A DNA stretch of 64,000 nt, taken from positions 57,621,233 through 57,685,232 of the forward strand of contig CM046853.1 in assembly GCA_025617745.1 (NCBI GenBank), read 5' to 3'. The notes below the pieces were generated by a model. It made no database searches. It saw only the letters and a list, made by a program, of their open reading frames with translations, and was not told the DNA's origin. Positions 1 through 64,000 of this stretch are shown here, one piece after another. Numbering within the stretch: the stretch's first letter is position 1; the number at the start of each line of letters is the position of its first letter. Source of the stretch: Heliocidaris erythrogramma (lineage: Eukaryota > Echinodermata > Echinoidea > Camarodonta > Echinometridae). The position numbers and the translations under genes were made by a program.

Positions 1-1340
1 GAAGAATAATAAGTGGTGAAAAAGGATCCACATTAAAAAAAAAAATGGGTGGGGCAGGGGCTGTCATTGACTCCCCTTGCTTTTCTTTTCTTTTTATTCA
101 AGGGGTGACCATCCCCTCATTGTCAGGTTATATGACACTCGGACCCTTAAAAGCAGTCCAATCTCAAATTAAAATGTCTTTCTCGGGTTCCATGGTCATC
201 GGGAGTTTTGAGAATTCGTCCAGGAGATCTTTAGTTCGGGAGCCATATCGGGGGTAGCCTTCGGTAACTTTCTGACCCTGCTCCACAAAAGTCCCACTCT
301 TGAGAGAATTAGAAAAAAGTGTCAGTTTAGGAATCTCTACTCACCGGTTAGCCCAAATTATTTTAACGGGGTGGGGGGAGGGGTGTCGCTGAAGTGGAAA
401 ATTGATGTGACATTTCTGTTGGAAACAATAGAATAATAATCGTCGCCAAATTTGTACATTTCAATATAACTTTTCCCTGTTAATGTGAGAAGATCCTTGT
501 GTTTTTGTTGGAATAATTTAATTCTTGCCGACAAGGGGCTCGTTTGATATAAAAGATGCTCTTTTGACATTTGCAAATTGCATTTTCAAAGGTTCTGTAG
601 GAAGTCCTCCTCCCATGCCCAATCCTTATGTATACATATGCAGTCATTTCATCCATCAAATTTCCGTCAAAATAAAGAATATTGATAGCAGTCATGACAT
701 GTCTAGAGAAATGTCAAATTAAAAATCCCCCTCCCATACCAAGCCCAGGTGGATTTGCTTTCCATCCATCTTTTGTATTTGTAATCTCATTTCATCACTG
801 AATCCGCCTTCCTTTTTCTTCTTTCGGAATTACAAACCTTTTACATTTTCAGAACTTTGAACCCTATTTCATTTTCGGAATTATTATGAACCTTCAGATG
901 AACGAACCTTCGGAATTAACGAACATTCGGAATAATGAACCTTCGGAATAATGCAACAACTGTTCGGAAGTTATGAACCCCTTTTCTCTTTCGGAATTTT
1001 ATGAACCCCCATGAATGGAAATTTGTGTTTCTGAATTATGAACCTTCGGAATTACGAAAATTGGAAAACAGAGTGCCCCTGTCCTGACTACCTCTTCCGT
1101 AATTACAGGCGGATCTTGGGGAGGGCCAAAGGTATTACCCCCTCCCGCTTTTTCGATAAAAATGTTTCGTTGGGAAATATTAAGATTTCTAACGGGAATT
1201 TGAAATAGTATTGCGGGAGGAAAAACATGTAGGCGGTTTTTAAACATTTCGTACTGTTTTTCTGAGAATTTTGTATCCACCGCGCTCTTCTTTCTAAACC
1301 CACTTAGTATCAGTCGGGATTTATAAGTCATCCTAACCCT
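1..1340. other. Non-coding sequence with degenerate TTCGGAAT/ATGAACC repeats
   Basis: No supportable gene. From about 820 to 1060 there is a degenerate short tandem repeat built on TTCGGAAT followed by TATGAACC or a close variant. Related copies of this motif occur near 37140-37200 and 45080-45240, so it is a dispersed repeat. Short open frames here do not resemble known proteins. Confidence 0.5.
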
Positions 1341-3020
1341 GATAGCAGACTGACGTCTTCAAGACGTCGTAAACTGGTCTAAACTGGTCAACTCGTCATA
1401 CGTCGTGTATGCAACGTCATTACGGCGTCTTTATAACGTCTTGTGAAGACGTCATATTTCTACAGTAAAGACGACGTAATTATGACGTCTCTACGACGTC
1501 TTTCAAAGACAATACTTTGCCATTTTTGTAATCAAAGTTAACAACGATAGTACGGCGCCTTTATGACATCTTTTAAAGACCATTTTTAGCCATTTTATAT
1601 GACCAAATAAACGACTTTTTGACGTCTTTTAAAGACAAAATTTGGCATCCTGTATGCCGACACAGGAAATGTACTACTTTTGGGGAGCAATTTTTGTCAT
1701 AGCCATTTACAAAAGCTGGGAAGCTCTGGCGGTGATCAGTTGGCCTACGTGATACTGAAAATAATATCAAATAAAATAAATAAAATTATATAAACAAAAT
1801 TGCCATATTCTGATGTGTTGTTATTGTGAAAGGAAGGATGGGGGGATTGGGGATAAATAACCTAATTTTTTATCGGAATTTTTTATCGGAATTTTTTAAC
1901 ACTTTCACTGACCTAGCTGTTCCTCTCATTTCTCTGCTTTTATACTATTTTCCGTGTGGACTTCCCCTTCAACAGGTCATAAACTGACAACAAAATGACA
2001 TCTATCAGTAATGACGATTTTTTTTTTGGCCAAATTTGTAGGGCAATGTTATGACATTTACGTCAGTATAATTTACAAGACTCTTTGCCAGTTTTGTAGG
2101 ACAATATTACTACGTGATATTCAATTAATTATGAGATATTTCTGTATTTGTATGGCGCGAAACTGAAAAAATTCAGGGGCTGATAAATGAGATATTACTG
2201 TATTCGAAAATAAATTATTTCATTGTCATTATCATTATTATCACTATTAATATTACAACACACATGTAATATCGATATCATAATTATCATTATCATTATT
2301 ATTGCTATCATTATTATCATTAATAATATTACAATTTTCCAATTCGATTTAAAATACCTCCTTTGGAAATTTGTGGAAATAGATAGATGACATTTGATTT
2401 TTAGGATTTTATGCAATGATTGCACTTTTAGTTACTTCCATTAATTATTATGTTGTACATAATTCAATCAATGTCAAGAGGATGTATTTTTAGAAATACA
2501 TTGGAAAATTGTAACCTTCAAGTATTTTTTTATATATATAGTAAGGTAGATACAGCTGTATAGTACCTAGGTATATATAGGACATAGGTTTATAATAGTA
2601 TAGGGTTGATGCATAGGATATGATGCAATATAATAGGATATAGGACAAAATGTTAATATAGACAGTGTGTTAATGTGCTAATTAACTAATACCCATTATT
2701 TAAATTTCTTTGTAAAAAGGGGTGTCTTTTTGACGTCTTAGACGTCTTTAAGATGTCTTTAAGACGTCAGTATGAATAGTTCACGACGTAAAAGAGATTT
2801 CTTTATGACGTACGTCTTCTGTTGGTAATAAACATGTCTTCAGGACGTCATAAAGACGTCTTCTTTGACCAGAAAGACGTCAAATTTAACGTCAATAAAA
2901 ACGTCTTCAAGACGTCAAACGTGGGTGCAAATTGTCGTCATATTAACGTCATTTATCTGACGTCCTAAATACTTATGACACAACGTCATTAAGACGTCAT
3001 TTTGCCCAGTCTCTGCTATC
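1341..3020. mobile_element. Non-autonomous DNA element with GACGTC-rich ends
   Basis: The left end reads GATAGCAGACTG and the right end is the inverted form (CAGTCTCTGCTATC), giving a short imperfect terminal inverted repeat. Both subterminal blocks (about 1345-1640 and 2730-3010) are filled with AAGACGTCTT-like palindromes and TGACGTC motifs, while the middle is AT-rich and lacks them. There is no open frame for a transposase. No clear target-site duplication was seen. It fits a non-autonomous element in which the ends carry many copies of one palindromic motif; the superfamily is unknown. Confidence 0.55.
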
Positions 3021-5330
3021 ACGGAATAGACCAAGAAGTCTAAAATCTTTAATCTGGGAGCAAAAAGGTAGGGGGGGAATCAGATTTGAGGTTGGTGATT
3101 TCTTTAGATATTTGGCTTTTTAAAAGGTACCTGATCTGAAATTTATCACCTTCTGTTGTCATTGATATCACAAAAACTTGGCACGTAAAACCGGGAGCTT
3201 TGAAGTCATGAATACACAATTCTTTCTGAGAAATAGGACCTACTGCCTTTCAAGTGGACATGAATAAACATAAACATGAATGCACACATAAATTATAAGA
3301 ACTGCGAACTTGATAACCAATCGGCGTCAAATAATAAATAGTCTAGTCCCACTCCACAAAGTATTTGGCATTGCACCTTTCATGGATACAAAAATACTTT
3401 GCGATTCTCTCCACAAATATGTACGCCGCTTGAACAATAATAATCCACTTAAAGGGGAAAACTAAATCCAGGCTCAGAAGAGGCGTCAAACTGATTGCGT
3501 CAGTACCTGCGCTACGCGAGCCTGTGAAGGCAATTAAACAAAGCGCCAGTAATTAAAAGTATAGTTTGGACTGCTCATTTTGCAATCAGTTTTTAAACGA
3601 CATTAGAGAGCTTTCGCAAATCGTTCGCGGACTCACTCAGACATGTCAGAGACGAAGGACGATTACGATTTGAACGTAGTTGCGCTCGACCGTGGTACCG
3701 ATTATTTTTCGTTTCGCACATCCAACAACGAGCGGTTTGCGTGACGTAATTGCTGAGGACACGCCCCGCATGATCGACCGCGATGATGATGTCACCGACA
3801 AGAGCGCTGATTGGCTGCTCGGCTTCTTACCGCTGCTGAATTCACCAACGTGAAATTGGCCCCAAACTCGTTGGCGATTGAAGTAGGGACTCGGAACAAC
3901 GAAATCGACGCGTGCGCAGATCGATTTTCGTATCAGATTACCGCACTACAGTCCGTACGTTCCTGATGCGAAAGCTAACTATTATCCTTTCATGACGAGC
4001 AAAAGGCCGTACAATTAGCGCAGGTACTGACGCAATCGAAATGACGCCTCGTGTGCGCCGGGCTTATGAAGACCTTGACCCTCGATCTGCATCTCGAGGG
4101 CGAAGTCCTCCCGAAAACGCGCGCAATGTGAAAGGTACACAGTGAAATACGACCAGGGAACCACCGGCGAACCGGCGGAGGACCCCTGCAAAACAGGGGA
4201 TGAGGAGAGCAGTGTAAAAAAGAAGACCATAGTTTGGAGGAAGGCGACAAGTGAGAAACGCGCGAAATTGGATCACTGTCTTGCACGTGCAGTTATGCAC
4301 CGTGAAATCATACCAAAACCACATTACAGGAAGTCCAATTCCCATAGCTTACCTGGAAGATGCATTTCTTTCCTGCAAGTAGATGTATCAGATTAAAATA
4401 ATAATAATAATAATAATGAGAGAGACGTGTATTAGTATCTTCCCAGCATGATGTGAGACCTTTGAGATCGACACTGACTCCGCCATTTTCTTGATGATCA
4501 GGGTTGCAGAACTTGAACGTCCTTACGTGTTTGATTGGGTGTTTTACAAATTTTGCGATAGCACCCGATCACAAATTTATTCAAATGTATGGATGCTTCA
4601 TTCTCAACTACGTACAGCGATGAATTAACCATCACCTGTTGCATTTTATTGTACTTCAGTAAGTAGTATGCTTTCTTTAGCCATTAAGGTGTTGTTTTTT
4701 CAATAGCAAGTATATATTTGTTTATTAATAACTTAAAAGTTATAACTCGTATTGGACTGAAGTTTTTACATTTTAAAGTTGAAGGATGTCAAGTTTATTT
4801 GGAGTAAGTTTTATGGCATTGCTGTGAATGCTATTCTTAAAACCTTTCGCTGAATAATTAATTATATTTTCACTTTTTGAAAAATCAAGGCCACGATATC
4901 TGTATGTATCAGTAATTAATTCAGAGCATAACAACTGTCATTGTGCATTGCAGCTGAAATTCCAGAGCACGTCTTTTAACCCGAAGTCATGGATGACACT
5001 GGATAGCAAAAGGTTAGCAGAAAATCGGTGAGATACACATCGACAATTGTGTTCTGAATCAATTACTGACACACACACAGATTTTTTGGGTCTCAGTTGT
5101 TCAAAGTAAAAATTTAGAGCATTATTTTAAGAATATTAACGAAAGAAATTTCAGAAAATTTATTACAAATATATTTGACATTCTTCAATTTTTCATTTTT
5201 GAAAACCTCAGTCTGGGACCAGTTTTAACATTTGATCAAATATGTCGTATTTTGCACCTAGTATTTATAGTATGCTTACATTTCACTGTTAAGTGTGGGT
5301 CAGACTCATCGATATCTGGTCAGACCCCAC
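3021..5330. other. Intergenic; locally CpG/GC-rich block at about 3480-4390
   Basis: The block at about 3480-4390 is richer in G+C and CpG than its surroundings and contains a short ATG-initiated frame from about 3642 that stops after roughly 34 codons. It may be a remnant exon or promoter of a gene outside the window, but no homologous protein was recognised. The remainder is AT-rich with a short (ATA)n run near 4400. Confidence 0.3.
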
Positions 5331-5339
5331 CGATAGCAA

Positions 5340-5453
5340 GCACGATAACGAAATTATTTATTAAAGGTACACCCTAACATGCTCGAGAATACTCACACGT
5401 ACACCAACATAGCAGGGTGAACTTTTAAAATGAATAAATTCGTTATCGTGCTC
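5340..5453. repeat. Short foldback (hairpin) repeat
   Basis: GCACGATAACGAAATTATTTA at the left is mirrored by AATAAATTCGTTATCGTGC about 90 bases later, so the segment can fold into a hairpin. It is probably a small inverted-repeat element. Confidence 0.5.
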
Positions 5454-5763
5454 GGTCAGGCCAAGCTCTTTACTGTGGCTTGAAAGACTTACATTTGTCG
5501 ATCCCTTTATTTATAAATCATGAACTGCTCACCGAAAGCTGATAATACTTACAAAAATAATTTGAAATGTTCCTTTACTGTTTAAAAAGAAAGATGATTT
5601 ATATTCTTTCAGTTAACATTATTTATTTATTATCTTTCCTAAAAGGACAACAATAATTCATGTTTTCTCTGTAGGAAATTTATGGAACATTTTTAAGGAT
5701 AAGTCTCTTACTTCAATTTGGACACTTTGACACGTGAAAAAAGACATGTGCAATAAGACATGT

Positions 5764-5966
5764 GCAATAGACCGCTTCTGTAATGTATACAAATTTATGC
5801 ACATATATTCTCTGAGCACCTAGTGACGAGCTATTCCATGAACCTGCTTTTTATAAATGAGCCTCAATGCTTGGAATCCAGTTTGCATACATTATCTGTT
5901 GCTATGTTCGGCAAGCTTTGATAGGTATGCATAAAATTTGCATACATTACCGAAGCGGTCTATTGT
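5764..5966. mobile_element. MITE, AGACCGCTTC terminal-repeat family, copy 1
   Basis: Starts CAATAGACCGCTTCTGTAATG and ends with the imperfect reverse complement (CATTACCGAAGCGGTCTATTG). A second copy in the opposite orientation lies at about 38313-38509 and shares internal sequence, including a CTAGTGACGAGCTATTCCATG-like stretch. About 200 bp, non-coding. Confidence 0.7.
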
Positions 5967-7340
5967 GCATGTTGTGTCAGGTGGTCACGATTATAGCGAC
6001 ACCTATGTTATGCTGACAAAGCTTATGCCTTGAACATTTTACATCACAGAACTGCATTATAATTTTCAAAGCCTCTAAAACAACGAATATGATAATACGA
6101 AGTTTCTTTTATCATGGAACAGCTGCTTCCGTTGCAAATTTTGCTTCTTCCAAGCAGTCATACCCGAGTCACACCACTAAACTGACTCCACACCGACTCC
6201 AAAACCGACCGATTCTTGGCCATTGCCATTGGGGGTAAACGTAAATTTTTGTTCGGTCTGTTGTCCGTCTCGATAATCGGACTCGTTTGTGTGACTGAGG
6301 TATCAAAAAGACAGAGTCCGGCGGTCGTGGGTGATTCCCTGGGCTCCTGTGCGGCGAGGTGACGGCTGGCGAGGTGTGGTGATGTGCCCTATCATCTTTC
6401 ACCACTGAAATCAGGCGAAGTGGCAGCCTATAACCATAATCAGGCTATCACTTGACCGTCTCTCCTTTCAAACTAGCAGAATCAAAAACAACCTGAGAAG
6501 TCACAGGCAATCACAAAATAGTAAAGCAACAGCAACATTAAACAGACGCAGTGGTAGAAGTTACAGACCTCAAGACAATTAATACAATTTCAAGTCTAAT
6601 TTTATGGCAATCGTCCGATGAGGGTAGAGTTTATTTGTGCAAAAGTGTGTGGTTCCGTGAAGCAGGTCGAAAAAAAAACTGATACGAAAGTTTATCCCAA
6701 ATGAGGTCTTTGGATAAATTCAAGTCGCTGAATCACTAAATGAGGTGCTTTTGAACACAATGTCATTGTAAGCATGGTATGCAAATTAAGTTATTAAAAA
6801 CAGTTTACAGTCGTAATCTAGAAGAGAGTGGAGGGGCATGAACAAAAGGGGGACTTTGCAGGGGCGTCAGTACTGAGACGGGCGGGGCAGTTGTTCTCAA
6901 TCATTTCGAGATTAACTGTGCATCTTATGTAGCATAAGATTTCCATAAATACCCCTCTCCCCCATTTCTGAAAAGGGTATAACCCTTTCTGTTATCATTA
7001 TTACATAATCACCATAGTTAATGAAATCGATCAGTATTGCTCTCTTGTCAGGAAAGTATCTCTGAATGTTCAACAATGTAATCAGATTTAATTGCAGTTT
7101 GCAACAACATCAACAAAAAATTGGTAAAAAGGAAAAACGATTGAATCATGATCTAAAGGAACTGATGATGAGGTTAACAAAAAAATTGCGTTTTGTTAGC
7201 GAGATCTAACTCATAGTCATATCATATTAAGAAATTGTAATTGCCCGAAAAATACAGATGGAAAAAATTTAAGATGAAGACAATAAAAGATGTATCTATC
7301 TGCTAACAAAAAGGAATAAGGAAAAGCATTATGCCTGTTG
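5967..7340. other. Intergenic, no gene recognised
   Basis: Non-coding by inspection. A proline/arginine-rich open frame on the minus strand near 6170-6405 has no recognisable domain and sits in a low-complexity stretch. Confidence 0.35.
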
Positions 7341-7495
7341 CAGATCAGGGCCCTGTTCATAAAACTTGTCATCAATGACAAAGTGCTATAACTGTTATAA
7401 GCTACTGAAATCCTTGCATCTGATTGGCTTAAAGCAAAGTTGTCAGTAGAAAAATTACCGACAAGACACTTGATGAAACACCCCCAGGCGTCATT
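7340..7495. mobile_element. MITE-like element (GTTCATAAAACTTGTCAT family)
   Basis: GTTCATAAAACTTGTCATCA near the left end is partly mirrored by ACAAGACACTTGATGAAACA near the right end. A related segment occurs at about 53535-53650 in intron 4 of the IAH1 gene. Non-coding. Confidence 0.45.
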
Positions 7496-7689
7496 TGCTG
7501 ACGTAGGACTGCGTCAGCGACGGCGTGGTTTTTGACGCATCTCGATGTGAGAGTGACAATTTATTGTGACGCAAAATACAACATGAAAACAGTGGGCTCA
7601 CTTACTGGCGCATGCACTTCGGTTAGTGTAGAAGGCAATGGAAATGACGCATCGCGCGCATCGGACAATCGACACGGCATGTTATCGCA

Positions 7690-8040
7690 CCCCCTCTTCT
7701 CTCTCTCCCTCTCCCTCTCTTTCTCTTTCTCTCTAACATAGTATTAAATTTAATGACGATTCCAACTATCTTCTTAAGTTAATGATCAAATTGTCATTAT
7801 CGTGTTTTCTTTGTAATTGTATAGGCTTTTTCTGACGTTCTGTTTTGTAATTTGTATCTTTGGTTGCACGAATCTTCATTTTTATCTGTACATCTCTGTC
7901 TCCGTCTCTCTGTCTCTCTGCCTCTCTCTCTCTCTCTCTGTCTCTCTGTCTCTCTTTCTCCACCCCCCTCTCGCCATCCTCTTTCACTGCCACTCTCTCA
8001 TCCTCTCCCCCTTTCTCTTTCTCTCCCTCTCCCTCTCACA
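7690..8040. repeat. CT-rich low-complexity tracts
   Basis: Runs of CTCTCTCC and CTCTGTCT, mainly 7695-7735 and 7895-8040. They create long artefactual open frames rich in Ser/Leu on the plus strand and Arg/Glu on the minus strand. Confidence 0.85.
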
Positions 8041-10300
8041 GTTTTAGTGTGGTGAAGAAGGAATTAAATCATTCCAGTTTCATGGTGGTTTATTTCATTT
8101 TTAATTCTGTGTCGTCGTAAATAAATTCAGATACCGACATGGTAATAAATTAACTCCTTATCTTTTGCAGTGGAAAACTTACTCGGTGCTTAACTTTCTA
8201 TGTTATGGCTATTTTAGAGGCGTTCGTGATACCTTACTGTGATAAAACTACATCACTACAAATGTGTTTGCATCTGGAATTGCATCTGGAAATTGCATGT
8301 TGGAATTTGTTAAATGCAAATCAGTGGATGCAGGCCCCTTGTACTGTTATCTAATGCCATTGCGTGGAACAGGTGTCCTATGGGTTCGTTTACATTCGTA
8401 AAATCTATAAAGATGGCCACGCATTGATCTTCATATTTCATTTCGAACTCGTAAATATCGATTTATCAAGGGCTGGCAATCGATGGTTAAACAAAATACG
8501 ATGGGTTGCTGTAAATATTGATTTGAATGAGAACTTAGTAGTCAGTGCGAGTGACGCAAAAGATAATGTTGACAAAACATGCACAAGAAACTTTATTTGC
8601 ACATTCTGCCTCTACGCCCTTCAATAAAAATACATATTGCAAAAGTATTTGAAAGATACCGCCAAACACTAAATTAGTTCCAAAGCAGTCGTCTGCCATC
8701 GGAAGACACCATAATGATTGCTCATTTTGATTTACAATAGGGCGTATGAAATGTGAAATAAACGTGCTGTCGCTTGTATCACGTACGGTTACTACTCCTT
8801 CTCTCTCTCTCTCTCTCCTCCATCCTATTTCCTTCTCTCCCTCTCTTTTTCCTCCCCTCTCTCCTTTTCATTTCTCTTTCCTTCTTTCCTTTCCTCCTTA
8901 TCTCTTCTCCGATCCTCCCTCCCTCTCTCACCTCTCTTCTTCTCTGTCCTCCTTTCTCCTCCAATCCTCCAATCCAATAAAACACATGCAAACGGCAAAG
9001 ACAGAATACATGATTGAAACATAATTTTATTTAAGTACATTTCTACCATAAACATGGGATTTTATATGAATCGCAACCATCAATTACCCCTGTCTATACG
9101 TTAATGCTTAAATTTATATTCAGAGCTATGTGGAATCTCGCTGAAATTGTTCGCAAATGCTTCCAAATTGATTTGAAAATGCAAATAGAATATTTCTCTG
9201 TTATCATACAACAGCTGTAAATATATTTGGAATACTGTACCGATTACATAAAGCTAGCAAAAGCCGGGCAACTGTTTAGGTTTTTCTAAGCATTTGCTTG
9301 CATCTTCAAATACATATGCTATGTTATCGCGCAAGTAGAAGTCTAGAAAAAGGAATTTTGCTCGAATGCATTCGGCCAATGTTCTTGATTTAATACATGA
9401 ACATTTGCATTTACCGCAGATACGTGTAAACAGTGAAGACATTATGGTACAAATACACAAGAACAATGCGCAATTGAAGTCCTTCATAGACCAATATTTG
9501 TAAAGCACACTGCATTGAAACGGTACAATATGGTTTTAGGGGACATTGTTATATCTGTCTAATTCAAGTCCATGGATTCAAGAATTCTACATCATTAAGA
9601 TAATCATCATGATTATGTACACATTTTTCAATTGGAGATGAGGATATAGATTTAAAGAAACACCGAGCAACCCCACAATTATATTGCACCGTTCATTACA
9701 AAATTTTGTTTTACAAATCTTTTGTTCGATTTTTACCTCTTTTCATCGTTAATGCATGAACACACACTTAATATAGGTATGATGTATGAATATGTATACA
9801 TATCACTGAATACACATCGCTTTTTTCATATTAACATGTTAATAAGTACTATATAATATTCATCATATAACATATATTTACATTTCTATACAAGACAAGA
9901 ATCTATCCGTCGTAGCATAATGTATTCAGATAATCGAACAGAATTTGATTAAAAATATCACTCTATTTTCACATGATACATGATATGTACATTCATTAAA
10001 ATGCTTCTCTTTTCTGTTTTGTGGGTAAACGGTTGAAAGAATATACTATAAATGTATACTGTACTTCATTATACCGACAAAATATTGGGCAACTCTAAGA
10101 AACCTTTTGTTTAAACACGTCAAATATGCATAATTGAATGCTAGATAATCGTGGACATTGATCTGTTATGAAAACACTGAAGCTGTCAACCAGGATATAC
10201 TCGATCATTCCCGCTGAGATACCGTACCTATAGCAATTTTGATACAATCAGCCATGTAAAAGTTTACATTGAAAATGAAAGTAAATGAATTAAGAAGAGA
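8041..10300. other. Intergenic AT-rich sequence with a CT tract at 8795-8970
   Basis: Contains another CT-rich tract (about 8795-8970). Nothing resembling a conserved protein or RNA gene was seen on either strand. Confidence 0.4.
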
Positions 10301-10601
10301 AACCCCCCCCCCCCCCTCCCCTGGCCCCCAAAGGGGGGGATTAATCATCCTTATCAATTTCAAGAATGATCACATATTTTAGTATTATCAATAGTTTTAG
10401 TAGTTGCAGAATGTGAAAAGTGACTCTCAATGTGACATTGATGAGGGAAACATTGCTAATAGAAATGGCAGTGATAAAATTAGTAGTAGAATGAGAAGGA
10501 TGGTAGTGGTAATGGTGGTATAGTAAAAGTAGTAGCAGCAGTGGAAGTAATGGTAAGAGCAGTAGTTGTTGTTTTTGTAGCAGAAGTAGCAGTTTCGGTA
10601 A

Positions 10602-10639
<38 letters not shown>

Positions 10640-10902
10640 AGAGTAGTAAAGTAGCAGCAGAAGTCGTAGTAGTAGTATAATAAGATACATGCAGTATTAT
10701 GCGTCTACACATTCTAACTGTACAGAAGTATAGTCATAGTTGTGGTAGTAGTAGAAGTAATAGTAGTAACGGTAATAACGGTAGTAATAGTAAGCAGTAG
10801 CAACAGAAATAGCAATAGTAGGAGGAAAAGCAGCAGCATAGTAGTAGTAGTATAGCAGCAGTACTAATAGCAGTACTACTACTAGTAGTAGTAGTAGTAG
10901 TA

Positions 10903-10941
<39 letters not shown>

Positions 10942-10970
10942 CAGTAGTAGTAGTAGTAGTTTTTTTTTCG
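10301..10970. repeat. Poly-C tract and two (AGT)n microsatellite blocks
   Basis: A 16-C run near 10302 is followed by imperfect (AGT)n/(TAG)n arrays, densest at about 10600-10640 and 10875-10960. The poly-Leu and poly-Tyr frames on the minus strand are products of the triplet repeat, not genes. Confidence 0.9.
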
Positions 10971-11535
10971 ATGTTTTATTTCTATTGTAGAAGAAGTCAT
11001 TGTATTTCAGAAAGAATCAGGTCTTTTTTTACATTGTCTTTTTCAGGCCACTTCCACTTCAGTTACATTAATTGTTTGGGATCATCTAATCTCCTCTCCC
11101 CTCCATCCCCTCCCCATCAGATGTAAACAGCGGTGGACTCTACAACCAACGATTTACCATCGTCTTGTAAATATTTATTTCTATTCCCAGGCCGACCCGG
11201 ATTTTGTTTCTCCGAAAACTGGGATATTTATCCTTCTCTGACGTGCAAACTGTTCTTGGTTATGACAGCATGACATGCAGGGATAATTCATTAATTCAAG
11301 AAAGAATAATGTTGTTAATTTCAGTTATTTTATAAGTAGAATGTGTTGCCGCAGGTGCCGAGTAAACTTGGCTCAAGATGCAACTGAGAAAGCGAAAAAA
11401 TATTGCAAGTAAGAAAGCGAAAAAATATTCCAAGTGTTCATCTAATAACATTTTCGACGTGATTGCCATTATGTATAAATTATTCAACGTTTGCCTTGGA
11501 ATCTCTAGATTGAAGTAATGGAGTTTTCCAGACAT

Positions 11536-11857
11536 GGGGGTGTTTCATAAAGCTGTTCGTAATGTTACGCACGACTTTACGAATGACTTGAATATGGCAA
11601 GCAAAATGTGATTCTCCGTCATTTTTAATCGCATCCGCTAAAGTTGAACTGTGCAGATGTAGATTAACGTTCTCATTATAACAAACATTTTAATACAAAG
11701 TATATTTTTTGCCACAATCTAATTGAGGTTATTGGAAATACAGTCACACTTTGTTAAAACGTCAGGAAAAACTTTGGGCATCCTATCTGGCACCTCATAT
11801 TCAAGTCGTTCGTAAAGTCATGCGTAACTTTACGAACAGCTTTATGAAACAGCCCCC
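11536..11857. mobile_element. MITE with GTTTCATAAAGCTGTTCGTAA ends
   Basis: The left terminus (GTTTCATAAAGCTGTTCGTA, then ACGACTTTACGAATGACTTG) is mirrored at the right by CAAGTCGTTCGTAAAGTCAT and TACGAACAGCTTTATGAAAC, giving terminal inverted repeats of about 55 bp around an AT-rich non-coding core. Confidence 0.75.
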
Positions 11858-12008
11858 TGGGCCCTCTTGCATTAAAAGGTGCGTTTAGTCGCAACTCAAC
11901 AAATTAAACACAAGTCCAATATACGCGATCCTTGATTGGTTGAAAATCAAGTTGCGTTTAATTTTTTGAGCTGCGATTAAACGCAACTTTTAATGCAAGA
12001 GGGCCCAG
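11858..12008. mobile_element. MITE, GGGCCCTCTTGCAT family, copy 1
   Basis: Near-perfect palindromic element: TGGGCCCTCTTGCATTAAAA at the left and TTTTAATGCAAGAGGGCCCA at the right. It directly abuts the previous MITE. A second copy is at 59011-59138. Confidence 0.75.
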
Positions 12009-13930
12009 GGGAGGGTAATGACTTGTATGCATAATAATCTTGGCTGATTTAATAGTGACAACACACCCAATCTCAATGCATGCTCCATTATGATTAGTGG
12101 CAATTCCAAACGTACTTCGGAATGTTTCGTTTATCCTCACGACTTCACAAAATCTGTATGAAATTGATTAATTAAAAATACAAAACTTTTTTTATTATAA
12201 TTGTTTTAATTATTTTCAATCGCTTACTCATGTTCCACCTTTCTTTATGAAACATTAATATTATCATGCTTCTTTTCTGACAACTAGAGTTTTGTATTTT
12301 CGTATTTCTAATTGCTTTTCTTTTTGCTAGTGCAAATTTTCAGTTCATCTTACCAATATATTCTTCCACATTGCAGACAATTAAAAGGGATTCCTTTAAT
12401 CTTTATTTTATTCCTTTTATCTTTTTTTATAGTGATTTTTATAATTGAGCATTCTTTTTGTTGGTAACGTCATTTGTTGGGAGAGGGACGGAGACTTGGA
12501 AGTGCCAGAAGTTCCAGACTTTTTGTGACAATAACAAGCGATATGAAATTAATGACTCCGAAAATTAGTTTTTAATAAGCGTCTTATACCTTATTATGTT
12601 AAAGAAACGATAAAGTCGAAAAATACAAGTCGAGTCATGTGACAGGGAAAGTTTAAGCTACAAACAAAGAGATTATTTTATCATTTACATTTTGAAACAT
12701 ATTCTCAAATAAAAAGCATCGTATAAATATTATGCATGCATTTATATTAAATTTCGATCCATTTGGCAAAATTTTTATGCAAACTATAAAGCATTCCTTG
12801 AATTTCAAGTAAGCATCGAGTGAAAGGCAAGTAAGTAGCTAAATCGTAGACGCTGCCATGTATATGGATGTATGGGTATGATTTGAGCATTTGCCCTGAA
12901 CTTTGCAGTTTCCCTAACATATTAGCCTAAATCATCGCAGAGGGAAAAATGCTATATCATTCATGTCCTGATCATTATAATAATCACCTAAAGTACTGAA
13001 TGTTCCATTCCTTCATCATTGTATAGTCTACTCACCGAGCGAGCAAGAGAGCAACAATAAATTTTGAAACTTCTTTTTGACTGAGAGTCATTGTTATCCT
13101 GCATTTCTTATCCACAATTAATTTAGTTTAGCGCTTGAAGATATCATTGTTGATATCATAAAGTTGGAACGATCCTAGTCTGTGTACCTGGTACTCCCAT
13201 TATAGCGGTTCATGGTAAATTAACTTTCACAAAAGCTCTTAGATACTCTTATACGACGAAAATACGACGAAACGTGTGTATCATCAATTATAAATTATGT
13301 TTTTCCGTTTTGATTGTGTGATGTACGAAAGGAAAAAAAATGATCGATCGCACAGTCATAGTAAGCAATAAGATGTATCAAGATGTAAATCACACTATCA
13401 TTTAGAAACTTCGCAGCATTATCTCTCTTTAATATCTTAAAATAAAGCTTCTGCAATTAATAGATTTAACAAAATCGATTGTGTTCTGTCGAAACATTCT
13501 CTTTGAGGAGATTAGAGTACAGAAACGATACACTTGAAAAGAAAAGATTTATAAAATATCAGACATACTTACTATTTACCCCCTTCAACCTTCCCCCAAA
13601 ACACACACACACACACACACGCATCACGAAAGAAAATGGAAAATGGAAAAAGTATCATTAAACATAACCATTCATTCAGCTATTCTAATTTTACGTAAAC
13701 AAAATAGAGCATGAATGATACCAGTATAAAAGAAATGCACAATCCAAATTTCAAAACTATTGCTGATAACAATGCTAAGATAAAATGAACATTCAAATAT
13801 ATTCCAATATTTTTATACTGCGTGTGCACTCATTCCTGAAAACCGTTTTCTTTTGTGTCGAAACGAATATTAATGCAGAGTAAATCATAATTTACGTCAT
13901 TTGTTTTGAGCAACTTATCTGAGTTGACAG
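12009..13930. other. AT-rich 3' flank of the GPCR gene
   Basis: AT-rich sequence with a short (CA)n run at about 13600-13620. It may include the 3' untranslated region of the minus-strand receptor. No other gene was recognised. Confidence 0.35.
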
Positions 13931-15079
13931 CTATAGTTCCGTACACCTGGTATTTCGGGACCCCGACCTGCTATCTACGGGTTGTTTGACTTTCTCGCCT
14001 GGGATCCCGTTGGCCAAAGATCGCGTGTGCGCCACACTGGAGGTGATGGGTTCTGCTTTCCGGCACCTCATGCAAATCATCAAAGCCCGCCGATGGCTCG
14101 TGCTCATGGCAAAGATGATGATGGGATTAAGACAGGAGTTGGCCAGAGCTGAGAAGTAGAAGAGATTCCGAAATTCAGCGACGCCAGCCATGTGGACGAG
14201 AGAGACGTGGTCGAGTTGAAACCAAACGATGTAGATGAAGTAGGGCAGCCAGAAGATGCCGAAGAACAAGGCTAAGATGAGGACAGTCAGGGCGAGTCGT
14301 CTGCGAGCCGAGAAGTGCCTCGCTCCTGGCTGCGTCTCACCAGCAAACGCCCCAGCACTTTTCAGCAGAGTTTGTGCTATGACTGTGTAGAGAAAGGTGA
14401 TTATGGCAAGTGGTAAGAGGTACATTACCAGTGATCTGGCGACTTCATAGATTTTGGCCGCTTTGCTGAAGAGCATCGTGTACTGGCAAGCGGGTGCATC
14501 TCCACCCGAGATGTGGGCGTAGGCTAGGATGGGTGAGGCCATCACTGCTGCGATAAACCAAACAGCGACGGCGGCCAGGATTCCACGTCGCATGCGACCA
14601 CCGTGCCGGATAGTGCCACCACGAACTAGCACCGAATACCGCTCAATGCTCAGCGCTGTAAGGGTATATACACAAACACCCTGCACCATTGCCTGTGAGA
14701 AATTGACCAGCTTACACGCCGCCAGTCCGTACTGCCAACAGGAGTGCAGTTCGTGCTCCAGGAAGAAAGGCCCTGAAACCATCACGTAGAGTAGATCGCC
14801 CAGCGCTAGGTTTGTCAGAAGTATATTGGCCGATGTACGCAGACGTGGATTGCTCAGAATCACCATCATTAGACAACAGTTTCCAAGGAGCCCAACCAGA
14901 AAGAATATACCCAGAATGGCCGCATCCCTGTAAAATTTGTGTCCCTGCGATAGACAGCCTAGTTCTTCGATGTAGACACTGCTGTAGTCGTATTCTCCAT
15001 CATGTGCGAGGGAATCGTTGGGGTTGAACTGATCGGTGTTTAGACCCTCCATCGATGTCACATGCAAAACTGGATCCAT
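13931..15079 (-). CDS. Class A (rhodopsin-like) neuropeptide G-protein-coupled receptor
   Basis: A 382-residue seven-transmembrane receptor, probably on the plasma membrane and coupling a peptide ligand to G proteins. Visible family features, numbered from the ATG at 15079: TM1 about 53-76, TM2 with NLALGD (Asp95, the conserved sodium-site residue), Cys123 and Cys198 as the expected TM3-ECL2 disulphide, ERY (146-148) in place of DRY, FWLP in TM6 (about 276-279), and NP (318-319) in TM7 with isoleucine where NPxxY has tyrosine. The body resembles the bombesin/endothelin/CCHamide group, but the ligand cannot be assigned from sequence alone. The ATG at 15079 is preceded by AAACA and followed by G, a good initiation context; the open frame extends upstream only through a TTG. 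The whole CDS is uninterrupted. Upstream untranslated exons are possible but not seen. The tail has several Ser/Thr residues and a Cys-rich stretch after TM7 suited to palmitoylation. Confidence 0.9.
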   Translation of the reverse strand: MDPVLHVTSMEGLNTDQFNPNDSLAHDGEYDYSSVYIEELGCLSQGHKFYRDAAILGIFFLVGLLGNCCLMMVILSNPRLRTSANILLTNLALGDLLYVMVSGPFFLEHELHSCWQYGLAACKLVNFSQAMVQGVCVYTLTALSIERYSVLVRGGTIRHGGRMRRGILAAVAVWFIAAVMASPILAYAHISGGDAPACQYTMLFSKAAKIYEVARSLVMYLLPLAIITFLYTVIAQTLLKSAGAFAGETQPGARHFSARRRLALTVLILALFFGIFWLPYFIYIVWFQLDHVSLVHMAGVAEFRNLFYFSALANSCLNPIIIFAMSTSHRRALMICMRCRKAEPITSSVAHTRSLANGIPGEKVKQPVDSRSGSRNTRCTEL

Positions 15080-16440
15080 TGTTTCTCTCTGTGATCCAGT
15101 CACAATTGGCAAATGAAACAAGTTTATTTTTCTTTCTCCAGAACAGTAGATGGATGTTGATAGGTAAAGTGTAGTGTCCTGCTTTTCACTAAGTTAACCT
15201 AATCACTTTGTAATTTCTAGATGATCTCAAACTTACATCGGTCGTTCCTAATTGGCGAATCTAAACCATTGCTTTCCAGATCTGTTTCATTGGTTTCACA
15301 ATTGTTTTGTAATGACAAATCTAGAAGAATGCACACTTCACCAATTCAGCGCGAAAATCGATAAAAGTGAATTCGAGCTGATATGATTAATGAACTGTGT
15401 CCACCTAATTAGGTTGCAAAATTACTACTATTTTCACGTCTGAAACAAACTTACACGATGTATCGACTTGTGCAAGAAGCTAAAAGACGGTCCAACTTTC
15501 ATTGGTAAATGGTGTCGATGAGCATCTACGTACACTCTCCATCTCTACCGTGACACAAACTGAGGCAGACTATCGAGCTGAGATGCAGAAAAGTCCTCTT
15601 TCGTTGGTACTGGTGTATTGCGAAAGGCATACTGAAGTAGATCGCATTGGAGCATCGCACTCGCGCCCAACGAGTTTACCGCGTTCGGCGTCGAAAGAGA
15701 AAGAGCTCTTGGATGCAATGAAGCTTCCTGATTGGCTGGTATACAGGCATCATTCACACGAGCTTAGTAAAGCCCCGCCTTCTTACGAAACTGTTCACTT
15801 TTTTATATCATGGTCATTGATTGGTCTTCTCCGAACTTGGAGCTGTTTGTTTGTGCTTATTTGTTATGTGATTGACTTGAGTGGGTGTCTAATTGTCAAT
15901 ATCTTCTTGTTTGTCACCATTTGTACAATACTTTTTTTTACTGCCTTGACATGTCAAGTACTAAATAAGCCACTCATAGTTCCCAATATTCCTGAATTAA
16001 TATTGATATATGATTTAAAAGACATGTATACTTTTGCATATACAGTACATATTATACAAAATGCAATGAAGTTCTACATTCAACATCAAAATATCTTGAT
16101 TCCTGACTCCCAAATTTGTCAACTTCTTGGATATAGTCAAATTCATGATTTTTTAAAATTCACTGATATATTTAGATCAAAACTGATTCTCATGTAAGTA
16201 CATTATAATGATCTGTACTGCTTATTTGGTCTGATTTTGCGTTCATAGCACCTACATTTGAAAAGTATCTAAAATGTGATCTACATGTATTTTGTTAAAT
16301 TTTTGAACCTCTTAACATTTCGTTTTTGTTTTTGTTATCTCGTCTGTTGTTATTTCATGATCATTAACAAGCGAGCCTGCGGAAAGGCGAATTGGAACAA
16401 TAGGCGTATACAAAGAGAATTCGCCTTATAGATGGATCTA
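15080..16440. other. 5' flank of the GPCR gene; unexplained open frame on the plus strand
   Basis: The region upstream of the receptor holds its likely promoter or 5' UTR, not resolvable here. On the plus strand an uninterrupted frame runs from about 15502 to 16197, but its first codon is TTG and its first ATG is internal. The first half is GC-balanced and the second AT-rich with hydrophobic codons. No domain was recognised, and it is not called as a gene. Confidence 0.3.
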
Positions 16441-16690
16441 AAGATTTATATATATATATATAACTCCACGAGAGTTGCCAAAGCTGTTGTATATGTTATT
16501 TCCTCACAATATTGTTAATAATTATTCTAATGTATACATGTATCTCAAAGCATTCGCTTGGATCCAGCTGAGGCACGCGGCTTGTCTTTGTTCAAACTCA
16601 CCTGCCCCCGACAACGGAATTAATTAATAAGGTTGAAGATTTGTCAATCTGTCGGTCAATTGAATCTGGTGTCGCCGAAACCACTGACCC

Positions 16691-16762
16691 GTCTCCGTGG
16701 TCTAGTGGTTAAGGCATTGGCGTTCTAAGCCAACGACCCGGATTCGATTCCCGGCGGAGACA
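16691..16762 (+). tRNA. tRNA-Arg(UCU)-like gene, copy 1
   Basis: Acceptor stem GTCTCCG pairs perfectly with CGGAGAC. The anticodon stem TTGGC/GCCAA encloses loop GTTCTAA, placing TCT at positions 34-36 with U33 intact. The A box (TGGTCTAGTGG) fits an RNA polymerase III promoter. The T stem has one mismatch because the arm reads CCGGATTCGATTCCCGG. The body is similar to metazoan tRNA-Glu outside the anticodon. It may be an active gene or a decaying copy within a repeat. Confidence 0.65.
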
Positions 16763-16958
16763 CTTTTTCAGCCTTTGCAAAAATTTCAAAAAGGGAGGAC
16801 AGCTCTGGGGAACTTTGATTTAAGTTACGCAACCATTATTCTCTCATTTCCTTTCGAATTGTATTTATTTCCACGAGAGATGCCAAAGCTGTTGTATATG
16901 TTATTTCCTCACAATATATATATATAAATCTCCGTAGCAGAACTTTGAACTTTACTTG

Positions 16959-16999
<41 letters not shown>

Positions 17000-17090
17000 A
17001 AAGAAATTGCGAGAATAACGTTGCGTAGCTCAATCAAAGTTCCCCAGAGCTGTCCTCCCTTTTTGAAATTTTTGCAAAGGCTGAAAAAAT

Positions 17091-17150
17091 GTCTCCGCCG
17101 GGAATCGAACCCGGGTCGTTGGCTTAGAACGCCAATGCCTTAACCACTAG
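17091..17150 (-). pseudogene. Truncated tRNA-Arg(UCU)-like copy
   Basis: Antisense copy retaining the 3' acceptor strand, T arm, anticodon arm and most of the D arm. It lacks about 10 bases at the 5' end: sequence switches at CTAG to the GCACGCGGCTTG block found upstream of copy 1. Without the 5' acceptor strand it cannot form a tRNA. Confidence 0.75.
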
Positions 17151-17269
17151 GCACGCGGCTTGTCTTTGTTCAAAACTCACCTGCCCCCGACAAAGGAATT
17201 AATTAATAAGGTTGAGGATTTGTCAATCTGTCGGTCAACTGAATCTGGTGTCGCCGAAACCACTAACCC

Positions 17270-17341
17270 GTCTCCGTGGTCCAGTGGTTAAGGCATTGGC
17301 GTTCTAAGCCAACGACCCGGGTTCGATTCCCGGCGGAGACA
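17270..17341 (+). tRNA. tRNA-Arg(UCU)-like gene, copy 3 (best preserved)
   Basis: Same fold as the copy at 16691, but with a perfect T arm (CCGGG TTCGATT CCCGG) and a canonical B box. The A box reads TGGTCCAGTGG. Acceptor stem and anticodon stem are fully paired and the anticodon is TCT. This is the copy most likely to be transcribed and functional. Confidence 0.75.
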
Positions 17342-17515
17342 TTTTTTCAGCCTTTGCAAAAATTTCAAAAAGGGAGGACAGCTCTGGGGAACTTTGATTG
17401 AGCTACGCAACGTTATTCTCGCAATTTCTTTCACATTTGTATTTATTTCCACGAGATTTGCCAAAGCTGTTGTATATGTTAAATTCCTTACACTTATATA
17501 TATATATATATATAT

Positions 17516-19944
17516 ATCTTTTTTGCGCAGCATAGTTTTTGTAAAATTGCACGTCAATTCATGTCTTGCCTCTTTGTTGCGTCATTCTTACTGCTTTTAT
17601 CATGGCTTTAAATTCTTTTCAAAATACGCAATTTTTTTTTTTTTTTTTTTTTTTTTTGTGGCGTCACTTGCGCCCCAAATCTCAATTCTCGCGCCTAATT
17701 TTTTGTATCCAAGCAACTGCCCGCGTCTTCATAATTCACGCATCTGATTATTATTACTTTGAATGTGTTCAGTCTTTTACTTTGATAAAGGTCTATGACC
17801 GAAACGTCAGTAAATTTTACGTCTTGCGGTGTTTTTATTTCAACATAATTGTTTGCTATCTATTTCAACACACCGACGCAGAACCTTCTTGATTTGTTTA
17901 CGATTTATATATATATATATATATATATATAAATATGCTTTAAAAACATAAGGGACGGTATCTCGTAAAATCTTACATCAGGCATCCTTTTGACAAACGC
18001 AAAAATGACCTTAATTATGTACAAATTCTAAAAGAACAAAATATTTTAACTTTACATGTTTTTCGTTGACATTCAACGAAAAACATGAAATTTTCATGAC
18101 ATTTTGTAGACTTTCGCATCATATCCAAAAAGCATCAATTTTATAAAACAATAAACAAAACACAACAAACCAAAATCAGAGTTTAATATGGGAGTATCTC
18201 TCATTAAAAATGCAATTCTGACCATAAACTACATTTTTTTATTAAAAGAAAAAAATCACTTTGTTTAAAACTGTACTACCATTATCATTAATGTTTGTTC
18301 GTACAATTAACAATTTATCAACATCAGATTCTAGAATATTGTTCTTGCGTCTTCCCGTGATTATGCCAGATTATGAATAATTCGAAGCATCGTTTGGGTG
18401 TGGGGTCAATGATAATTCCATATTTCCCCAGATTCACTATAAAGCAATTAAGACAAACAAAATCAAATGTAAAGTTTGCTTGCAATGCAACTTTGGATGA
18501 TGTTCAATTAAGTGACCAGTCTCTCTCTCTCTCTCTCTCTATGTCCCTGCATGTGAGCAGTGTTTCAATTAGAACTTGATTGTTGCTATACGGGAGGGGG
18601 GGGGGGTTAAAAGCCCTTCAAAATTTTCTGTCGGCTATTCAAGACCCCTTTAAAAAAATCTGTTCGGCAATTCGAGCCTTGTATAGATAAATCTTTTAAA
18701 AAATGATGACTTGTTTTTTTTTTTTTTTCTCTCTCTCTCTCTCTCTTTTCTTGCTACGTGTTGTGATTGTTGCTAGTTGTCGACTAATTTGGTCTGAACC
18801 CCACCCCACCCCCCATTTAAAAATGGTCCGGCGGCGCCCTCGATTGCTCCAAGCCAGTTAAAATTCAACCCCTAACCCGAGTTGACTTGACGAGGGCGGA
18901 AACTACTTGCCAATGCCATGACATAGAACGGTCCATTACATTAATGGTGTGATATCGATAAAACAGGAGCACTCTCGAAGAGGCTTCTGTCTAGAGTCCT
19001 TTCGACTGCGAATTAAATTGTCTAAAATGACGAACAGTCGGACACCCTCATTATATTTTATCGACTATGATTTTTCTTTATCATTTATAGGAGTAGTAGT
19101 ATATAACAGGAGACATTTATTTCCTCTCATTTTTTTGTTTTGTTTTAGATTTTATTTGAAATGAATTCTTTGGGGGCATCATTTGAATATAAAAACCCCA
19201 CAGGAGCAAATGTCATATATTTTATCAAGGAAACAACCAATGGTTTTCTGGATACGGACGATTTGTTTTATATTTCGTAGGAATCCGTTCTTTTCATATA
19301 TCAATACGAAGAGGGGGAAGAAGGGGGAGATAATGCAGATGATAACAAAGATGAAGAAATAAAGAAGCCAGACTACAGAAGAATGAGAAGAAGCAGAAGA
19401 AAAAGAAAGGGAAGAAGAAATAGGAGGTAGAAAATTCAGAAACTTCAGAAAGTTAAAGTATGAGTACAAAAGGAACGATATAAACGAAGAGGGAGAACTA
19501 GAAATATAGTATATTTCTTTTAAAACAGTGCATTTTTAATCGGCCTTTGGTGAAAATTGTTGTTGGACTACCATGTTTGACTACAATTTTTCAATGGAAA
19601 TCATGGTCACTTGGTTTTCATTTGTTATTGATATTTAATATTTCGAGTGTATTCTACAAAATATAGGGTACGACCTGGCTCGAAGCTGGTCTACATACAG
19701 AGGGATCATTAAATGTGGTTCAAAGTCTAACGAATTATTGATAACCCGAAATAAAAAGGAGAACAGAGTCACAAGTCACGTCAGTAATCTCTTATCCAAA
19801 TAGTCAATCATATATATGTCCATGTACTTGTATTCTGCCCAGATATAGCTTACAAACAGGGTAGGCCAATAAATATTAGCAATATATATTTTTGTACCAT
19901 AATCGCTTCACTTTTAGACGGGTTGTGATCGAGGGATAAGAAGA
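17516..19944. other. Intergenic; poly-T, (TA)n and CT microsatellites
   Basis: Contains a 26-T run near 17632, (TA)n near 17907, CT repeats near 18522 and 18730, and poly-G near 18595. No conserved gene was recognised. The last few hundred bases should include the promoter of the FAS1 gene. Confidence 0.4.
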
Positions 19945-20155
19945 ATGTTGCGATGTGTCTCCCTGGGGTTGTGGCTGGTTGCCCTGGTGTGGACCAGTAC
20001 TAGAGCCCAGCCTGACCCTTGTGAGGTTCCTTTAGTGACGGACAGCGGGCAGAAGGACAATTTTACTGTGGTGGATTTAGCTCGAGACCTCTATGCGTGT
20101 ACTATGATCAAGATGATAGACCGCGCCGGACTAGGACCGATGTATCGCGAAAAAG
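19945..20155 (+). CDS. FAS1 gene exon 1
   Basis: Starts at ATG (context AAGAATG) and encodes the signal peptide and the first helices of FAS1 domain 1. It ends in phase 1 at CGC GAA AAA G, followed by GTAGAC. Confidence 0.88.
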
Positions 20156-23100
20156 GTAGACCTACCATGCTATGATAATATCGACATCGCGTCAATAGAT
20201 TTATTCGTATAAGACCCAAATTCATTTTGAATAACTACATTTACCCGTTTTTAGATTTTCGTGGGCTAATCAATCACCCTATGTTAAATCAACATAATGA
20301 TTAATTAGGGTTTGCAAATTATATGGACGTATTTGTATAGTTGTCACCTCACTGAGAGTAAAATGATTTGAACCGGATAAAGGGGAGTGGCGGGGGTAAA
20401 CCATTTATAATGACGGGGAGTTTAAGGACCAAATTTTCCGATAAGGTCATCATTTTAGCGATTTCTTCCTACAAAATGAGGGGGTCCCTCACACCCCCTC
20501 CTTTCTGGCAACCACTTTGGGAAGTGTTTAAAACGTAGTTATTGGGTCTTTTCCCAACTTGTGAGCATTTACCCCTATTTATGCCACAGCATACATCTTA
20601 GGAAAACACATCAAACAGAACATGACTCCTCTCGCTTGCAAATGAAGTCCTCACGTCATCATTAATGCGGCGACCTTTTCTTTACCAGGCCCCTTCACCC
20701 TTTTCGCACCCTACGACCTGGCCTTCGGCTTCCTGCCGGATGACATCTGGAACAAGCTCATGTCGAACAACACTTATCTCCGTGAGCTGCTTCTCTTCCA
20801 CACCGTCCCGCGTCTCATCGGAAACATCGACGACGTGTACAATGACGAGCTCATCGAAACCATGCTGCCTGGCAAGAACATCCGACTCAACATCTACCAG
20901 ATCGGGAAAATGATGGTTGGTGGGCGTGGCATTGAGCAATCGACGGGGGGTAACTGGTGCGAGTTGACTTGGTGGTGGGATGTTGTCCATTGGTATATGA
21001 GATGGATGAGCTGGCTAATATGAATCGGGACTGATGGACTGACAGAGTGAGAGGAAAGGATAGAGTGAGGGGAGGAGAGTGAGAAGAGAGAGAGAGAGGG
21101 GGGTGGAGGAAAGAGAATTAAAGATAGAAAGTGAGACAGAGAGAAAGAGAAAGAGAGGGAGAGAGCAGGAGGGAGGGAGTGAGTGAGAGAGAGAGAGAGA
21201 TATATATACAGACGGACAGAGACAGGAAATTTCAAGTCGTTTGTACATGTACATCATTGAGATAAGTGTTTTTTCCCCTCTTAGTTATAATAATGTTATT
21301 TTCCATTTATTTAATTGTCATAATTATTGTATATCGTGTTATTTTGTTAAAATGCACTTTGATATGTACCTTTCTGTTGGAAATGAAAATAAAATTGAAT
21401 TGAAAAAAGTGGTGCTGAAGACAAACGTTTGAATAATCCACTTCGATGATGCATTTTGTTTTTGTTTGTTCTTTATCGTTTTTGTGTTAGTTTCGTTTGT
21501 CTTCAGAGCAGAGAAAGAAAGTCCGGGATCTAAGGAAATGGGCATACAGTCTTACGATTTAAGAATCAAGTTTAACTGATAATTGAAAGTCGTTCAAAGA
21601 AACTTTCTTTTATGACAGGTGTTTACTTTTCCGCTGGCTCCCTCGGAGAGATAAATGAATATCTGATCACTATTTGTATTTTGTAATCATTTCTAGCGGA
21701 TTACAGCATGTGGTGGTCCTATCATTGATGGTGGAAACGCTACCAACGGTGAGGTGCGCATCATTTCTAACGTGATGCATCCAGTCCCACCCGGTGATAT
21801 CATGGATGTCGTCGACAATGACAAACAATTTACCGAGCTCAAGAAACTGGTCTACTTGGCAAAGTTACAGGATTATCTAAGAGGTGCGTGGGAATTGGGA
21901 AACTTTACAACTCAGTTGCAAACTTAACTTCAAATGCAATTATTTAGATACAGTGTATTTTTTTCTTCCTTCCTTCAAAGCCATTTGTTTTATATGACAA
22001 GGTTATTCGTACTGATTGATAAATATGTACAGATCTAATTATTTTCAGGGACCTTTACATTATAGAAAATTAAAATAAGTACGCTGGAGCACTATTGATT
22101 TGTTTCCTTATTTTCAATGTGATATTTCTCCAGCGACATATTCTACGGGCTTCATTTCGTGAGAGATATAGGGTTAGGGGGTTAGGTATTGGGTTGCGAT
22201 TGAGTTTTAATTATGTTTGAGGTTACATGAGGTGCAATCTTCAAGATAGAAATTCGACACGAGTAAGAAATTGACCCCGGAATAATCGTCACAGGAGCCT
22301 AATGTTACATTATACTGGTCTAATACATGTAAATTTTATTTTAACAGCGAGTCCGTTTACGTTCTTTCCTCCAAATAACGATGGCATTGATAAGCTGCCC
22401 CGAGACGAACTGAAGAAACTGGAACATAATACCACATTACTACGCGAAGTGTTACTCTACCATCTCTTAGACTGGACTGTCTATGCATCTGGGAGCTACG
22501 ATGGAGAAGTGTTCGTTACTGAACAGGGAGAGTCTATTAATCTTACTGTCTGGTATGGTGAGTACATGTACAACCACAACGTTGTCTTAAAAAATCCTTA
22601 TCTAATCAAGTTCATAATTTAATATAGGGTTTCAATACGCTTCGTCTTTGCACATTTGCGGTAGCAAAGTTTGTTTATTTCATATACATGTACTGTAATG
22701 GAAGGCACATTTCTATGTATCTTACAATAAAATCTTCAAACACAAGCTTTAGAAAACAAAAGAATATCATCAATCGAGATCAAGAAATTTGCGAGAATTT
22801 GTTTTAAATTTGAATCTACATGTACTTAAATTCCAGTGAAGAATTATACATGGTACTACACTCTACATTTAGTGGTTGCGCACCTTTAATAAATAAAGTG
22901 AATTTTATAATTCTCCACCATACTAGCCTGCCTTTGAATTGTCTGTCTAGCATTAACAATCCAACATAAGCCTCGCAGCCCGATTGCAAATAAACAGGAA
23001 ATATGCACTGCAGTTAAAAGAATTCATTAGATTATTGTAATACATGTACGTTTGATAACATAATTATTTTCATAACATAAAAGAGTGCCGTTGTGCAATA

Positions 23101-23707
23101 TAACGCTTGCCGAATTCGATGATAGAAATATCCCGTCATTATATTGATTCTGAGCATCAATAATCTATCACATTTCCTCTTATACTATTTCACAAACATA
23201 CTCCCTCTTCAATGTTCTCTCAATCGACTTATCACCACTAATCTTTATTTTCCTGTAATTATATTCTCAGCACTCTCCTTATCGTTAATAATTTTTTTTA
23301 GTATGCCACAAATATTGTTTTTTTCTTTGTCTATTTGTCTATTTTCTTTTAAACCCACTCGTTTCCCTCTTTCAAATTCATTTCACAGCATTCCCTTTTA
23401 AATTGTCTCATTATGCCCCACTCTTCTTAATTCGTAATTTCTTTTCACAAAATTCTCTGTCATCGTCTCAATTTCTCCAACTGCATTATCCCCCCCCCCC
23501 CCCCCCCCCCCCCCAAAAAAACAATAAATACATGTAAATAACACATATCTATCTTCTCCTGGCTCATGCAATATATTAGATGCTCTTTGGGTGAATGGAC
23601 ACACCAACGCCAGGGTTGTCTACCAGGATTACAACGTCTACAATGGTGTGCTGCACATCATCGACAAAGTGCTTATCCCACCCATCATCCGGGAGAAGTA
23701 CAAATGA
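19945..23707 (+). CDS. Secreted two-domain fasciclin (FAS1) protein
   Basis: Five coding exons (19945-20155, 20689-20915, 21697-21883, 22348-22557, 23580-23707) join in frame to 963 nt, 320 residues. Residues 1-21 form a signal peptide with a hydrophobic LGLWLVALVW core. Two FAS1 domains follow, about residues 35-175 and 180-315. Motifs typical of the fold are PFTLFAPYDLAF (72-83) and its counterpart SPFTFFPPNN (210-219), LLFHTV and LLYHLL, and a domain-closing VLIPPI near the C terminus. FAS1 proteins such as periostin/TGFBI are extracellular adhesion proteins that bind matrix and integrins, so this product probably acts in the extracellular matrix or coelomic fluid. There is no GPI or transmembrane tail. 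N-glycosylation sequons include NFT, NNT, NAT and NLT. All introns have GT-AG ends. The ligand is unknown. Confidence 0.9.
20689..20915 (+). CDS. FAS1 gene exon 2
   Basis: Acceptor TTTACCAG. Encodes the core of domain 1, from the split Gly71 and PFTLFAPYD to QIGKMM, and ends in phase 0 before GTTGGT. Confidence 0.88.
21052..21205. repeat. GA-rich low-complexity tract in FAS1 intron 2
   Basis: Runs of GAGAGA and GGAGAGAG follow the second exon. They generate Ser/Leu-rich open frames on the minus strand that are not genes. Confidence 0.8.
21697..21883 (+). CDS. FAS1 gene exon 3
   Basis: Acceptor TTCTAG, opening with RITACGGPIIDGG. Completes domain 1 and the inter-domain linker, ending in phase 1 before GTGCGT. 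Confidence 0.88.
22348..22557 (+). CDS. FAS1 gene exon 4
   Basis: Acceptor TTAACAG. Encodes most of FAS1 domain 2, starting ASPFTFFPPNN, and ends in phase 1 at TGG TAT G before GTGAGT. Confidence 0.88.
23580..23707 (+). CDS. FAS1 gene exon 5 (terminal)
   Basis: Acceptor ATATTAG. Encodes the end of domain 2, closing with VLIPPIIREKYK and a TGA stop at 23705-23707. A run of about 24 C residues ends some 66 bp before the acceptor. Confidence 0.88.
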
Positions 23708-24147
23708 GAGGAGTCTCTTCAGCGTACTCCATGAAAAAGGGCTGATAAATGTACAGTGGAACGTTGTTATAAACAAACTCCTTGGGACTGAGGAAATTAC
23801 CTCTTTATATCGAAACTTTGTTGTATCACGGGTAAAAAACAATAGAATACAAAGAATTGTTATGGCCAAAATGACCTTGTTTTAACGAGTGTGTTAAAGT
23901 GTTGTTTATGACAAGGTTCCACTCTACCTATACATTGTATCTAGTCTCTTATCTGTTTTGATACATCCCAAGAATACATCAGGAATGTCCTATGCTTAGT
24001 TAAAAATGTAGATGATATTATGTCTAAGATTAATTTCTGTTTTGGCACATCCAAAGGGTGCACCACAAAGGCATTATTACTTATTTGATGCCCATTTGGA
24101 TTTAGGTTCATTTGTGTACATGTATATAGTACTGATAGATACCCTGC

Positions 24148-24690
24148 TAAGGGAAATCAAACCTTACTGGCAAGTTACTCTGAAAGAAGAAAAATCAGAG
24201 AAGCAGATGGGTGAAAGTTTTAACGAAATCGGACAAGCAATAAGAAAGTTATGAATTTATTAAAGTTGTAATCACTATACATATGGGAATTTCAAATTGG
24301 CCGAATAGGTAATGTCACTGGGATGTAGTTGTGGTCAACTCCTCCATTTGCTCCAACACACAAAATGACTAAAATGTCTTTTTTTTCAAAATGTCTAACT
24401 CAGTAGGATCTTTTTCTTTCATGAGGACCTAAAACAATATGCTAACTCCTATGTATTTTGAGTACTGCCTCGAGGGTAAAGGCACTTCGGAGAAAACGGC
24501 AAACTAATGATATTTTTTGTACGACAAACGGGAGAGTTGTCTTGAAGTATGTCACAATCAACTCACCAAATTGCCAATTTGAGATTCACATAGATGTGGT
24601 GACCTCATTTTTCAAACATCAATAACTTTCTTATTCCTTGTCTGATTTCTTTCAAACTTTCACCATCATTCATGTTCACCTATTACACAA
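24148..24690. mobile_element. Inverted-repeat element, copy 1 (second copy at about 37222-37780)
   Basis: Shares hundreds of bases with 37222-37690, including AAATCGGACAAGC, CATATGGGAATTT and CCAACACACAAAATGACTAAA. In the second copy the first 110 or so bases reappear inverted at the right end (TCCGATTTCTTTCAAACTTTC). Non-coding; probably a non-autonomous DNA transposon. Confidence 0.65.
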
Positions 24691-24699
24691 GTATAAGTG

Positions 24700-25840
24700 T
24701 AAATATGTGACAAAAATATGTACCGGTAAAAAGGCAGTAATCACAATGTCAAAAGTAGTGTGCAATTTTGAAAGGTTAAATATCCCATCAATCAAAGGAA
24801 TCGCAGTTGTTCTAATGACAGAACTTCCAAAAATCTAGTCTTTCATGGACTAGGTGATCGTAAGTAAAGGGATACTTTTTCATTTTCAGTGACCAATACA
24901 CACTTTCCCAAATTTCATCAAAAGAAACGATTTAAAACTCTGAGCTACAGAATTCAGAGGAAGACTCAAAAGTATTATGTAGCACAGACAAAAGAAATAA
25001 AGTGTGAAACTTGTCCCAAACTTCTTCTAATGAACTCTTTATTTTCAAATAAATTTTTTGTGATTAATATTTATATTGAATGCCTTGTGAATTCAGTTTT
25101 CTGTATCGATAAATCTTTCTGACCACCTCATCTCTACCCTACAGTTGTCTGGTTTTGTCCATTGATAACCATGATATTCATCATACCATTACCTGCAGTA
25201 TGGAGTCCTCCAACTGAATATCTGAAAATCTTTCCAATATTCAATAATAAATCCATATCCATATGACTGGCAGAAGTGGGATTATAATTTCAGAATTTTA
25301 CCACTCCAACTTCTTTGCAACTTTATGCACCCCAGAAATAAAAAATAAAAGCTCAAATTTCATCCCAATCAAAGCAGAAACAATGAATGAATGAATGAAT
25401 GAATGAATGAACGAATGAATGTTTTGACAGCTGTTTTTAATGCAAGAAACTTTGCCAATTGCTCTAATGCAATGATATGTTTAAATTTATCCAATTGCAT
25501 GAAACTTTTGAAGAATTGAGATCACTCACAAAATTTGTGAAATTTTCTTGCAAGTGAAGTTTCTATTTTAATAATGTGTGAGTGGAATATTAAAAAAATT
25601 AATATATAATATTTTTCAAAATAATAATAATCCTTTTCTGGTATCTCAATTAATGGCATGGACTCAGCCAGAGATACCTATGCAACACGACCATGACACT
25701 GACTAACAAGTGACTCTGCAATAATGTATTATGGGGATAATTTCCACTTCCACAAGTACAGGACAACATACACAGAACATTAACTCGAACCTTGGTGATG
25801 ATCACACAACAAATGAAAGACCTTCTTGACCACATGATTG
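24700..25840. other. Intergenic between the FAS1 and RPL4 genes
   Basis: AT-rich, with a (GAAT)n microsatellite at about 25385-25420. The FAS1 and RPL4 genes are convergent here. No gene was recognised. Confidence 0.4.
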
Positions 25841-25859
25841 CATTTTTTGATAAGCCTTG

Positions 25860-25865
25860 TTTATT
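25860..25865 (-). terminator. RPL4 polyadenylation signal
   Basis: AATAAA on the minus strand (TTTATT on plus), about 130 bases past the RPL4 stop codon. It is the first canonical signal downstream. Confidence 0.65.
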
Positions 25866-25991
25866 GAATTGCTGATCTTACAGTCCTCGTGGTGTTGGTC
25901 TTTTTATCCATTCAAGGCCTCACATGACACAGTGTAGAGTGAGGATAATAAGAGTCACTATGTCCATCACTATAGAAATGTGGATGTCTTT

Positions 25992-26066
25992 CTACTTCTT
26001 GCCTTTTCCCTTGGCCTTGCCCTTGCCCTTGCCCTTGCCCTTTGCTGGTTCTGCCTTCTTGGTGAC
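25992..26066 (-). CDS. RPL4: RPL4 terminal exon (Lys/Gly tail)
   Basis: Acceptor ATCCGCAG. Encodes VTKKAEPA followed by alternating Lys-Gly and a TAG stop at 25992-25994. The highly basic tail fits rRNA contact. Confidence 0.88.
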   Translation of the reverse strand, partial: VTKKAEPAKGKGKGKGKAKGKGKK

Positions 26067-29000
26067 CTGCGGATGATTGGAAGGAAAGAAAGAGAATGGT
26101 AAATGGAATATGAAAACGAGAATTGAAAATAGAATATAAAGTAACAACCATATAATGATCACATCTATCAAGTTCGAATAGAAAATTAATCTATTATGTG
26201 AATTGTCTTTGAATATTTAAAGAACATTTATCATTTTTCAAATTCCTAATGCACAAAATAAGATTTACAACAAGAGAGTGGGCACAGGATAGCTCTATAT
26301 CAACAATACACCTCATGCATTGGTATTACGCATTAAAGTATCTTTGTCCATCCTCGATATCACAACAAAGTCAAATTTCAATTTTGGTATTGGGATATTA
26401 CAAACCAAAAGACAGACGTAAAATAGCATTTAAGGACGCTAATCATAATTTTGACATTTACAAAGTATTACTTTGAGAAAGTACCATACAATATCAGCTG
26501 TTGGGCAAAGAATCCACATACACGCAAAATACTAAATGCTGATGTACATGTTAACAACAAAGTATGGCACAATACATACCCCCCTCTTCTTGTCGAGGAT
26601 CTCCTGCTTCTTGGCCTTTGCCCTCTCCTCATCCAGCTTGGCATTGCGCTTCTGTGTCTTGGCATAGGGGTTGAGCTTGAACATGACCCTAGCGTTCTTC
26701 AGAGGGTTCTTCTTGAGGACCTTGCGCTTGGATGACGTTGTGTTGACCGGTCTGAGAGAGCGACGGATCTCCTGGCTCCTCAGCAACCTACGCAGGTCGG
26801 TGTTGGTCATCTTTGGCATGGGAGGCTAGGAGACGAGAGAAAGGGGTGATGATAAATCACGACTGAGGTTGGGAAAGGTACACTCCTCTAATCGCAATTA
26901 TACGGAGATGCCCAATACACATACAAAACACTTGTGTACCATGCATCTTTAAATGTTGTCTGTGCAACTCTTACATCAGTGGACTGTAGGATATTTTGTG
27001 AGGTGCTTCACTACTGTATGTCGAAAAAAGCCCTTACAGTTTAACAATCAATAGCACTTAGGCATGTTCTATGTAACTTATGATAAAAATACACATCTAC
27101 ATAACCCCAAAACATCATTTTGAGTCTCCATATAAATATGTGATTGATTCCATAAAACGACAGTTCCAACTTGCGACATTTTCTTGTCTAACAAGGGGCA
27201 TCAACAACAATTTAAAGTACACATACTGTCAGGTTATTGTTATATGTATTGTCCTTTCCCGCTAAAACATTTCCTGCAAATAACAATTGGTAGCAAAGAT
27301 GAAACATCATACTTATTTCCAAACACTGTAAGTGGCTTAAATAGTAAACATGCTGCATGTAACAGGAATGTTAAAATCTCACAAGTTGGCACCCTATACA
27401 ATCATTGTAGGACTAGAAAACTTATGCAATATGAAACTTTCGCAAATTCTTAACGATGTGTTCGTTGTGATTCAATCATTTCACGTAAGGACACTGTTGC
27501 GAATCTGCACAACTCGCAAAATTTGTGAATGCACACAAAAGTTTCTGGTTTTACTTTATGGACTACAGCATTAGAAAGTAAAACTTGAGCAACCATCACT
27601 TCCATAAACTTACTTCCAGTTGGACTTCTCTGAGGAAGGCTTCTTCCAGGTGCCATAGAGACCATCAAGCTTGTTGAATGCAGACTCTGTCCATACGCAG
27701 AACCTACCGACATGGCCACCAGGAGCTAGCCTCAAGAGGTTGAGTCTTGAGACCTGGAGTAGTGTCACACCTAAACATGAGAAAGTTTCACAATAATTCA
27801 TACCATGTCAACATTCTTGTATAACTTGAAAGAAATCATTTTTATTATTTATTCTATCTATCAAATCTGCTATTAGAGTAATTATCTGAAATTCATGTCA
27901 TTTGTCATTACTTAATACTTTTTTCTGCAAGGTGGCAAATAGTCTTTTTAAAAAAGGAAACGACAATTGAATTTCTGTTTATCCCATCAGTCTCATTAAA
28001 TCAGTTTAGTAACCTCCATATTCAATGAATTCAGGTAGAATGCAACATCATTTGGGATACTAAATCTGTGGTAAAATACTAGGAGTGAGGAATTCACCTG
28101 AACCATGTACGTTATGATTAAATTTGGGTAACTGATACCTTTAACCTGAATGCCAGTGATGATTATGGATTGAACAAAATTTGAAAATAAGGACTCATCA
28201 GAAATCAAAAATGTCTTCTGACATTTTTCTTTTTAACACCACCACAACAGAAAGTCTAACACAAGTAGAAAGAAATAATATGTTTGTAATCCGTTAGGTG
28301 TGGTGAGCAGAGGTACTACAGACAATACTTCTTCTTTGGATTGCACACTAACCTGGGATGTTCCTGAATGCCCTTGTGATGCCGTTGTCCTGATCGTACA
28401 CAACCAGGGGACCAAGACGTCTGACGAACCTCCTGTTCCTCATCTTGCCCTTGCCTGCCCTCATGCGACGAGACTTGTACACCTAAATTTGACAGGACAA
28501 ATTACGATACTTGAGAACAACATCACTGCCAGCTTAAACATTGTTAATTTCACCTAATTTGAACAGTAACAAATGCAACTAAAAACAATTTAAGCTCACC
28601 ACTGCCTCATCTCCAAGGTCTTGGAAAAGAAAAATCTAACATGGTCTTACAAACTAGTAGTCAATGGAGTGATTGCTTTCACCCTCTTAAAAAAAGACAC
28701 AAACAAAAAACAAAAACAATGGACACCGACACAAAATATTCCCACTATCCCATCAGTCTCATTAAATCAGTTTTTAACCTCCATATTCAATGAATTCAGG
28801 TTCATTTGAACATCATTTGGGAAACTGGGAATACATAAGAATTTGCAGAAAGAATATTCATGATTCTCATATTCTTATATTCTTATATTCCATATTTTCT
28901 TACTCGAAAAAGTTGCATTTATTCTCAGAATATTGTATTCCTAAAAGCACACTTATAGTGAACTAAATATCTTGCAATTCACCTCACAGCTTTCCATGGC

Positions 29001-31838
29001 ACACAGTGTTACACAGTCATAAAACAAACAACTATTCTGTGTAGAGGCCAAAACTGGTAGAGGGAAATTGCCTGAAAAAATGTGGAAATGTTAATAATGC
29101 TTCCTTCCCTACATACCACAATTACATGTATCAAGTTTACAAAGTACTTGAATTTCTTAAGCTTTCATTCAATTTATCATCTGTTGTTATTTCCTTTTGA
29201 TAATGGGCCTCCCAACAGAAGTTCATACTTTTCACTGGTTAATATTTGTTATTTACCTTCTTGATGTCTTCCCATGCCTTGAAGCGCTTGAGGAAGTAGA
29301 CTGCTTCCTTGGTCTTCTTGAAGTCTTGGACTTTGTCGCTGACTACAAGGGGTACTTCTGGTGTGCCCATGATCATGTGACCTGTGATTGTCATTGTAAA
29401 CATAGAATGTTATCCACTTCAATGACAAAAAGTGGCCTCAAAAATGTGTAAATAAATTGCAACTGATGATAGTTTTGTCAACAAAGCATAGGCAATGACA
29501 AATTCATAGCAAATGGGTGATTTGAGGATCCGAATTATTCAAGCATATCAACAATGATTCTTGCAGGATATTAATTACCAAGTGACGATCATGTTTGCAT
29601 CCGTGTTTTGTACATTTAAAGAATATAACTGATGTTAACATTTAAAGTTTTGTCATTCCTTTAACCCTAGCTGCACTGGGGGGGGGGGCCTGGGAGGCGC
29701 CCCCCCCCCCCTTCAATTTTTTTGGTGATTGCATCGCGACCGCTGGCAATTTCGGATTCTCGCTTCATGACTTTTTTCCCTGAAGTCTTGCGCACGTTTT
29801 GATACATTTGTCCATATCAGACATACCTAGGGGGTGTTATATGCTAATTAGTATGCGCATGTCATTAAAATTGCTAATCGCTCCATATATTTGTGTACAG
29901 TTACATGCTGTCAATAGACAATGGCTTGCATTTTAATTAGCTAATTATTCAAAAAAATAAAATTGCATAATTGATTAAAATTAATCACACCAGATTCAGC
30001 ATGTGAAGATCTATCGACATGCAAATTTTAAAGTTCATTGGACATTGCGTTTCAAAGATCAATGGGGGGGGGGCCTCCCAGGCCCCCCCCCCCAAGTATT
30101 TTCATGGAGCAAAATAGCCCAGTTCAGTAAGGGGTTCATGTCAGAGCAAAAGAACATGAATAAAGGCAGTAAAAGCATATTTAATAGGAATACAAAGGCT
30201 TTCAAAAACTGTTATGCTAGCCTCCAGTTAACACACCATACTACAATTCTCGCTACCTCAAATATGCAATTTTCGACGTAGAGGGCAATATTATGCATGG
30301 AAATGGTCCGCATCTTCGTCAACTTCACTTCCGGTCCGTATTGAAATACTACGGCTTATGAATAAAATGAGTGCTAAAATGCTTAATTTTTGAATCGCAT
30401 GACATAAACCACTCAAATTTTGAAAATGCAACCAATTGTCTCAATAAATCATGGTATCTTTTCAAACATGTCGGTTAATTTATACTCAAACTCAAGGATT
30501 TTTGTAATACCTGTGTACATTTTCAATGCAAAAAGACAAACACTTGTCGACCCAATCGGGATACTGTCAGCACTGCGCATGCGTGGTTTGCATGACAAAC
30601 GCCATCTGTTGGCGAAATTGTGTATTTGGGGTAGCGAGAATTGAACTATACAATCTTAGACGTTACTTCTGTCTAATACCTTTGGACATGACGAGAGCTG
30701 GGACTGCTGAGGCAGCAAGTGCAGAGCACATGGCAAAGCGCTTCTGGCTGATGTTGGTGCGTGTGTGCCAGCGACGCCAGATCTTGGTAGGGGCAAACAT
30801 GCGTCCACCACGGCACATGTTCCCGAAGGCTCCCTGACCAGAGCGGTGGGTACCACCTCCCCTGACACGGGGGATACGGGCCACAGCACGTCCTGTACCC
30901 CAAGATTCAGCACTGGTCTGGTGACCTGGAGAAAGGATAATGTTATGGAGCCTGTATCAATCTATAGAGTCTTTCACTAAAGGAACACCACATTTATACC
31001 ACATTTAGTTGTTAATTTGGCAGTATGCTTCCTATAGTCAAACATACAGATGCAAGTACAGATAACTTTGCATAAGTCGATTGTGTTGGGACCACAACAA
31101 ATAGTTTGACTAATGCAAAATTACACATATCTTACAGCAATTGGTCGACTTTGAGTTATGCAAGGTTAACTGTAAATATCTCCAATCACTTTGCCAACCA
31201 TGAAATTATGCCATCTGGAAAATATTGAAAAGCTATCAGAAATCTCTTTCAATCCATCTAATATTTAAAGATGAAGCACTTTACATTTTTCATTTCAGTT
31301 TTGCCTTGAAACTTTATTTCACAGATGGGCATACTTTCTCAAGTTCACAAAATCTCAACTGATTAACTCCCTATAACATGGAATGGAGTTCTTATTTTTC
31401 TCTGGATCAGAACTTCAATGTTATCAAGGTCATTCAAAAACACGGACCTGAAGTTGAAGTATCATCACATCACTCGTTACTTTTCCAAATTTCTTACCAT
31501 TTGCAACCTGCATTGATAAATGATTCTACAATCATGACAATATCCCAACAGACTGGCTCCACACTGACTGACAAGCAGCTGACAAAATCTTAACTATTCA
31601 GAATCATGTAATTTTTTGCTTGTTCTATTATCAGTATGTAAGGCAAAAGACTGAGCATACCAGCAATCTTCTTGACAGCGTAGGGCTGACGACTGTTCTT
31701 CCTCATGTTGGTGTGGGCATAGTTGACAATGTCTGGCCTGATTGGTGCCTTGAAGACAGCTGGGAGGGTCACATTGGTTCCAGTAACCTCATTCTTCTCA
31801 TTGTACACTGTAACGAGCGGTCTTGCAGCTGCAACAGC
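25992..31838 (-). CDS. RPL4: 60S ribosomal protein L4 (uL4)
   Basis: Component of the large cytosolic ribosomal subunit whose internal loop lines the peptide exit tunnel. Seven coding exons are identified: 31661-31838, 30680-30925, 29257-29381, 28353-28482, 27614-27770, 26580-26825 and 25992-26066. The product is about 386 residues and aligns along its length to animal L4: [38 protein letters not shown] (tunnel loop), [47 protein letters not shown] and LKLNPYAKT. The C-terminal tail is short and made of repeated Lys-Gly, shorter than the vertebrate tail. Introns are GT-AG and phases match, except that joining 27614 to 26825 leaves the frame one base short (see findings). Codon 1 lies upstream of 31838, because the first recognised exon begins directly with [12 protein letters not shown]. 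Two introns hold U57-like snoRNAs. Confidence 0.95.
26580..26825 (-). CDS. RPL4: RPL4 exon with KKNPLKN block
   Basis: Acceptor CTCCTAG. Encodes [13 protein letters not shown] through ILDKKRG, ending in phase 0 before GTATGT. The bases between the acceptor and ATG (CCTCCC) are one short of what is needed to continue the frame from the previous exon. Confidence 0.88.
27614..27770 (-). CDS. RPL4: RPL4 exon with [10 protein letters not shown] block
   Basis: Acceptor TGTTTAG. Encodes [19 protein letters not shown] to EKSNW, and ends in phase 2 (AA) before GTAAGT, the best donor in the gene. Confidence 0.9.
27980..28059 (-). ncRNA. SNORD57: Box C/D snoRNA, U57-like, copy 1 (RPL4 intron)
   Basis: Lies on the sense strand of the RPL4 intron between coding exons 28353-28482 and 27614-27770. 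Terminal stem TATCCCA/TGGGATA brackets a C box (ATGATGT, one base off RUGAUGA) and a D box CTGA. Immediately upstream of the D box is AACTGATTTAATGAGA. Its AACTGATTTAATGAG is a 15-nt perfect complement to the universally conserved 18S rRNA segment CTCATTAAATCAGTT. The fifth base before the D box would direct 2'-O-methylation to the A in GGCTCA (human 18S A99), the known target of U57/snR51. An internal ATGGAGG, as I recall from human U57, is also present. Confidence 0.85.
28353..28482 (-). CDS. RPL4: RPL4 exon with GKGKMRNRR block
   Basis: Acceptor AATTTAG. Encodes [18 protein letters not shown] to NIPG, and ends in phase 1 before GTTAGT. It sits between the two introns that carry U57-like snoRNAs. 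Confidence 0.92.
28746..28823 (-). ncRNA. SNORD57: Box C/D snoRNA, U57-like, copy 2 (RPL4 intron)
   Basis: Paralogue of the copy at 27980, in the adjacent intron (between exons 29257-29381 and 28353-28482). Terminal stem TCCCA/TGGGA, C box ATGATGT, internal GGAGGTTA, guide AACTGATTTAATGAGA and D box CTGA are all retained. The region after the C box (about 15 bases) and the bases just before the guide differ between the copies. The conserved antisense element argues that both copies are under selection as 18S guides. Confidence 0.83.
29257..29381 (-). CDS. RPL4: RPL4 exon with PLVVSDKVQ block
   Basis: Acceptor ATCACAG. Encodes [18 protein letters not shown] to WEDIKK, ending in phase 0 before GTAAAT. 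The split glycine codon joins it to SKG of the previous exon. Confidence 0.92.
29650..30125. mobile_element. Poly-G/C-ended inverted repeat in RPL4 intron
   Basis: GGGGGGGCCTGGGAGGCGCC near 29680 is mirrored by GGGGGGCCTCCCAGGCCCCC near 30068. The inner sequence is non-coding. Probably a non-autonomous transposon of the poly-G-ended type common in this window. Confidence 0.45.
30680..30925 (-). CDS. RPL4: RPL4 exon with the tunnel loop
   Basis: Acceptor TCTCCAG. Encodes [20 protein letters not shown] through the [13 protein letters not shown] loop to ALVMSK, the most conserved part of the protein, and ends in phase 1 before GTATTA. Confidence 0.95.
31661..31838 (-). CDS. RPL4: RPL4 first recognised coding exon
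   Basis: Acceptor CTGTCTACAG. Begins with codons [12 protein letters not shown], which matches residue 2 onward of animal L4, so the initiator ATG must end the preceding exon. Ends in phase 1 (AAG ATT GCT G) before GTATGC. Confidence 0.92.
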
Positions 31839-32536
31839 CTGTAGACAGGATGACAGAGAAAAAAGTCTGAGTAATCTCTAGTTTCAAGTTATCATCAATG
31901 GTAAAAAAAATTGATTTAATGCAGCAAAAGAGGCAAGCTTTCCCATATCTTGTGGCACAAGATTTACAGATGGACACCTCCAACTAAACTTGATATTGCC
32001 GACTGGTTTTATAAAACAAATACTGTAATTCACGTTTTGTAGCTCGTGCATCAATGATATGCACCACACTTGGCAGAGTCAAAATAAGATGGATAATGAA
32101 CAAGACTTCATTATCTGATTGTGACTAAGCCTGCATGCAGTGCATTTCCACTAATGCACTTGCAACTAGGACCAGCATATTAAAGCAAATTGAAAAAAAA
32201 AGAAGAAAAAAAAAAAGGAAAAAAGTCAAGTCCTAAAGTTTGAAAAGAAAGGCAGGTACCGTTTTTAGGGGAGAGGGTTCAATGACAAAGAATAACAAAA
32301 TGTATCACTCCTTTCACACAAAGACATTAAAGCGCTACTATGTCATAGTAAATCTTAATGTCTTTGTGTGGAAGGAGTGATACTGATGCTGAATTTCAGT
32401 CCCATGATCTGACACAGTTTGCCACGTCTGGAAAAGGCAAGCCAGAGCCAGAGACTGAGAGAGTGAAGTGTATAGATTCAGAAAAGCGCTGAGCAGGTAA
32501 CTTACCTTTCTTTTTCATTACAATTTCCATATATGG

Positions 32537-33905
32537 ATGTATCATAGTTGTACAAGCTCCGTGGCTTATCAATCTGGTACTGGCACACGGAGCTGTACAT
32601 GGGATGCATATACTGTGTGTGGAGGGGGATATCAACAAAAAAAATCTAGATTTATTTCCCACATACTGTGTGTGAGCCATGCATACCATCCTCTGTGTTT
32701 GCTAAAGAGATTACCTTCCAGGCTTTACTAAAATTGTAAAAATTTAATTTAAAAAAAAAAAATTTAATAAAAATTGGCAGGTGTGATCAGGTTTTTCTTA
32801 AAATCTTGCCTTGCATGTGTAGTCTTATATATATATATACAAGTTACACGTGCAAGGTAAGAAAAACCCGATCACACCTGCCGATTTTTTTTTTTTTTTT
32901 TTTTTATTCATTCGATTTTTACAATTTTAATTGAGCCTGGAAGGGAACCCCTTTAGCAAACAGCGAGGATGGTGTGCATGGCTCACAGTATGTGGGAAAC
33001 GGTGATATTTAGATTTAGATTTTTTTGATATCCCCCTCCAAACACAGTATATGCACCCCATGACATGTATGATCACTTCACCTAATACCGACCAGTCATA
33101 ATACCGACCATTAAGAGTATCATGGCATCTAGCGCGCGTCTTGCAAATCAACGCATGGGACTACGCGTAGAATGCCTAGCAACGTTGAGAACAGTCAAAA
33201 TGGAGTAAGATAGGAATAAAAACATAAGTATTATCAATTCATTGTTAATTTTTCATATTTTCATTAAAATAATCTCTTTTCATACCTGCCATTGACTTAT
33301 GTGCAGGGGTCGGTAATAAGACGCACTTCCCCCTCTATGCGTAAAATGAAATGACTCTATTGTGACGTAATTTCTACAAGAACGCGCAAGTATTATCGCT
33401 CGTCAGTACCTGGATCTTGTTCCCCAGTATTTGGGTAGTAGTCTGATGAATTTTCATTACGTTTCATGAAGAATCTTTCCTGTAGTCGTTGGAAACATCA
33501 TTAAAGGGAGTGGCAAGTCGTAATCCATGGGCCTGACCAGTTGGCCTGACTCGGGGAAATTCGGATACAATCAGGTCCAATCGTGCGCTACCGAAGGAAT
33601 GGATTCCTCGCACGATCGTTAACTCGAATCCCTCCATACGCAACCGACCAATGAGATTCAAATACTCGAATAAAGAACGCGCGATCTTGTTTACTCAAAT
33701 TTGGGTCAATGTGCGAACTTTTATTAGCTGCGCACGATAAATTGAAGTCGCTTTGAACTTTGATCCAGAGAAAGGAGCAGCCAACTGTAAGAGCGCCCAT
33801 AGATTGAGACTTGTCGCTCCCTTTAAGAGGTCGGTATTAGGTAAAGGCATCATACAGCTCTGTGTGCCAGTACCAGATTGATAAGCCACAGAGCTCGTAC
33901 AGCTA
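32537..33905. mobile_element. Palindromic foldback element with a nested insertion
   Basis: The left arm (about 32537-32800: GTACAAGCTCCGTGGCTTAT, CACGGAGCTGTACATGGGAT, CATATACTGTGTGTGGAGGG) is mirrored by a right arm (about 32880-33067, continuing at 33853-33905). The centre (about 32760-32900) itself pairs GGCAGGTGTGATCAGG with CCCGATCACACCTGCC around a (TA)n run. The right arm is interrupted by the element at 33068-33852. A related central hairpin occurs at about 43045-43200. Both copies lie next to a repA element. Confidence 0.7.
33068..33852. mobile_element. Nested DNA transposon with ACCTAATACCGACC ends
   Basis: Terminal inverted repeats of about 24 bp: TGATCACTTCACCTAATACC at the left and the inverse of TGATGCCTTTACCTAATACC at the right, flanked by TA. 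Removing it restores continuity of the surrounding palindrome arm. About 785 bp with no transposase frame, so non-autonomous. A TA target site is compatible with Tc1/mariner, but that is only a suggestion. Confidence 0.6.
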
Positions 33906-33912
33906 GATCATA

Positions 33913-34620
33913 CCACGAATAGTGGTCATATTGACCACTACGAATACAAAATGCAAAAATAGTTCGTATTTTCTGTCGCGTGTAGTAAAGGTATGGGGGG
34001 AAAATAATATATTTTAAATACTTGCTTTCAAATTCAGCCATTAAAAATCTCACTCCTACCTCAAATGGCCGTTAGAAAGAACTTTTGATATTTTCAGCAA
34101 AATCCAAAGTCAAAATCTTGTCCAAAACCGGAGAAATCCCTGCCGATTTGTTTCGCGATCGCGTGTTGTTTACATACTGCCGATGTCTTAGACTAAAATC
34201 GGCCAATAAATTTTTGTCCACGAAGAAACTCGGGATCGCAAGCGCACATCGATCTTTACGATCGCGCACACAGAAAATCGGGACTTTCCGTGTATGCCAC
34301 ATAGGGACCGAATTTTTAAGGACAAAACTCTTTTGGGGAGATGTCAGCGCCCGCGGCGACCAGGAAATGTACACAATGACTCCGATAGCTCGTTTCGCGA
34401 GAATCAACAGTAAATTACGGATTTGATTTTTGGAAATATCTTTTCCAACATCGGTGAGTTGAATTTATTGTATTTCTTGGATATTTAGTGGTCGGTTTTT
34501 GTAAATTAAATGCCGATTTTGAGTGAATGTTTGTGACTTTTGTGCAGTGGTGTTTTAAAAAGTTGAGGTGTATGACTGCCTATATTATACACACGAAGTA
34601 TAGGAATGTAGCTATGAGTG
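33913..34620. mobile_element. Unclassified element 'repA', copy 1, intact
   Basis: A 708-bp unit flanked by perfect 12-bp duplications AGCTAGATCATA (33901-33912 and 34621-34632). It starts CCACGAATAGTGGTCATATT, which contains the hairpin GTGGTCATATTGACCAC, and ends GAATGTAGCTATGAGTG. It has no terminal inverted repeat, no terminal poly-A and no long open frame. The second copy (43277-46179) is very similar but split by a foldback transposon; this copy preserves the unoccupied target TTTTTAAGG at 34313-34321. Confidence 0.8.
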
Positions 34621-35267
34621 AGCTAGATCATAGATGTACTACAGTTAAACTCTTCTAATATTAATAACATGATGGACATATATTAATGCTTAACAAAAAT
34701 GTGCATGCCAACACAATCCATTTTCAATTTCACTTCTTCACCATGTAAAGTTCACTTGTTCACTGACATTTTAAATATGACACTCACTGTCAAGCATGTC
34801 AAGCCAACATTACAGACTATTTTAGAGTCTAGTCTTCAAGCTTTTTGTCATGTTTGTACTCTTCATCTAACTTCCAGTTCCACAATACAAACTAATGTCC
34901 TTCATAACAACAAATCATGTTCATAATCGTCTGGTCTTTGCCTTTGGACAGGGTAACGATCACGACGATTGAAAAATAGCACGTGTGCAGGTCAGCGACA
35001 TCTTTATTTCCGCACCACCATCGACTTCTCATGTACCGTCAACTTGCAATGCATTAATTGTTATTTTGCATAGAAAACCCCCATGTACCGTACGTGTGGA
35101 AATGATCTGCGGACAGGAGGAACGTGGCAGAACATACCGGTATAAATGTGGCCTAAAAATCAGTGTTACAAGAAAGTAAACATTTTAATACCTAACATAA
35201 AAGTATAAAATATTATTAATGATACAGATTCTTATAATATACTTAAAATTTAAGGGAGATTTTGTAC

Positions 35268-35335
35268 CATTTTGACTGTAGTTGCCGGCAGCTTCCGATA
35301 CTAATTTCTACACGAGAGCCGCCACAGGCGAAAAG
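35268..35335 (-). promoter_or_regulatory. RPL4: Candidate RPL4 first exon (5' UTR plus ATG)
   Basis: On the minus strand a pyrimidine tract, CTTTTCGCC starting at 35335, resembles the 5' TOP start of ribosomal protein mRNAs. It is followed by a 65-base leader and AAAATG directly before GT (35267-35266). Joining this ATG to the exon at 31838 gives [10 protein letters not shown] in frame, the expected N terminus. The donor (GTACAA) is weak, so this is a hypothesis; intron 1 would be 3.4 kb. Confidence 0.35.
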
Positions 35336-36955
35336 ATCGCACACGTGAAATGTGTAATTGGGCTGCAAAGCAGATCCGCAGTCGGAACTATTTTAAAACA
35401 TATGAATAGAAAACTTGGATAAATCTTGCAATGTTTCATGATGTTACTTGATGCATTTGATACTTATTTATTTTTAAAATATATCGAATTTCACAAACAT
35501 GGAGTACATTTTTAAAGATAAAATTAATTTATGATTGGACTAATTTAATACGCGGTATGACAACCCCAAAGAAAACTCTATCATGATTAATCGGCCCAAA
35601 TAATGTCGACCCTACTGAAACGTCTCAGCTTATGCGTTGTCTTGCGGCCCCATTATAGACATTGAGAATCGGAAAACTATTTTATACATTTGCCACCGTT
35701 CATTAGCGAAAATTTGCATCAAGTGTAAAATTCTTCTCGACACGAGTATCGAAAACTTGAGATGCATAGATTATTGTCTTTTCATCATCAATTGACCCTC
35801 TGACAAACCATCCTTACCCCCCCCCCCCCCCCCCCCCCCCCCCTGCACAAGGTCTCGGTAACAGATTTATTGGCTCGCAACCCCGGGCATGTTTGCTGCC
35901 TGCCAGAGCCTACATGGGTCTCGTCTGATCATATTGAACATCGCTACTATTACTAGAATTCAATTTTCTCACAAGATGGTGGTGTCCTAAAATGGTTCTC
36001 AAAACCTGAAAATTGTTACAACAATCAGTAATTAGGTATGAACAACAACAGAAGTCAAATGCAAAAAAATCGGGGCCTACATGCATCTGAGGGAGGATGA
36101 GACATGACTCATTTTTTAAAGATCCATTCAATTAAGTGCCGAAAGGCGGGGGCGGGGCTGCAGGGGCTGCAGAGGCTCCCCCCCCCCCCCCCCGAACTCA
36201 TGGGCTATGCCGGTCACCGCGCAGCGATAGGTGATCTATTTGTGAGATTTTTCATAAATTATTTTATATCAATAAAGTGTATAAAGTGTCAAAAATTCAC
36301 TGTTCACTAAAGGCTATAGGGATGTACATTTTTCTTTCAAAGGGGCCTAAATCCGCCACTGGACGCTATACTTTCGAGGGAGCGCAGCGTCCGAGAAAGA
36401 ATTTGTGCGGTTTGAAACTATATTTTAGTGGACTTTCAACCACATCGTAAGGCGAATCCAACTCCTTTAATATGGTCTGCATACTTGAATCATTGATTTA
36501 TAAGCTAATTGGCGATTCCTAAATTTTGGAGCGGAGGGAGACGACTCCTGGGAAAATATTGAAAAGAACAGACGTCCCGTCCCCAGTATATCCCACTGGA
36601 TTTTTAACTCTTCGTCAGTATAATAGGTCTGATACCTCAAAATTAAGATGCTGGTATATGATACCTTATCACTATTATTATGTGAGTATAATATAAGTTG
36701 ACTGACCACTGGTCTTTTCTTCAAAGCATGTCAGATTTGCCTTTGCCAATGTTTTGGATGCCATGGTTTGTGTCGTGTCACAATCAATTAGGAGGCTATA
36801 TACCCTGCTTATTCATTCAGGCTGTTGCCTTCTTTGGTTTTTTCCCCGGTTAGGTCTTTGTCAGTTTGCACAACCAAAAGTAGGCCTGTACTTAATATGA
36901 TGATGCCGTTTACATATAGGGGATTTAAAAATCATCGTCGAAAAAAGGAGGTAAT
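35336..36955. other. Intergenic sequence with poly-C tracts
   Basis: Poly-C runs at about 35818-35843 and 36178-36193. The segment about 36130-36360 looks like a poly-C-ended inverted-repeat element (GGCGGGGGCGGGGCTGCAGG to CCGCCACTGG). No gene was recognised. Confidence 0.4.
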
Positions 36956-36959
36956 CATG

Positions 36960-37140
36960 CAGGGGCGGATACAGGATTTTCAGAAAGGGGGGCGCATTTC
37001 AGAACTGAGGGGGCGCACACTGAGGAACCCTCCGTTTGACGAAGCCAAATGGCCATCTAGGGGGTCCGGAGGATTACTTTGTCAGACAAAAAGGGGGGGG
37101 GCGCACGCCCCTTGCGCCCCCTTTTACCGCCTGGTAATTA
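36960..37140. mobile_element. Poly-G-ended element (GGGGCGGATACAGGATTTT family)
   Basis: Begins CAGGGGCGGATACAGGATTT, the start motif of several elements here (compare 38518 and the inverse at about 63593), and includes GCGCACGCCCCTTGCGCCCC. Non-coding. Confidence 0.45.
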
Positions 37141-37221
37141 CGAACCTTATTTCATTTTCGGAATTACGAACCTGCATGCACTGCGGAGTATGAATCTTCG
37201 GGAAAACGTGATGCTGTAACC

Positions 37222-37780
37222 TTAATTAAAGGGAAATCCAACCTTAATAACAAGTTGCTTTGAAAGAAAGAGGAAAAAATCAGAGAAGCAGATTGGTGAA
37301 TGTTTGAACAAAATCGGACAAGCGATAAGAAAGTTATGAATTTTTGAAACTTGTAATCACTATACATATGGGAATTTGGCCAAATTGGCCGAATAGGTAT
37401 GTCACTGTGATGTAGCTGTGGACAACTCCCCCATTCGCTCCAACACACAAAATGACTAAAATGTCACTTTTTCAAAATGTATTACTCAGTAGGATCTTTC
37501 ATTTTCATGAGGACCTATAACAATATGCTATCTCCAATATATTTTGACTACTGCCCCGAGGGTAAAAGCACCTCCAGGAAAACCGCAAATTAATGATATT
37601 TTTGTGTACGACAAATGGGAGAGTTGTCCACAAAAATGTCACAATCGATTCACCAAATTGCCAATTTCAGATTCTTAGTCCTTGTCCGATTTCTTTCAAA
37701 CTTTCACCATCCTGATATTCTTATTTTTCTGCTTCCACACAAATCATCTTATTACCAAGGTTGGATTGCCCTTGAATGAC
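37222..37780. mobile_element. Inverted-repeat element, copy 2 (family of 24148-24690)
   Basis: Starts AAGGGAAATCCAACCTTAAT and ends ACCAAGGTTGGATTGCCCTT. The first about 110 bases are mirrored at the right end. Internally it matches 24148-24690 closely. Confidence 0.7.
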
Positions 37781-38312
37781 ATAACTGATCTCACAATTGA
37801 AGGTTTTCTGATCTCCTATGAAATAAGTTACCAATATTTCCAGCATACTAGTATTGATCATACAATGTTAATTGGTTCTTGGTGTTGCTTTCCTTTTATC
37901 ATATAGTCGTGGGACTTGGGTGACATAATTGTTTGGACCCGAAATTTACTATAAAAAAAATAGGCCTATAGATCAATAGTTGGCGAGTAAAATGCATGCA
38001 TGCAATTATCATCACGGCCATGCAGTATAGCTTATGGTTGTATATTTTCCCAGAGGGCTGATCTCTTTCCCGAAATTGGTTGCTGTACAAAATGCAAAAT
38101 TTCCGGGGGACGTGTCCCCCGGGTCTCCCCCCCCCCCCCCGGGACGCCGCCCATGCCCACTTGGTCATTACGTTTCAGACTCGAATGTCTTTTTTTTTTC
38201 ACTGAAAGAAACACACACACATGCATCCTCGCATGCACCCACACGCATTCAAAATAATGCCAAACACCCTTTTATTAATATTATTTACATAAAAGAGCAA
38301 TAACTTGCGTTA

Positions 38313-38509
38313 ACAGACCGCTGCGGTAATGTAGCAAATTTTATGCATACCTTTCAAACAAAGGTTGTTCTTGACAACATGAAAGCTTGCCGGACATAGC
38401 AACAAATAATGTTGGCTCATTTGTAAAAAGCAGGTTCATGGAATAGCTCGTCACTAGGTGCTCAGAGAATATATAGTGCATAAATTTGTATTACAGAAGC
38501 GGTCTATTG
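38313..38509. mobile_element. MITE, AGACCGCTTC terminal-repeat family, copy 2
   Basis: AGACCGCTGCGGTAATGTAG at the left and ACAGAAGCGGTCTATTGC at the right; inverted relative to the copy at 5764-5966. Confidence 0.7.
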
Positions 38510-38513
38510 CTCT

Positions 38514-38815
38514 AGGACAGGGGTGGATCCAGGATTTAGTATAAGGGGGGCACACAAATGTAGGTTTGTCAACTTTTAGAAAAGATAGACCCGCATTTTT
38601 GGGGTCAGTGGGGGGGGGGGTATGTAGGTCCACTTTCCATCCATAATTCTCTGACAAGCAAAAAAAAAAGGGTTTTCATTCTAAAAGGGGGGGGGGAGCA
38701 CAATCGACTAAAGGGCGGATCCTTTATGGTCAAAATGCATACTCTTCTTCCAAAGGGGGGGGGGGGTGGCACGGGCCGGAAATGCCCCCTCTGGATTCGC
38801 CACTGTTCTAGGCGA
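38514..38815. mobile_element. Poly-G-ended inverted-repeat element
   Basis: Starts GACAGGGGTGGATCCAGGAT and ends CCCTCTGGATTCGCCACTGT, an imperfect inverted pair, with several poly-G runs inside. Confidence 0.5.
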
Positions 38816-38869
38816 TGTCTTCTTGTTACAGTCCACCATCAGGCGAATTGTCCCTGGTCATTTCAATCG

Positions 38870-39025
38870 AAGCCCCCTCCCCCCCCCCCCCAAAAAAAAA
38901 AAAAATAATAATAATAAAATAATAATAATAAATAAATAAATAAATAAATAAATAAAAATAAATAAATTAAATTAAATTTAAAAAAATAAATAAATTAAAA
39001 TAAAAAATAAAAAAATAAATAAATG
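38870..39025. repeat. Poly-C followed by (AAATA)n low-complexity sequence
   Basis: A C run then a long stretch of AATAA/AAATA units, ending about 400 bases before the IAH1 start codon. Confidence 0.85.
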
Positions 39026-39435
39026 AAAAAAAAAGAAACATTTGATGGCAAACTTGAAAATTTGATGACTTTTTGTCCCTCGTGGAAACTTTCAAGCTAA
39101 TTTGCCTTTAGTCTGGTCCGACCAGGGGTCCGACACCCTATCCGAGTCCATTCCCTCATTCAAAATGCGAATCGAGAGCGAGAGCATGCGACGAAAGAGA
39201 GAGAGCCATAATGGGCAAAATAATGATGGGTGCAGAGATTCACTTTGCGATTCGCCTCTTGAGGCGAATTTGCCACGGTCGATGTAAAGCTGAGTAGTCT
39301 CATGAAAATAATACCGGTAGTCTGCTAACGTTATTTTAGTGCAGCTTTTCACATTTCTGTCCAGGGCTAGGCTGAAGTCCAACTTAATTAACCGTTTGTC
39401 AGAGTCGATAGGCTGATCAACGTTTCATTATCACC

Positions 39436-39483
39436 ATGAGCAAGTGGCCTAAATTAATTTTGTTTGGTGACTCGATAACACAG
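39436..39483 (+). CDS. IAH1: IAH1 exon 1 with catalytic serine
   Basis: ATG in good context (ATCACCATGA). Encodes MSKWPKLILFGDSITQ, with the GDS nucleophile Ser13, and ends in phase 0 before GTAAAA. A GC-rich block with many CpGs follows at about 39570-39730 in intron 1. Confidence 0.9.
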
Positions 39484-42400
39484 GTAAAAGATTCTCACTG
39501 ACTTTTAAAATATCAGCTGCAGCTCAGTCTTTACACTCAGTCTAGGCTCTAGCAGCTCAAGCAAAGCTCAGCCAAGTCGGCGCGGCCGCGGGCCGGCTGG
39601 TCGTGATCCTGCCGCACTAGACCTGGCTTGGCTATCATATGGTCTGGAGCTGCAGTGCAGGCTCCGAAGACGCCAGCCGGCAGCGCTTGGTCAAGTTGGT
39701 GCCAGCCGCCCAGCGCGGCGGCAGAAAACCGTTAGGTGTAGGACGTCATGCACCTAACAATATATATAGTTGCAATTGAATGAGTGTGTGTTACTTTGGC
39801 AAGTTTGGGGCCTGGACTCTATTCGGCATTATTGTGGTTGAGGAAACCACCAATCCATTTATTCACTCCGCACAGATCGAGTGACAGACAGTCTTGACTG
39901 AACTGAGAAGCGCTTCAAAGTTCACTTCAAAGTTCAAGTTCAATTTGTTCAAAGTTCACTTCAAGTTCAACTTAAGTCGCAACTAAGTTCAATCCTATTG
40001 TCTTGAAAAAGACTATTGTCATTGAACTATTCCTAGACAGAAATAACCGTCTGTTAATTGTTATGGGGAAATCTTTAAATATTTCTGACATTTCTCAACC
40101 TTCCCCATAGCATAGGCATAGGCATAGGCATAGACAGACGGTACGACCGTATATCACGGCTTATTTATTTTTTTTTTTAGGTTATAATATTATGTCTAAA
40201 ACTTTTATAAGTAAAACATTTTGTAAAAAATTAATTTGAAATAGAATTAGGCCTAGGGCTTACCTAGGCCTAGACCGAAATTTTCTGTCTCCAGTACGTT
40301 AGCCTCTTATTTGGGTAGGGTCGGCTACTACTTGGAGACAGAAGCCGTCCTATCACTTTGCTGTGCAAAATTTGTCTATGGCGTTGTGCCGTTCTAGTCT
40401 CGTACAAGGCAAAATGATTATGAAGGAAAAAATACGATAAATTCATTACGAACTCGTGCACATTGATTTCAAAACGGTTATTTCTTTAACATTAAATATG
40501 TTTGTTTAGTGTTAAAGAAATAACCGTTTTGAAATCAATGTGCACGAGTTCGTAATGAATTTATCGTATTTTTTCCTTCATAATCATTTTGCCTTGTACG
40601 AGACTAGAAGCTCGGGTAACGGTTTGAATACGGCTGCAGGATTTTCGAACGGAGAAGACCTTGGACCCTGAATTACATGAAAAAGGAGCATTAAATGGAT
40701 CATTTGGTCAAATTGGTATGTTGAACAGATTAAGTATATGAATTAGAGCCTAGGCCTTATGATTATTTTTAAAAAAATACAGAGGAAAAATGATTTTTTC
40801 CTACTGTTCCAGCAGGCACAACGCCATATAAAAGGCATAGACAAATTTTGCACAGCAAAGTGATATGACGGCTTCTGTCTCCAAGTAGTAGCCGACCCTA
40901 CCTAGACCGAAATTTTCTGTCTCCAGTACGTTAGCCTCTTATTTGGGTAGGGTCGGCTACTACTTGGAGACAGAAGCCGTCATATCACTTTGCTGTGCAA
41001 AATTTGTCTATGCCTTTTATATGGCGTTGTGCCTGCTGGAACAGTAGGAAAAAATCATTTTTCCTCTGTATTTTTTTAAAAATAATCATAAGGCCTAGGC
41101 TCTAATTCATATACTTAATCTGTTCAACATACCAATTTGACCAAATGATCCATTTAATGCTCCTTTTTCATGTAATTCAGGGTCCAATGTCTTCTCCGTT
41201 CGAAAATCCTGCAGCCGTATTCAAACCGTTACCCGAGCTTCTAGTCTCGTACAAGGCAAATTGATTATGAAGGAAAAAATATGATAAATTCATTACGAAC
41301 TCGTGCACATTGATTTCAAAACGGTTATTTCTTTAACACTAAACAACATATTTAGTGTTAAAGAAATAACCGTTTTGAAATCAATGTGCACGAGTTCGTA
41401 ATGAATTTATCGTATTTTTTCCTTCATAATCATTTTGCCTTGTACGAGACTAGAACGGCACAACGCCATAGACAAATTTTGCACAGCAAAGTGATATGAC
41501 GGCTTCTGTCTCCAAGTAGTAGCCGACCCTACCCAAATAAGAGGCTAACGTACTGGAGACAGAAAATTTCGGTCTAGACCCTACCCAGATTAAGAGGCTA
41601 ACGTACTGGAGACAGAAAATTTCGGTCTAGACCCTACCCAGATTAAGAGGCTAACGTACTGGAGACAGAAAATTTCGGTCTAGGGCTTACCATGCTTAAT
41701 AGCACAGTAGCAGCCGGCTACGACGTCCGTTCGCTATGTTTCGGATACTGCACTGTTAACGCGTACGCCACTGAATGCATGCTACACACTCAAACACACT
41801 GCAAACACACAGAGAAATAATAAAATGACGATCTTCCTTGAGAACCACTTCCGGTTCCGGGGTCAATTCTATGATCTGCACGTACATGTAGCCAGGATTG
41901 GCTTCGTGAATGTAAAAAAAAAAAAAAATGGCTATACGCCTTCTACATCACGAAGCCAGGCGTTCTTACCCAGCAATCAGATTCCGCACGGGTTAGCAGG
42001 ACATGAAAATGCCCTGAAATCACACTTTTCTGATAGTTTCCGCGACCCACAGCGTTTCCTCCTAGGGAAACGTTTGCAATGAAAATTTCTTTTTGATTGA
42101 CTCTAATTTTAGTAAAAAATCCCCCAAAGAGCATAAGAAATTTCAGAGAACTCACCAGCGTTTGCGTATCCATGCCTCCGGGGTCATGCAGATCCAAAAT
42201 GGCGGCACTGTCGATCATCGAAACTATGAGGCGCTGTTTGTAGATTTATTATTTAGCTCAATTATTTACATATAATTCACTATTTAGCTCTTTTCTACAA
42301 TAATTATAATATAAAATGACATAAAGGATACAATTTTTCATAAATAATGAATTTTGCAATTTCCATAATTTATAATGAATTTGTGAAATCATTATTTATA

Positions 42401-45400
42401 AAAAATGTAAATTATAAAATTCATTATATATAAATAATTGTATCCTTTATGTCATTATAATAATTGTAGAAAAGAGCTAGGCGTAAATAGAGAATTATAT
42501 GTAAATAATTGAGCTAAATAATAAATCTACAAACAGCGCCTCATAGTTTCGATGATCGACAGTGCCGCCATTTTGGATCTGCATGACCCCGGAGGCATGG
42601 ATACGCAAACGCTGGTGAGTTCTCTGAAATTTCTTATGCCCTTTGGAGGGATTTTTTACTAAAATTAGAGTCAATCAAAAAGAAATTTTCATTGCAAACG
42701 TTTCCCTAGGAGGAAACGCTGTGGGGAAGGGTCTGTGGGTCGCGGAAACTATCAGAAAAGTGTGATTTCAGGGCATTTTCATGTCCTGCTAACCCGTGCG
42801 GAATCTGATTGCTGGGTAAGAACGCCTGGCTTCGTGATGTAGAAGGCGTATAGCCATTTTTTTTTTTTTTTTTACATTCACGAAGCCAATCCTGGCTACG
42901 TACGTGCACGTATGTGAGCATTCAGTCTCATTGTTCGGACATGACGGAGGTCTCGTGGAGCCAGACGTAGTCTCAGCGGAACAACCGATGATACAGAGAG
43001 ACTGAAGCTTTTGGTCTAGTTCAATCCTAACTGTAAGAGCTCCTTGGCAGGTCTGATCAGTTGTTTTTTTTTTACCTTGCACAGGTAAATTGTATATATG
43101 GGACAATACACATGCAAGGTAGGATTTGTGTATTCCCATATATACAAGTTACACATGCAAAAATTGCAAGGTAAAAAAAGCTTTTCACACCTGCCAATTT
43201 TTGTTTTTCGTTTTTCTTTTTTATTCATTCAATTTCTACAATCTTAGTTGATCCTGGAAGGTAACCCTTTAGCACACCACGAATAGTGGTCATATTGACC
43301 ACTACGAATACAATATGCAAAAATAGTTGTAGTAAAGGTATGGGGGGGAAAATAAGAAATATTTTAAATACTTGCTTTCAAATTCAGGCCTTAAAAATTT
43401 CACTCCTACTTCAAATGGCCGTTAGGAAGAACTTTTGATATTTTCAGCAAAATCCAAAGTCAAAATCTTGTCCAAAACCGGAGAAATCCCCGCCGATTTG
43501 TTTCGCGATCGCGCGTTGTTTACATACTGCCGATGTCTTAGACTAAAATTTTTGTCCACGAAAAAACTCGGGATCGCAAGCGCACATCGATCTTTACGAT
43601 CGCGCACACAGAAAATCGAGACTTTTCCGTGTATGCCACAGGGACCGAATTTTTAAGGTTCGGTGTAAAAATGCCAGAGGTAAAAATGCCAGAGGTAAAA
43701 ATGCCAGTGGTAAAAATGCCAGAGGTAAAAATGCCAGTGGTAAAAATGCCAGAGGAATAAATGCCAGAGGTAAAAATGCCAGTGGTAAAAATGCCAGAGG
43801 TAAAATGCCAGTGGTAAAAATGCCAGAGGAAAAAATGCCAGAGGAAAAAAATGCCAGAGGTAAAAATGACAGAAGAAAAAAGGCAAGAGGAAAAAATGCC
43901 AGAGGTAAAAATGACAGAGGAAAAAAGGCCAGAGGAAAAAATGCCAAAGGTAAAAATGCTGGAGGTAAAAAATGCTAGTACCCACCCGGCCCGGATATAG
44001 CAGGCATGTATTATTTGCCACTCGCTTTCAGCTGACGACCCTTTTTGATTAAACACTTCAATATTATATATATATATTTTTTTATTCAGTTTGAATATAT
44101 CTGCATATTGTTTAGAACTTAATGTGCATGAGCCCCCCCCCCCCCCCCCCCGTATTAATGTTGACGAGGCTGTAATGCTTGATGTTTGATGTGTGACGAT
44201 TTGTTTCGCGATCGCGCGTTGTTTACATACTGCCGATGTCTTAGACTAAAAATTTTTGTCCACGAAAAAACTCGGGATCGCAAGCGCACATCGATCTTTA
44301 CGATCGCGCACACAGAAAATCGAGACTTTTCCGTGTATGCCACAGGGACCGAATTTTTAAGGTTCGGTGTAAAAATGCCAGAGGTAAAAATGCCAGTGGT
44401 AAAAATGCCAGAGGTAAAAATGCCAGTGGTAAAAATGCCAGAGGAATAAATGCCAGAGGTAAAAATGCCAGTGGTAAAAATGCCAGAGGTAAAATGCCAG
44501 TGGTAAAAATGCCAGAGGAAAAAATGCCAGAGGAAAAAAATGCCAGAGGTAAAAATGACAGAAGAAAAAAGGCCAGAGGAAAAAATGCCAGAGGTAAAAA
44601 TGACAGAGGAAAAAAGGCCAGAGGAAAAAATGCCAAAGGTAAAAATGCTGGAGGTAAAAAATGCTAGTACCCACCCGGCCCGGATATAGCAGGCATGTAT
44701 TATTTGCCACTCGCTTTCAGCTGACGACCCTTTTTGATTAAACACTTCAATATTATATATATATATTTTTTTATTCAGTTTGAATATATCTGCATATTGT
44801 TTAGAACTTAATGTGCATGAGCCCCCCCCCCCCCCCCCCCCCCCCCGTATTAATGTTGACGAGGCTGTAATGCTTGATGTTTGATGTGTGACGACCTGTA
44901 CATTTGTTGAAGAAGGGAGAACTGAAAAAGAAAAAAAAAGTGCAGGTACAAGTACAGATAGCGAAAAGCAAACTAGTCAAGATCATTTGGTACAAGTTAT
45001 TTTACTACAGGTACAGGTATTGTGTCCTTAAGTTATACAGTTAGTATCATGATGCGGGGGGCATCTCGTTTTGGCGAAGGTTCGTATTTCCGAAACGATA
45101 ATTTCCCATGCCTGGGGGTTCAAAATTCCGAACATTTGTTGCATTATTCCGAAGGTTCGTTATTCCGAAGGTTCATTTTTCCAAAGGTTCATAATTTCGA
45201 AAAGGTTCATAATTTCGAAAAGGTTCATATTTACCCACAAAAGGACTGTCCCACATTAGGGTGATGTCATTTTTGCATACCTCCTTTCCCTTCTCGAAAC
45301 CTAAAATTCAGTTGCAGACTTCCTTCTCGTTCCAAATTCCATTCGGGATAATGAAATCGTACGTCGATCAAAAAAAGGCCGGGTCTACGATCTGGAGTCG

Positions 45401-48400
45401 AGAGTCCAACAGTTCGACAAGAAAAACTCGGTCTAACCAAATAGTCTAAAAAGTAAAATACAAGCAGATGTCAGGTCTGCTTCTTGACCTTCTTTATATT
45501 TGACATCTTGATTTTTCACCTATATTCTCCTAGTATGCAGTTGGCATATTTTGCCTCTTTACTTTTTGTTCCTGACATCACCCATCGCGTGTTTATCTCA
45601 TTTTACCTCTTGCATTTTTATCTCTGGTATTGTTTGCTCTGACATTTTTTCCTCTGGCATTTTTACCTCTGTCATTTTTTCCCTCTGGCATTTTTACCTC
45701 TGGCATTTTTTCCTCTGGCATTTTTACCTCTGGCATTTTTACCTCTGGCATTTTTTCCTCTGGCATTTTTACCTCTGGCATTTTTACCTCTGGCATTTTT
45801 TCCTTTGGCATTTTTACCTCTGGCATTTATTCTTCTGGCATTTTTACCTCTGGCATTTTAACCTGGCACCATTTTTAAGGACAAAACTCTTTTGGGGAGA
45901 TGTCAGCGCCCGCGGCGACAAGGAAATGTACACAATGACTCCGATAGCTCGTTTCGCGAGAATCGACAGTAAATTACGAATTTCATTTTTGGAAATATCT
46001 TTTCCAACATCGGTGAGTTGAATTTATTGTATTTCTTGAATATTTTGGGGTCGGTTTTTGTAAATTAAATGCCGATTTTGAGTGAATGTTGGTGACTTTT
46101 GTGCAGTGGTGTTTTAAAAAGTTGAGGTGTATGACTGCCTAGATTATACACACAAAGTATAGGAATGTAGCTATGAGTGCCCTTTAGCAAACTCCGATCG
46201 TTTCCTGGTGCAGGCGATTCATAATTGTACTTAATGGGCTTTCCAGCACCTATCCAAAGCACATCAGCAAGCAATGGTCATATTGACCATTAGGAAATAT
46301 ACATGTGTGTATACTGGGTATTGGGGATACAGACGTAATTTTGTTTCAAATGGAGGTTTTTGTGGGCAAACTGATACTTAGGTTTCATTCTATATATATT
46401 AATTTATAAGTTCGTTAAGATACAAAATGTAGAAAGTTATAAAAACATTTACAACCTTCTTTTTCGTAGTTGTTACAGAGACATCCATACGTATGACGAC
46501 TGCTCTCAATATGTTGCGCACTAGTGAGGCCGCTCTATATGGTTATGCACCATAGATACGTACACAGAATGTTACGCACACAAGCTATACGGACAAGGTC
46601 GATATTACGACGACGGGTGGCCGTTCTCTCCCAAAGACTTTTTCAATTATTGCTCCTCGCCGTTAAAGCACTTTGCTTAATATCCTTGCACCAGAAGGAA
46701 TACAGAATGTAGAGAATGCACGATGAGAAGCCTTATCGCTAGACTAAACTCATTAACAACCCCCAAGCTGTCTTAACAACAGGTAAACAACGAGGTGGAG
46801 ATCGATGATCCGATCGCGCCGGTACCACTACGAGCGCTGAGGGCTCCCTTCATCATAATCGTGAAAAATACAAAATGGATGCTCTGACCGGATCTCGATA
46901 GGTGATTTCGCAAGAAATTCCCCGAAATTTCAGGAAACCCTCTTCAAAAGTGACAAAACAAACTGGTAAGTTTTAATCATCTATTATTCACCATAATTAG
47001 CTATCTTTCAGTACATTTCAACCAAAGGTTTTCACTTAAATATAGCCAAAAATGCAGAGTGATACATATTAGTACCGTACTGACTATTGCCTGCGTTCCT
47101 GCACAGTTGGCAATGGCGTGTGCCTATGAGTGATCCAAAGCTACTTCAAAACTGTGCACACTTGGAACAGGAATGGTGGTGTTGTGAAGATTATTCCATG
47201 GTTTACGTATTCGTACATAGAAAGAATTTTTGTATCTCTGAGTTTTGGTCCTAGGAATAAACAATTTTTTACTATGTCCTCTTGTCTGATCTCTGGATTG
47301 TAATTCAAGATTTGGTGTTACATCAGAATCGTATTTATTAAAAATCTTGTACGTTTCAATCATATCGCCTCGAGCCATCCTGTAAGCTAAGGTAGGGATA
47401 TTCAACTTCCTCAATCTTTGTGCATAAGGCAGCCCCTTTAAAGGCCAAGTCCACCCTAACAAAAAGTTGATTTGAATAAATAGAGAAAAATCCAACAAGC
47501 ACAACACTGAAAATTTCATCAAAATAGGATGTAAAATAAGAAAGTTATGGTATTTTAAAGTTTCGCTTAATTTCGCAAAACAGTTATGCACATCCTGCTC
47601 AGTATGCGAATGAGGGAACCAGTGACGTCACCCACTCACTATTTCTTTTGTATTTTATTACATGAAATACGAAATATTTTAATTTTTCCTTGTTATAATG
47701 TAAAACAAGGATTGATTCCTCGCTGAACATGTGTAATTGCCATTGTTGCAACCTATACGCAATTCAATGAGAGCTTCCTAATTGTAAAATCTGCAGAAAT
47801 TAAAATCTATATTTCACATAATAAAATACAAAAGAAATAGTGAGTGGGTGACATCACTGGTTCCCTCATTTGCATACTGAGCAGGATGTGCATATAACTG
47901 TTTTGCGAAATTAAACGAAACTTTAAAATACCATAACTTTCTTATTTTACATCCTATTTTGATGAAATTTTCAGTGTTATGCTTGTTGGATTTTTCTCTA
48001 GTTGAATAAGTCATAAAGAAATGTGAGAAAATTACAATGCCCCGACCGGGATTCGAACCCGGGACCCTGGATTACATTACAAATTCAAATTGTCCTCTAA
48101 AGAAATTCGTTGGCATGGATTTGCCCGACTTTAGAGGGAAGACCTGTCTCATTGGTAGGCCATTATAGCGTACGCATGGAATTGGTATGGATGTACCCCC
48201 TACGCTCGATGGAAAGAGAGGGGCTATATGTGAGATTGTTACTTTGCTTCGACGGGAGCCCAGATAGCTCATGTAATCATGTAATCCAGTAATCCATGTA
48301 AATGTGAGAAAATTACAATGCCCCGACCGGGATTCGAACCCGGGACCCTGGATTACAGGGAGCCCGGATAGCTCAGTTGGTAGAGCACTGGTCATGTAAT

Positions 48401-51400
48401 CCAGGGTCCCGGGTTCGAATCCCGGTCGGGGCATTGTAATTTTCTCACATTTCTTTATGACTTATTCAATTTACTTCAATCCTATCAATTATGATATTTT
48501 CTCTATTTATTCAAATCAACTTTTTGTTAGGGTGGACTTGGCCTTTAACTCTGGACTAATCTAGTTGCTCTTCTTTGGACATTTTCCAAAGCATGTATAT
48601 GTTTCTTAAAGTAGAACTTTAATGATTTTAAATATTGGCTTAATACTTATTATTGCATAGATGGCATAAATTAAACAAGGTTATCCAAATTCAACGCTTG
48701 GAAACATTTGAAGTAATGATTATTATCAATTATAAAACGGTAAAATACAGCCCCCGATATATCAGCCGAAGAGCTCCTCGAACGCTGCTGAGATATGTGA
48801 CGACACACCATGGACCAGTCCTGTCTAAGCAGACGATGTCCCATAACATCTTACACATTTTTCAGAGCCTATTTTGTGATCTCCTCTTCACTTATTTCTC
48901 TTCCTTCACTAGCGTCAGTCTTAATGTTAGTCTGTTGCCTCACTCTTAACTTTGTGTATGGTATTATTTTGATGAAAAATGCAGCGTTAAAAAAATAAAG
49001 GAATCAGTCACTTGTAAACAAAATAAGACGCCATTGTATTTTCAGCTGCTTGCACCGGGGCATGTTCGGCGTTTCAAGAGGGAACGAATACCATCCTGCT
49101 ATTATTCGGAGGGCTTTTCAATTTGAAAGTGGGGTTTATTTCATTGATCATTGACCCTTCTCCTGTGTATTTACAATCAAACGGTTTTAGCTATCAGAAT
49201 CAGTTTCACTTTCCCTTTATAATGGTGTGAAATAAGGTCATGTTTAAATACACCAAACTCTTTATAATTTGATAAATAATTGCATTGCAATTACGTTCAT
49301 TCATTATAGGACGTCGTCTGCTTAAGCAGGATCAATCCCGAGTGTGACGACATCAAAACATCGCTATATTTCTGGCGAATCCTCGGATATTCCAGATGCT
49401 GAGAAGAGCTTTTATTTGTGTTGTTTTTATAATCATCAGATACGCAGTTGACATAAAACTTATACGATTGCCATCTGTAAGCTTCCCAGTTTCTAGTGAT
49501 ACATTAATTGCCATATTTGTGATTTTCTTTGAATAGCTACTTTAAGGTGGGGGCTCCACACAGCATGAGCATACCCTATTTGGGGGCAAACAAGCGATTT
49601 GTACATGAGTGAAAAAGTATCCTTGTACAGTCTAAATAAACAAAGGTTTGTCTAATTAAATTCATTAGTCTGTTTGCGTTATTGATCTTTGTATGTAAAT
49701 GTTCTTCAAAAGTTAGCTTATCATCAATCACCACTCCCAAATCTCTCTCAGATGCTTGAGGGCACTTTGTGAATTATCAATATCACTAGTCATATTATAC
49801 ACATATGGACTTGTCAGGGCAGACTTGGGGTTACCAATGATGAGAACACTACATTTCTTAGGGTTGAATCTAAGCAGCCATTTGTCAGACCAGCATTTGA
49901 GCCTATCAAGATTCTTCTGAAGGGCAATACAATCCTTCTAATTTGTTATGGACTTGAAAATATATGCACTACTCTCAGAAATCGTGTCATTGGTTTCCTC
50001 ATTCCACGTCCATAGACCATGCATTTTATTTTTGCGTGCTATCGAACAAGTGGTTTCCTCAACCACGATATAGCCATCTACTCATGCAATTCATTAATTC
50101 TAGGATTAGTTCAGGAGGTCAAGAATCGTAGAAATCTAAAGCCAGGCAAAAAGCTATGGCCCGTATGGGCATGATTGATGGGGGACAGTTTTGGGCAATC
50201 CTGCACTATTATTGCGCAATTGAATTTAGTATACTGCAATCAACGATGGAGGCAATTTCCCATCGGCAGCCCAATAGGCCTTGAAAAATTATTTTGGTCT
50301 CGGTTCGGGATTGCTCGATGCACTCATCCAATGTACGAGGTTGTGATATAACCTAGACTACGGTATTCCTCTTTCATGTCTTTCATTACAGGTACTCTGA
50401 AACTTAGTTTTCGTACTACAGTCCAGATGACAGGGCATTAATAAAAGAGAAATTAATAAGATTTCGATTTAAATTAAATATATTGACAATGGATCTAATT
50501 CATTTCGTAATAAACATACCAACATCACCTAGATTGAGATATTATTATATTATACTAGTCTACATTTTATTTTATTTTATACAGCGGTCGTTTGAGCCGG
50601 GAGGATGGGGTGCATCAATCGCTGATCAAGTTCAGAGGTAAAATAATTTGAAGTTTGATGGTGACTGAATGCACATCAAATGGTCAATGGTCAACAGGGA
50701 AAGCAACTCGATCAATGTTGGTAGATGCTGCATTTGTACGCAAGCATGTACTGTAAACAAAAAATATTATACAGTCTACTTCTCGGCTCTATCCACTTGT
50801 TTTACTTTGTGTGCATTTGTTTTGTGAAATAACTATTAATACTAGAACTTCATATTGTGTCTCAAAAGCCATTTGTTTTAGTAGATATGTACTGCCTTCC
50901 TTAAGGAGCTTGCACCTTTAATTCTTATCAATGAAAATTTAGCGTCATATGAATGCTATGAATCATATAATAACAACCCCCACCATCATCATCATCATTA
51001 TCAGTACCACCACCACCATCACCTTTATCATTCATAATCATGAAAAACATCACTATCATTACCATCGTCATCATCACCATGATCACCATCACCACCATCA
51101 CCACCATCATCGTCATCATCACCATTACTATCGTCATGCATCTTAGAGACTATTTCTGCATTTTAAAAGATCATATTGTGATCTGGTAATAATGAAAATA
51201 GACTTGAGCGACATCCAACGCAACACATTTTTAAAGACACCAATGAACCAAATTGATTTTGATAGAAATTAGATGAAATTCTGATTAATTTGCTAAATAG
51301 AAATACATTATAGCAGCATTTGTGACAATTTGGCAATTATCACCAGGTAATGACTAATCATTTTAAACTTGTCCCAGATCATTATCATTGGTCTGGAATT

Positions 51401-54400
51401 TGGCTGTCTGGTCAACAGTTACCTCTCAATGATTTTTAGTCCTTTTTTTCTCCTTTGTTTAACTACACATGAGAACTTAAGTCAAGAATACCTGAAATTA
51501 AGATGAACTTATAGATAAAAAACTTTTTATTTTATTTGTACCCCTTTTCATTTCTTTCCCCAGAAAATGTGATATCATTTGTAGAGGATTCTCTGGCTAC
51601 AATTCTAAATGGGCATGTGCTGGCATGCAGTACATTCTTCCCTGCGAATTACTGCAAAATATTGCCATGGCAACTGTATTCTTTGGTGCAAATGATGCAT
51701 GTTTACCAGAACTGCAGCCAGAGAAGCATGTGCCTGTGGCAGACTATACCAAAAATATAAAGGTAGGATTGTGTGACATCTAGAGAATGTAGAACTGGAG
51801 AATTACTCCAGTTGTCAGCAGTAATCCTGGAACCCTGGCCAGGGTGCAAAATGAAATTTAGGGCAAGATTTAGAGCCTTGAAAACTCTGAATGATTTACT
51901 CACATTTTCTGGATCACAATGGATGTATTTTTGCTTGCTTTTTTGGTTGCTGTGCATGCTTGTTAGCATTTAGTATTTGATTGATTTGCATAAATAATTG
52001 GCTGTACGGCATGGGACGGACAGCCATGAGACTGACAATGTCGATCTAGTGAACCCTCAAAAAAGTTGTCAGAATGCCCATGTTCGTCTTGTAGGCTGTT
52101 TGTCTTGGAGGCTGTCAGTCTAATGGGATGTCCCAAAATATTTGGTAATTTGGGTATCTTGACTTTTGAATAGTGAAGACAATGACTACTGATAATCACC
52201 ATTCATTCTTATCCACAAAGGACTTGTGCATTAACAAGATTTTCAGCTCAATCTCTTTCTCACTAGTCCATTCACTTTCATGTTCATGTATATTCTGAAT
52301 CAGCCTTTAATTCTATTTCTCACAAAAATGTCTAAACCCTCGGCTTTAGATGGAGTTGATTAGTACATCAACTTATCAAGCTGAAGCAAAATTGAAATGC
52401 ATCAGAGTTTGAAAGAAATTAAGTACTGTACATGTGATTTATTGGGATCTTTCAGGAAATGTGATGTTGTGAACAGAGGTTTTTCTGGGTACAATTCCCG
52501 TTGGGCTCGCATGATCATGCAGACTGCCTTGCCTCCAGACCTCCTCAAAGACGCGGTTGCCATGACAGTGTTTTTGGGTGCTAACGATGCTTGCTTGCAA
52601 GAGGTGTGGCCATGTCAGTTTGTAGGTGTCCAGGATTATGCTGACAACATGAAGGTTAGGATTCAATAGTTAGTAGGTGCTAATGTGCTTTTTTATGCCC
52701 CCTGTGTCCTGAGTTTTCAAAACCCTGTTGAGGTACATGTTCAGATGTTGCAGGGTAACATACGAAAGCACATTAGCACCTACTTTGTAGATGTTATTAG
52801 AATTTGTTGTTCACTCTGATTTTTTGTTTGTCTGTTTTTGTTTTGTTTTGTTATCAATATAAATCCATTTAAGTCCATTAATTATCTCAAGCTTAGTATC
52901 TAACCAGTTCAGTTTGCAGTTCAGCGTCCTGTGTTGTTGGTTTTTTAATAACCAGTAATATAGCAGACTGACTGATATATGTATATATATTGCAGTTTTG
53001 AAAATGTCATTGTTCAAGGCAGGATGCTATAAAATGTCTCCACTTTCACAACTAATGGACTTCGTACAATACTTGTTTTAAAGAAAACCCAACTGATTAT
53101 ACTTGTCCAAATATTGATGTATTTTTGATTAACCAAAGAGCAAAAGCCATTTTAATTTGCTTGGCAGCTGACAAATTTGAGATGTGGAGATAATGATATA
53201 AAGATACCCTTTGATGCACTTGTAACTACCGGTAATCTTTTTTGTTTAGAATGTCTTTATTGGTGTGTATGTGGGTGCTTGTGTGTTTTTTCCATCTCAC
53301 AATTTGTAGAAAGTAGAAATTATTGGTCTGTGCAAATGCTGCTTGCATGTACATCTTCAACCTGTATTTTTGTTTCTTTTTCAAAGGCAATTGTGCAGTA
53401 TCTCGAGAGTAATAGCATTCGCAAAGAGAAGATTCTGCTGATCACACCTCCTCCAATAGATGAAGCAATGTGGGGTGAAGCCTGTAAAGAAAAAGGTATT
53501 CTTAAAATTTTTGATATTGGCTGTACTCTGATCTGGGCACTTTTTCATAAAACAAGGTATCATTGACAACTGCCCCATTTCTATGAGAAATTTGCTCTCA
53601 GCCAATCAGATATGCAAGTATTTCAGTACCTTATAACTGTTAATCAAGCTTGAGTTGGTTCATACTTTGATTACGGTAAAAAGTTACTGATGTACATGTA
53701 CTCAGCTGGTATAAAAGTGGTTTTTTTTTTAAATATTTCTATGCAATGAATATATTTTTAGAAAAAAAAAAGGGGGGTGGAAGAACTACTAGTTTGGTGA
53801 AAAGGTCTTGATAAAACAGTCAGAAATAGCCAATTCCCATAATTGTTTCAAACCGTATCGAGTCATTTAAAAAAAATTTCTACCAGGGCAGGGAGGTATT
53901 ATCTGGGGGGGGGGGGGAATCACTCACCACATTACGTGCTACGCAACCGTGTTCACAAAAAGCGTCAAAAATGGTATGTTTTCAGCCTTTAGGCATCGTC
54001 AACGTTTTCCTTAAAAAAAGGGTGCTTTTCAGCTTCATTCGCCATTTAGAGTACTAAATAACAAATTAAGTCTGTGACATTTAGGGTATGAATTGCATGA
54101 TCATGAGTATTTTGTTGATATGAATAACAGCGATTGGTGATTTGGATTGTTAGCATACAAATTAAATATGATATCACTAAAAGTTTATCTGTTTGTACTC
54201 AAAAAGCTTTATTTTGTTGTTTTTCCTGCTTAATAGGGGTTATTTAATTTAAACGCCATTGTGGGTATTGTACTAGGTACCTAAATAATTTATACGCCAC
54301 TTAGGGTATTTTTGGGTGGCATGATGACCCTGTTGACGCCATTTAGGGTATGTTTTTCTGATATGACGCTGTATAGGGTGCAAATTAGACTTCGTGCAAT

Positions 54401-56108
54401 ACGCCATTTAGGGTCCATTTTTGAAGTGTGTGGACGTGCTTGGGTAGCACATTTGTGTAAGAGTGACCCCCCAGGGGTATTATTGACCATACAAGCTTAA
54501 ACATTTTTTTTTTTCACAACAGGTGTAGCTCTGAATAGGACATTGAAAAATTCAGGGATTTATGCCAAAGCTTGCGTTACCTTAGCACAGGACATGGACA
54601 TAAAGGTGATTGATATATGGACCGCAATGCAGAATGAAGAGGTAAGCGGTGTAAGAGCAAGACAGCTTGCACCATTCTCCAAAAGTACTAGTCAAATGTT
54701 GCAGAGAAAGCAAGCCTCCCCAAAATTTTAAAGCAGTTTTGGCTTCCAAGCCCCCTTTCCACCCACCCCTCGAAAAATGAGTTTGACCGAATCTGGACTT
54801 GTGTAGATTGTTTATTTCCTTCTAGGAAGAGAGGCAGTATGGAGGGATAGTCTACAACTCAAAACTTGTGAAACTTATTAAAATGCAAAAATTGAAGCTA
54901 TAGGTATAGTGTACAAATTTTCTTCTGTTTACTAACTAACAACGAAAGTCCATGATTTTTATGCCTCCGTCCAGCGAAGGTGGTGCCTGAAGCATTATGT
55001 TTTCGGGTTGTCGGTCCCGCTCTCTTGTTAACGCGGTATCTCAAGAACCGTTTGAGATATGAACTTTAAACTTGGTGATAGGATGTATCACCATGGGAAG
55101 ACGATCTAATTTGATATTTGGGGTATGAGGTCAAAGTTCAAAGGTCATTGAGGTTAATTTCTAAAACTTCAGGTCTTAGCTTTGTTAAGCTCAAGTACCA
55201 TTTCAGATATGAACTTCAAACTCTGTACGAGTATGTGTTATATGAAGACGATCTGATTAGATTTTGGGGTATGTAGGTCAAAGTTCATAGGTCATAGAGG
55301 TCAATTCTAGAATTGCAGGTTTTAGCCTCGTCAACAGGATATCAAGAACCATTTGAGGTATGAAGTTCAAACATTTACGTACATGTAGGTCAAAGGTTAT
55401 AGAGGTCAGTATGCAGTGTTTTTTTTTATATCACAATATTCCTTTTGTACTAGAAGGAGATAAAGTGATCAGACTTTTGGTTTATTAGGTCATATGTCAA
55501 AGTGGTCAATTAATTGTAGGCTTCTTATATTGGTTATCAATATTTCAAGAACAGTTTGAATCATGAAGTTAATTGAATTTAGGCCAAGGCAGATAAGAGA
55601 CGCATTCGCATTCATCTTGTTTTTTGTAATTACTCTGTTTTATAAAACTGTAAAGTAAATGATATGTAAACAGTAAAGTTCTAAATTGTCTGAATTCTTT
55701 AAGGTCTTGTAAAACAAAAATGGAAAACAAAAATGATCTGTGGTGTTTCATTGTTTTATTTTGGCTTTCTGAACAAAATAAAATATGTCGGTTTGAAAAG
55801 ATGACACCCTAATTGAATGGACAATGCAGGTTAAGTGAACGTACACACAATATGCAACATGTACTATATTCCTGTGCTATTAGACTTCATTGTAATTGTT
55901 TTTCCTTTCCTTTTTGTTCTATTCTTGGTAGAACTGGGGTCAGCGATTCCTTTCCGATGGTCTCCATCTCTCAGCGGAAGGAGCTGGCTTCCTCTACAAG
56001 CAGATGTCCGGTTTTGTGGAAGACTGCACATCCTCTCTACCTCAGCAGTTCCCTGACTGGAGTGAAGTGGACTATGCCAATCCAGAGAAAAGCTTCCAGC
56101 AGAGTTGA
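39436..56108 (+). CDS. IAH1: SGNH/GDSL-type esterase, isoamyl acetate-hydrolysing esterase 1 family
   Basis: Predicted cytosolic hydrolase of short-chain esters. Coding exons 39436-39483, 50585-50637, one of two alternatives (51564-51762 or 52456-52654), 53387-53495, 54523-54641 and 55932-56108 total 705 nt, 234 residues; human IAH1 has about 248. Catalytic blocks are all present: LFGDSIT with nucleophile Ser13 (exon 1), block II Gly42 in RGFSGYN, block III GAND with Asn77 (alternative exon), and DGLHLS with Asp185 and His188 (last exon). LLITPPP (exon 4) and DIWTAMQ (exon 5) are family signatures. There is no signal peptide. Intron 1 is 11.1 kb and filled with repeats. Phases are consistent at all junctions. 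Confidence 0.92.
40262..41690. mobile_element. Multi-dyad inverted-repeat element in IAH1 intron 1
   Basis: The CCGAAATTTTCTGTCTCCAG segment occurs forward at about 40274 and 40909 and inverted three times at about 41550-41690, where a roughly 52-bp unit (TAAGAGGCTAACGTACTGGA) is tandemly repeated. Perfect local dyads are centred at about 40500 and 41345, with arms of about 100 bp containing GTGCACGAGTTCGTAATG. A wider symmetry centred near 40950 pairs most of the left half with the right half. Non-coding; the termini (CTAGGGCTTACC) are inverted repeats. Confidence 0.8.
41878..42911. repeat. 1-kb palindrome carrying two first-exon-like segments
   Basis: Arms 41878-42345 and 42434-42911 are near-identical inverted copies around an AT-rich spacer. 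Each arm contains an ATG-initiated 21-codon frame ending at a strong GTGAGT donor: 42552-42614 (plus) and 42156-42218 (minus), both starting MIDSAAILDLHDPGG. Each also has a CAAAATGGCGGC box resembling a YY1 site, on the strand opposite the frame. This looks like a gene 5' end captured into, or duplicated as, an inverted repeat. The parent gene was not recognised. Confidence 0.8.
43045..43200. repeat. Foldback hairpin related to the centre of the 32.5-kb palindrome
   Basis: TTTTTACCTTGCACAGGTAA is mirrored by TTGCAAGGTAAAAAAAGC, with TATATGGGACAATACACATG and its inverse between them. It shares GGCAGG(T)GTGATCAG and ACAAGTTACAC(A/G)TGCAA with about 32775-32885. Confidence 0.6.
43495..44896. 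repeat. 703-bp tandem duplication spanning a transposon boundary
   Basis: Unit 1 (about 43495-44197) and unit 2 (about 44198-44896) are nearly identical. Each contains the last part of the repA left half, the TTTTTAAGG target copy, the 15-bp array and inner unique sequence up to TGTGTGACGA. Units differ mainly in the number of 15-bp repeats and poly-C length (about 18 versus 26). Confidence 0.85.
43659..45871. mobile_element. TU-like foldback transposon with 15-bp repeat arrays
   Basis: Flanked by 9-bp duplications TTTTTAAGG (43650-43658 and 45872-45880), inserted in repA copy 2. The left terminus is an array of the 15-bp unit TAAAAATGCCAGAGG (about 43664-43978, repeated at 44368-44672 after an internal duplication). 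The right terminus (about 45595-45866) is the same unit in inverted orientation. The interior is non-coding, with poly-C, (TA)n and TTCGGAAT-type repeats. This matches the outer-domain structure of sea urchin TU elements as I recall them. Long open frames across the arrays are artefacts because 15 is a multiple of three. Confidence 0.85.
46192..47130. other. IAH1 intron 1, no feature recognised
   Basis: Non-coding intronic sequence. AATGGTCATATTGACCATTA near 46274 echoes the hairpin at the start of repA. Confidence 0.35.
48038..48078 (-). pseudogene. tRNA-Thr-like 3' half, antisense copy 1
   Basis: Antisense copy of the 3' half of the tRNA-like sequence at 48362: 3' acceptor strand, perfect T arm and part of the anticodon arm. 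The rest is absent. A second such half (48319-48357) lies next to the full-length unit. Confidence 0.7.
48319..48357 (-). pseudogene. tRNA-Thr-like 3' half, antisense copy 2
   Basis: Second antisense 3' half, followed within five bases by the plus-strand full-length copy, so the two form a hairpin of about 40 bp arms. Confidence 0.7.
48362..48433 (+). tRNA. tRNA-Thr(UGU)-like gene or pseudogene with U33 replaced by A
   Basis: Cloverleaf visible: acceptor GCCCGGA/TCGGGGC (one mismatch), D arm GCTCAGTTGGTAGAGC, anticodon arm CTGG-T CATGTAA TCCAG, and perfect T arm CCGGG TTCGAAT CCCGG. The anticodon arm closely matches tRNA-Thr(UGU), but the invariant U33 is A. A and B boxes are intact, so it may be transcribed, but decoding function is doubtful. 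It is embedded in a transposable element. Confidence 0.55.
50585..50637 (+). CDS. IAH1: IAH1 exon 2
   Basis: Acceptor TTATACAG. Encodes RSFEPGGWGASIADQVQ, with the GGWG motif shared with human IAH1, and ends in phase 2 (AG) before GTAAAA. Confidence 0.9.
50978..51130. repeat. (CAT/CAC)n microsatellite in IAH1 intron 2
   Basis: Imperfect ATC/ACC triplet repeat; the His-rich and Met/Val-rich open frames are artefacts. Confidence 0.9.
51564..51762 (+). CDS. IAH1: IAH1 alternative exon 3a
   Basis: 199-nt exon with acceptor CTTTCCCCAG and donor AAG/GTAGGA. It starts in phase 2 and ends in phase 0. Encodes KCDIICRGFSGYNSKW through VFFGANDACLPEL to VADYTKNIK, keeping block II Gly and block III GAND. 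It differs from 3b at an asparagine conserved in human IAH1 (Cys instead) and in the helix after it. It is uninterrupted and about 57% identical to 3b by eye (38 of 67 residues). Confidence 0.85.
52456..52654 (+). CDS. IAH1: IAH1 alternative exon 3b
   Basis: 199-nt exon with acceptor GATCTTTCAG and donor AAG/GTTAGG, the same phases and length as 3a. Encodes KCDVVNRGFSGYNSRWARM through VFLGANDACLQEV to QDYADNMK and is the copy closer to human IAH1, with NRGFSGYN kept. If spliced after 3a it would read GAA ATG TGA and stop, so the two are incompatible in one mRNA. Confidence 0.9.
52668..52795. mobile_element. Small MITE in IAH1 intron
   Basis: AGTAGGTGCTAATGTGCTTT at the left and AAAGCACATTAGCACCTACT at the right form perfect 20-bp inverted termini about 13 bp downstream of exon 3b. 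Confidence 0.75.
53387..53495 (+). CDS. IAH1: IAH1 exon 4
   Basis: Acceptor TTTTCAAAG. Encodes AIVQYLESNSIRKEKI, then LLITPPPIDEAMW to CKEK, ending in phase 1 before GTATTC. Confidence 0.9.
53535..53650. mobile_element. MITE-like fragment (family of 7340-7495)
   Basis: Shares CATAAAAC(A/T)(A/T)G(G/T)TATCATTGACAA-type ends, TTATAACTGTTA and CAATCAGAT segments with the element at 7340. Non-coding. Confidence 0.4.
53980..54420. repeat. Dispersed ACGCCATTTAGGGTA degenerate repeats
   Basis: CGCCATTTAGGGT-like words recur at about 54041, 54253, 54294, 54337 and 54400 at irregular spacing within IAH1 intron 4. No coding potential. Confidence 0.5.
54523..54641 (+). CDS. IAH1: IAH1 exon 5
   Basis: Acceptor TTCACAACAG. 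Encodes VALNRTLKNSGIYAKAC to VIDIWTAMQNEE, ending in phase 0 before GTAAGC. Confidence 0.9.
54957..55600. repeat. Repeat with tandem AGGTCAAAGGTCA-like motifs, copy 1
   Basis: Internally repetitive, period roughly 125-130 bp. Each period has a TATCTCAAGAACC(G/A)TTTGAG-like segment, ATCACCAT(G/A)GGAAGA, and AGGTCAAAGTTCA plus GGTCATAGAGGTCA. A second copy is at 58378-59010. The half-site pairs resemble nuclear-receptor DR1 elements. Located in IAH1 intron 5. Confidence 0.65.
55932..56108 (+). CDS. IAH1: IAH1 exon 6 (terminal) with catalytic Asp-His
   Basis: Acceptor TTCTTGGTAG. Encodes NWGQRFLSDGLHLSAEG, with Asp185 and His188 of the triad, and ends at TGA 56106-56108. Confidence 0.92.
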   Translation, partial: NWGQRFLSDGLHLSAEGAGFLYKQMSGFVEDCTSSLPQQFPDWSEVDYANPEKSFQQS

Positions 56109-56381
56109 TGATGTGGTGCTCCCTCCATGTTCTTTCATGTGTCCTCAATTTAAGCCATTTGACAAAGGGCATATGATCAACTGAAATCTAAAAATTATCG
56201 CATCCCTCGTAGAAACTTTCTTGTTCATGGATTGTTCAAGAGCACTCTGTGTGATTAAAGATAAAGTTGAGTTCTGGTCATGCGATCACATTGTGAAAGA
56301 ATCTGTCTGGAAACAATTTGGAATGGTTTGTGATATAGTACATAAGAAGTGATGTATGCTGTAAGGTTTCGGAATCAACAA

Positions 56382-56387
56382 AATAAA
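56382..56387 (+). terminator. IAH1: IAH1 polyadenylation signal
   Basis: First AATAAA downstream of the stop codon, 274 bases past it. A longer 3' UTR cannot be excluded. Confidence 0.6.
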
Positions 56388-56399
56388 AAGTCGACTCAA

Positions 56400-58370
56400 T
56401 CCTGCTCACATGCACTTTACACAATGTATATATGGGATTACACACACACATGGCATGAAATTTTGGCCCAAACATTTCAGCTGTTTCTTGTTATATTTTG
56501 AAAAAGAGAGCATTTTAAGAGCAATCCTTTTCAGGGGACATTTCTTCTATGATGAAAATGCTCACAAATTATTTTTCACCTTTCCCAGAACTCAACCTTA
56601 TCTTTAAACATATTTCTTCTAGGAAATCAACCTCTATATTTTTAAATATTTTAACACCAGAGTTCTATTTTAGATAGTTTCCCTACATGCTTTAGAAAAT
56701 CAGATCTTTTACGTGGACAGCCTTGACTTTTGTTAAATACTACCAGCCACTGCATATGAATATAGTCTATGTATAACCATACTACAGCATGTTTTTAAAA
56801 TACAATTTTGTTTTCCCTGGATATTTCTCAATTTTTTTGTGATACCTATTTGCTGTTTTAAAGTGACTGGCCACAAATTGCCTAAAGTTGTTCAATGCTT
56901 TCCATGAATTTCTCAAAGAATTTCATATTAAGAGTATCAAAACTGTTCTCTGTGATGAGCAATATTTAAAGATAATCGGGTATTGAGGAATGATGCTACA
57001 TGTACCTTTAATTTCAGAAAGAAAATGGAAGATACATGTACATGTATATCACAAGCATGCAATATTTGTAATATTAGTGGTATTTTATGCTTCCCAGCCA
57101 TTTTGGGAACAGTTTATACTTTAAGAATCTGTTGATACCATCTGTGTGTGTCTTTGAGCACTTTTTGAAAGCTCTTGTTTTTAAAACAACATTAGATATT
57201 GTATTCCTGTTGCAACTTGGCAGGTACGCTTGATGTACATTTGAAGATGTTAAATTTTTGAAGCATGTGTTATGGTCCCCCTCAGTCTCGTGTAAAACAC
57301 ACCTCTTTGTCTCGTAGTTCTAAATCCTATTGTTCAAATACATGTACTTAATCTCTATTAACAGCTTCATTTGTGGTAAAGGATCTGGAAGACCAAAGCT
57401 ATTGTCCCCCTTTGGAATACAAAGGCAGTGCTAAGTCATGTCTTGCACTATAGAAATTAAGTTTTAATAGGTATTGAAGGATTATAATTAGCCATGGTGT
57501 GTAAGGGTATAATAAAGTGTTGGTCAAAGTCATGGATATGGTTAATATGTGTTGGTTTATACAGCTTTTCTGATTGGGACGATGGCATCTGCATCAACAT
57601 GATTCAGGGTAATGTTTTGAAAATCACTCTCCTTTTAAAAGTATGTATCCAAGTTTCATGAAACCTAGACACAAGGGTCATTGAATACTCATCATTATGA
57701 AGGGCATTTTTCAGATCAAATCTATGTTTCAGATCAATTGAGGTGGCTTTACCACAGTGTCTGGTTTGCATGAATTGGGTTAAAACCTGCCAAACATTTC
57801 ACCTTTCTAGCCTTAATAATTCCCGACGAGCAAGGTAAAGCTCTTTTCTGATTTATACAAGTAGTTTCAATCACGTGACCATTCTTGTTGAGTGCAAGTG
57901 TGGATTCTCTTGAATCCATTAGTGGAAATATGCAGGAAATTCAAATCCTTTTCAGGGGAGGGGGGGGGGGGTAACAATAGGTCGTCCCTCCTGATGAATA
58001 GAATTGCATAACACATCTCCGCCACTGCTTGAATCACAGGGATATTCATGATTGAGCGAATCAGCATTGTCAGAATAATTTTATTGTAGTTGACTGCAGT
58101 GATATAGAACTGATATTGAAGTGTGATTTGTGTAAAATGTAGGCATTCCAGAATAACTGATATGAAAATTGAGTTCTATCCTCTGGCTCATGGGTGCCCA
58201 GAAGAATATTCAGATAAACACAACTCAGACATACAATTTATGTGATATATGTTACTATATTTTTGTAATTGTATAATACATTTCTCATTTCTAGAGAAAG
58301 ATATCCTTTGTGTAATACTGCAATATATACCACTTCACTTCTGCATTGTTTTGCCCCTGAATCAAGAGGA
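56400..58370. other. Downstream flank of IAH1, no gene recognised
   Basis: AT-rich, with a poly-G run at about 57956-57971. Another AATAAA-like site at about 57509 could serve a longer 3' UTR. Confidence 0.35.
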
Positions 58371-58377
58371 AATGTCA

Positions 58378-59010
58378 CTTTTTATGCCCTCACCACCCAA
58401 AGTTGGTGGCGGAGGCATTATGTTTTCGGGTTCTCAGTCCGTCCCGCTTTCTTGGTCAAGCGGTGTCTCAAGAACCATTTTTGAGGTATGAACTTCAAAC
58501 TTAGTGCTTGTTTGTGTCACCATAGGAAAACCATCTGATTAGTTTTTCGAAATGTAGGTCAAAGGTTGCAGAGGTCAATTTCCATTAAATTTTAAGTTTT
58601 TAGACTCATTAGCGCAATATCTAATGAACCATCTGAGATATGAAATTGGTAGTAGCATGTATCACCATAGGAAGATGATCTGATTAGATTTGGGGTTATT
58701 TAGATCAAAGGTCGAAGGTCATAGAGGTCAATTCCATGAAAATTAATGTTTCCAGCTTCGTTATCGCAGTATCTCTCATGATTTGTGCTATCAACTTCAA
58801 ACTTAGTACTATTTCATCGCCATAGTGTGACAAACTAATCAGATGTTCGGTAAAGTAAGTCAAAGGTCACAGGAATATATATGTGAAATTAATGGGTTTT
58901 TTATTTGTTAACCTATTTCAGTAAAACTATTAGCTGTGAACTTCAAACGTACTAGTATGCATCACCACAGTGAGAACAGTTTTAGCCATGAGCTTGGGCA
59001 GAGGCATACA
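58378..59010. repeat. Repeat with tandem AGGTCAAAGGTCA-like motifs, copy 2
   Basis: Same family as 54957-55600: starts TTTATGCC(C)TC, shares GGAGGCATTATGTTTTCGGG, then repeats ATGAACTTCAAACTTAGT, ATCACCATAGGAAGA and AGGTCAAAGG with nearby GAGGTCAA. Confidence 0.65.
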
Positions 59011-59138
59011 GGGCCCTCTTGCATAAAAAGTTGCGATTAAACGCAACTCAAAAATACACGATCCTGATTGGTTGAAAATCAAGTTGCGTTTAATTTTTTG
59101 AGTTGCGTTTAATCGCAACTTTTTATGCAAGAGGGCCC
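59011..59138. mobile_element. MITE, GGGCCCTCTTGCAT family, copy 2
   Basis: GGGCCCTCTTGCATAAAAAG at the left, CTTTTTATGCAAGAGGGCCC-type inverse at the right, with GTTGCGTTTAAT internal repeats as in 11858-12008. Confidence 0.75.
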
Positions 59139-61400
59139 AGGAGACGCAGTCCCATTCATCTTTTTTTTTTCTTTTTTTTTCGCCAGAGACTGAAATATTG
59201 AGCTTGTTTTAGCAAGGCAAGTGCAGTGTTCCTTTTTATTTGTATGCACATTTTGTTGGCTCAGGGCAGTTGGGCTCACAGCTTTCACATTGGAGAGGGA
59301 GGGAGAGAGAGAAGGGGGGGGGGGTACCAGTTTTATGGTGATAAAAAACAAACCCCAAGTGAAAAAGTCCCCACTGCAAGCATTTAATGTACAATGGTAC
59401 AAATTTGCTTTTAGAAACATGTATTTTGTATCGTATTTGAAGAAAACATATCTACATTTACATTTATTTAGATGTAAGAGGATTTTGAAAGATTGATAGT
59501 TGTGGAAGGCTATTTTTTTATGTTTCTATCATTTTTTGTAAACTGAAGAATTTGAAGAAAGCTATTAAAAGATATACCACATTTGATTTATTTTATTTTC
59601 TATCATAATTTGACTTTGTAGTTTATTTTCTTTTCTTTTTTTCTTTTCTTTCTCTGTCAGCCTCTCTGTGTCTCTTTATTTCTCTCTCTCTCTCTCTCTC
59701 TTTCCTGTTTTATTATGCAAGTAATTCTGTTTCAAGTTTCTTTCTACCACTATTTCTAAACATTGCTATTTGATTACATGTACCTTATTTCTGCAGCCAC
59801 TTAACCCGTTGACTACGGAATTCTCTCAATCCCATTAGCTTAATACAGGGATCACCCGGTTCCCGTAGGCAACGGGTTAAGTCCCACCCCTTCCCTCTTC
59901 TCTATCTCTCTCTCTTTCTCTCTTTCTCCCTCCCCTCTTTCTCTCTATCTTAAAGATTTATTATTCTTTATTAGCAAAACTCTTGAATCAGTCGAAAAGG
60001 AAATTTCTTGCACATGATGTTGTTAAGTCCTTGTAAGGAGCGACGTCGATAATGACCGTCGATTCCAGCTTTAGGGTGTTTGAGCAATCCTGACATACAT
60101 GTACTCGATATTCTTTCATTGTACTGTTGGCCACATAGTAGAGTCTTGCCGACAAAAATGTCCTCTTATGGCGTTGTCTCTTCCCACTTATTTCAGGCAG
60201 TCCTGTATATATGTACAAAAAACAAACAAAAAAAATCATGAGTTACATACTTGGACAATATTATATCATAAATGCGTTGTATTTATTCCAAAAGGATGCC
60301 CTTATCTGGGTTTAATTAAGAGATTGTGAGTGAGGGATGAGAGGGAAAGATATATAGAGAGGGGAGAAAACGGACGTGCAGTTGTATAAGGCGCACAAAA
60401 AGTTAGATACTTGGATAACGTGATTCAGTGAAGGGATGTGCCTAGTTACATATGGGGGGGGGGGGGTGGAGAGACAGAAAAATGCAACCAAGCAAACAAC
60501 GGAAATTCAACAGAATTACATAAAGAAATGCTTGGTGTTATTTGACAGGCTAAAAAAAAAAGTGCATTTGAAAAAGTACACACTTTGTAAATATCCTTCA
60601 GAATGACAATTTCACAATATTTTCATGATTTAAAAAAAAATACAATTATGGGTAAAAGTCTACAGAGGCCTAGAAAGAATCTGGCGAGATTCTAAGGATT
60701 TAAGTTTCAATATCATTACAAAAGTGAGATGATAGTTGTTTGCGTATCGATCTAAAAAAATATGAAAAGGAAATCCAAAGCAAAACTCAAGCTCCCCCCC
60801 CCCCCCCCCCCCCCCATTTATCCCGACATTTATAGACTTCGATTAAGCGCAAAACTATACTAGCTGTAACTTGCTTCCGCTCATTTTGAGGGGAAAAAAC
60901 CTCCGTCGGTGGCGGGCATGAGTGACATCGGCACCCATCGTTAAGTAAATGTTACAATTAATTAATAATGATGAGTTTGCGTTCATTTTTAAATGACTTG
61001 TGGGGCCTGTCATTTTGTTTTGCGTCCCAGAAAAAACGCAGAAAAAGTTTCCCCATGCAAATAAACATATCAAAATATTTGAAGCAAAATTTGTGAATAG
61101 CCTATGGTCTCTTTTATTAAATAACACCTAAAACTATCCAGACTTGACATGCAGAATTGGTATTTGTTCTGGCTGGTATCAGCAAAGTTGAGAGTCATTC
61201 AAAGGCTTAGAAATGTTCACATTTTGATCAAAAACAGACAATTTATGAAAGAACGGGTTTTGTTCTTTAGCTGTATGTACTCCTACTTACTTATCTCATC
61301 AACAGTATTATGCTTTAGTGAACAATTAACTACTCTATTGCGTGTTTTGAAATGATTAATTTTAGTGAGTTTTTAATTCAAGATGGCGTTCTCCGTCAAC
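59139..61400. other. Intergenic with CT and poly-C/G tracts
   Basis: CT-rich tracts at about 59640-59705 and 59895-59950, poly-G at 60451 and poly-C at 60793. ACCCGTTGACTACGGAATT near 59803 is mirrored by CCGTAGGCAACGGGTTAA near 59863 (small hairpin). No gene recognised. Confidence 0.4.
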
Positions 61401-62068
61401 CATACAGCCACTGGCGTAGACAGGGGGCACCGGGGGCCATGCCCCCCCCCCCCCCCCCCCCATATTCAACCACTTAAAAAAAGCGAGAGGGGAAAAGCGG
61501 GTGAAGTGAGAGAAAAAGGCCTAAAAAGGAGCTACAAGCCGTTATCTGGCTCTCAAAATTTGCTAAAACGTCAGTTTTCGCACTTCGCGCGCGAAGGGGG
61601 GAAATAACTCTCCTCTCCCTGCACCCACTCCTGTTACCATGGGTGTCAATCCCGGGGGGATGGGGTATATATCCCAAAAGATTTGAGGTGGGGGATGGCC
61701 TGTGTTATCACCCCCCCCCCCCCATTTTTTTCCACTTATTGTGGATGAAATAAATAAAAATTATGATACATTAACTTAAAATTAATATTTATCCAAATTC
61801 ATGATGTTTGATCTTGAAAAACCATCACAATCTTTAATGATTAGAAGTAAGGAAATAAGAAATAATTTCAATGCGAAAATATCGAAGAAAATTCGTTCGC
61901 TCGCATTGTTATTCTCAATCAAGGGGTTCCGTTCATTGGCGTAGATGCTTGCATTCCTTCTTTTCATCAAAAACCATTTTGGGACGCTCTAAAATGCAAG
62001 TTTTATTGACAGATTTTTGATGATGTAGGAGGGGGATACCCCTGCCACCCCCGCTCGGTCTCTTCGCT

Positions 62069-62770
62069 CAGTGGTGTATCTAGGGGGCAGGGGGGGGGGG
62101 GGACACGTGCCCCGGCAGCGCAAAAAACGCAAAGGAGAGAAAGAAAAATAGGGGGAAATGAAGAAAAATCATATAATCTTTACGGATCACGCACCGCCAA
62201 ATCCGCAGGGTAAATGCACTAGAAATCTAGTTTTGAAGGTTTGAAATGCGAAAATTTTCCAAAGCTCGGTCGCTTTGCTCCCTCGCATAATTATTTTCTT
62301 ACAGGATCTCGTAATTTCGCTCCCCAGTATATAGTTCCTAAATAGCTTAAAGGGTTCAACAAGTTTGAAAAAATAAAGATGTAATTGCTTTGCTCGCTAT
62401 ATCTTGTAAGTTTCATAAATTATGACTCCTGCTAAATATTGTGCTCCCAATATAGGATAAAAGTATAAAACAGCATTTGCAAAGGTTCAACTCTTGAAAG
62501 AAATCTCAATTTCAGGTCGCCTTGCTGAATTTCCTGACTCTTTCTCAAGCCTATATAGGGTTTCGTTAGTTCTGCTCCCGATTGTAGAAGTGAGTTGGGC
62601 GGCGGTCAAATGCAAAATTTCCTGGGTAAAATGCACAAGAAAATGCGTTTGTATGGTTAAAAACGCTTTGCTCCCTCGCTTAATATACAATATCGTCGAT
62701 AAGTTGGGGGGGGGGGCGCATAACTTCATTGTTCGCCCCGGGCGCCATTATCCCTAGATACGCCACTGGC
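62069..62770. mobile_element. Poly-G-ended transposon with CAGTGGTGTATCTAGGG ends
   Basis: CAGTGGTGTATCTAGGGGGC at the left and CCCTAGATACGCCACTGGC at the right are inverted termini; G-runs and CGCCCCGGGCGCC lie just inside. About 700 bp, non-coding. A similar start (CCACTGGCGTAGACAGGGGG) occurs at 61409. Confidence 0.65.
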
Positions 62771-62779
62771 TTCGCTCCC

Positions 62780-63440
62780 TCCGAATGTTCCGTCCAAACA
62801 ATTGAAAAGCAGTCCGGGCGTCGCACTATAACTTTCCGCCTAAAAATTGTTCTACAAGCCGTTATCTTTATCTCAAATTTGCTAAAACGTCACAGCTTTC
62901 CCTACACCAACCCCTGTTACCTGCAGTGCAGTATTGCGTCCATAACTGAAAAGCAGCCAGGGCGGTGAACTAACATTCCACCTAAAAAAACAGATGCTAA
63001 AACGTCAGAGCTTTCGCGCTTCGCATGGGAAGGGGGAAACTCCCCCTCCTGCACCCAGCCCTGTTACATAGGCCTACAGCAAGGCCGTACGCAGCGGGGG
63101 GGGGGGGGGGGGGGCAGTTGCCCCCTCCCCAGAAATTTCAAAATCATACTTTTTTTTAATCGGGTTTTAGACTTCAAGTTATGGGTTCCTTTGAAAGCGA
63201 TCATCTTGCCCCCCCAGGAAAAAATTTCTGCGGACGGCCTTGGCCTACAGTGCAGTATTACGTCCAAATAACTGAAAAGCAGTCAAGGCGTCGAACTATA
63301 ACTTTCCGCCTAAAATTGTTTGCTACGAGCCGTTTATCTTTCTATCAATTTGCTAAAATCGTCGGAGCTTTCGCGGTTACATACAGTGTAGTATTGCGTC
63401 CAAATAACTGAAAAGCAGCCAGGGCGCGGGAGGGGGAAAC
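62780..63440. repeat. Tandem units with GCGTCCAAATAACTGAAAAGCAG
   Basis: Words GCAGTATTGCGTCC, CTGAAAAGCAG(C/T)C, ACTTTCCGCCTAAAA, AGCCGTT(T)ATCTTT and TTTGCTAAAA(T)CGTC recur in the same order at about 62795-62900, 62925-63010, 63250-63375 and 63390-63425. Part of this also occurs at 61535-61600. A 170-bp insert with AAGGCCGTACGCAGC / GCGGACGGCCTT ends is at about 63081-63242. Confidence 0.6.
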
Positions 63441-64000
63441 TCCCCCCCCCCCCCCCCCGTCCCTGCACCCACCCCTGGAGAGCACGCCGTTGCGTGCTCA
63501 TCACCAATTTCGCACTCTTCGCGTGCCCCACCACCGCCCCCCCCAAAATGAAATCCTGCCAAGCGGTTGGATCCTTCACGTCTGCCCCCTATTGAAAAAT
63601 CCTGGCTACACCTGTGCATAGTGTTGATGGGATATGTCAGGAGGTAAGCCTATTCCTTCATTTATGCCTTTTGATATTAGAATATACATGTATTCAAGAC
63701 TCCGACTTTACTGATACCAGTGAGAACCAATGCAATTTTTGTCAATCATGGATTTTGCACCATTTCACAATGGTCTTTGCTCACTCAAGCGTAAAATACC
63801 GTTAGACGTTCTGGTGTCATTTGATATAAGAGACCCTATAAGCTATTTATAAGCTAAAAGTCCAATTCAAATTTGCCGCAAATAATTTGAAATATTTATG
63901 TAGGGAGACTTTTTCTGACTCAATTAACTTTTTTAGGGGGACGCACTGTATATATTTGATCTTTGCCGTCTCGGAAAACCTCTGCAAATATTTTCTCAAT
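63441..64000. other. Poly-C tract and unassigned right end
   Basis: A 17-C run near 63443, then a poly-G-type element end (TGAAAAATCCTGGCTACACC, 63593-63612), then AT-rich sequence with no gene recognised. Confidence 0.35.

What the first reader, a model, noticed from the sequence alone, without database searches (positions are those of the whole stretch)
51564..52654. Predicted mutually exclusive tandem exons encode two versions of the IAH1 catalytic core
Seen: two homologous 199-nt exons lie 693 bp apart, each with good AG and GT sites, each entering in phase 2 and leaving in phase 0. Both are uninterrupted and keep RGFSGYN and GAND. Inclusion of both gives GAA ATG TGA at the 3b start, and skipping both also breaks the frame, so only one can be used. 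About 57% identity shows old duplication with both copies still selected. Inference: two esterase isoforms with different substrate pockets, because the block II neighbour (Asn in 3b, Cys in 3a) and the helix after it differ while Ser13, Asp185 and His188 are shared. I know of no described case in this family.
Basis: partly seen in the sequence, partly recalled or inferred. Interest (0 to 1): 0.85.

Follow-up and report, generated by a model that had tools for sequence, protein, structure and literature searches.

The report
Either-or exon pair in esterase gene
An animal gene for a small ester-splitting enzyme carries two old, still intact versions of the exon that builds part of its catalytic core, and the reading frame allows only one at a time, so the gene probably makes two different enzymes.

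Summary
An IAH1-type SGNH/GDSL esterase gene (+ strand, 39436-56108) has two homologous 199-nt exons, 3a (51564-51762) and 3b (52456-52654). Either one gives an open 234-aa protein with Ser13, RGFSGYN, GAND, Asp185 and His188. Both together stop at codon 103; neither stops at codon 52. The copies share 37 of 66 residues, synonymous sites are saturated, dN is 0.42, and 0 of 2,000 neutral simulations per starting exon kept as many residues. The 3a isoform matches yeast IAH1 slightly better than 3b, so 3a does not look decayed. U12 sites and short-intron crowding do not fit; frame filtering plus competition between a strong and a weaker exon fits best. A second genomic copy, about 287 kb away, has identical 3a, 3b and splice sites but a frame-breaking 11-nt insertion in exon 1. 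No RNA data or other species could be consulted; different substrates remain an inference. New member of a known kind; my searches found no such case in this family.

The parts
39436..39483 (+). exon 1, start codon and block I (GDS, Ser13)
50585..50637 (+). exon 2, ends in phase 2
51564..51762 (+). exon 3a, version 1 of the core segment (blocks II and III); donor AAG|GTAGGA, strong pyrimidine tract
51763..52455 (+). intron between 3a and 3b, 693 nt; too long for donor/branch-point crowding
52456..52654 (+). exon 3b, version 2 of the core segment; donor AAG|GTTAGG, weak pyrimidine tract (9 of 16)
52672..52784 (+). intronic hairpin, 26-nt arms 92% complementary, beginning after 17 intron bases; candidate regulator of 3b (inferred)
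53387..53495 (+). exon 4
54523..54641 (+). exon 5
55932..56108 (+). exon 6, block V (DGLH: Asp185, His188) and stop TGA 56106-56108

Best explanation
This is an IAH1-type SGNH/GDSL esterase gene with two mutually exclusive tandem exons. Each productive mRNA takes exon 3a or exon 3b, giving two 234-aa enzymes that share the catalytic Ser, Asp and His but differ in 29 of the 66 residues that carry the two oxyanion-hole blocks and the stretches between and after them. Shown here: gene structure, frame logic, homology, and constraint on both copies. Inferred: that both are spliced in vivo; that 3a, with the stronger splice signals, is the default exon and 3b the regulated one, perhaps through the hairpin beside its donor; that wrong combinations are removed by nonsense-mediated decay; and that the isoforms differ in substrate preference or kinetics.
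For: Each single choice is fully open, while both-in and both-out hit stops at codons 103 and 52, 418 and 173 nt upstream of the last exon junction. Codon positions differ at 26, 17 and 43 of 66; pS 0.876 (saturated), dN 0.415; in neutral simulations 0 of 2,000 runs per starting exon reached 37 residues, and 5.5% and 4.5% were free of stops. Yeast IAH1 (3mil_A): isoform 3a 99.6 bits, isoform 3b 93.9 bits. Both isoforms pass the gathering cut-offs of PF00657 and PF13472. Of 29 differing sites yeast agrees with 3a at 8 and with 3b at 6. The splice sites are GT-AG and none looks U12-type. In the second genomic copy both exons with 30 nt on either side are identical, and exons 2-6 stay open.
Against: No transcript evidence was available. 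No orthologue could be examined: searches found none in the collections offered. The 3a isoform scores lower than 3b on PF13472 (66.5 against 77.2 bits), and exon 3a alone matches no Pfam family while 3b alone gives a sub-threshold match. The human sequence that I recalled agrees with 3b at 8 and with 3a at only 3 differing sites. 3b has a poor pyrimidine tract, so it could be rarely used; its donor, though, scores above those of exons 2 and 4. No docking/selector pairing beyond shuffles was found. The second copy of the gene has a frame-breaking insertion in exon 1. The identity of 3a and 3b in that copy is weak evidence of constraint, because the intron between them is also nearly identical (2 mismatches in 675 aligned sites).
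Confidence: 0.86

Rival explanations
1. One of the two exons is a dead or dying duplicate that is no longer spliced.
For: No RNA evidence for either. 3b has a weak pyrimidine tract. 3a lowers the PF13472 score and alone matches no Pfam family. The other genomic copy carries an exon 1 frameshift.
Against: Both are open with intact splice sites. dN is far below saturated dS, and 0 of 2,000 neutral runs per starting exon kept as many residues. Yeast IAH1 sides about equally with each (8 and 6 sites), and the 3a isoform scores higher against yeast.
Confidence: 0.07
2. Both exons are used, but the pair works mainly as a switch for expression level: double inclusion or double skipping gives a transcript that is degraded, and the protein difference matters little.
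For: Both non-productive combinations hit early stops well upstream of the last junction. In human, joining reads were found for 83 of 377 clusters with lengths not divisible by three (PMC5740500, passages).
Against: Old protein-level constraint on two different sequences is not needed for such a switch; one copy would be free to lose its frame.
Confidence: 0.12
3. Assembly or haplotype artefact: 3a and 3b are two alleles placed side by side.
For: The region does occur twice in the assembly, 287-289 kb apart, so near-duplicates are placed side by side in this assembly.
Against: 3a and 3b are 57% identical in DNA with dissimilar introns (35% and 32% over 60 nt on either side), and both occur in each copy of the region.
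Confidence: 0.01

Closest known systems
COQ-2 exons 6a/6e (C. elegans, other helminths, annelids, molluscs; PMC7434440, passages seen)
   Same: Mutually exclusive homologous exons swap part of an enzyme core; reported there to switch the substrate.
   Different: Different enzyme (polyprenyltransferase), supported there by RNA-seq and by exon removal; here neither splicing nor substrate is tested.
CYP4F3 (human; seen only as cited in PMC7434440)
   Same: Alternative splicing changes the substrate specificity of one enzyme.
   Different: Cytochrome P450; tissue-specific splicing with alternative promoters, by the cited titles.
PKM exons 9/10 (abstract start of PMC3498831 in a search listing); ketohexokinase 3A/3C (recalled)
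   Same: Either-or exons in a metabolic enzyme gene.
   Different: Other enzymes and folds.
Yeast IAH1 (PDB 3mil)
   Same: Same family: matched over residues 4-207, E 9.3e-26 (3b isoform) and 1.6e-27 (3a isoform).
   Different: One form of the core in the solved chain; exon choice was not looked into for yeast.

Membership tests
Mutually exclusive tandem exons | Neighbouring homologous exons of similar length and identical phase | tested here: met
   199 and 199 nt, phase 2 in and 0 out, tblastn E 1e-21 to 2e-21
Mutually exclusive tandem exons | Only single inclusion gives a productive reading frame | tested here: met
   Single choices 234 aa; both-in stop at codon 103, both-out stop at codon 52
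Mutually exclusive tandem exons | Junction reads from each exon to the shared neighbours | not testable with these tools
   No RNA data available
Mutually exclusive tandem exons | Known enforcing mechanism: steric, U2/U12 clash, competing RNA pairing, or frame shift with decay | tested here: inconclusive
   693-nt intron and U2-type sites argue against the first two; no pairing beyond 12 shuffled sets except a local hairpin; the frame rule fits but decay is untested
IAH1-type SGNH/GDSL esterase | SGNH blocks I (GDS), II (Gly), III (GxND), V (DxxH); block names recalled | tested here: met
   GDS 11, GFSG 42, GAND 75, DGLH 185 in both isoforms
IAH1-type SGNH/GDSL esterase | Best similarity to IAH1 among solved structures, over most of the protein | tested here: met
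   3mil_A E 9.3e-26 and 1.6e-27; next hit 1yzf_A E 3.9e-4 and 3.4e-6
IAH1-type SGNH/GDSL esterase | Hydrolysis of short acetate esters | not testable with these tools
   needs an enzyme assay

The most novel reading that the evidence does not exclude
The exon choice switches the substrate class of one esterase gene: 3a and 3b make enzymes with different ester preferences, selected by tissue or stage, with the hairpin beside the 3b donor as part of the switch. It would be another case, rare in print, of splicing that swaps an enzyme's oxyanion-hole segment.
Probability: 0.35. Interest if true: 0.7.

Novelty: new member of a known kind. Interest (0 to 1): 0.5.

Why it matters
Exon choice that replaces part of an enzyme's catalytic core is uncommon; the COQ-2 paper says its authors know few other examples (PMC7434440, passages). 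Here two versions of the same 66-residue segment have been kept long enough to saturate synonymous sites, in a family whose function in the mouse is called largely unknown (PMC7224509, passages). Two natural variants of one core on an identical scaffold would make it easy to test which residues set substrate choice in IAH1 enzymes.

Tried and rejected
Relatives: profile scans of genome contigs and viral contigs and tblastn against plasmids found none, so no independent conservation profile could be made. Competing RNA pairing: tile-by-tile duplex scan of the three introns around 3a and 3b against 12 shuffled sets; only the hairpin after 3b (-54.0 kcal/mol) exceeded all of them (lowest -50.8). 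Third exon copies: none in the window at E below 0.4. Processed retrocopies that would show a spliced form: the genome search with an exon 2-3a-4 peptide gave 7 matches, all at the two genomic copies of this gene. Copy-to-copy divergence as a test of constraint: rejected as weak, because substitutions vary from 0.3% to 11.9% between introns. Literature, open-access papers only: 'isoamyl acetate-hydrolyzing esterase' with 'mutually exclusive' 0 papers; with 'alternative splicing' 2 papers, titles and abstract starts unrelated. Other searches listed no such case, but their lists were capped in part: 11 of 11; 15 of 5,096; 15 of 66; 12 of 24; 25 of 55; 7 of 7; 5 of 5; 10 of 6,105.

Full report
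OBSERVATION. The gene model on the + strand is exon 1 39436-39483, exon 2 50585-50637, 3a or 3b, exon 4 53387-53495, exon 5 54523-54641, exon 6 55932-56108. One search used boundaries one base different for exons 4, 5 and 6; the protein is the same. Either choice gives an open 234-aa protein. Both together stop at codon 103 and neither stops at codon 52; these stops lie 418 and 173 nt upstream of the last exon junction (from the junction positions). By the usual rule for nonsense-mediated decay (recalled) both would be degraded. tblastn of each exon finds the other at E 1e-21 to 2e-21; the next match in the window is at E 0.44.

WHAT IT ENCODES. Both isoforms match yeast IAH1 (PDB 3mil_A) over residues 4-207: 93.9 bits with 3b and 99.6 bits with 3a; the next solved structure, 1yzf_A, has E 3.9e-4 and 3.4e-6. 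Both pass the Pfam cut-offs of PF13472 and PF00657; on PF13472 the 3b isoform scores higher (77.2 against 66.5 bits), on PF00657 they are level (70.0 and 70.5). The exon 3a peptide alone matches no Pfam family, and 3b alone gives a sub-threshold PF13472 match. GDS, GFSG, GAND and DGLH start at residues 11, 42, 75 and 185 in both. Exon 3 carries blocks II and III, the oxyanion hole of SGNH enzymes (recalled); Ser13, Asp185 and His188 are in shared exons.

BOTH COPIES ARE UNDER CONSTRAINT. 3a and 3b share 37 of 66 residues. Differences by codon position are 26, 17 and 43 of 66. pS is 0.876, beyond saturation, and dN 0.415. Placing the same number of base changes at random kept at most 28 residues in 2,000 runs from each starting exon (observed 37), and 5.5% and 4.5% of the runs were free of stops. 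The introns beside the two exons show no clear similarity (35% and 32% over 60 nt, ungapped) (all). If 3a had drifted since the duplication it should have lost its likeness to the family; instead yeast IAH1 agrees with 3a at 8 and with 3b at 6 of the 29 differing sites. With two sequences that I recalled rather than fetched, human agrees with 3a at 3 and with 3b at 8, and Arabidopsis with each at 5; the human count leans towards 3b. In the same recalled comparison 3a and 3b are closer to each other (84 bits) than to human (67 and 73 bits), which suggests a duplication after the split from vertebrates. These recalled comparisons are leads only.

SPLICE SIGNALS. Scored with a recalled human-like donor matrix, 3a (AAG|GTAGGA) scores 8.5 and 3b (AAG|GTTAGG) 6.7, at the 99.0 and 97.3 percentiles of the 936 GT sites in the gene; exons 2 and 4 score lower still (6.0 and 3.4). 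The pyrimidine fraction before the acceptor is 0.94 for 3a and 0.56 for 3b, against 0.81-0.94 for exons 2, 4, 5 and 6. So 3a looks like the exon used by default and 3b, mainly through its acceptor, like one that needs help. By eye none of the donors resembles the U12 consensus (recalled), and the 693-nt intron is much too long for donor/branch-point crowding, which PMC5740500 (passages) puts at under 50 bp. That paper reports, among 629 human clusters, 5 splice-site-type clashes, 57 possible steric cases and 377 clusters with lengths not divisible by three; this gene falls in the last and commonest class.

HAIRPIN. A hairpin at 52672-52784 begins after the first 17 bases of the intron that follows 3b: arms of 26 nt, 92% complementary; the stretch 52655-52800 folds at -53.1 kcal/mol, z -6.3, with 0 of 200 shuffles as stable. 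A scan for pairing between the three introns gave nothing else beyond 12 shuffled sets. In the second genomic copy the hairpin keeps its pairing; two changes in the right arm (GCACC to GTGCC) turn two pairs into wobble pairs. It may regulate 3b or may be a small inserted inverted-repeat element. The genome search with this stretch found only the two copies of this locus, with the tool's caveat that very common words are skipped; the arm pattern search did not complete.

SECOND COPY. The genome (1.06 Gb, 26 contigs) has a second copy of this region 287-289 kb downstream on the same contig. The stretches I fetched match window 16-5189, 15276-25016 and, with gaps and insertions, 26330-63079; the parts opposite about 5.2-15.3 kb and 25.0-26.3 kb were not fetched. 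Colinear pieces covering 37,775 window bases average 95.7% identity, from 84.6% to 99.7%. The copy includes the end of a ribosomal protein L4 gene (2 matches in the genome). L4 is normally single-copy (recalled), which favours a second haplotype left in the assembly. Against that, the match stops near window 63079: stretches sampled beyond it (L025, L026 against L024, L027) gave 0 matches in 4 comparisons. So a true recent duplication is as possible, and I leave it open. In that copy 3a and 3b, with 30 nt on either side, have 0 mismatches; exons 2, 4, 5 and 6 have 1, 1, 6 and 1; the introns from exon 2 to exon 6 have 1.7, 0.3, 4.9, 11.9 and 11.5% substitutions. Exons 2-6 stay open, with 9 nt and 5 aa differences, none in 3a or 3b. 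Against a simple story, its exon 1 has an 11-nt insertion that breaks the frame after the start codon used here, so this copy may be a null allele, a decaying duplicate, or may start elsewhere.

HOW IT MOST LIKELY WORKS. Shown: two intact, constrained versions of the core exon, and a frame rule that allows only one. Inferred: the splicing machinery picks 3a by strength unless 3b is favoured by a regulator, possibly through the hairpin; wrong combinations are lost to decay; the isoforms differ in pocket residues and therefore in substrate preference or kinetics. The 29 changes lie just before block II (38-40), between blocks II and III (49-74) and after GAND (82-99); which of them line the pocket was not determined.

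NOVELTY. Either-or tandem exons are a known kind. Exon swaps in an enzyme core with changed substrate are called rare in PMC7434440 (passages), which names CYP4F3 as the most notable other example. I found no report for IAH1 or SGNH esterases, which cover open-access papers and in part capped lists. Public gene annotations may already list such isoforms; I could not check.

On rechecking, one search was added, the claim that the whole window is duplicated was narrowed, the haplotype reading was put back to undecided, and the Pfam results against 3a were added. For the last reason I moved one hundredth of confidence from the best explanation to the dead-exon rival.

Noticed in passing
G000:C1 57909646-57972727 versus window 16-63079 (parts): The region has a second copy 287-289 kb downstream on the same contig, averaging 95.7% identity over the 37,775 window bases compared; second haplotype or recent duplication, undecided.
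   Followed up: partly
joined L019+L018, bases 5819-5877 (second copy of exon 1): An 11-nt insertion shortly after the start codon breaks the reading frame in the second copy of the esterase gene.
   Followed up: partly
window 47450-48550: A tRNA-Thr-like sequence (48362-48433) with inverted partial copies beside it inside a larger inverted repeat (seen), perhaps a foldback mobile element carrying tRNA-derived sequence.
   Followed up: no
window 16691-16763 and 17270-17341: Two tRNA-Arg (TCT) genes or relics about 580 bp apart.
   Followed up: no
window 43547-43978 and 44245-44667: Two near-identical tracts of short repeats (frame reading ARGKNASGKN), with a related tract near 45512-46021 in the opposite orientation.
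   Followed up: no
window 13931-15193 (-), 20646-21023 and 22275-22622 (+), 26532-26825 and 31590-31877 (-): Neighbour genes: a rhodopsin-type GPCR in one open frame, two fasciclin-domain stretches, and ribosomal protein L4 (C-terminal match strong, N-terminal match below Pfam's cut-off).
   Followed up: partly
G000:C19 35080238-35110460: Nine GDSL-family matches on one strand, several about 2.25 kb apart, look like a tandem array of other GDSL hydrolase genes.
   Followed up: no
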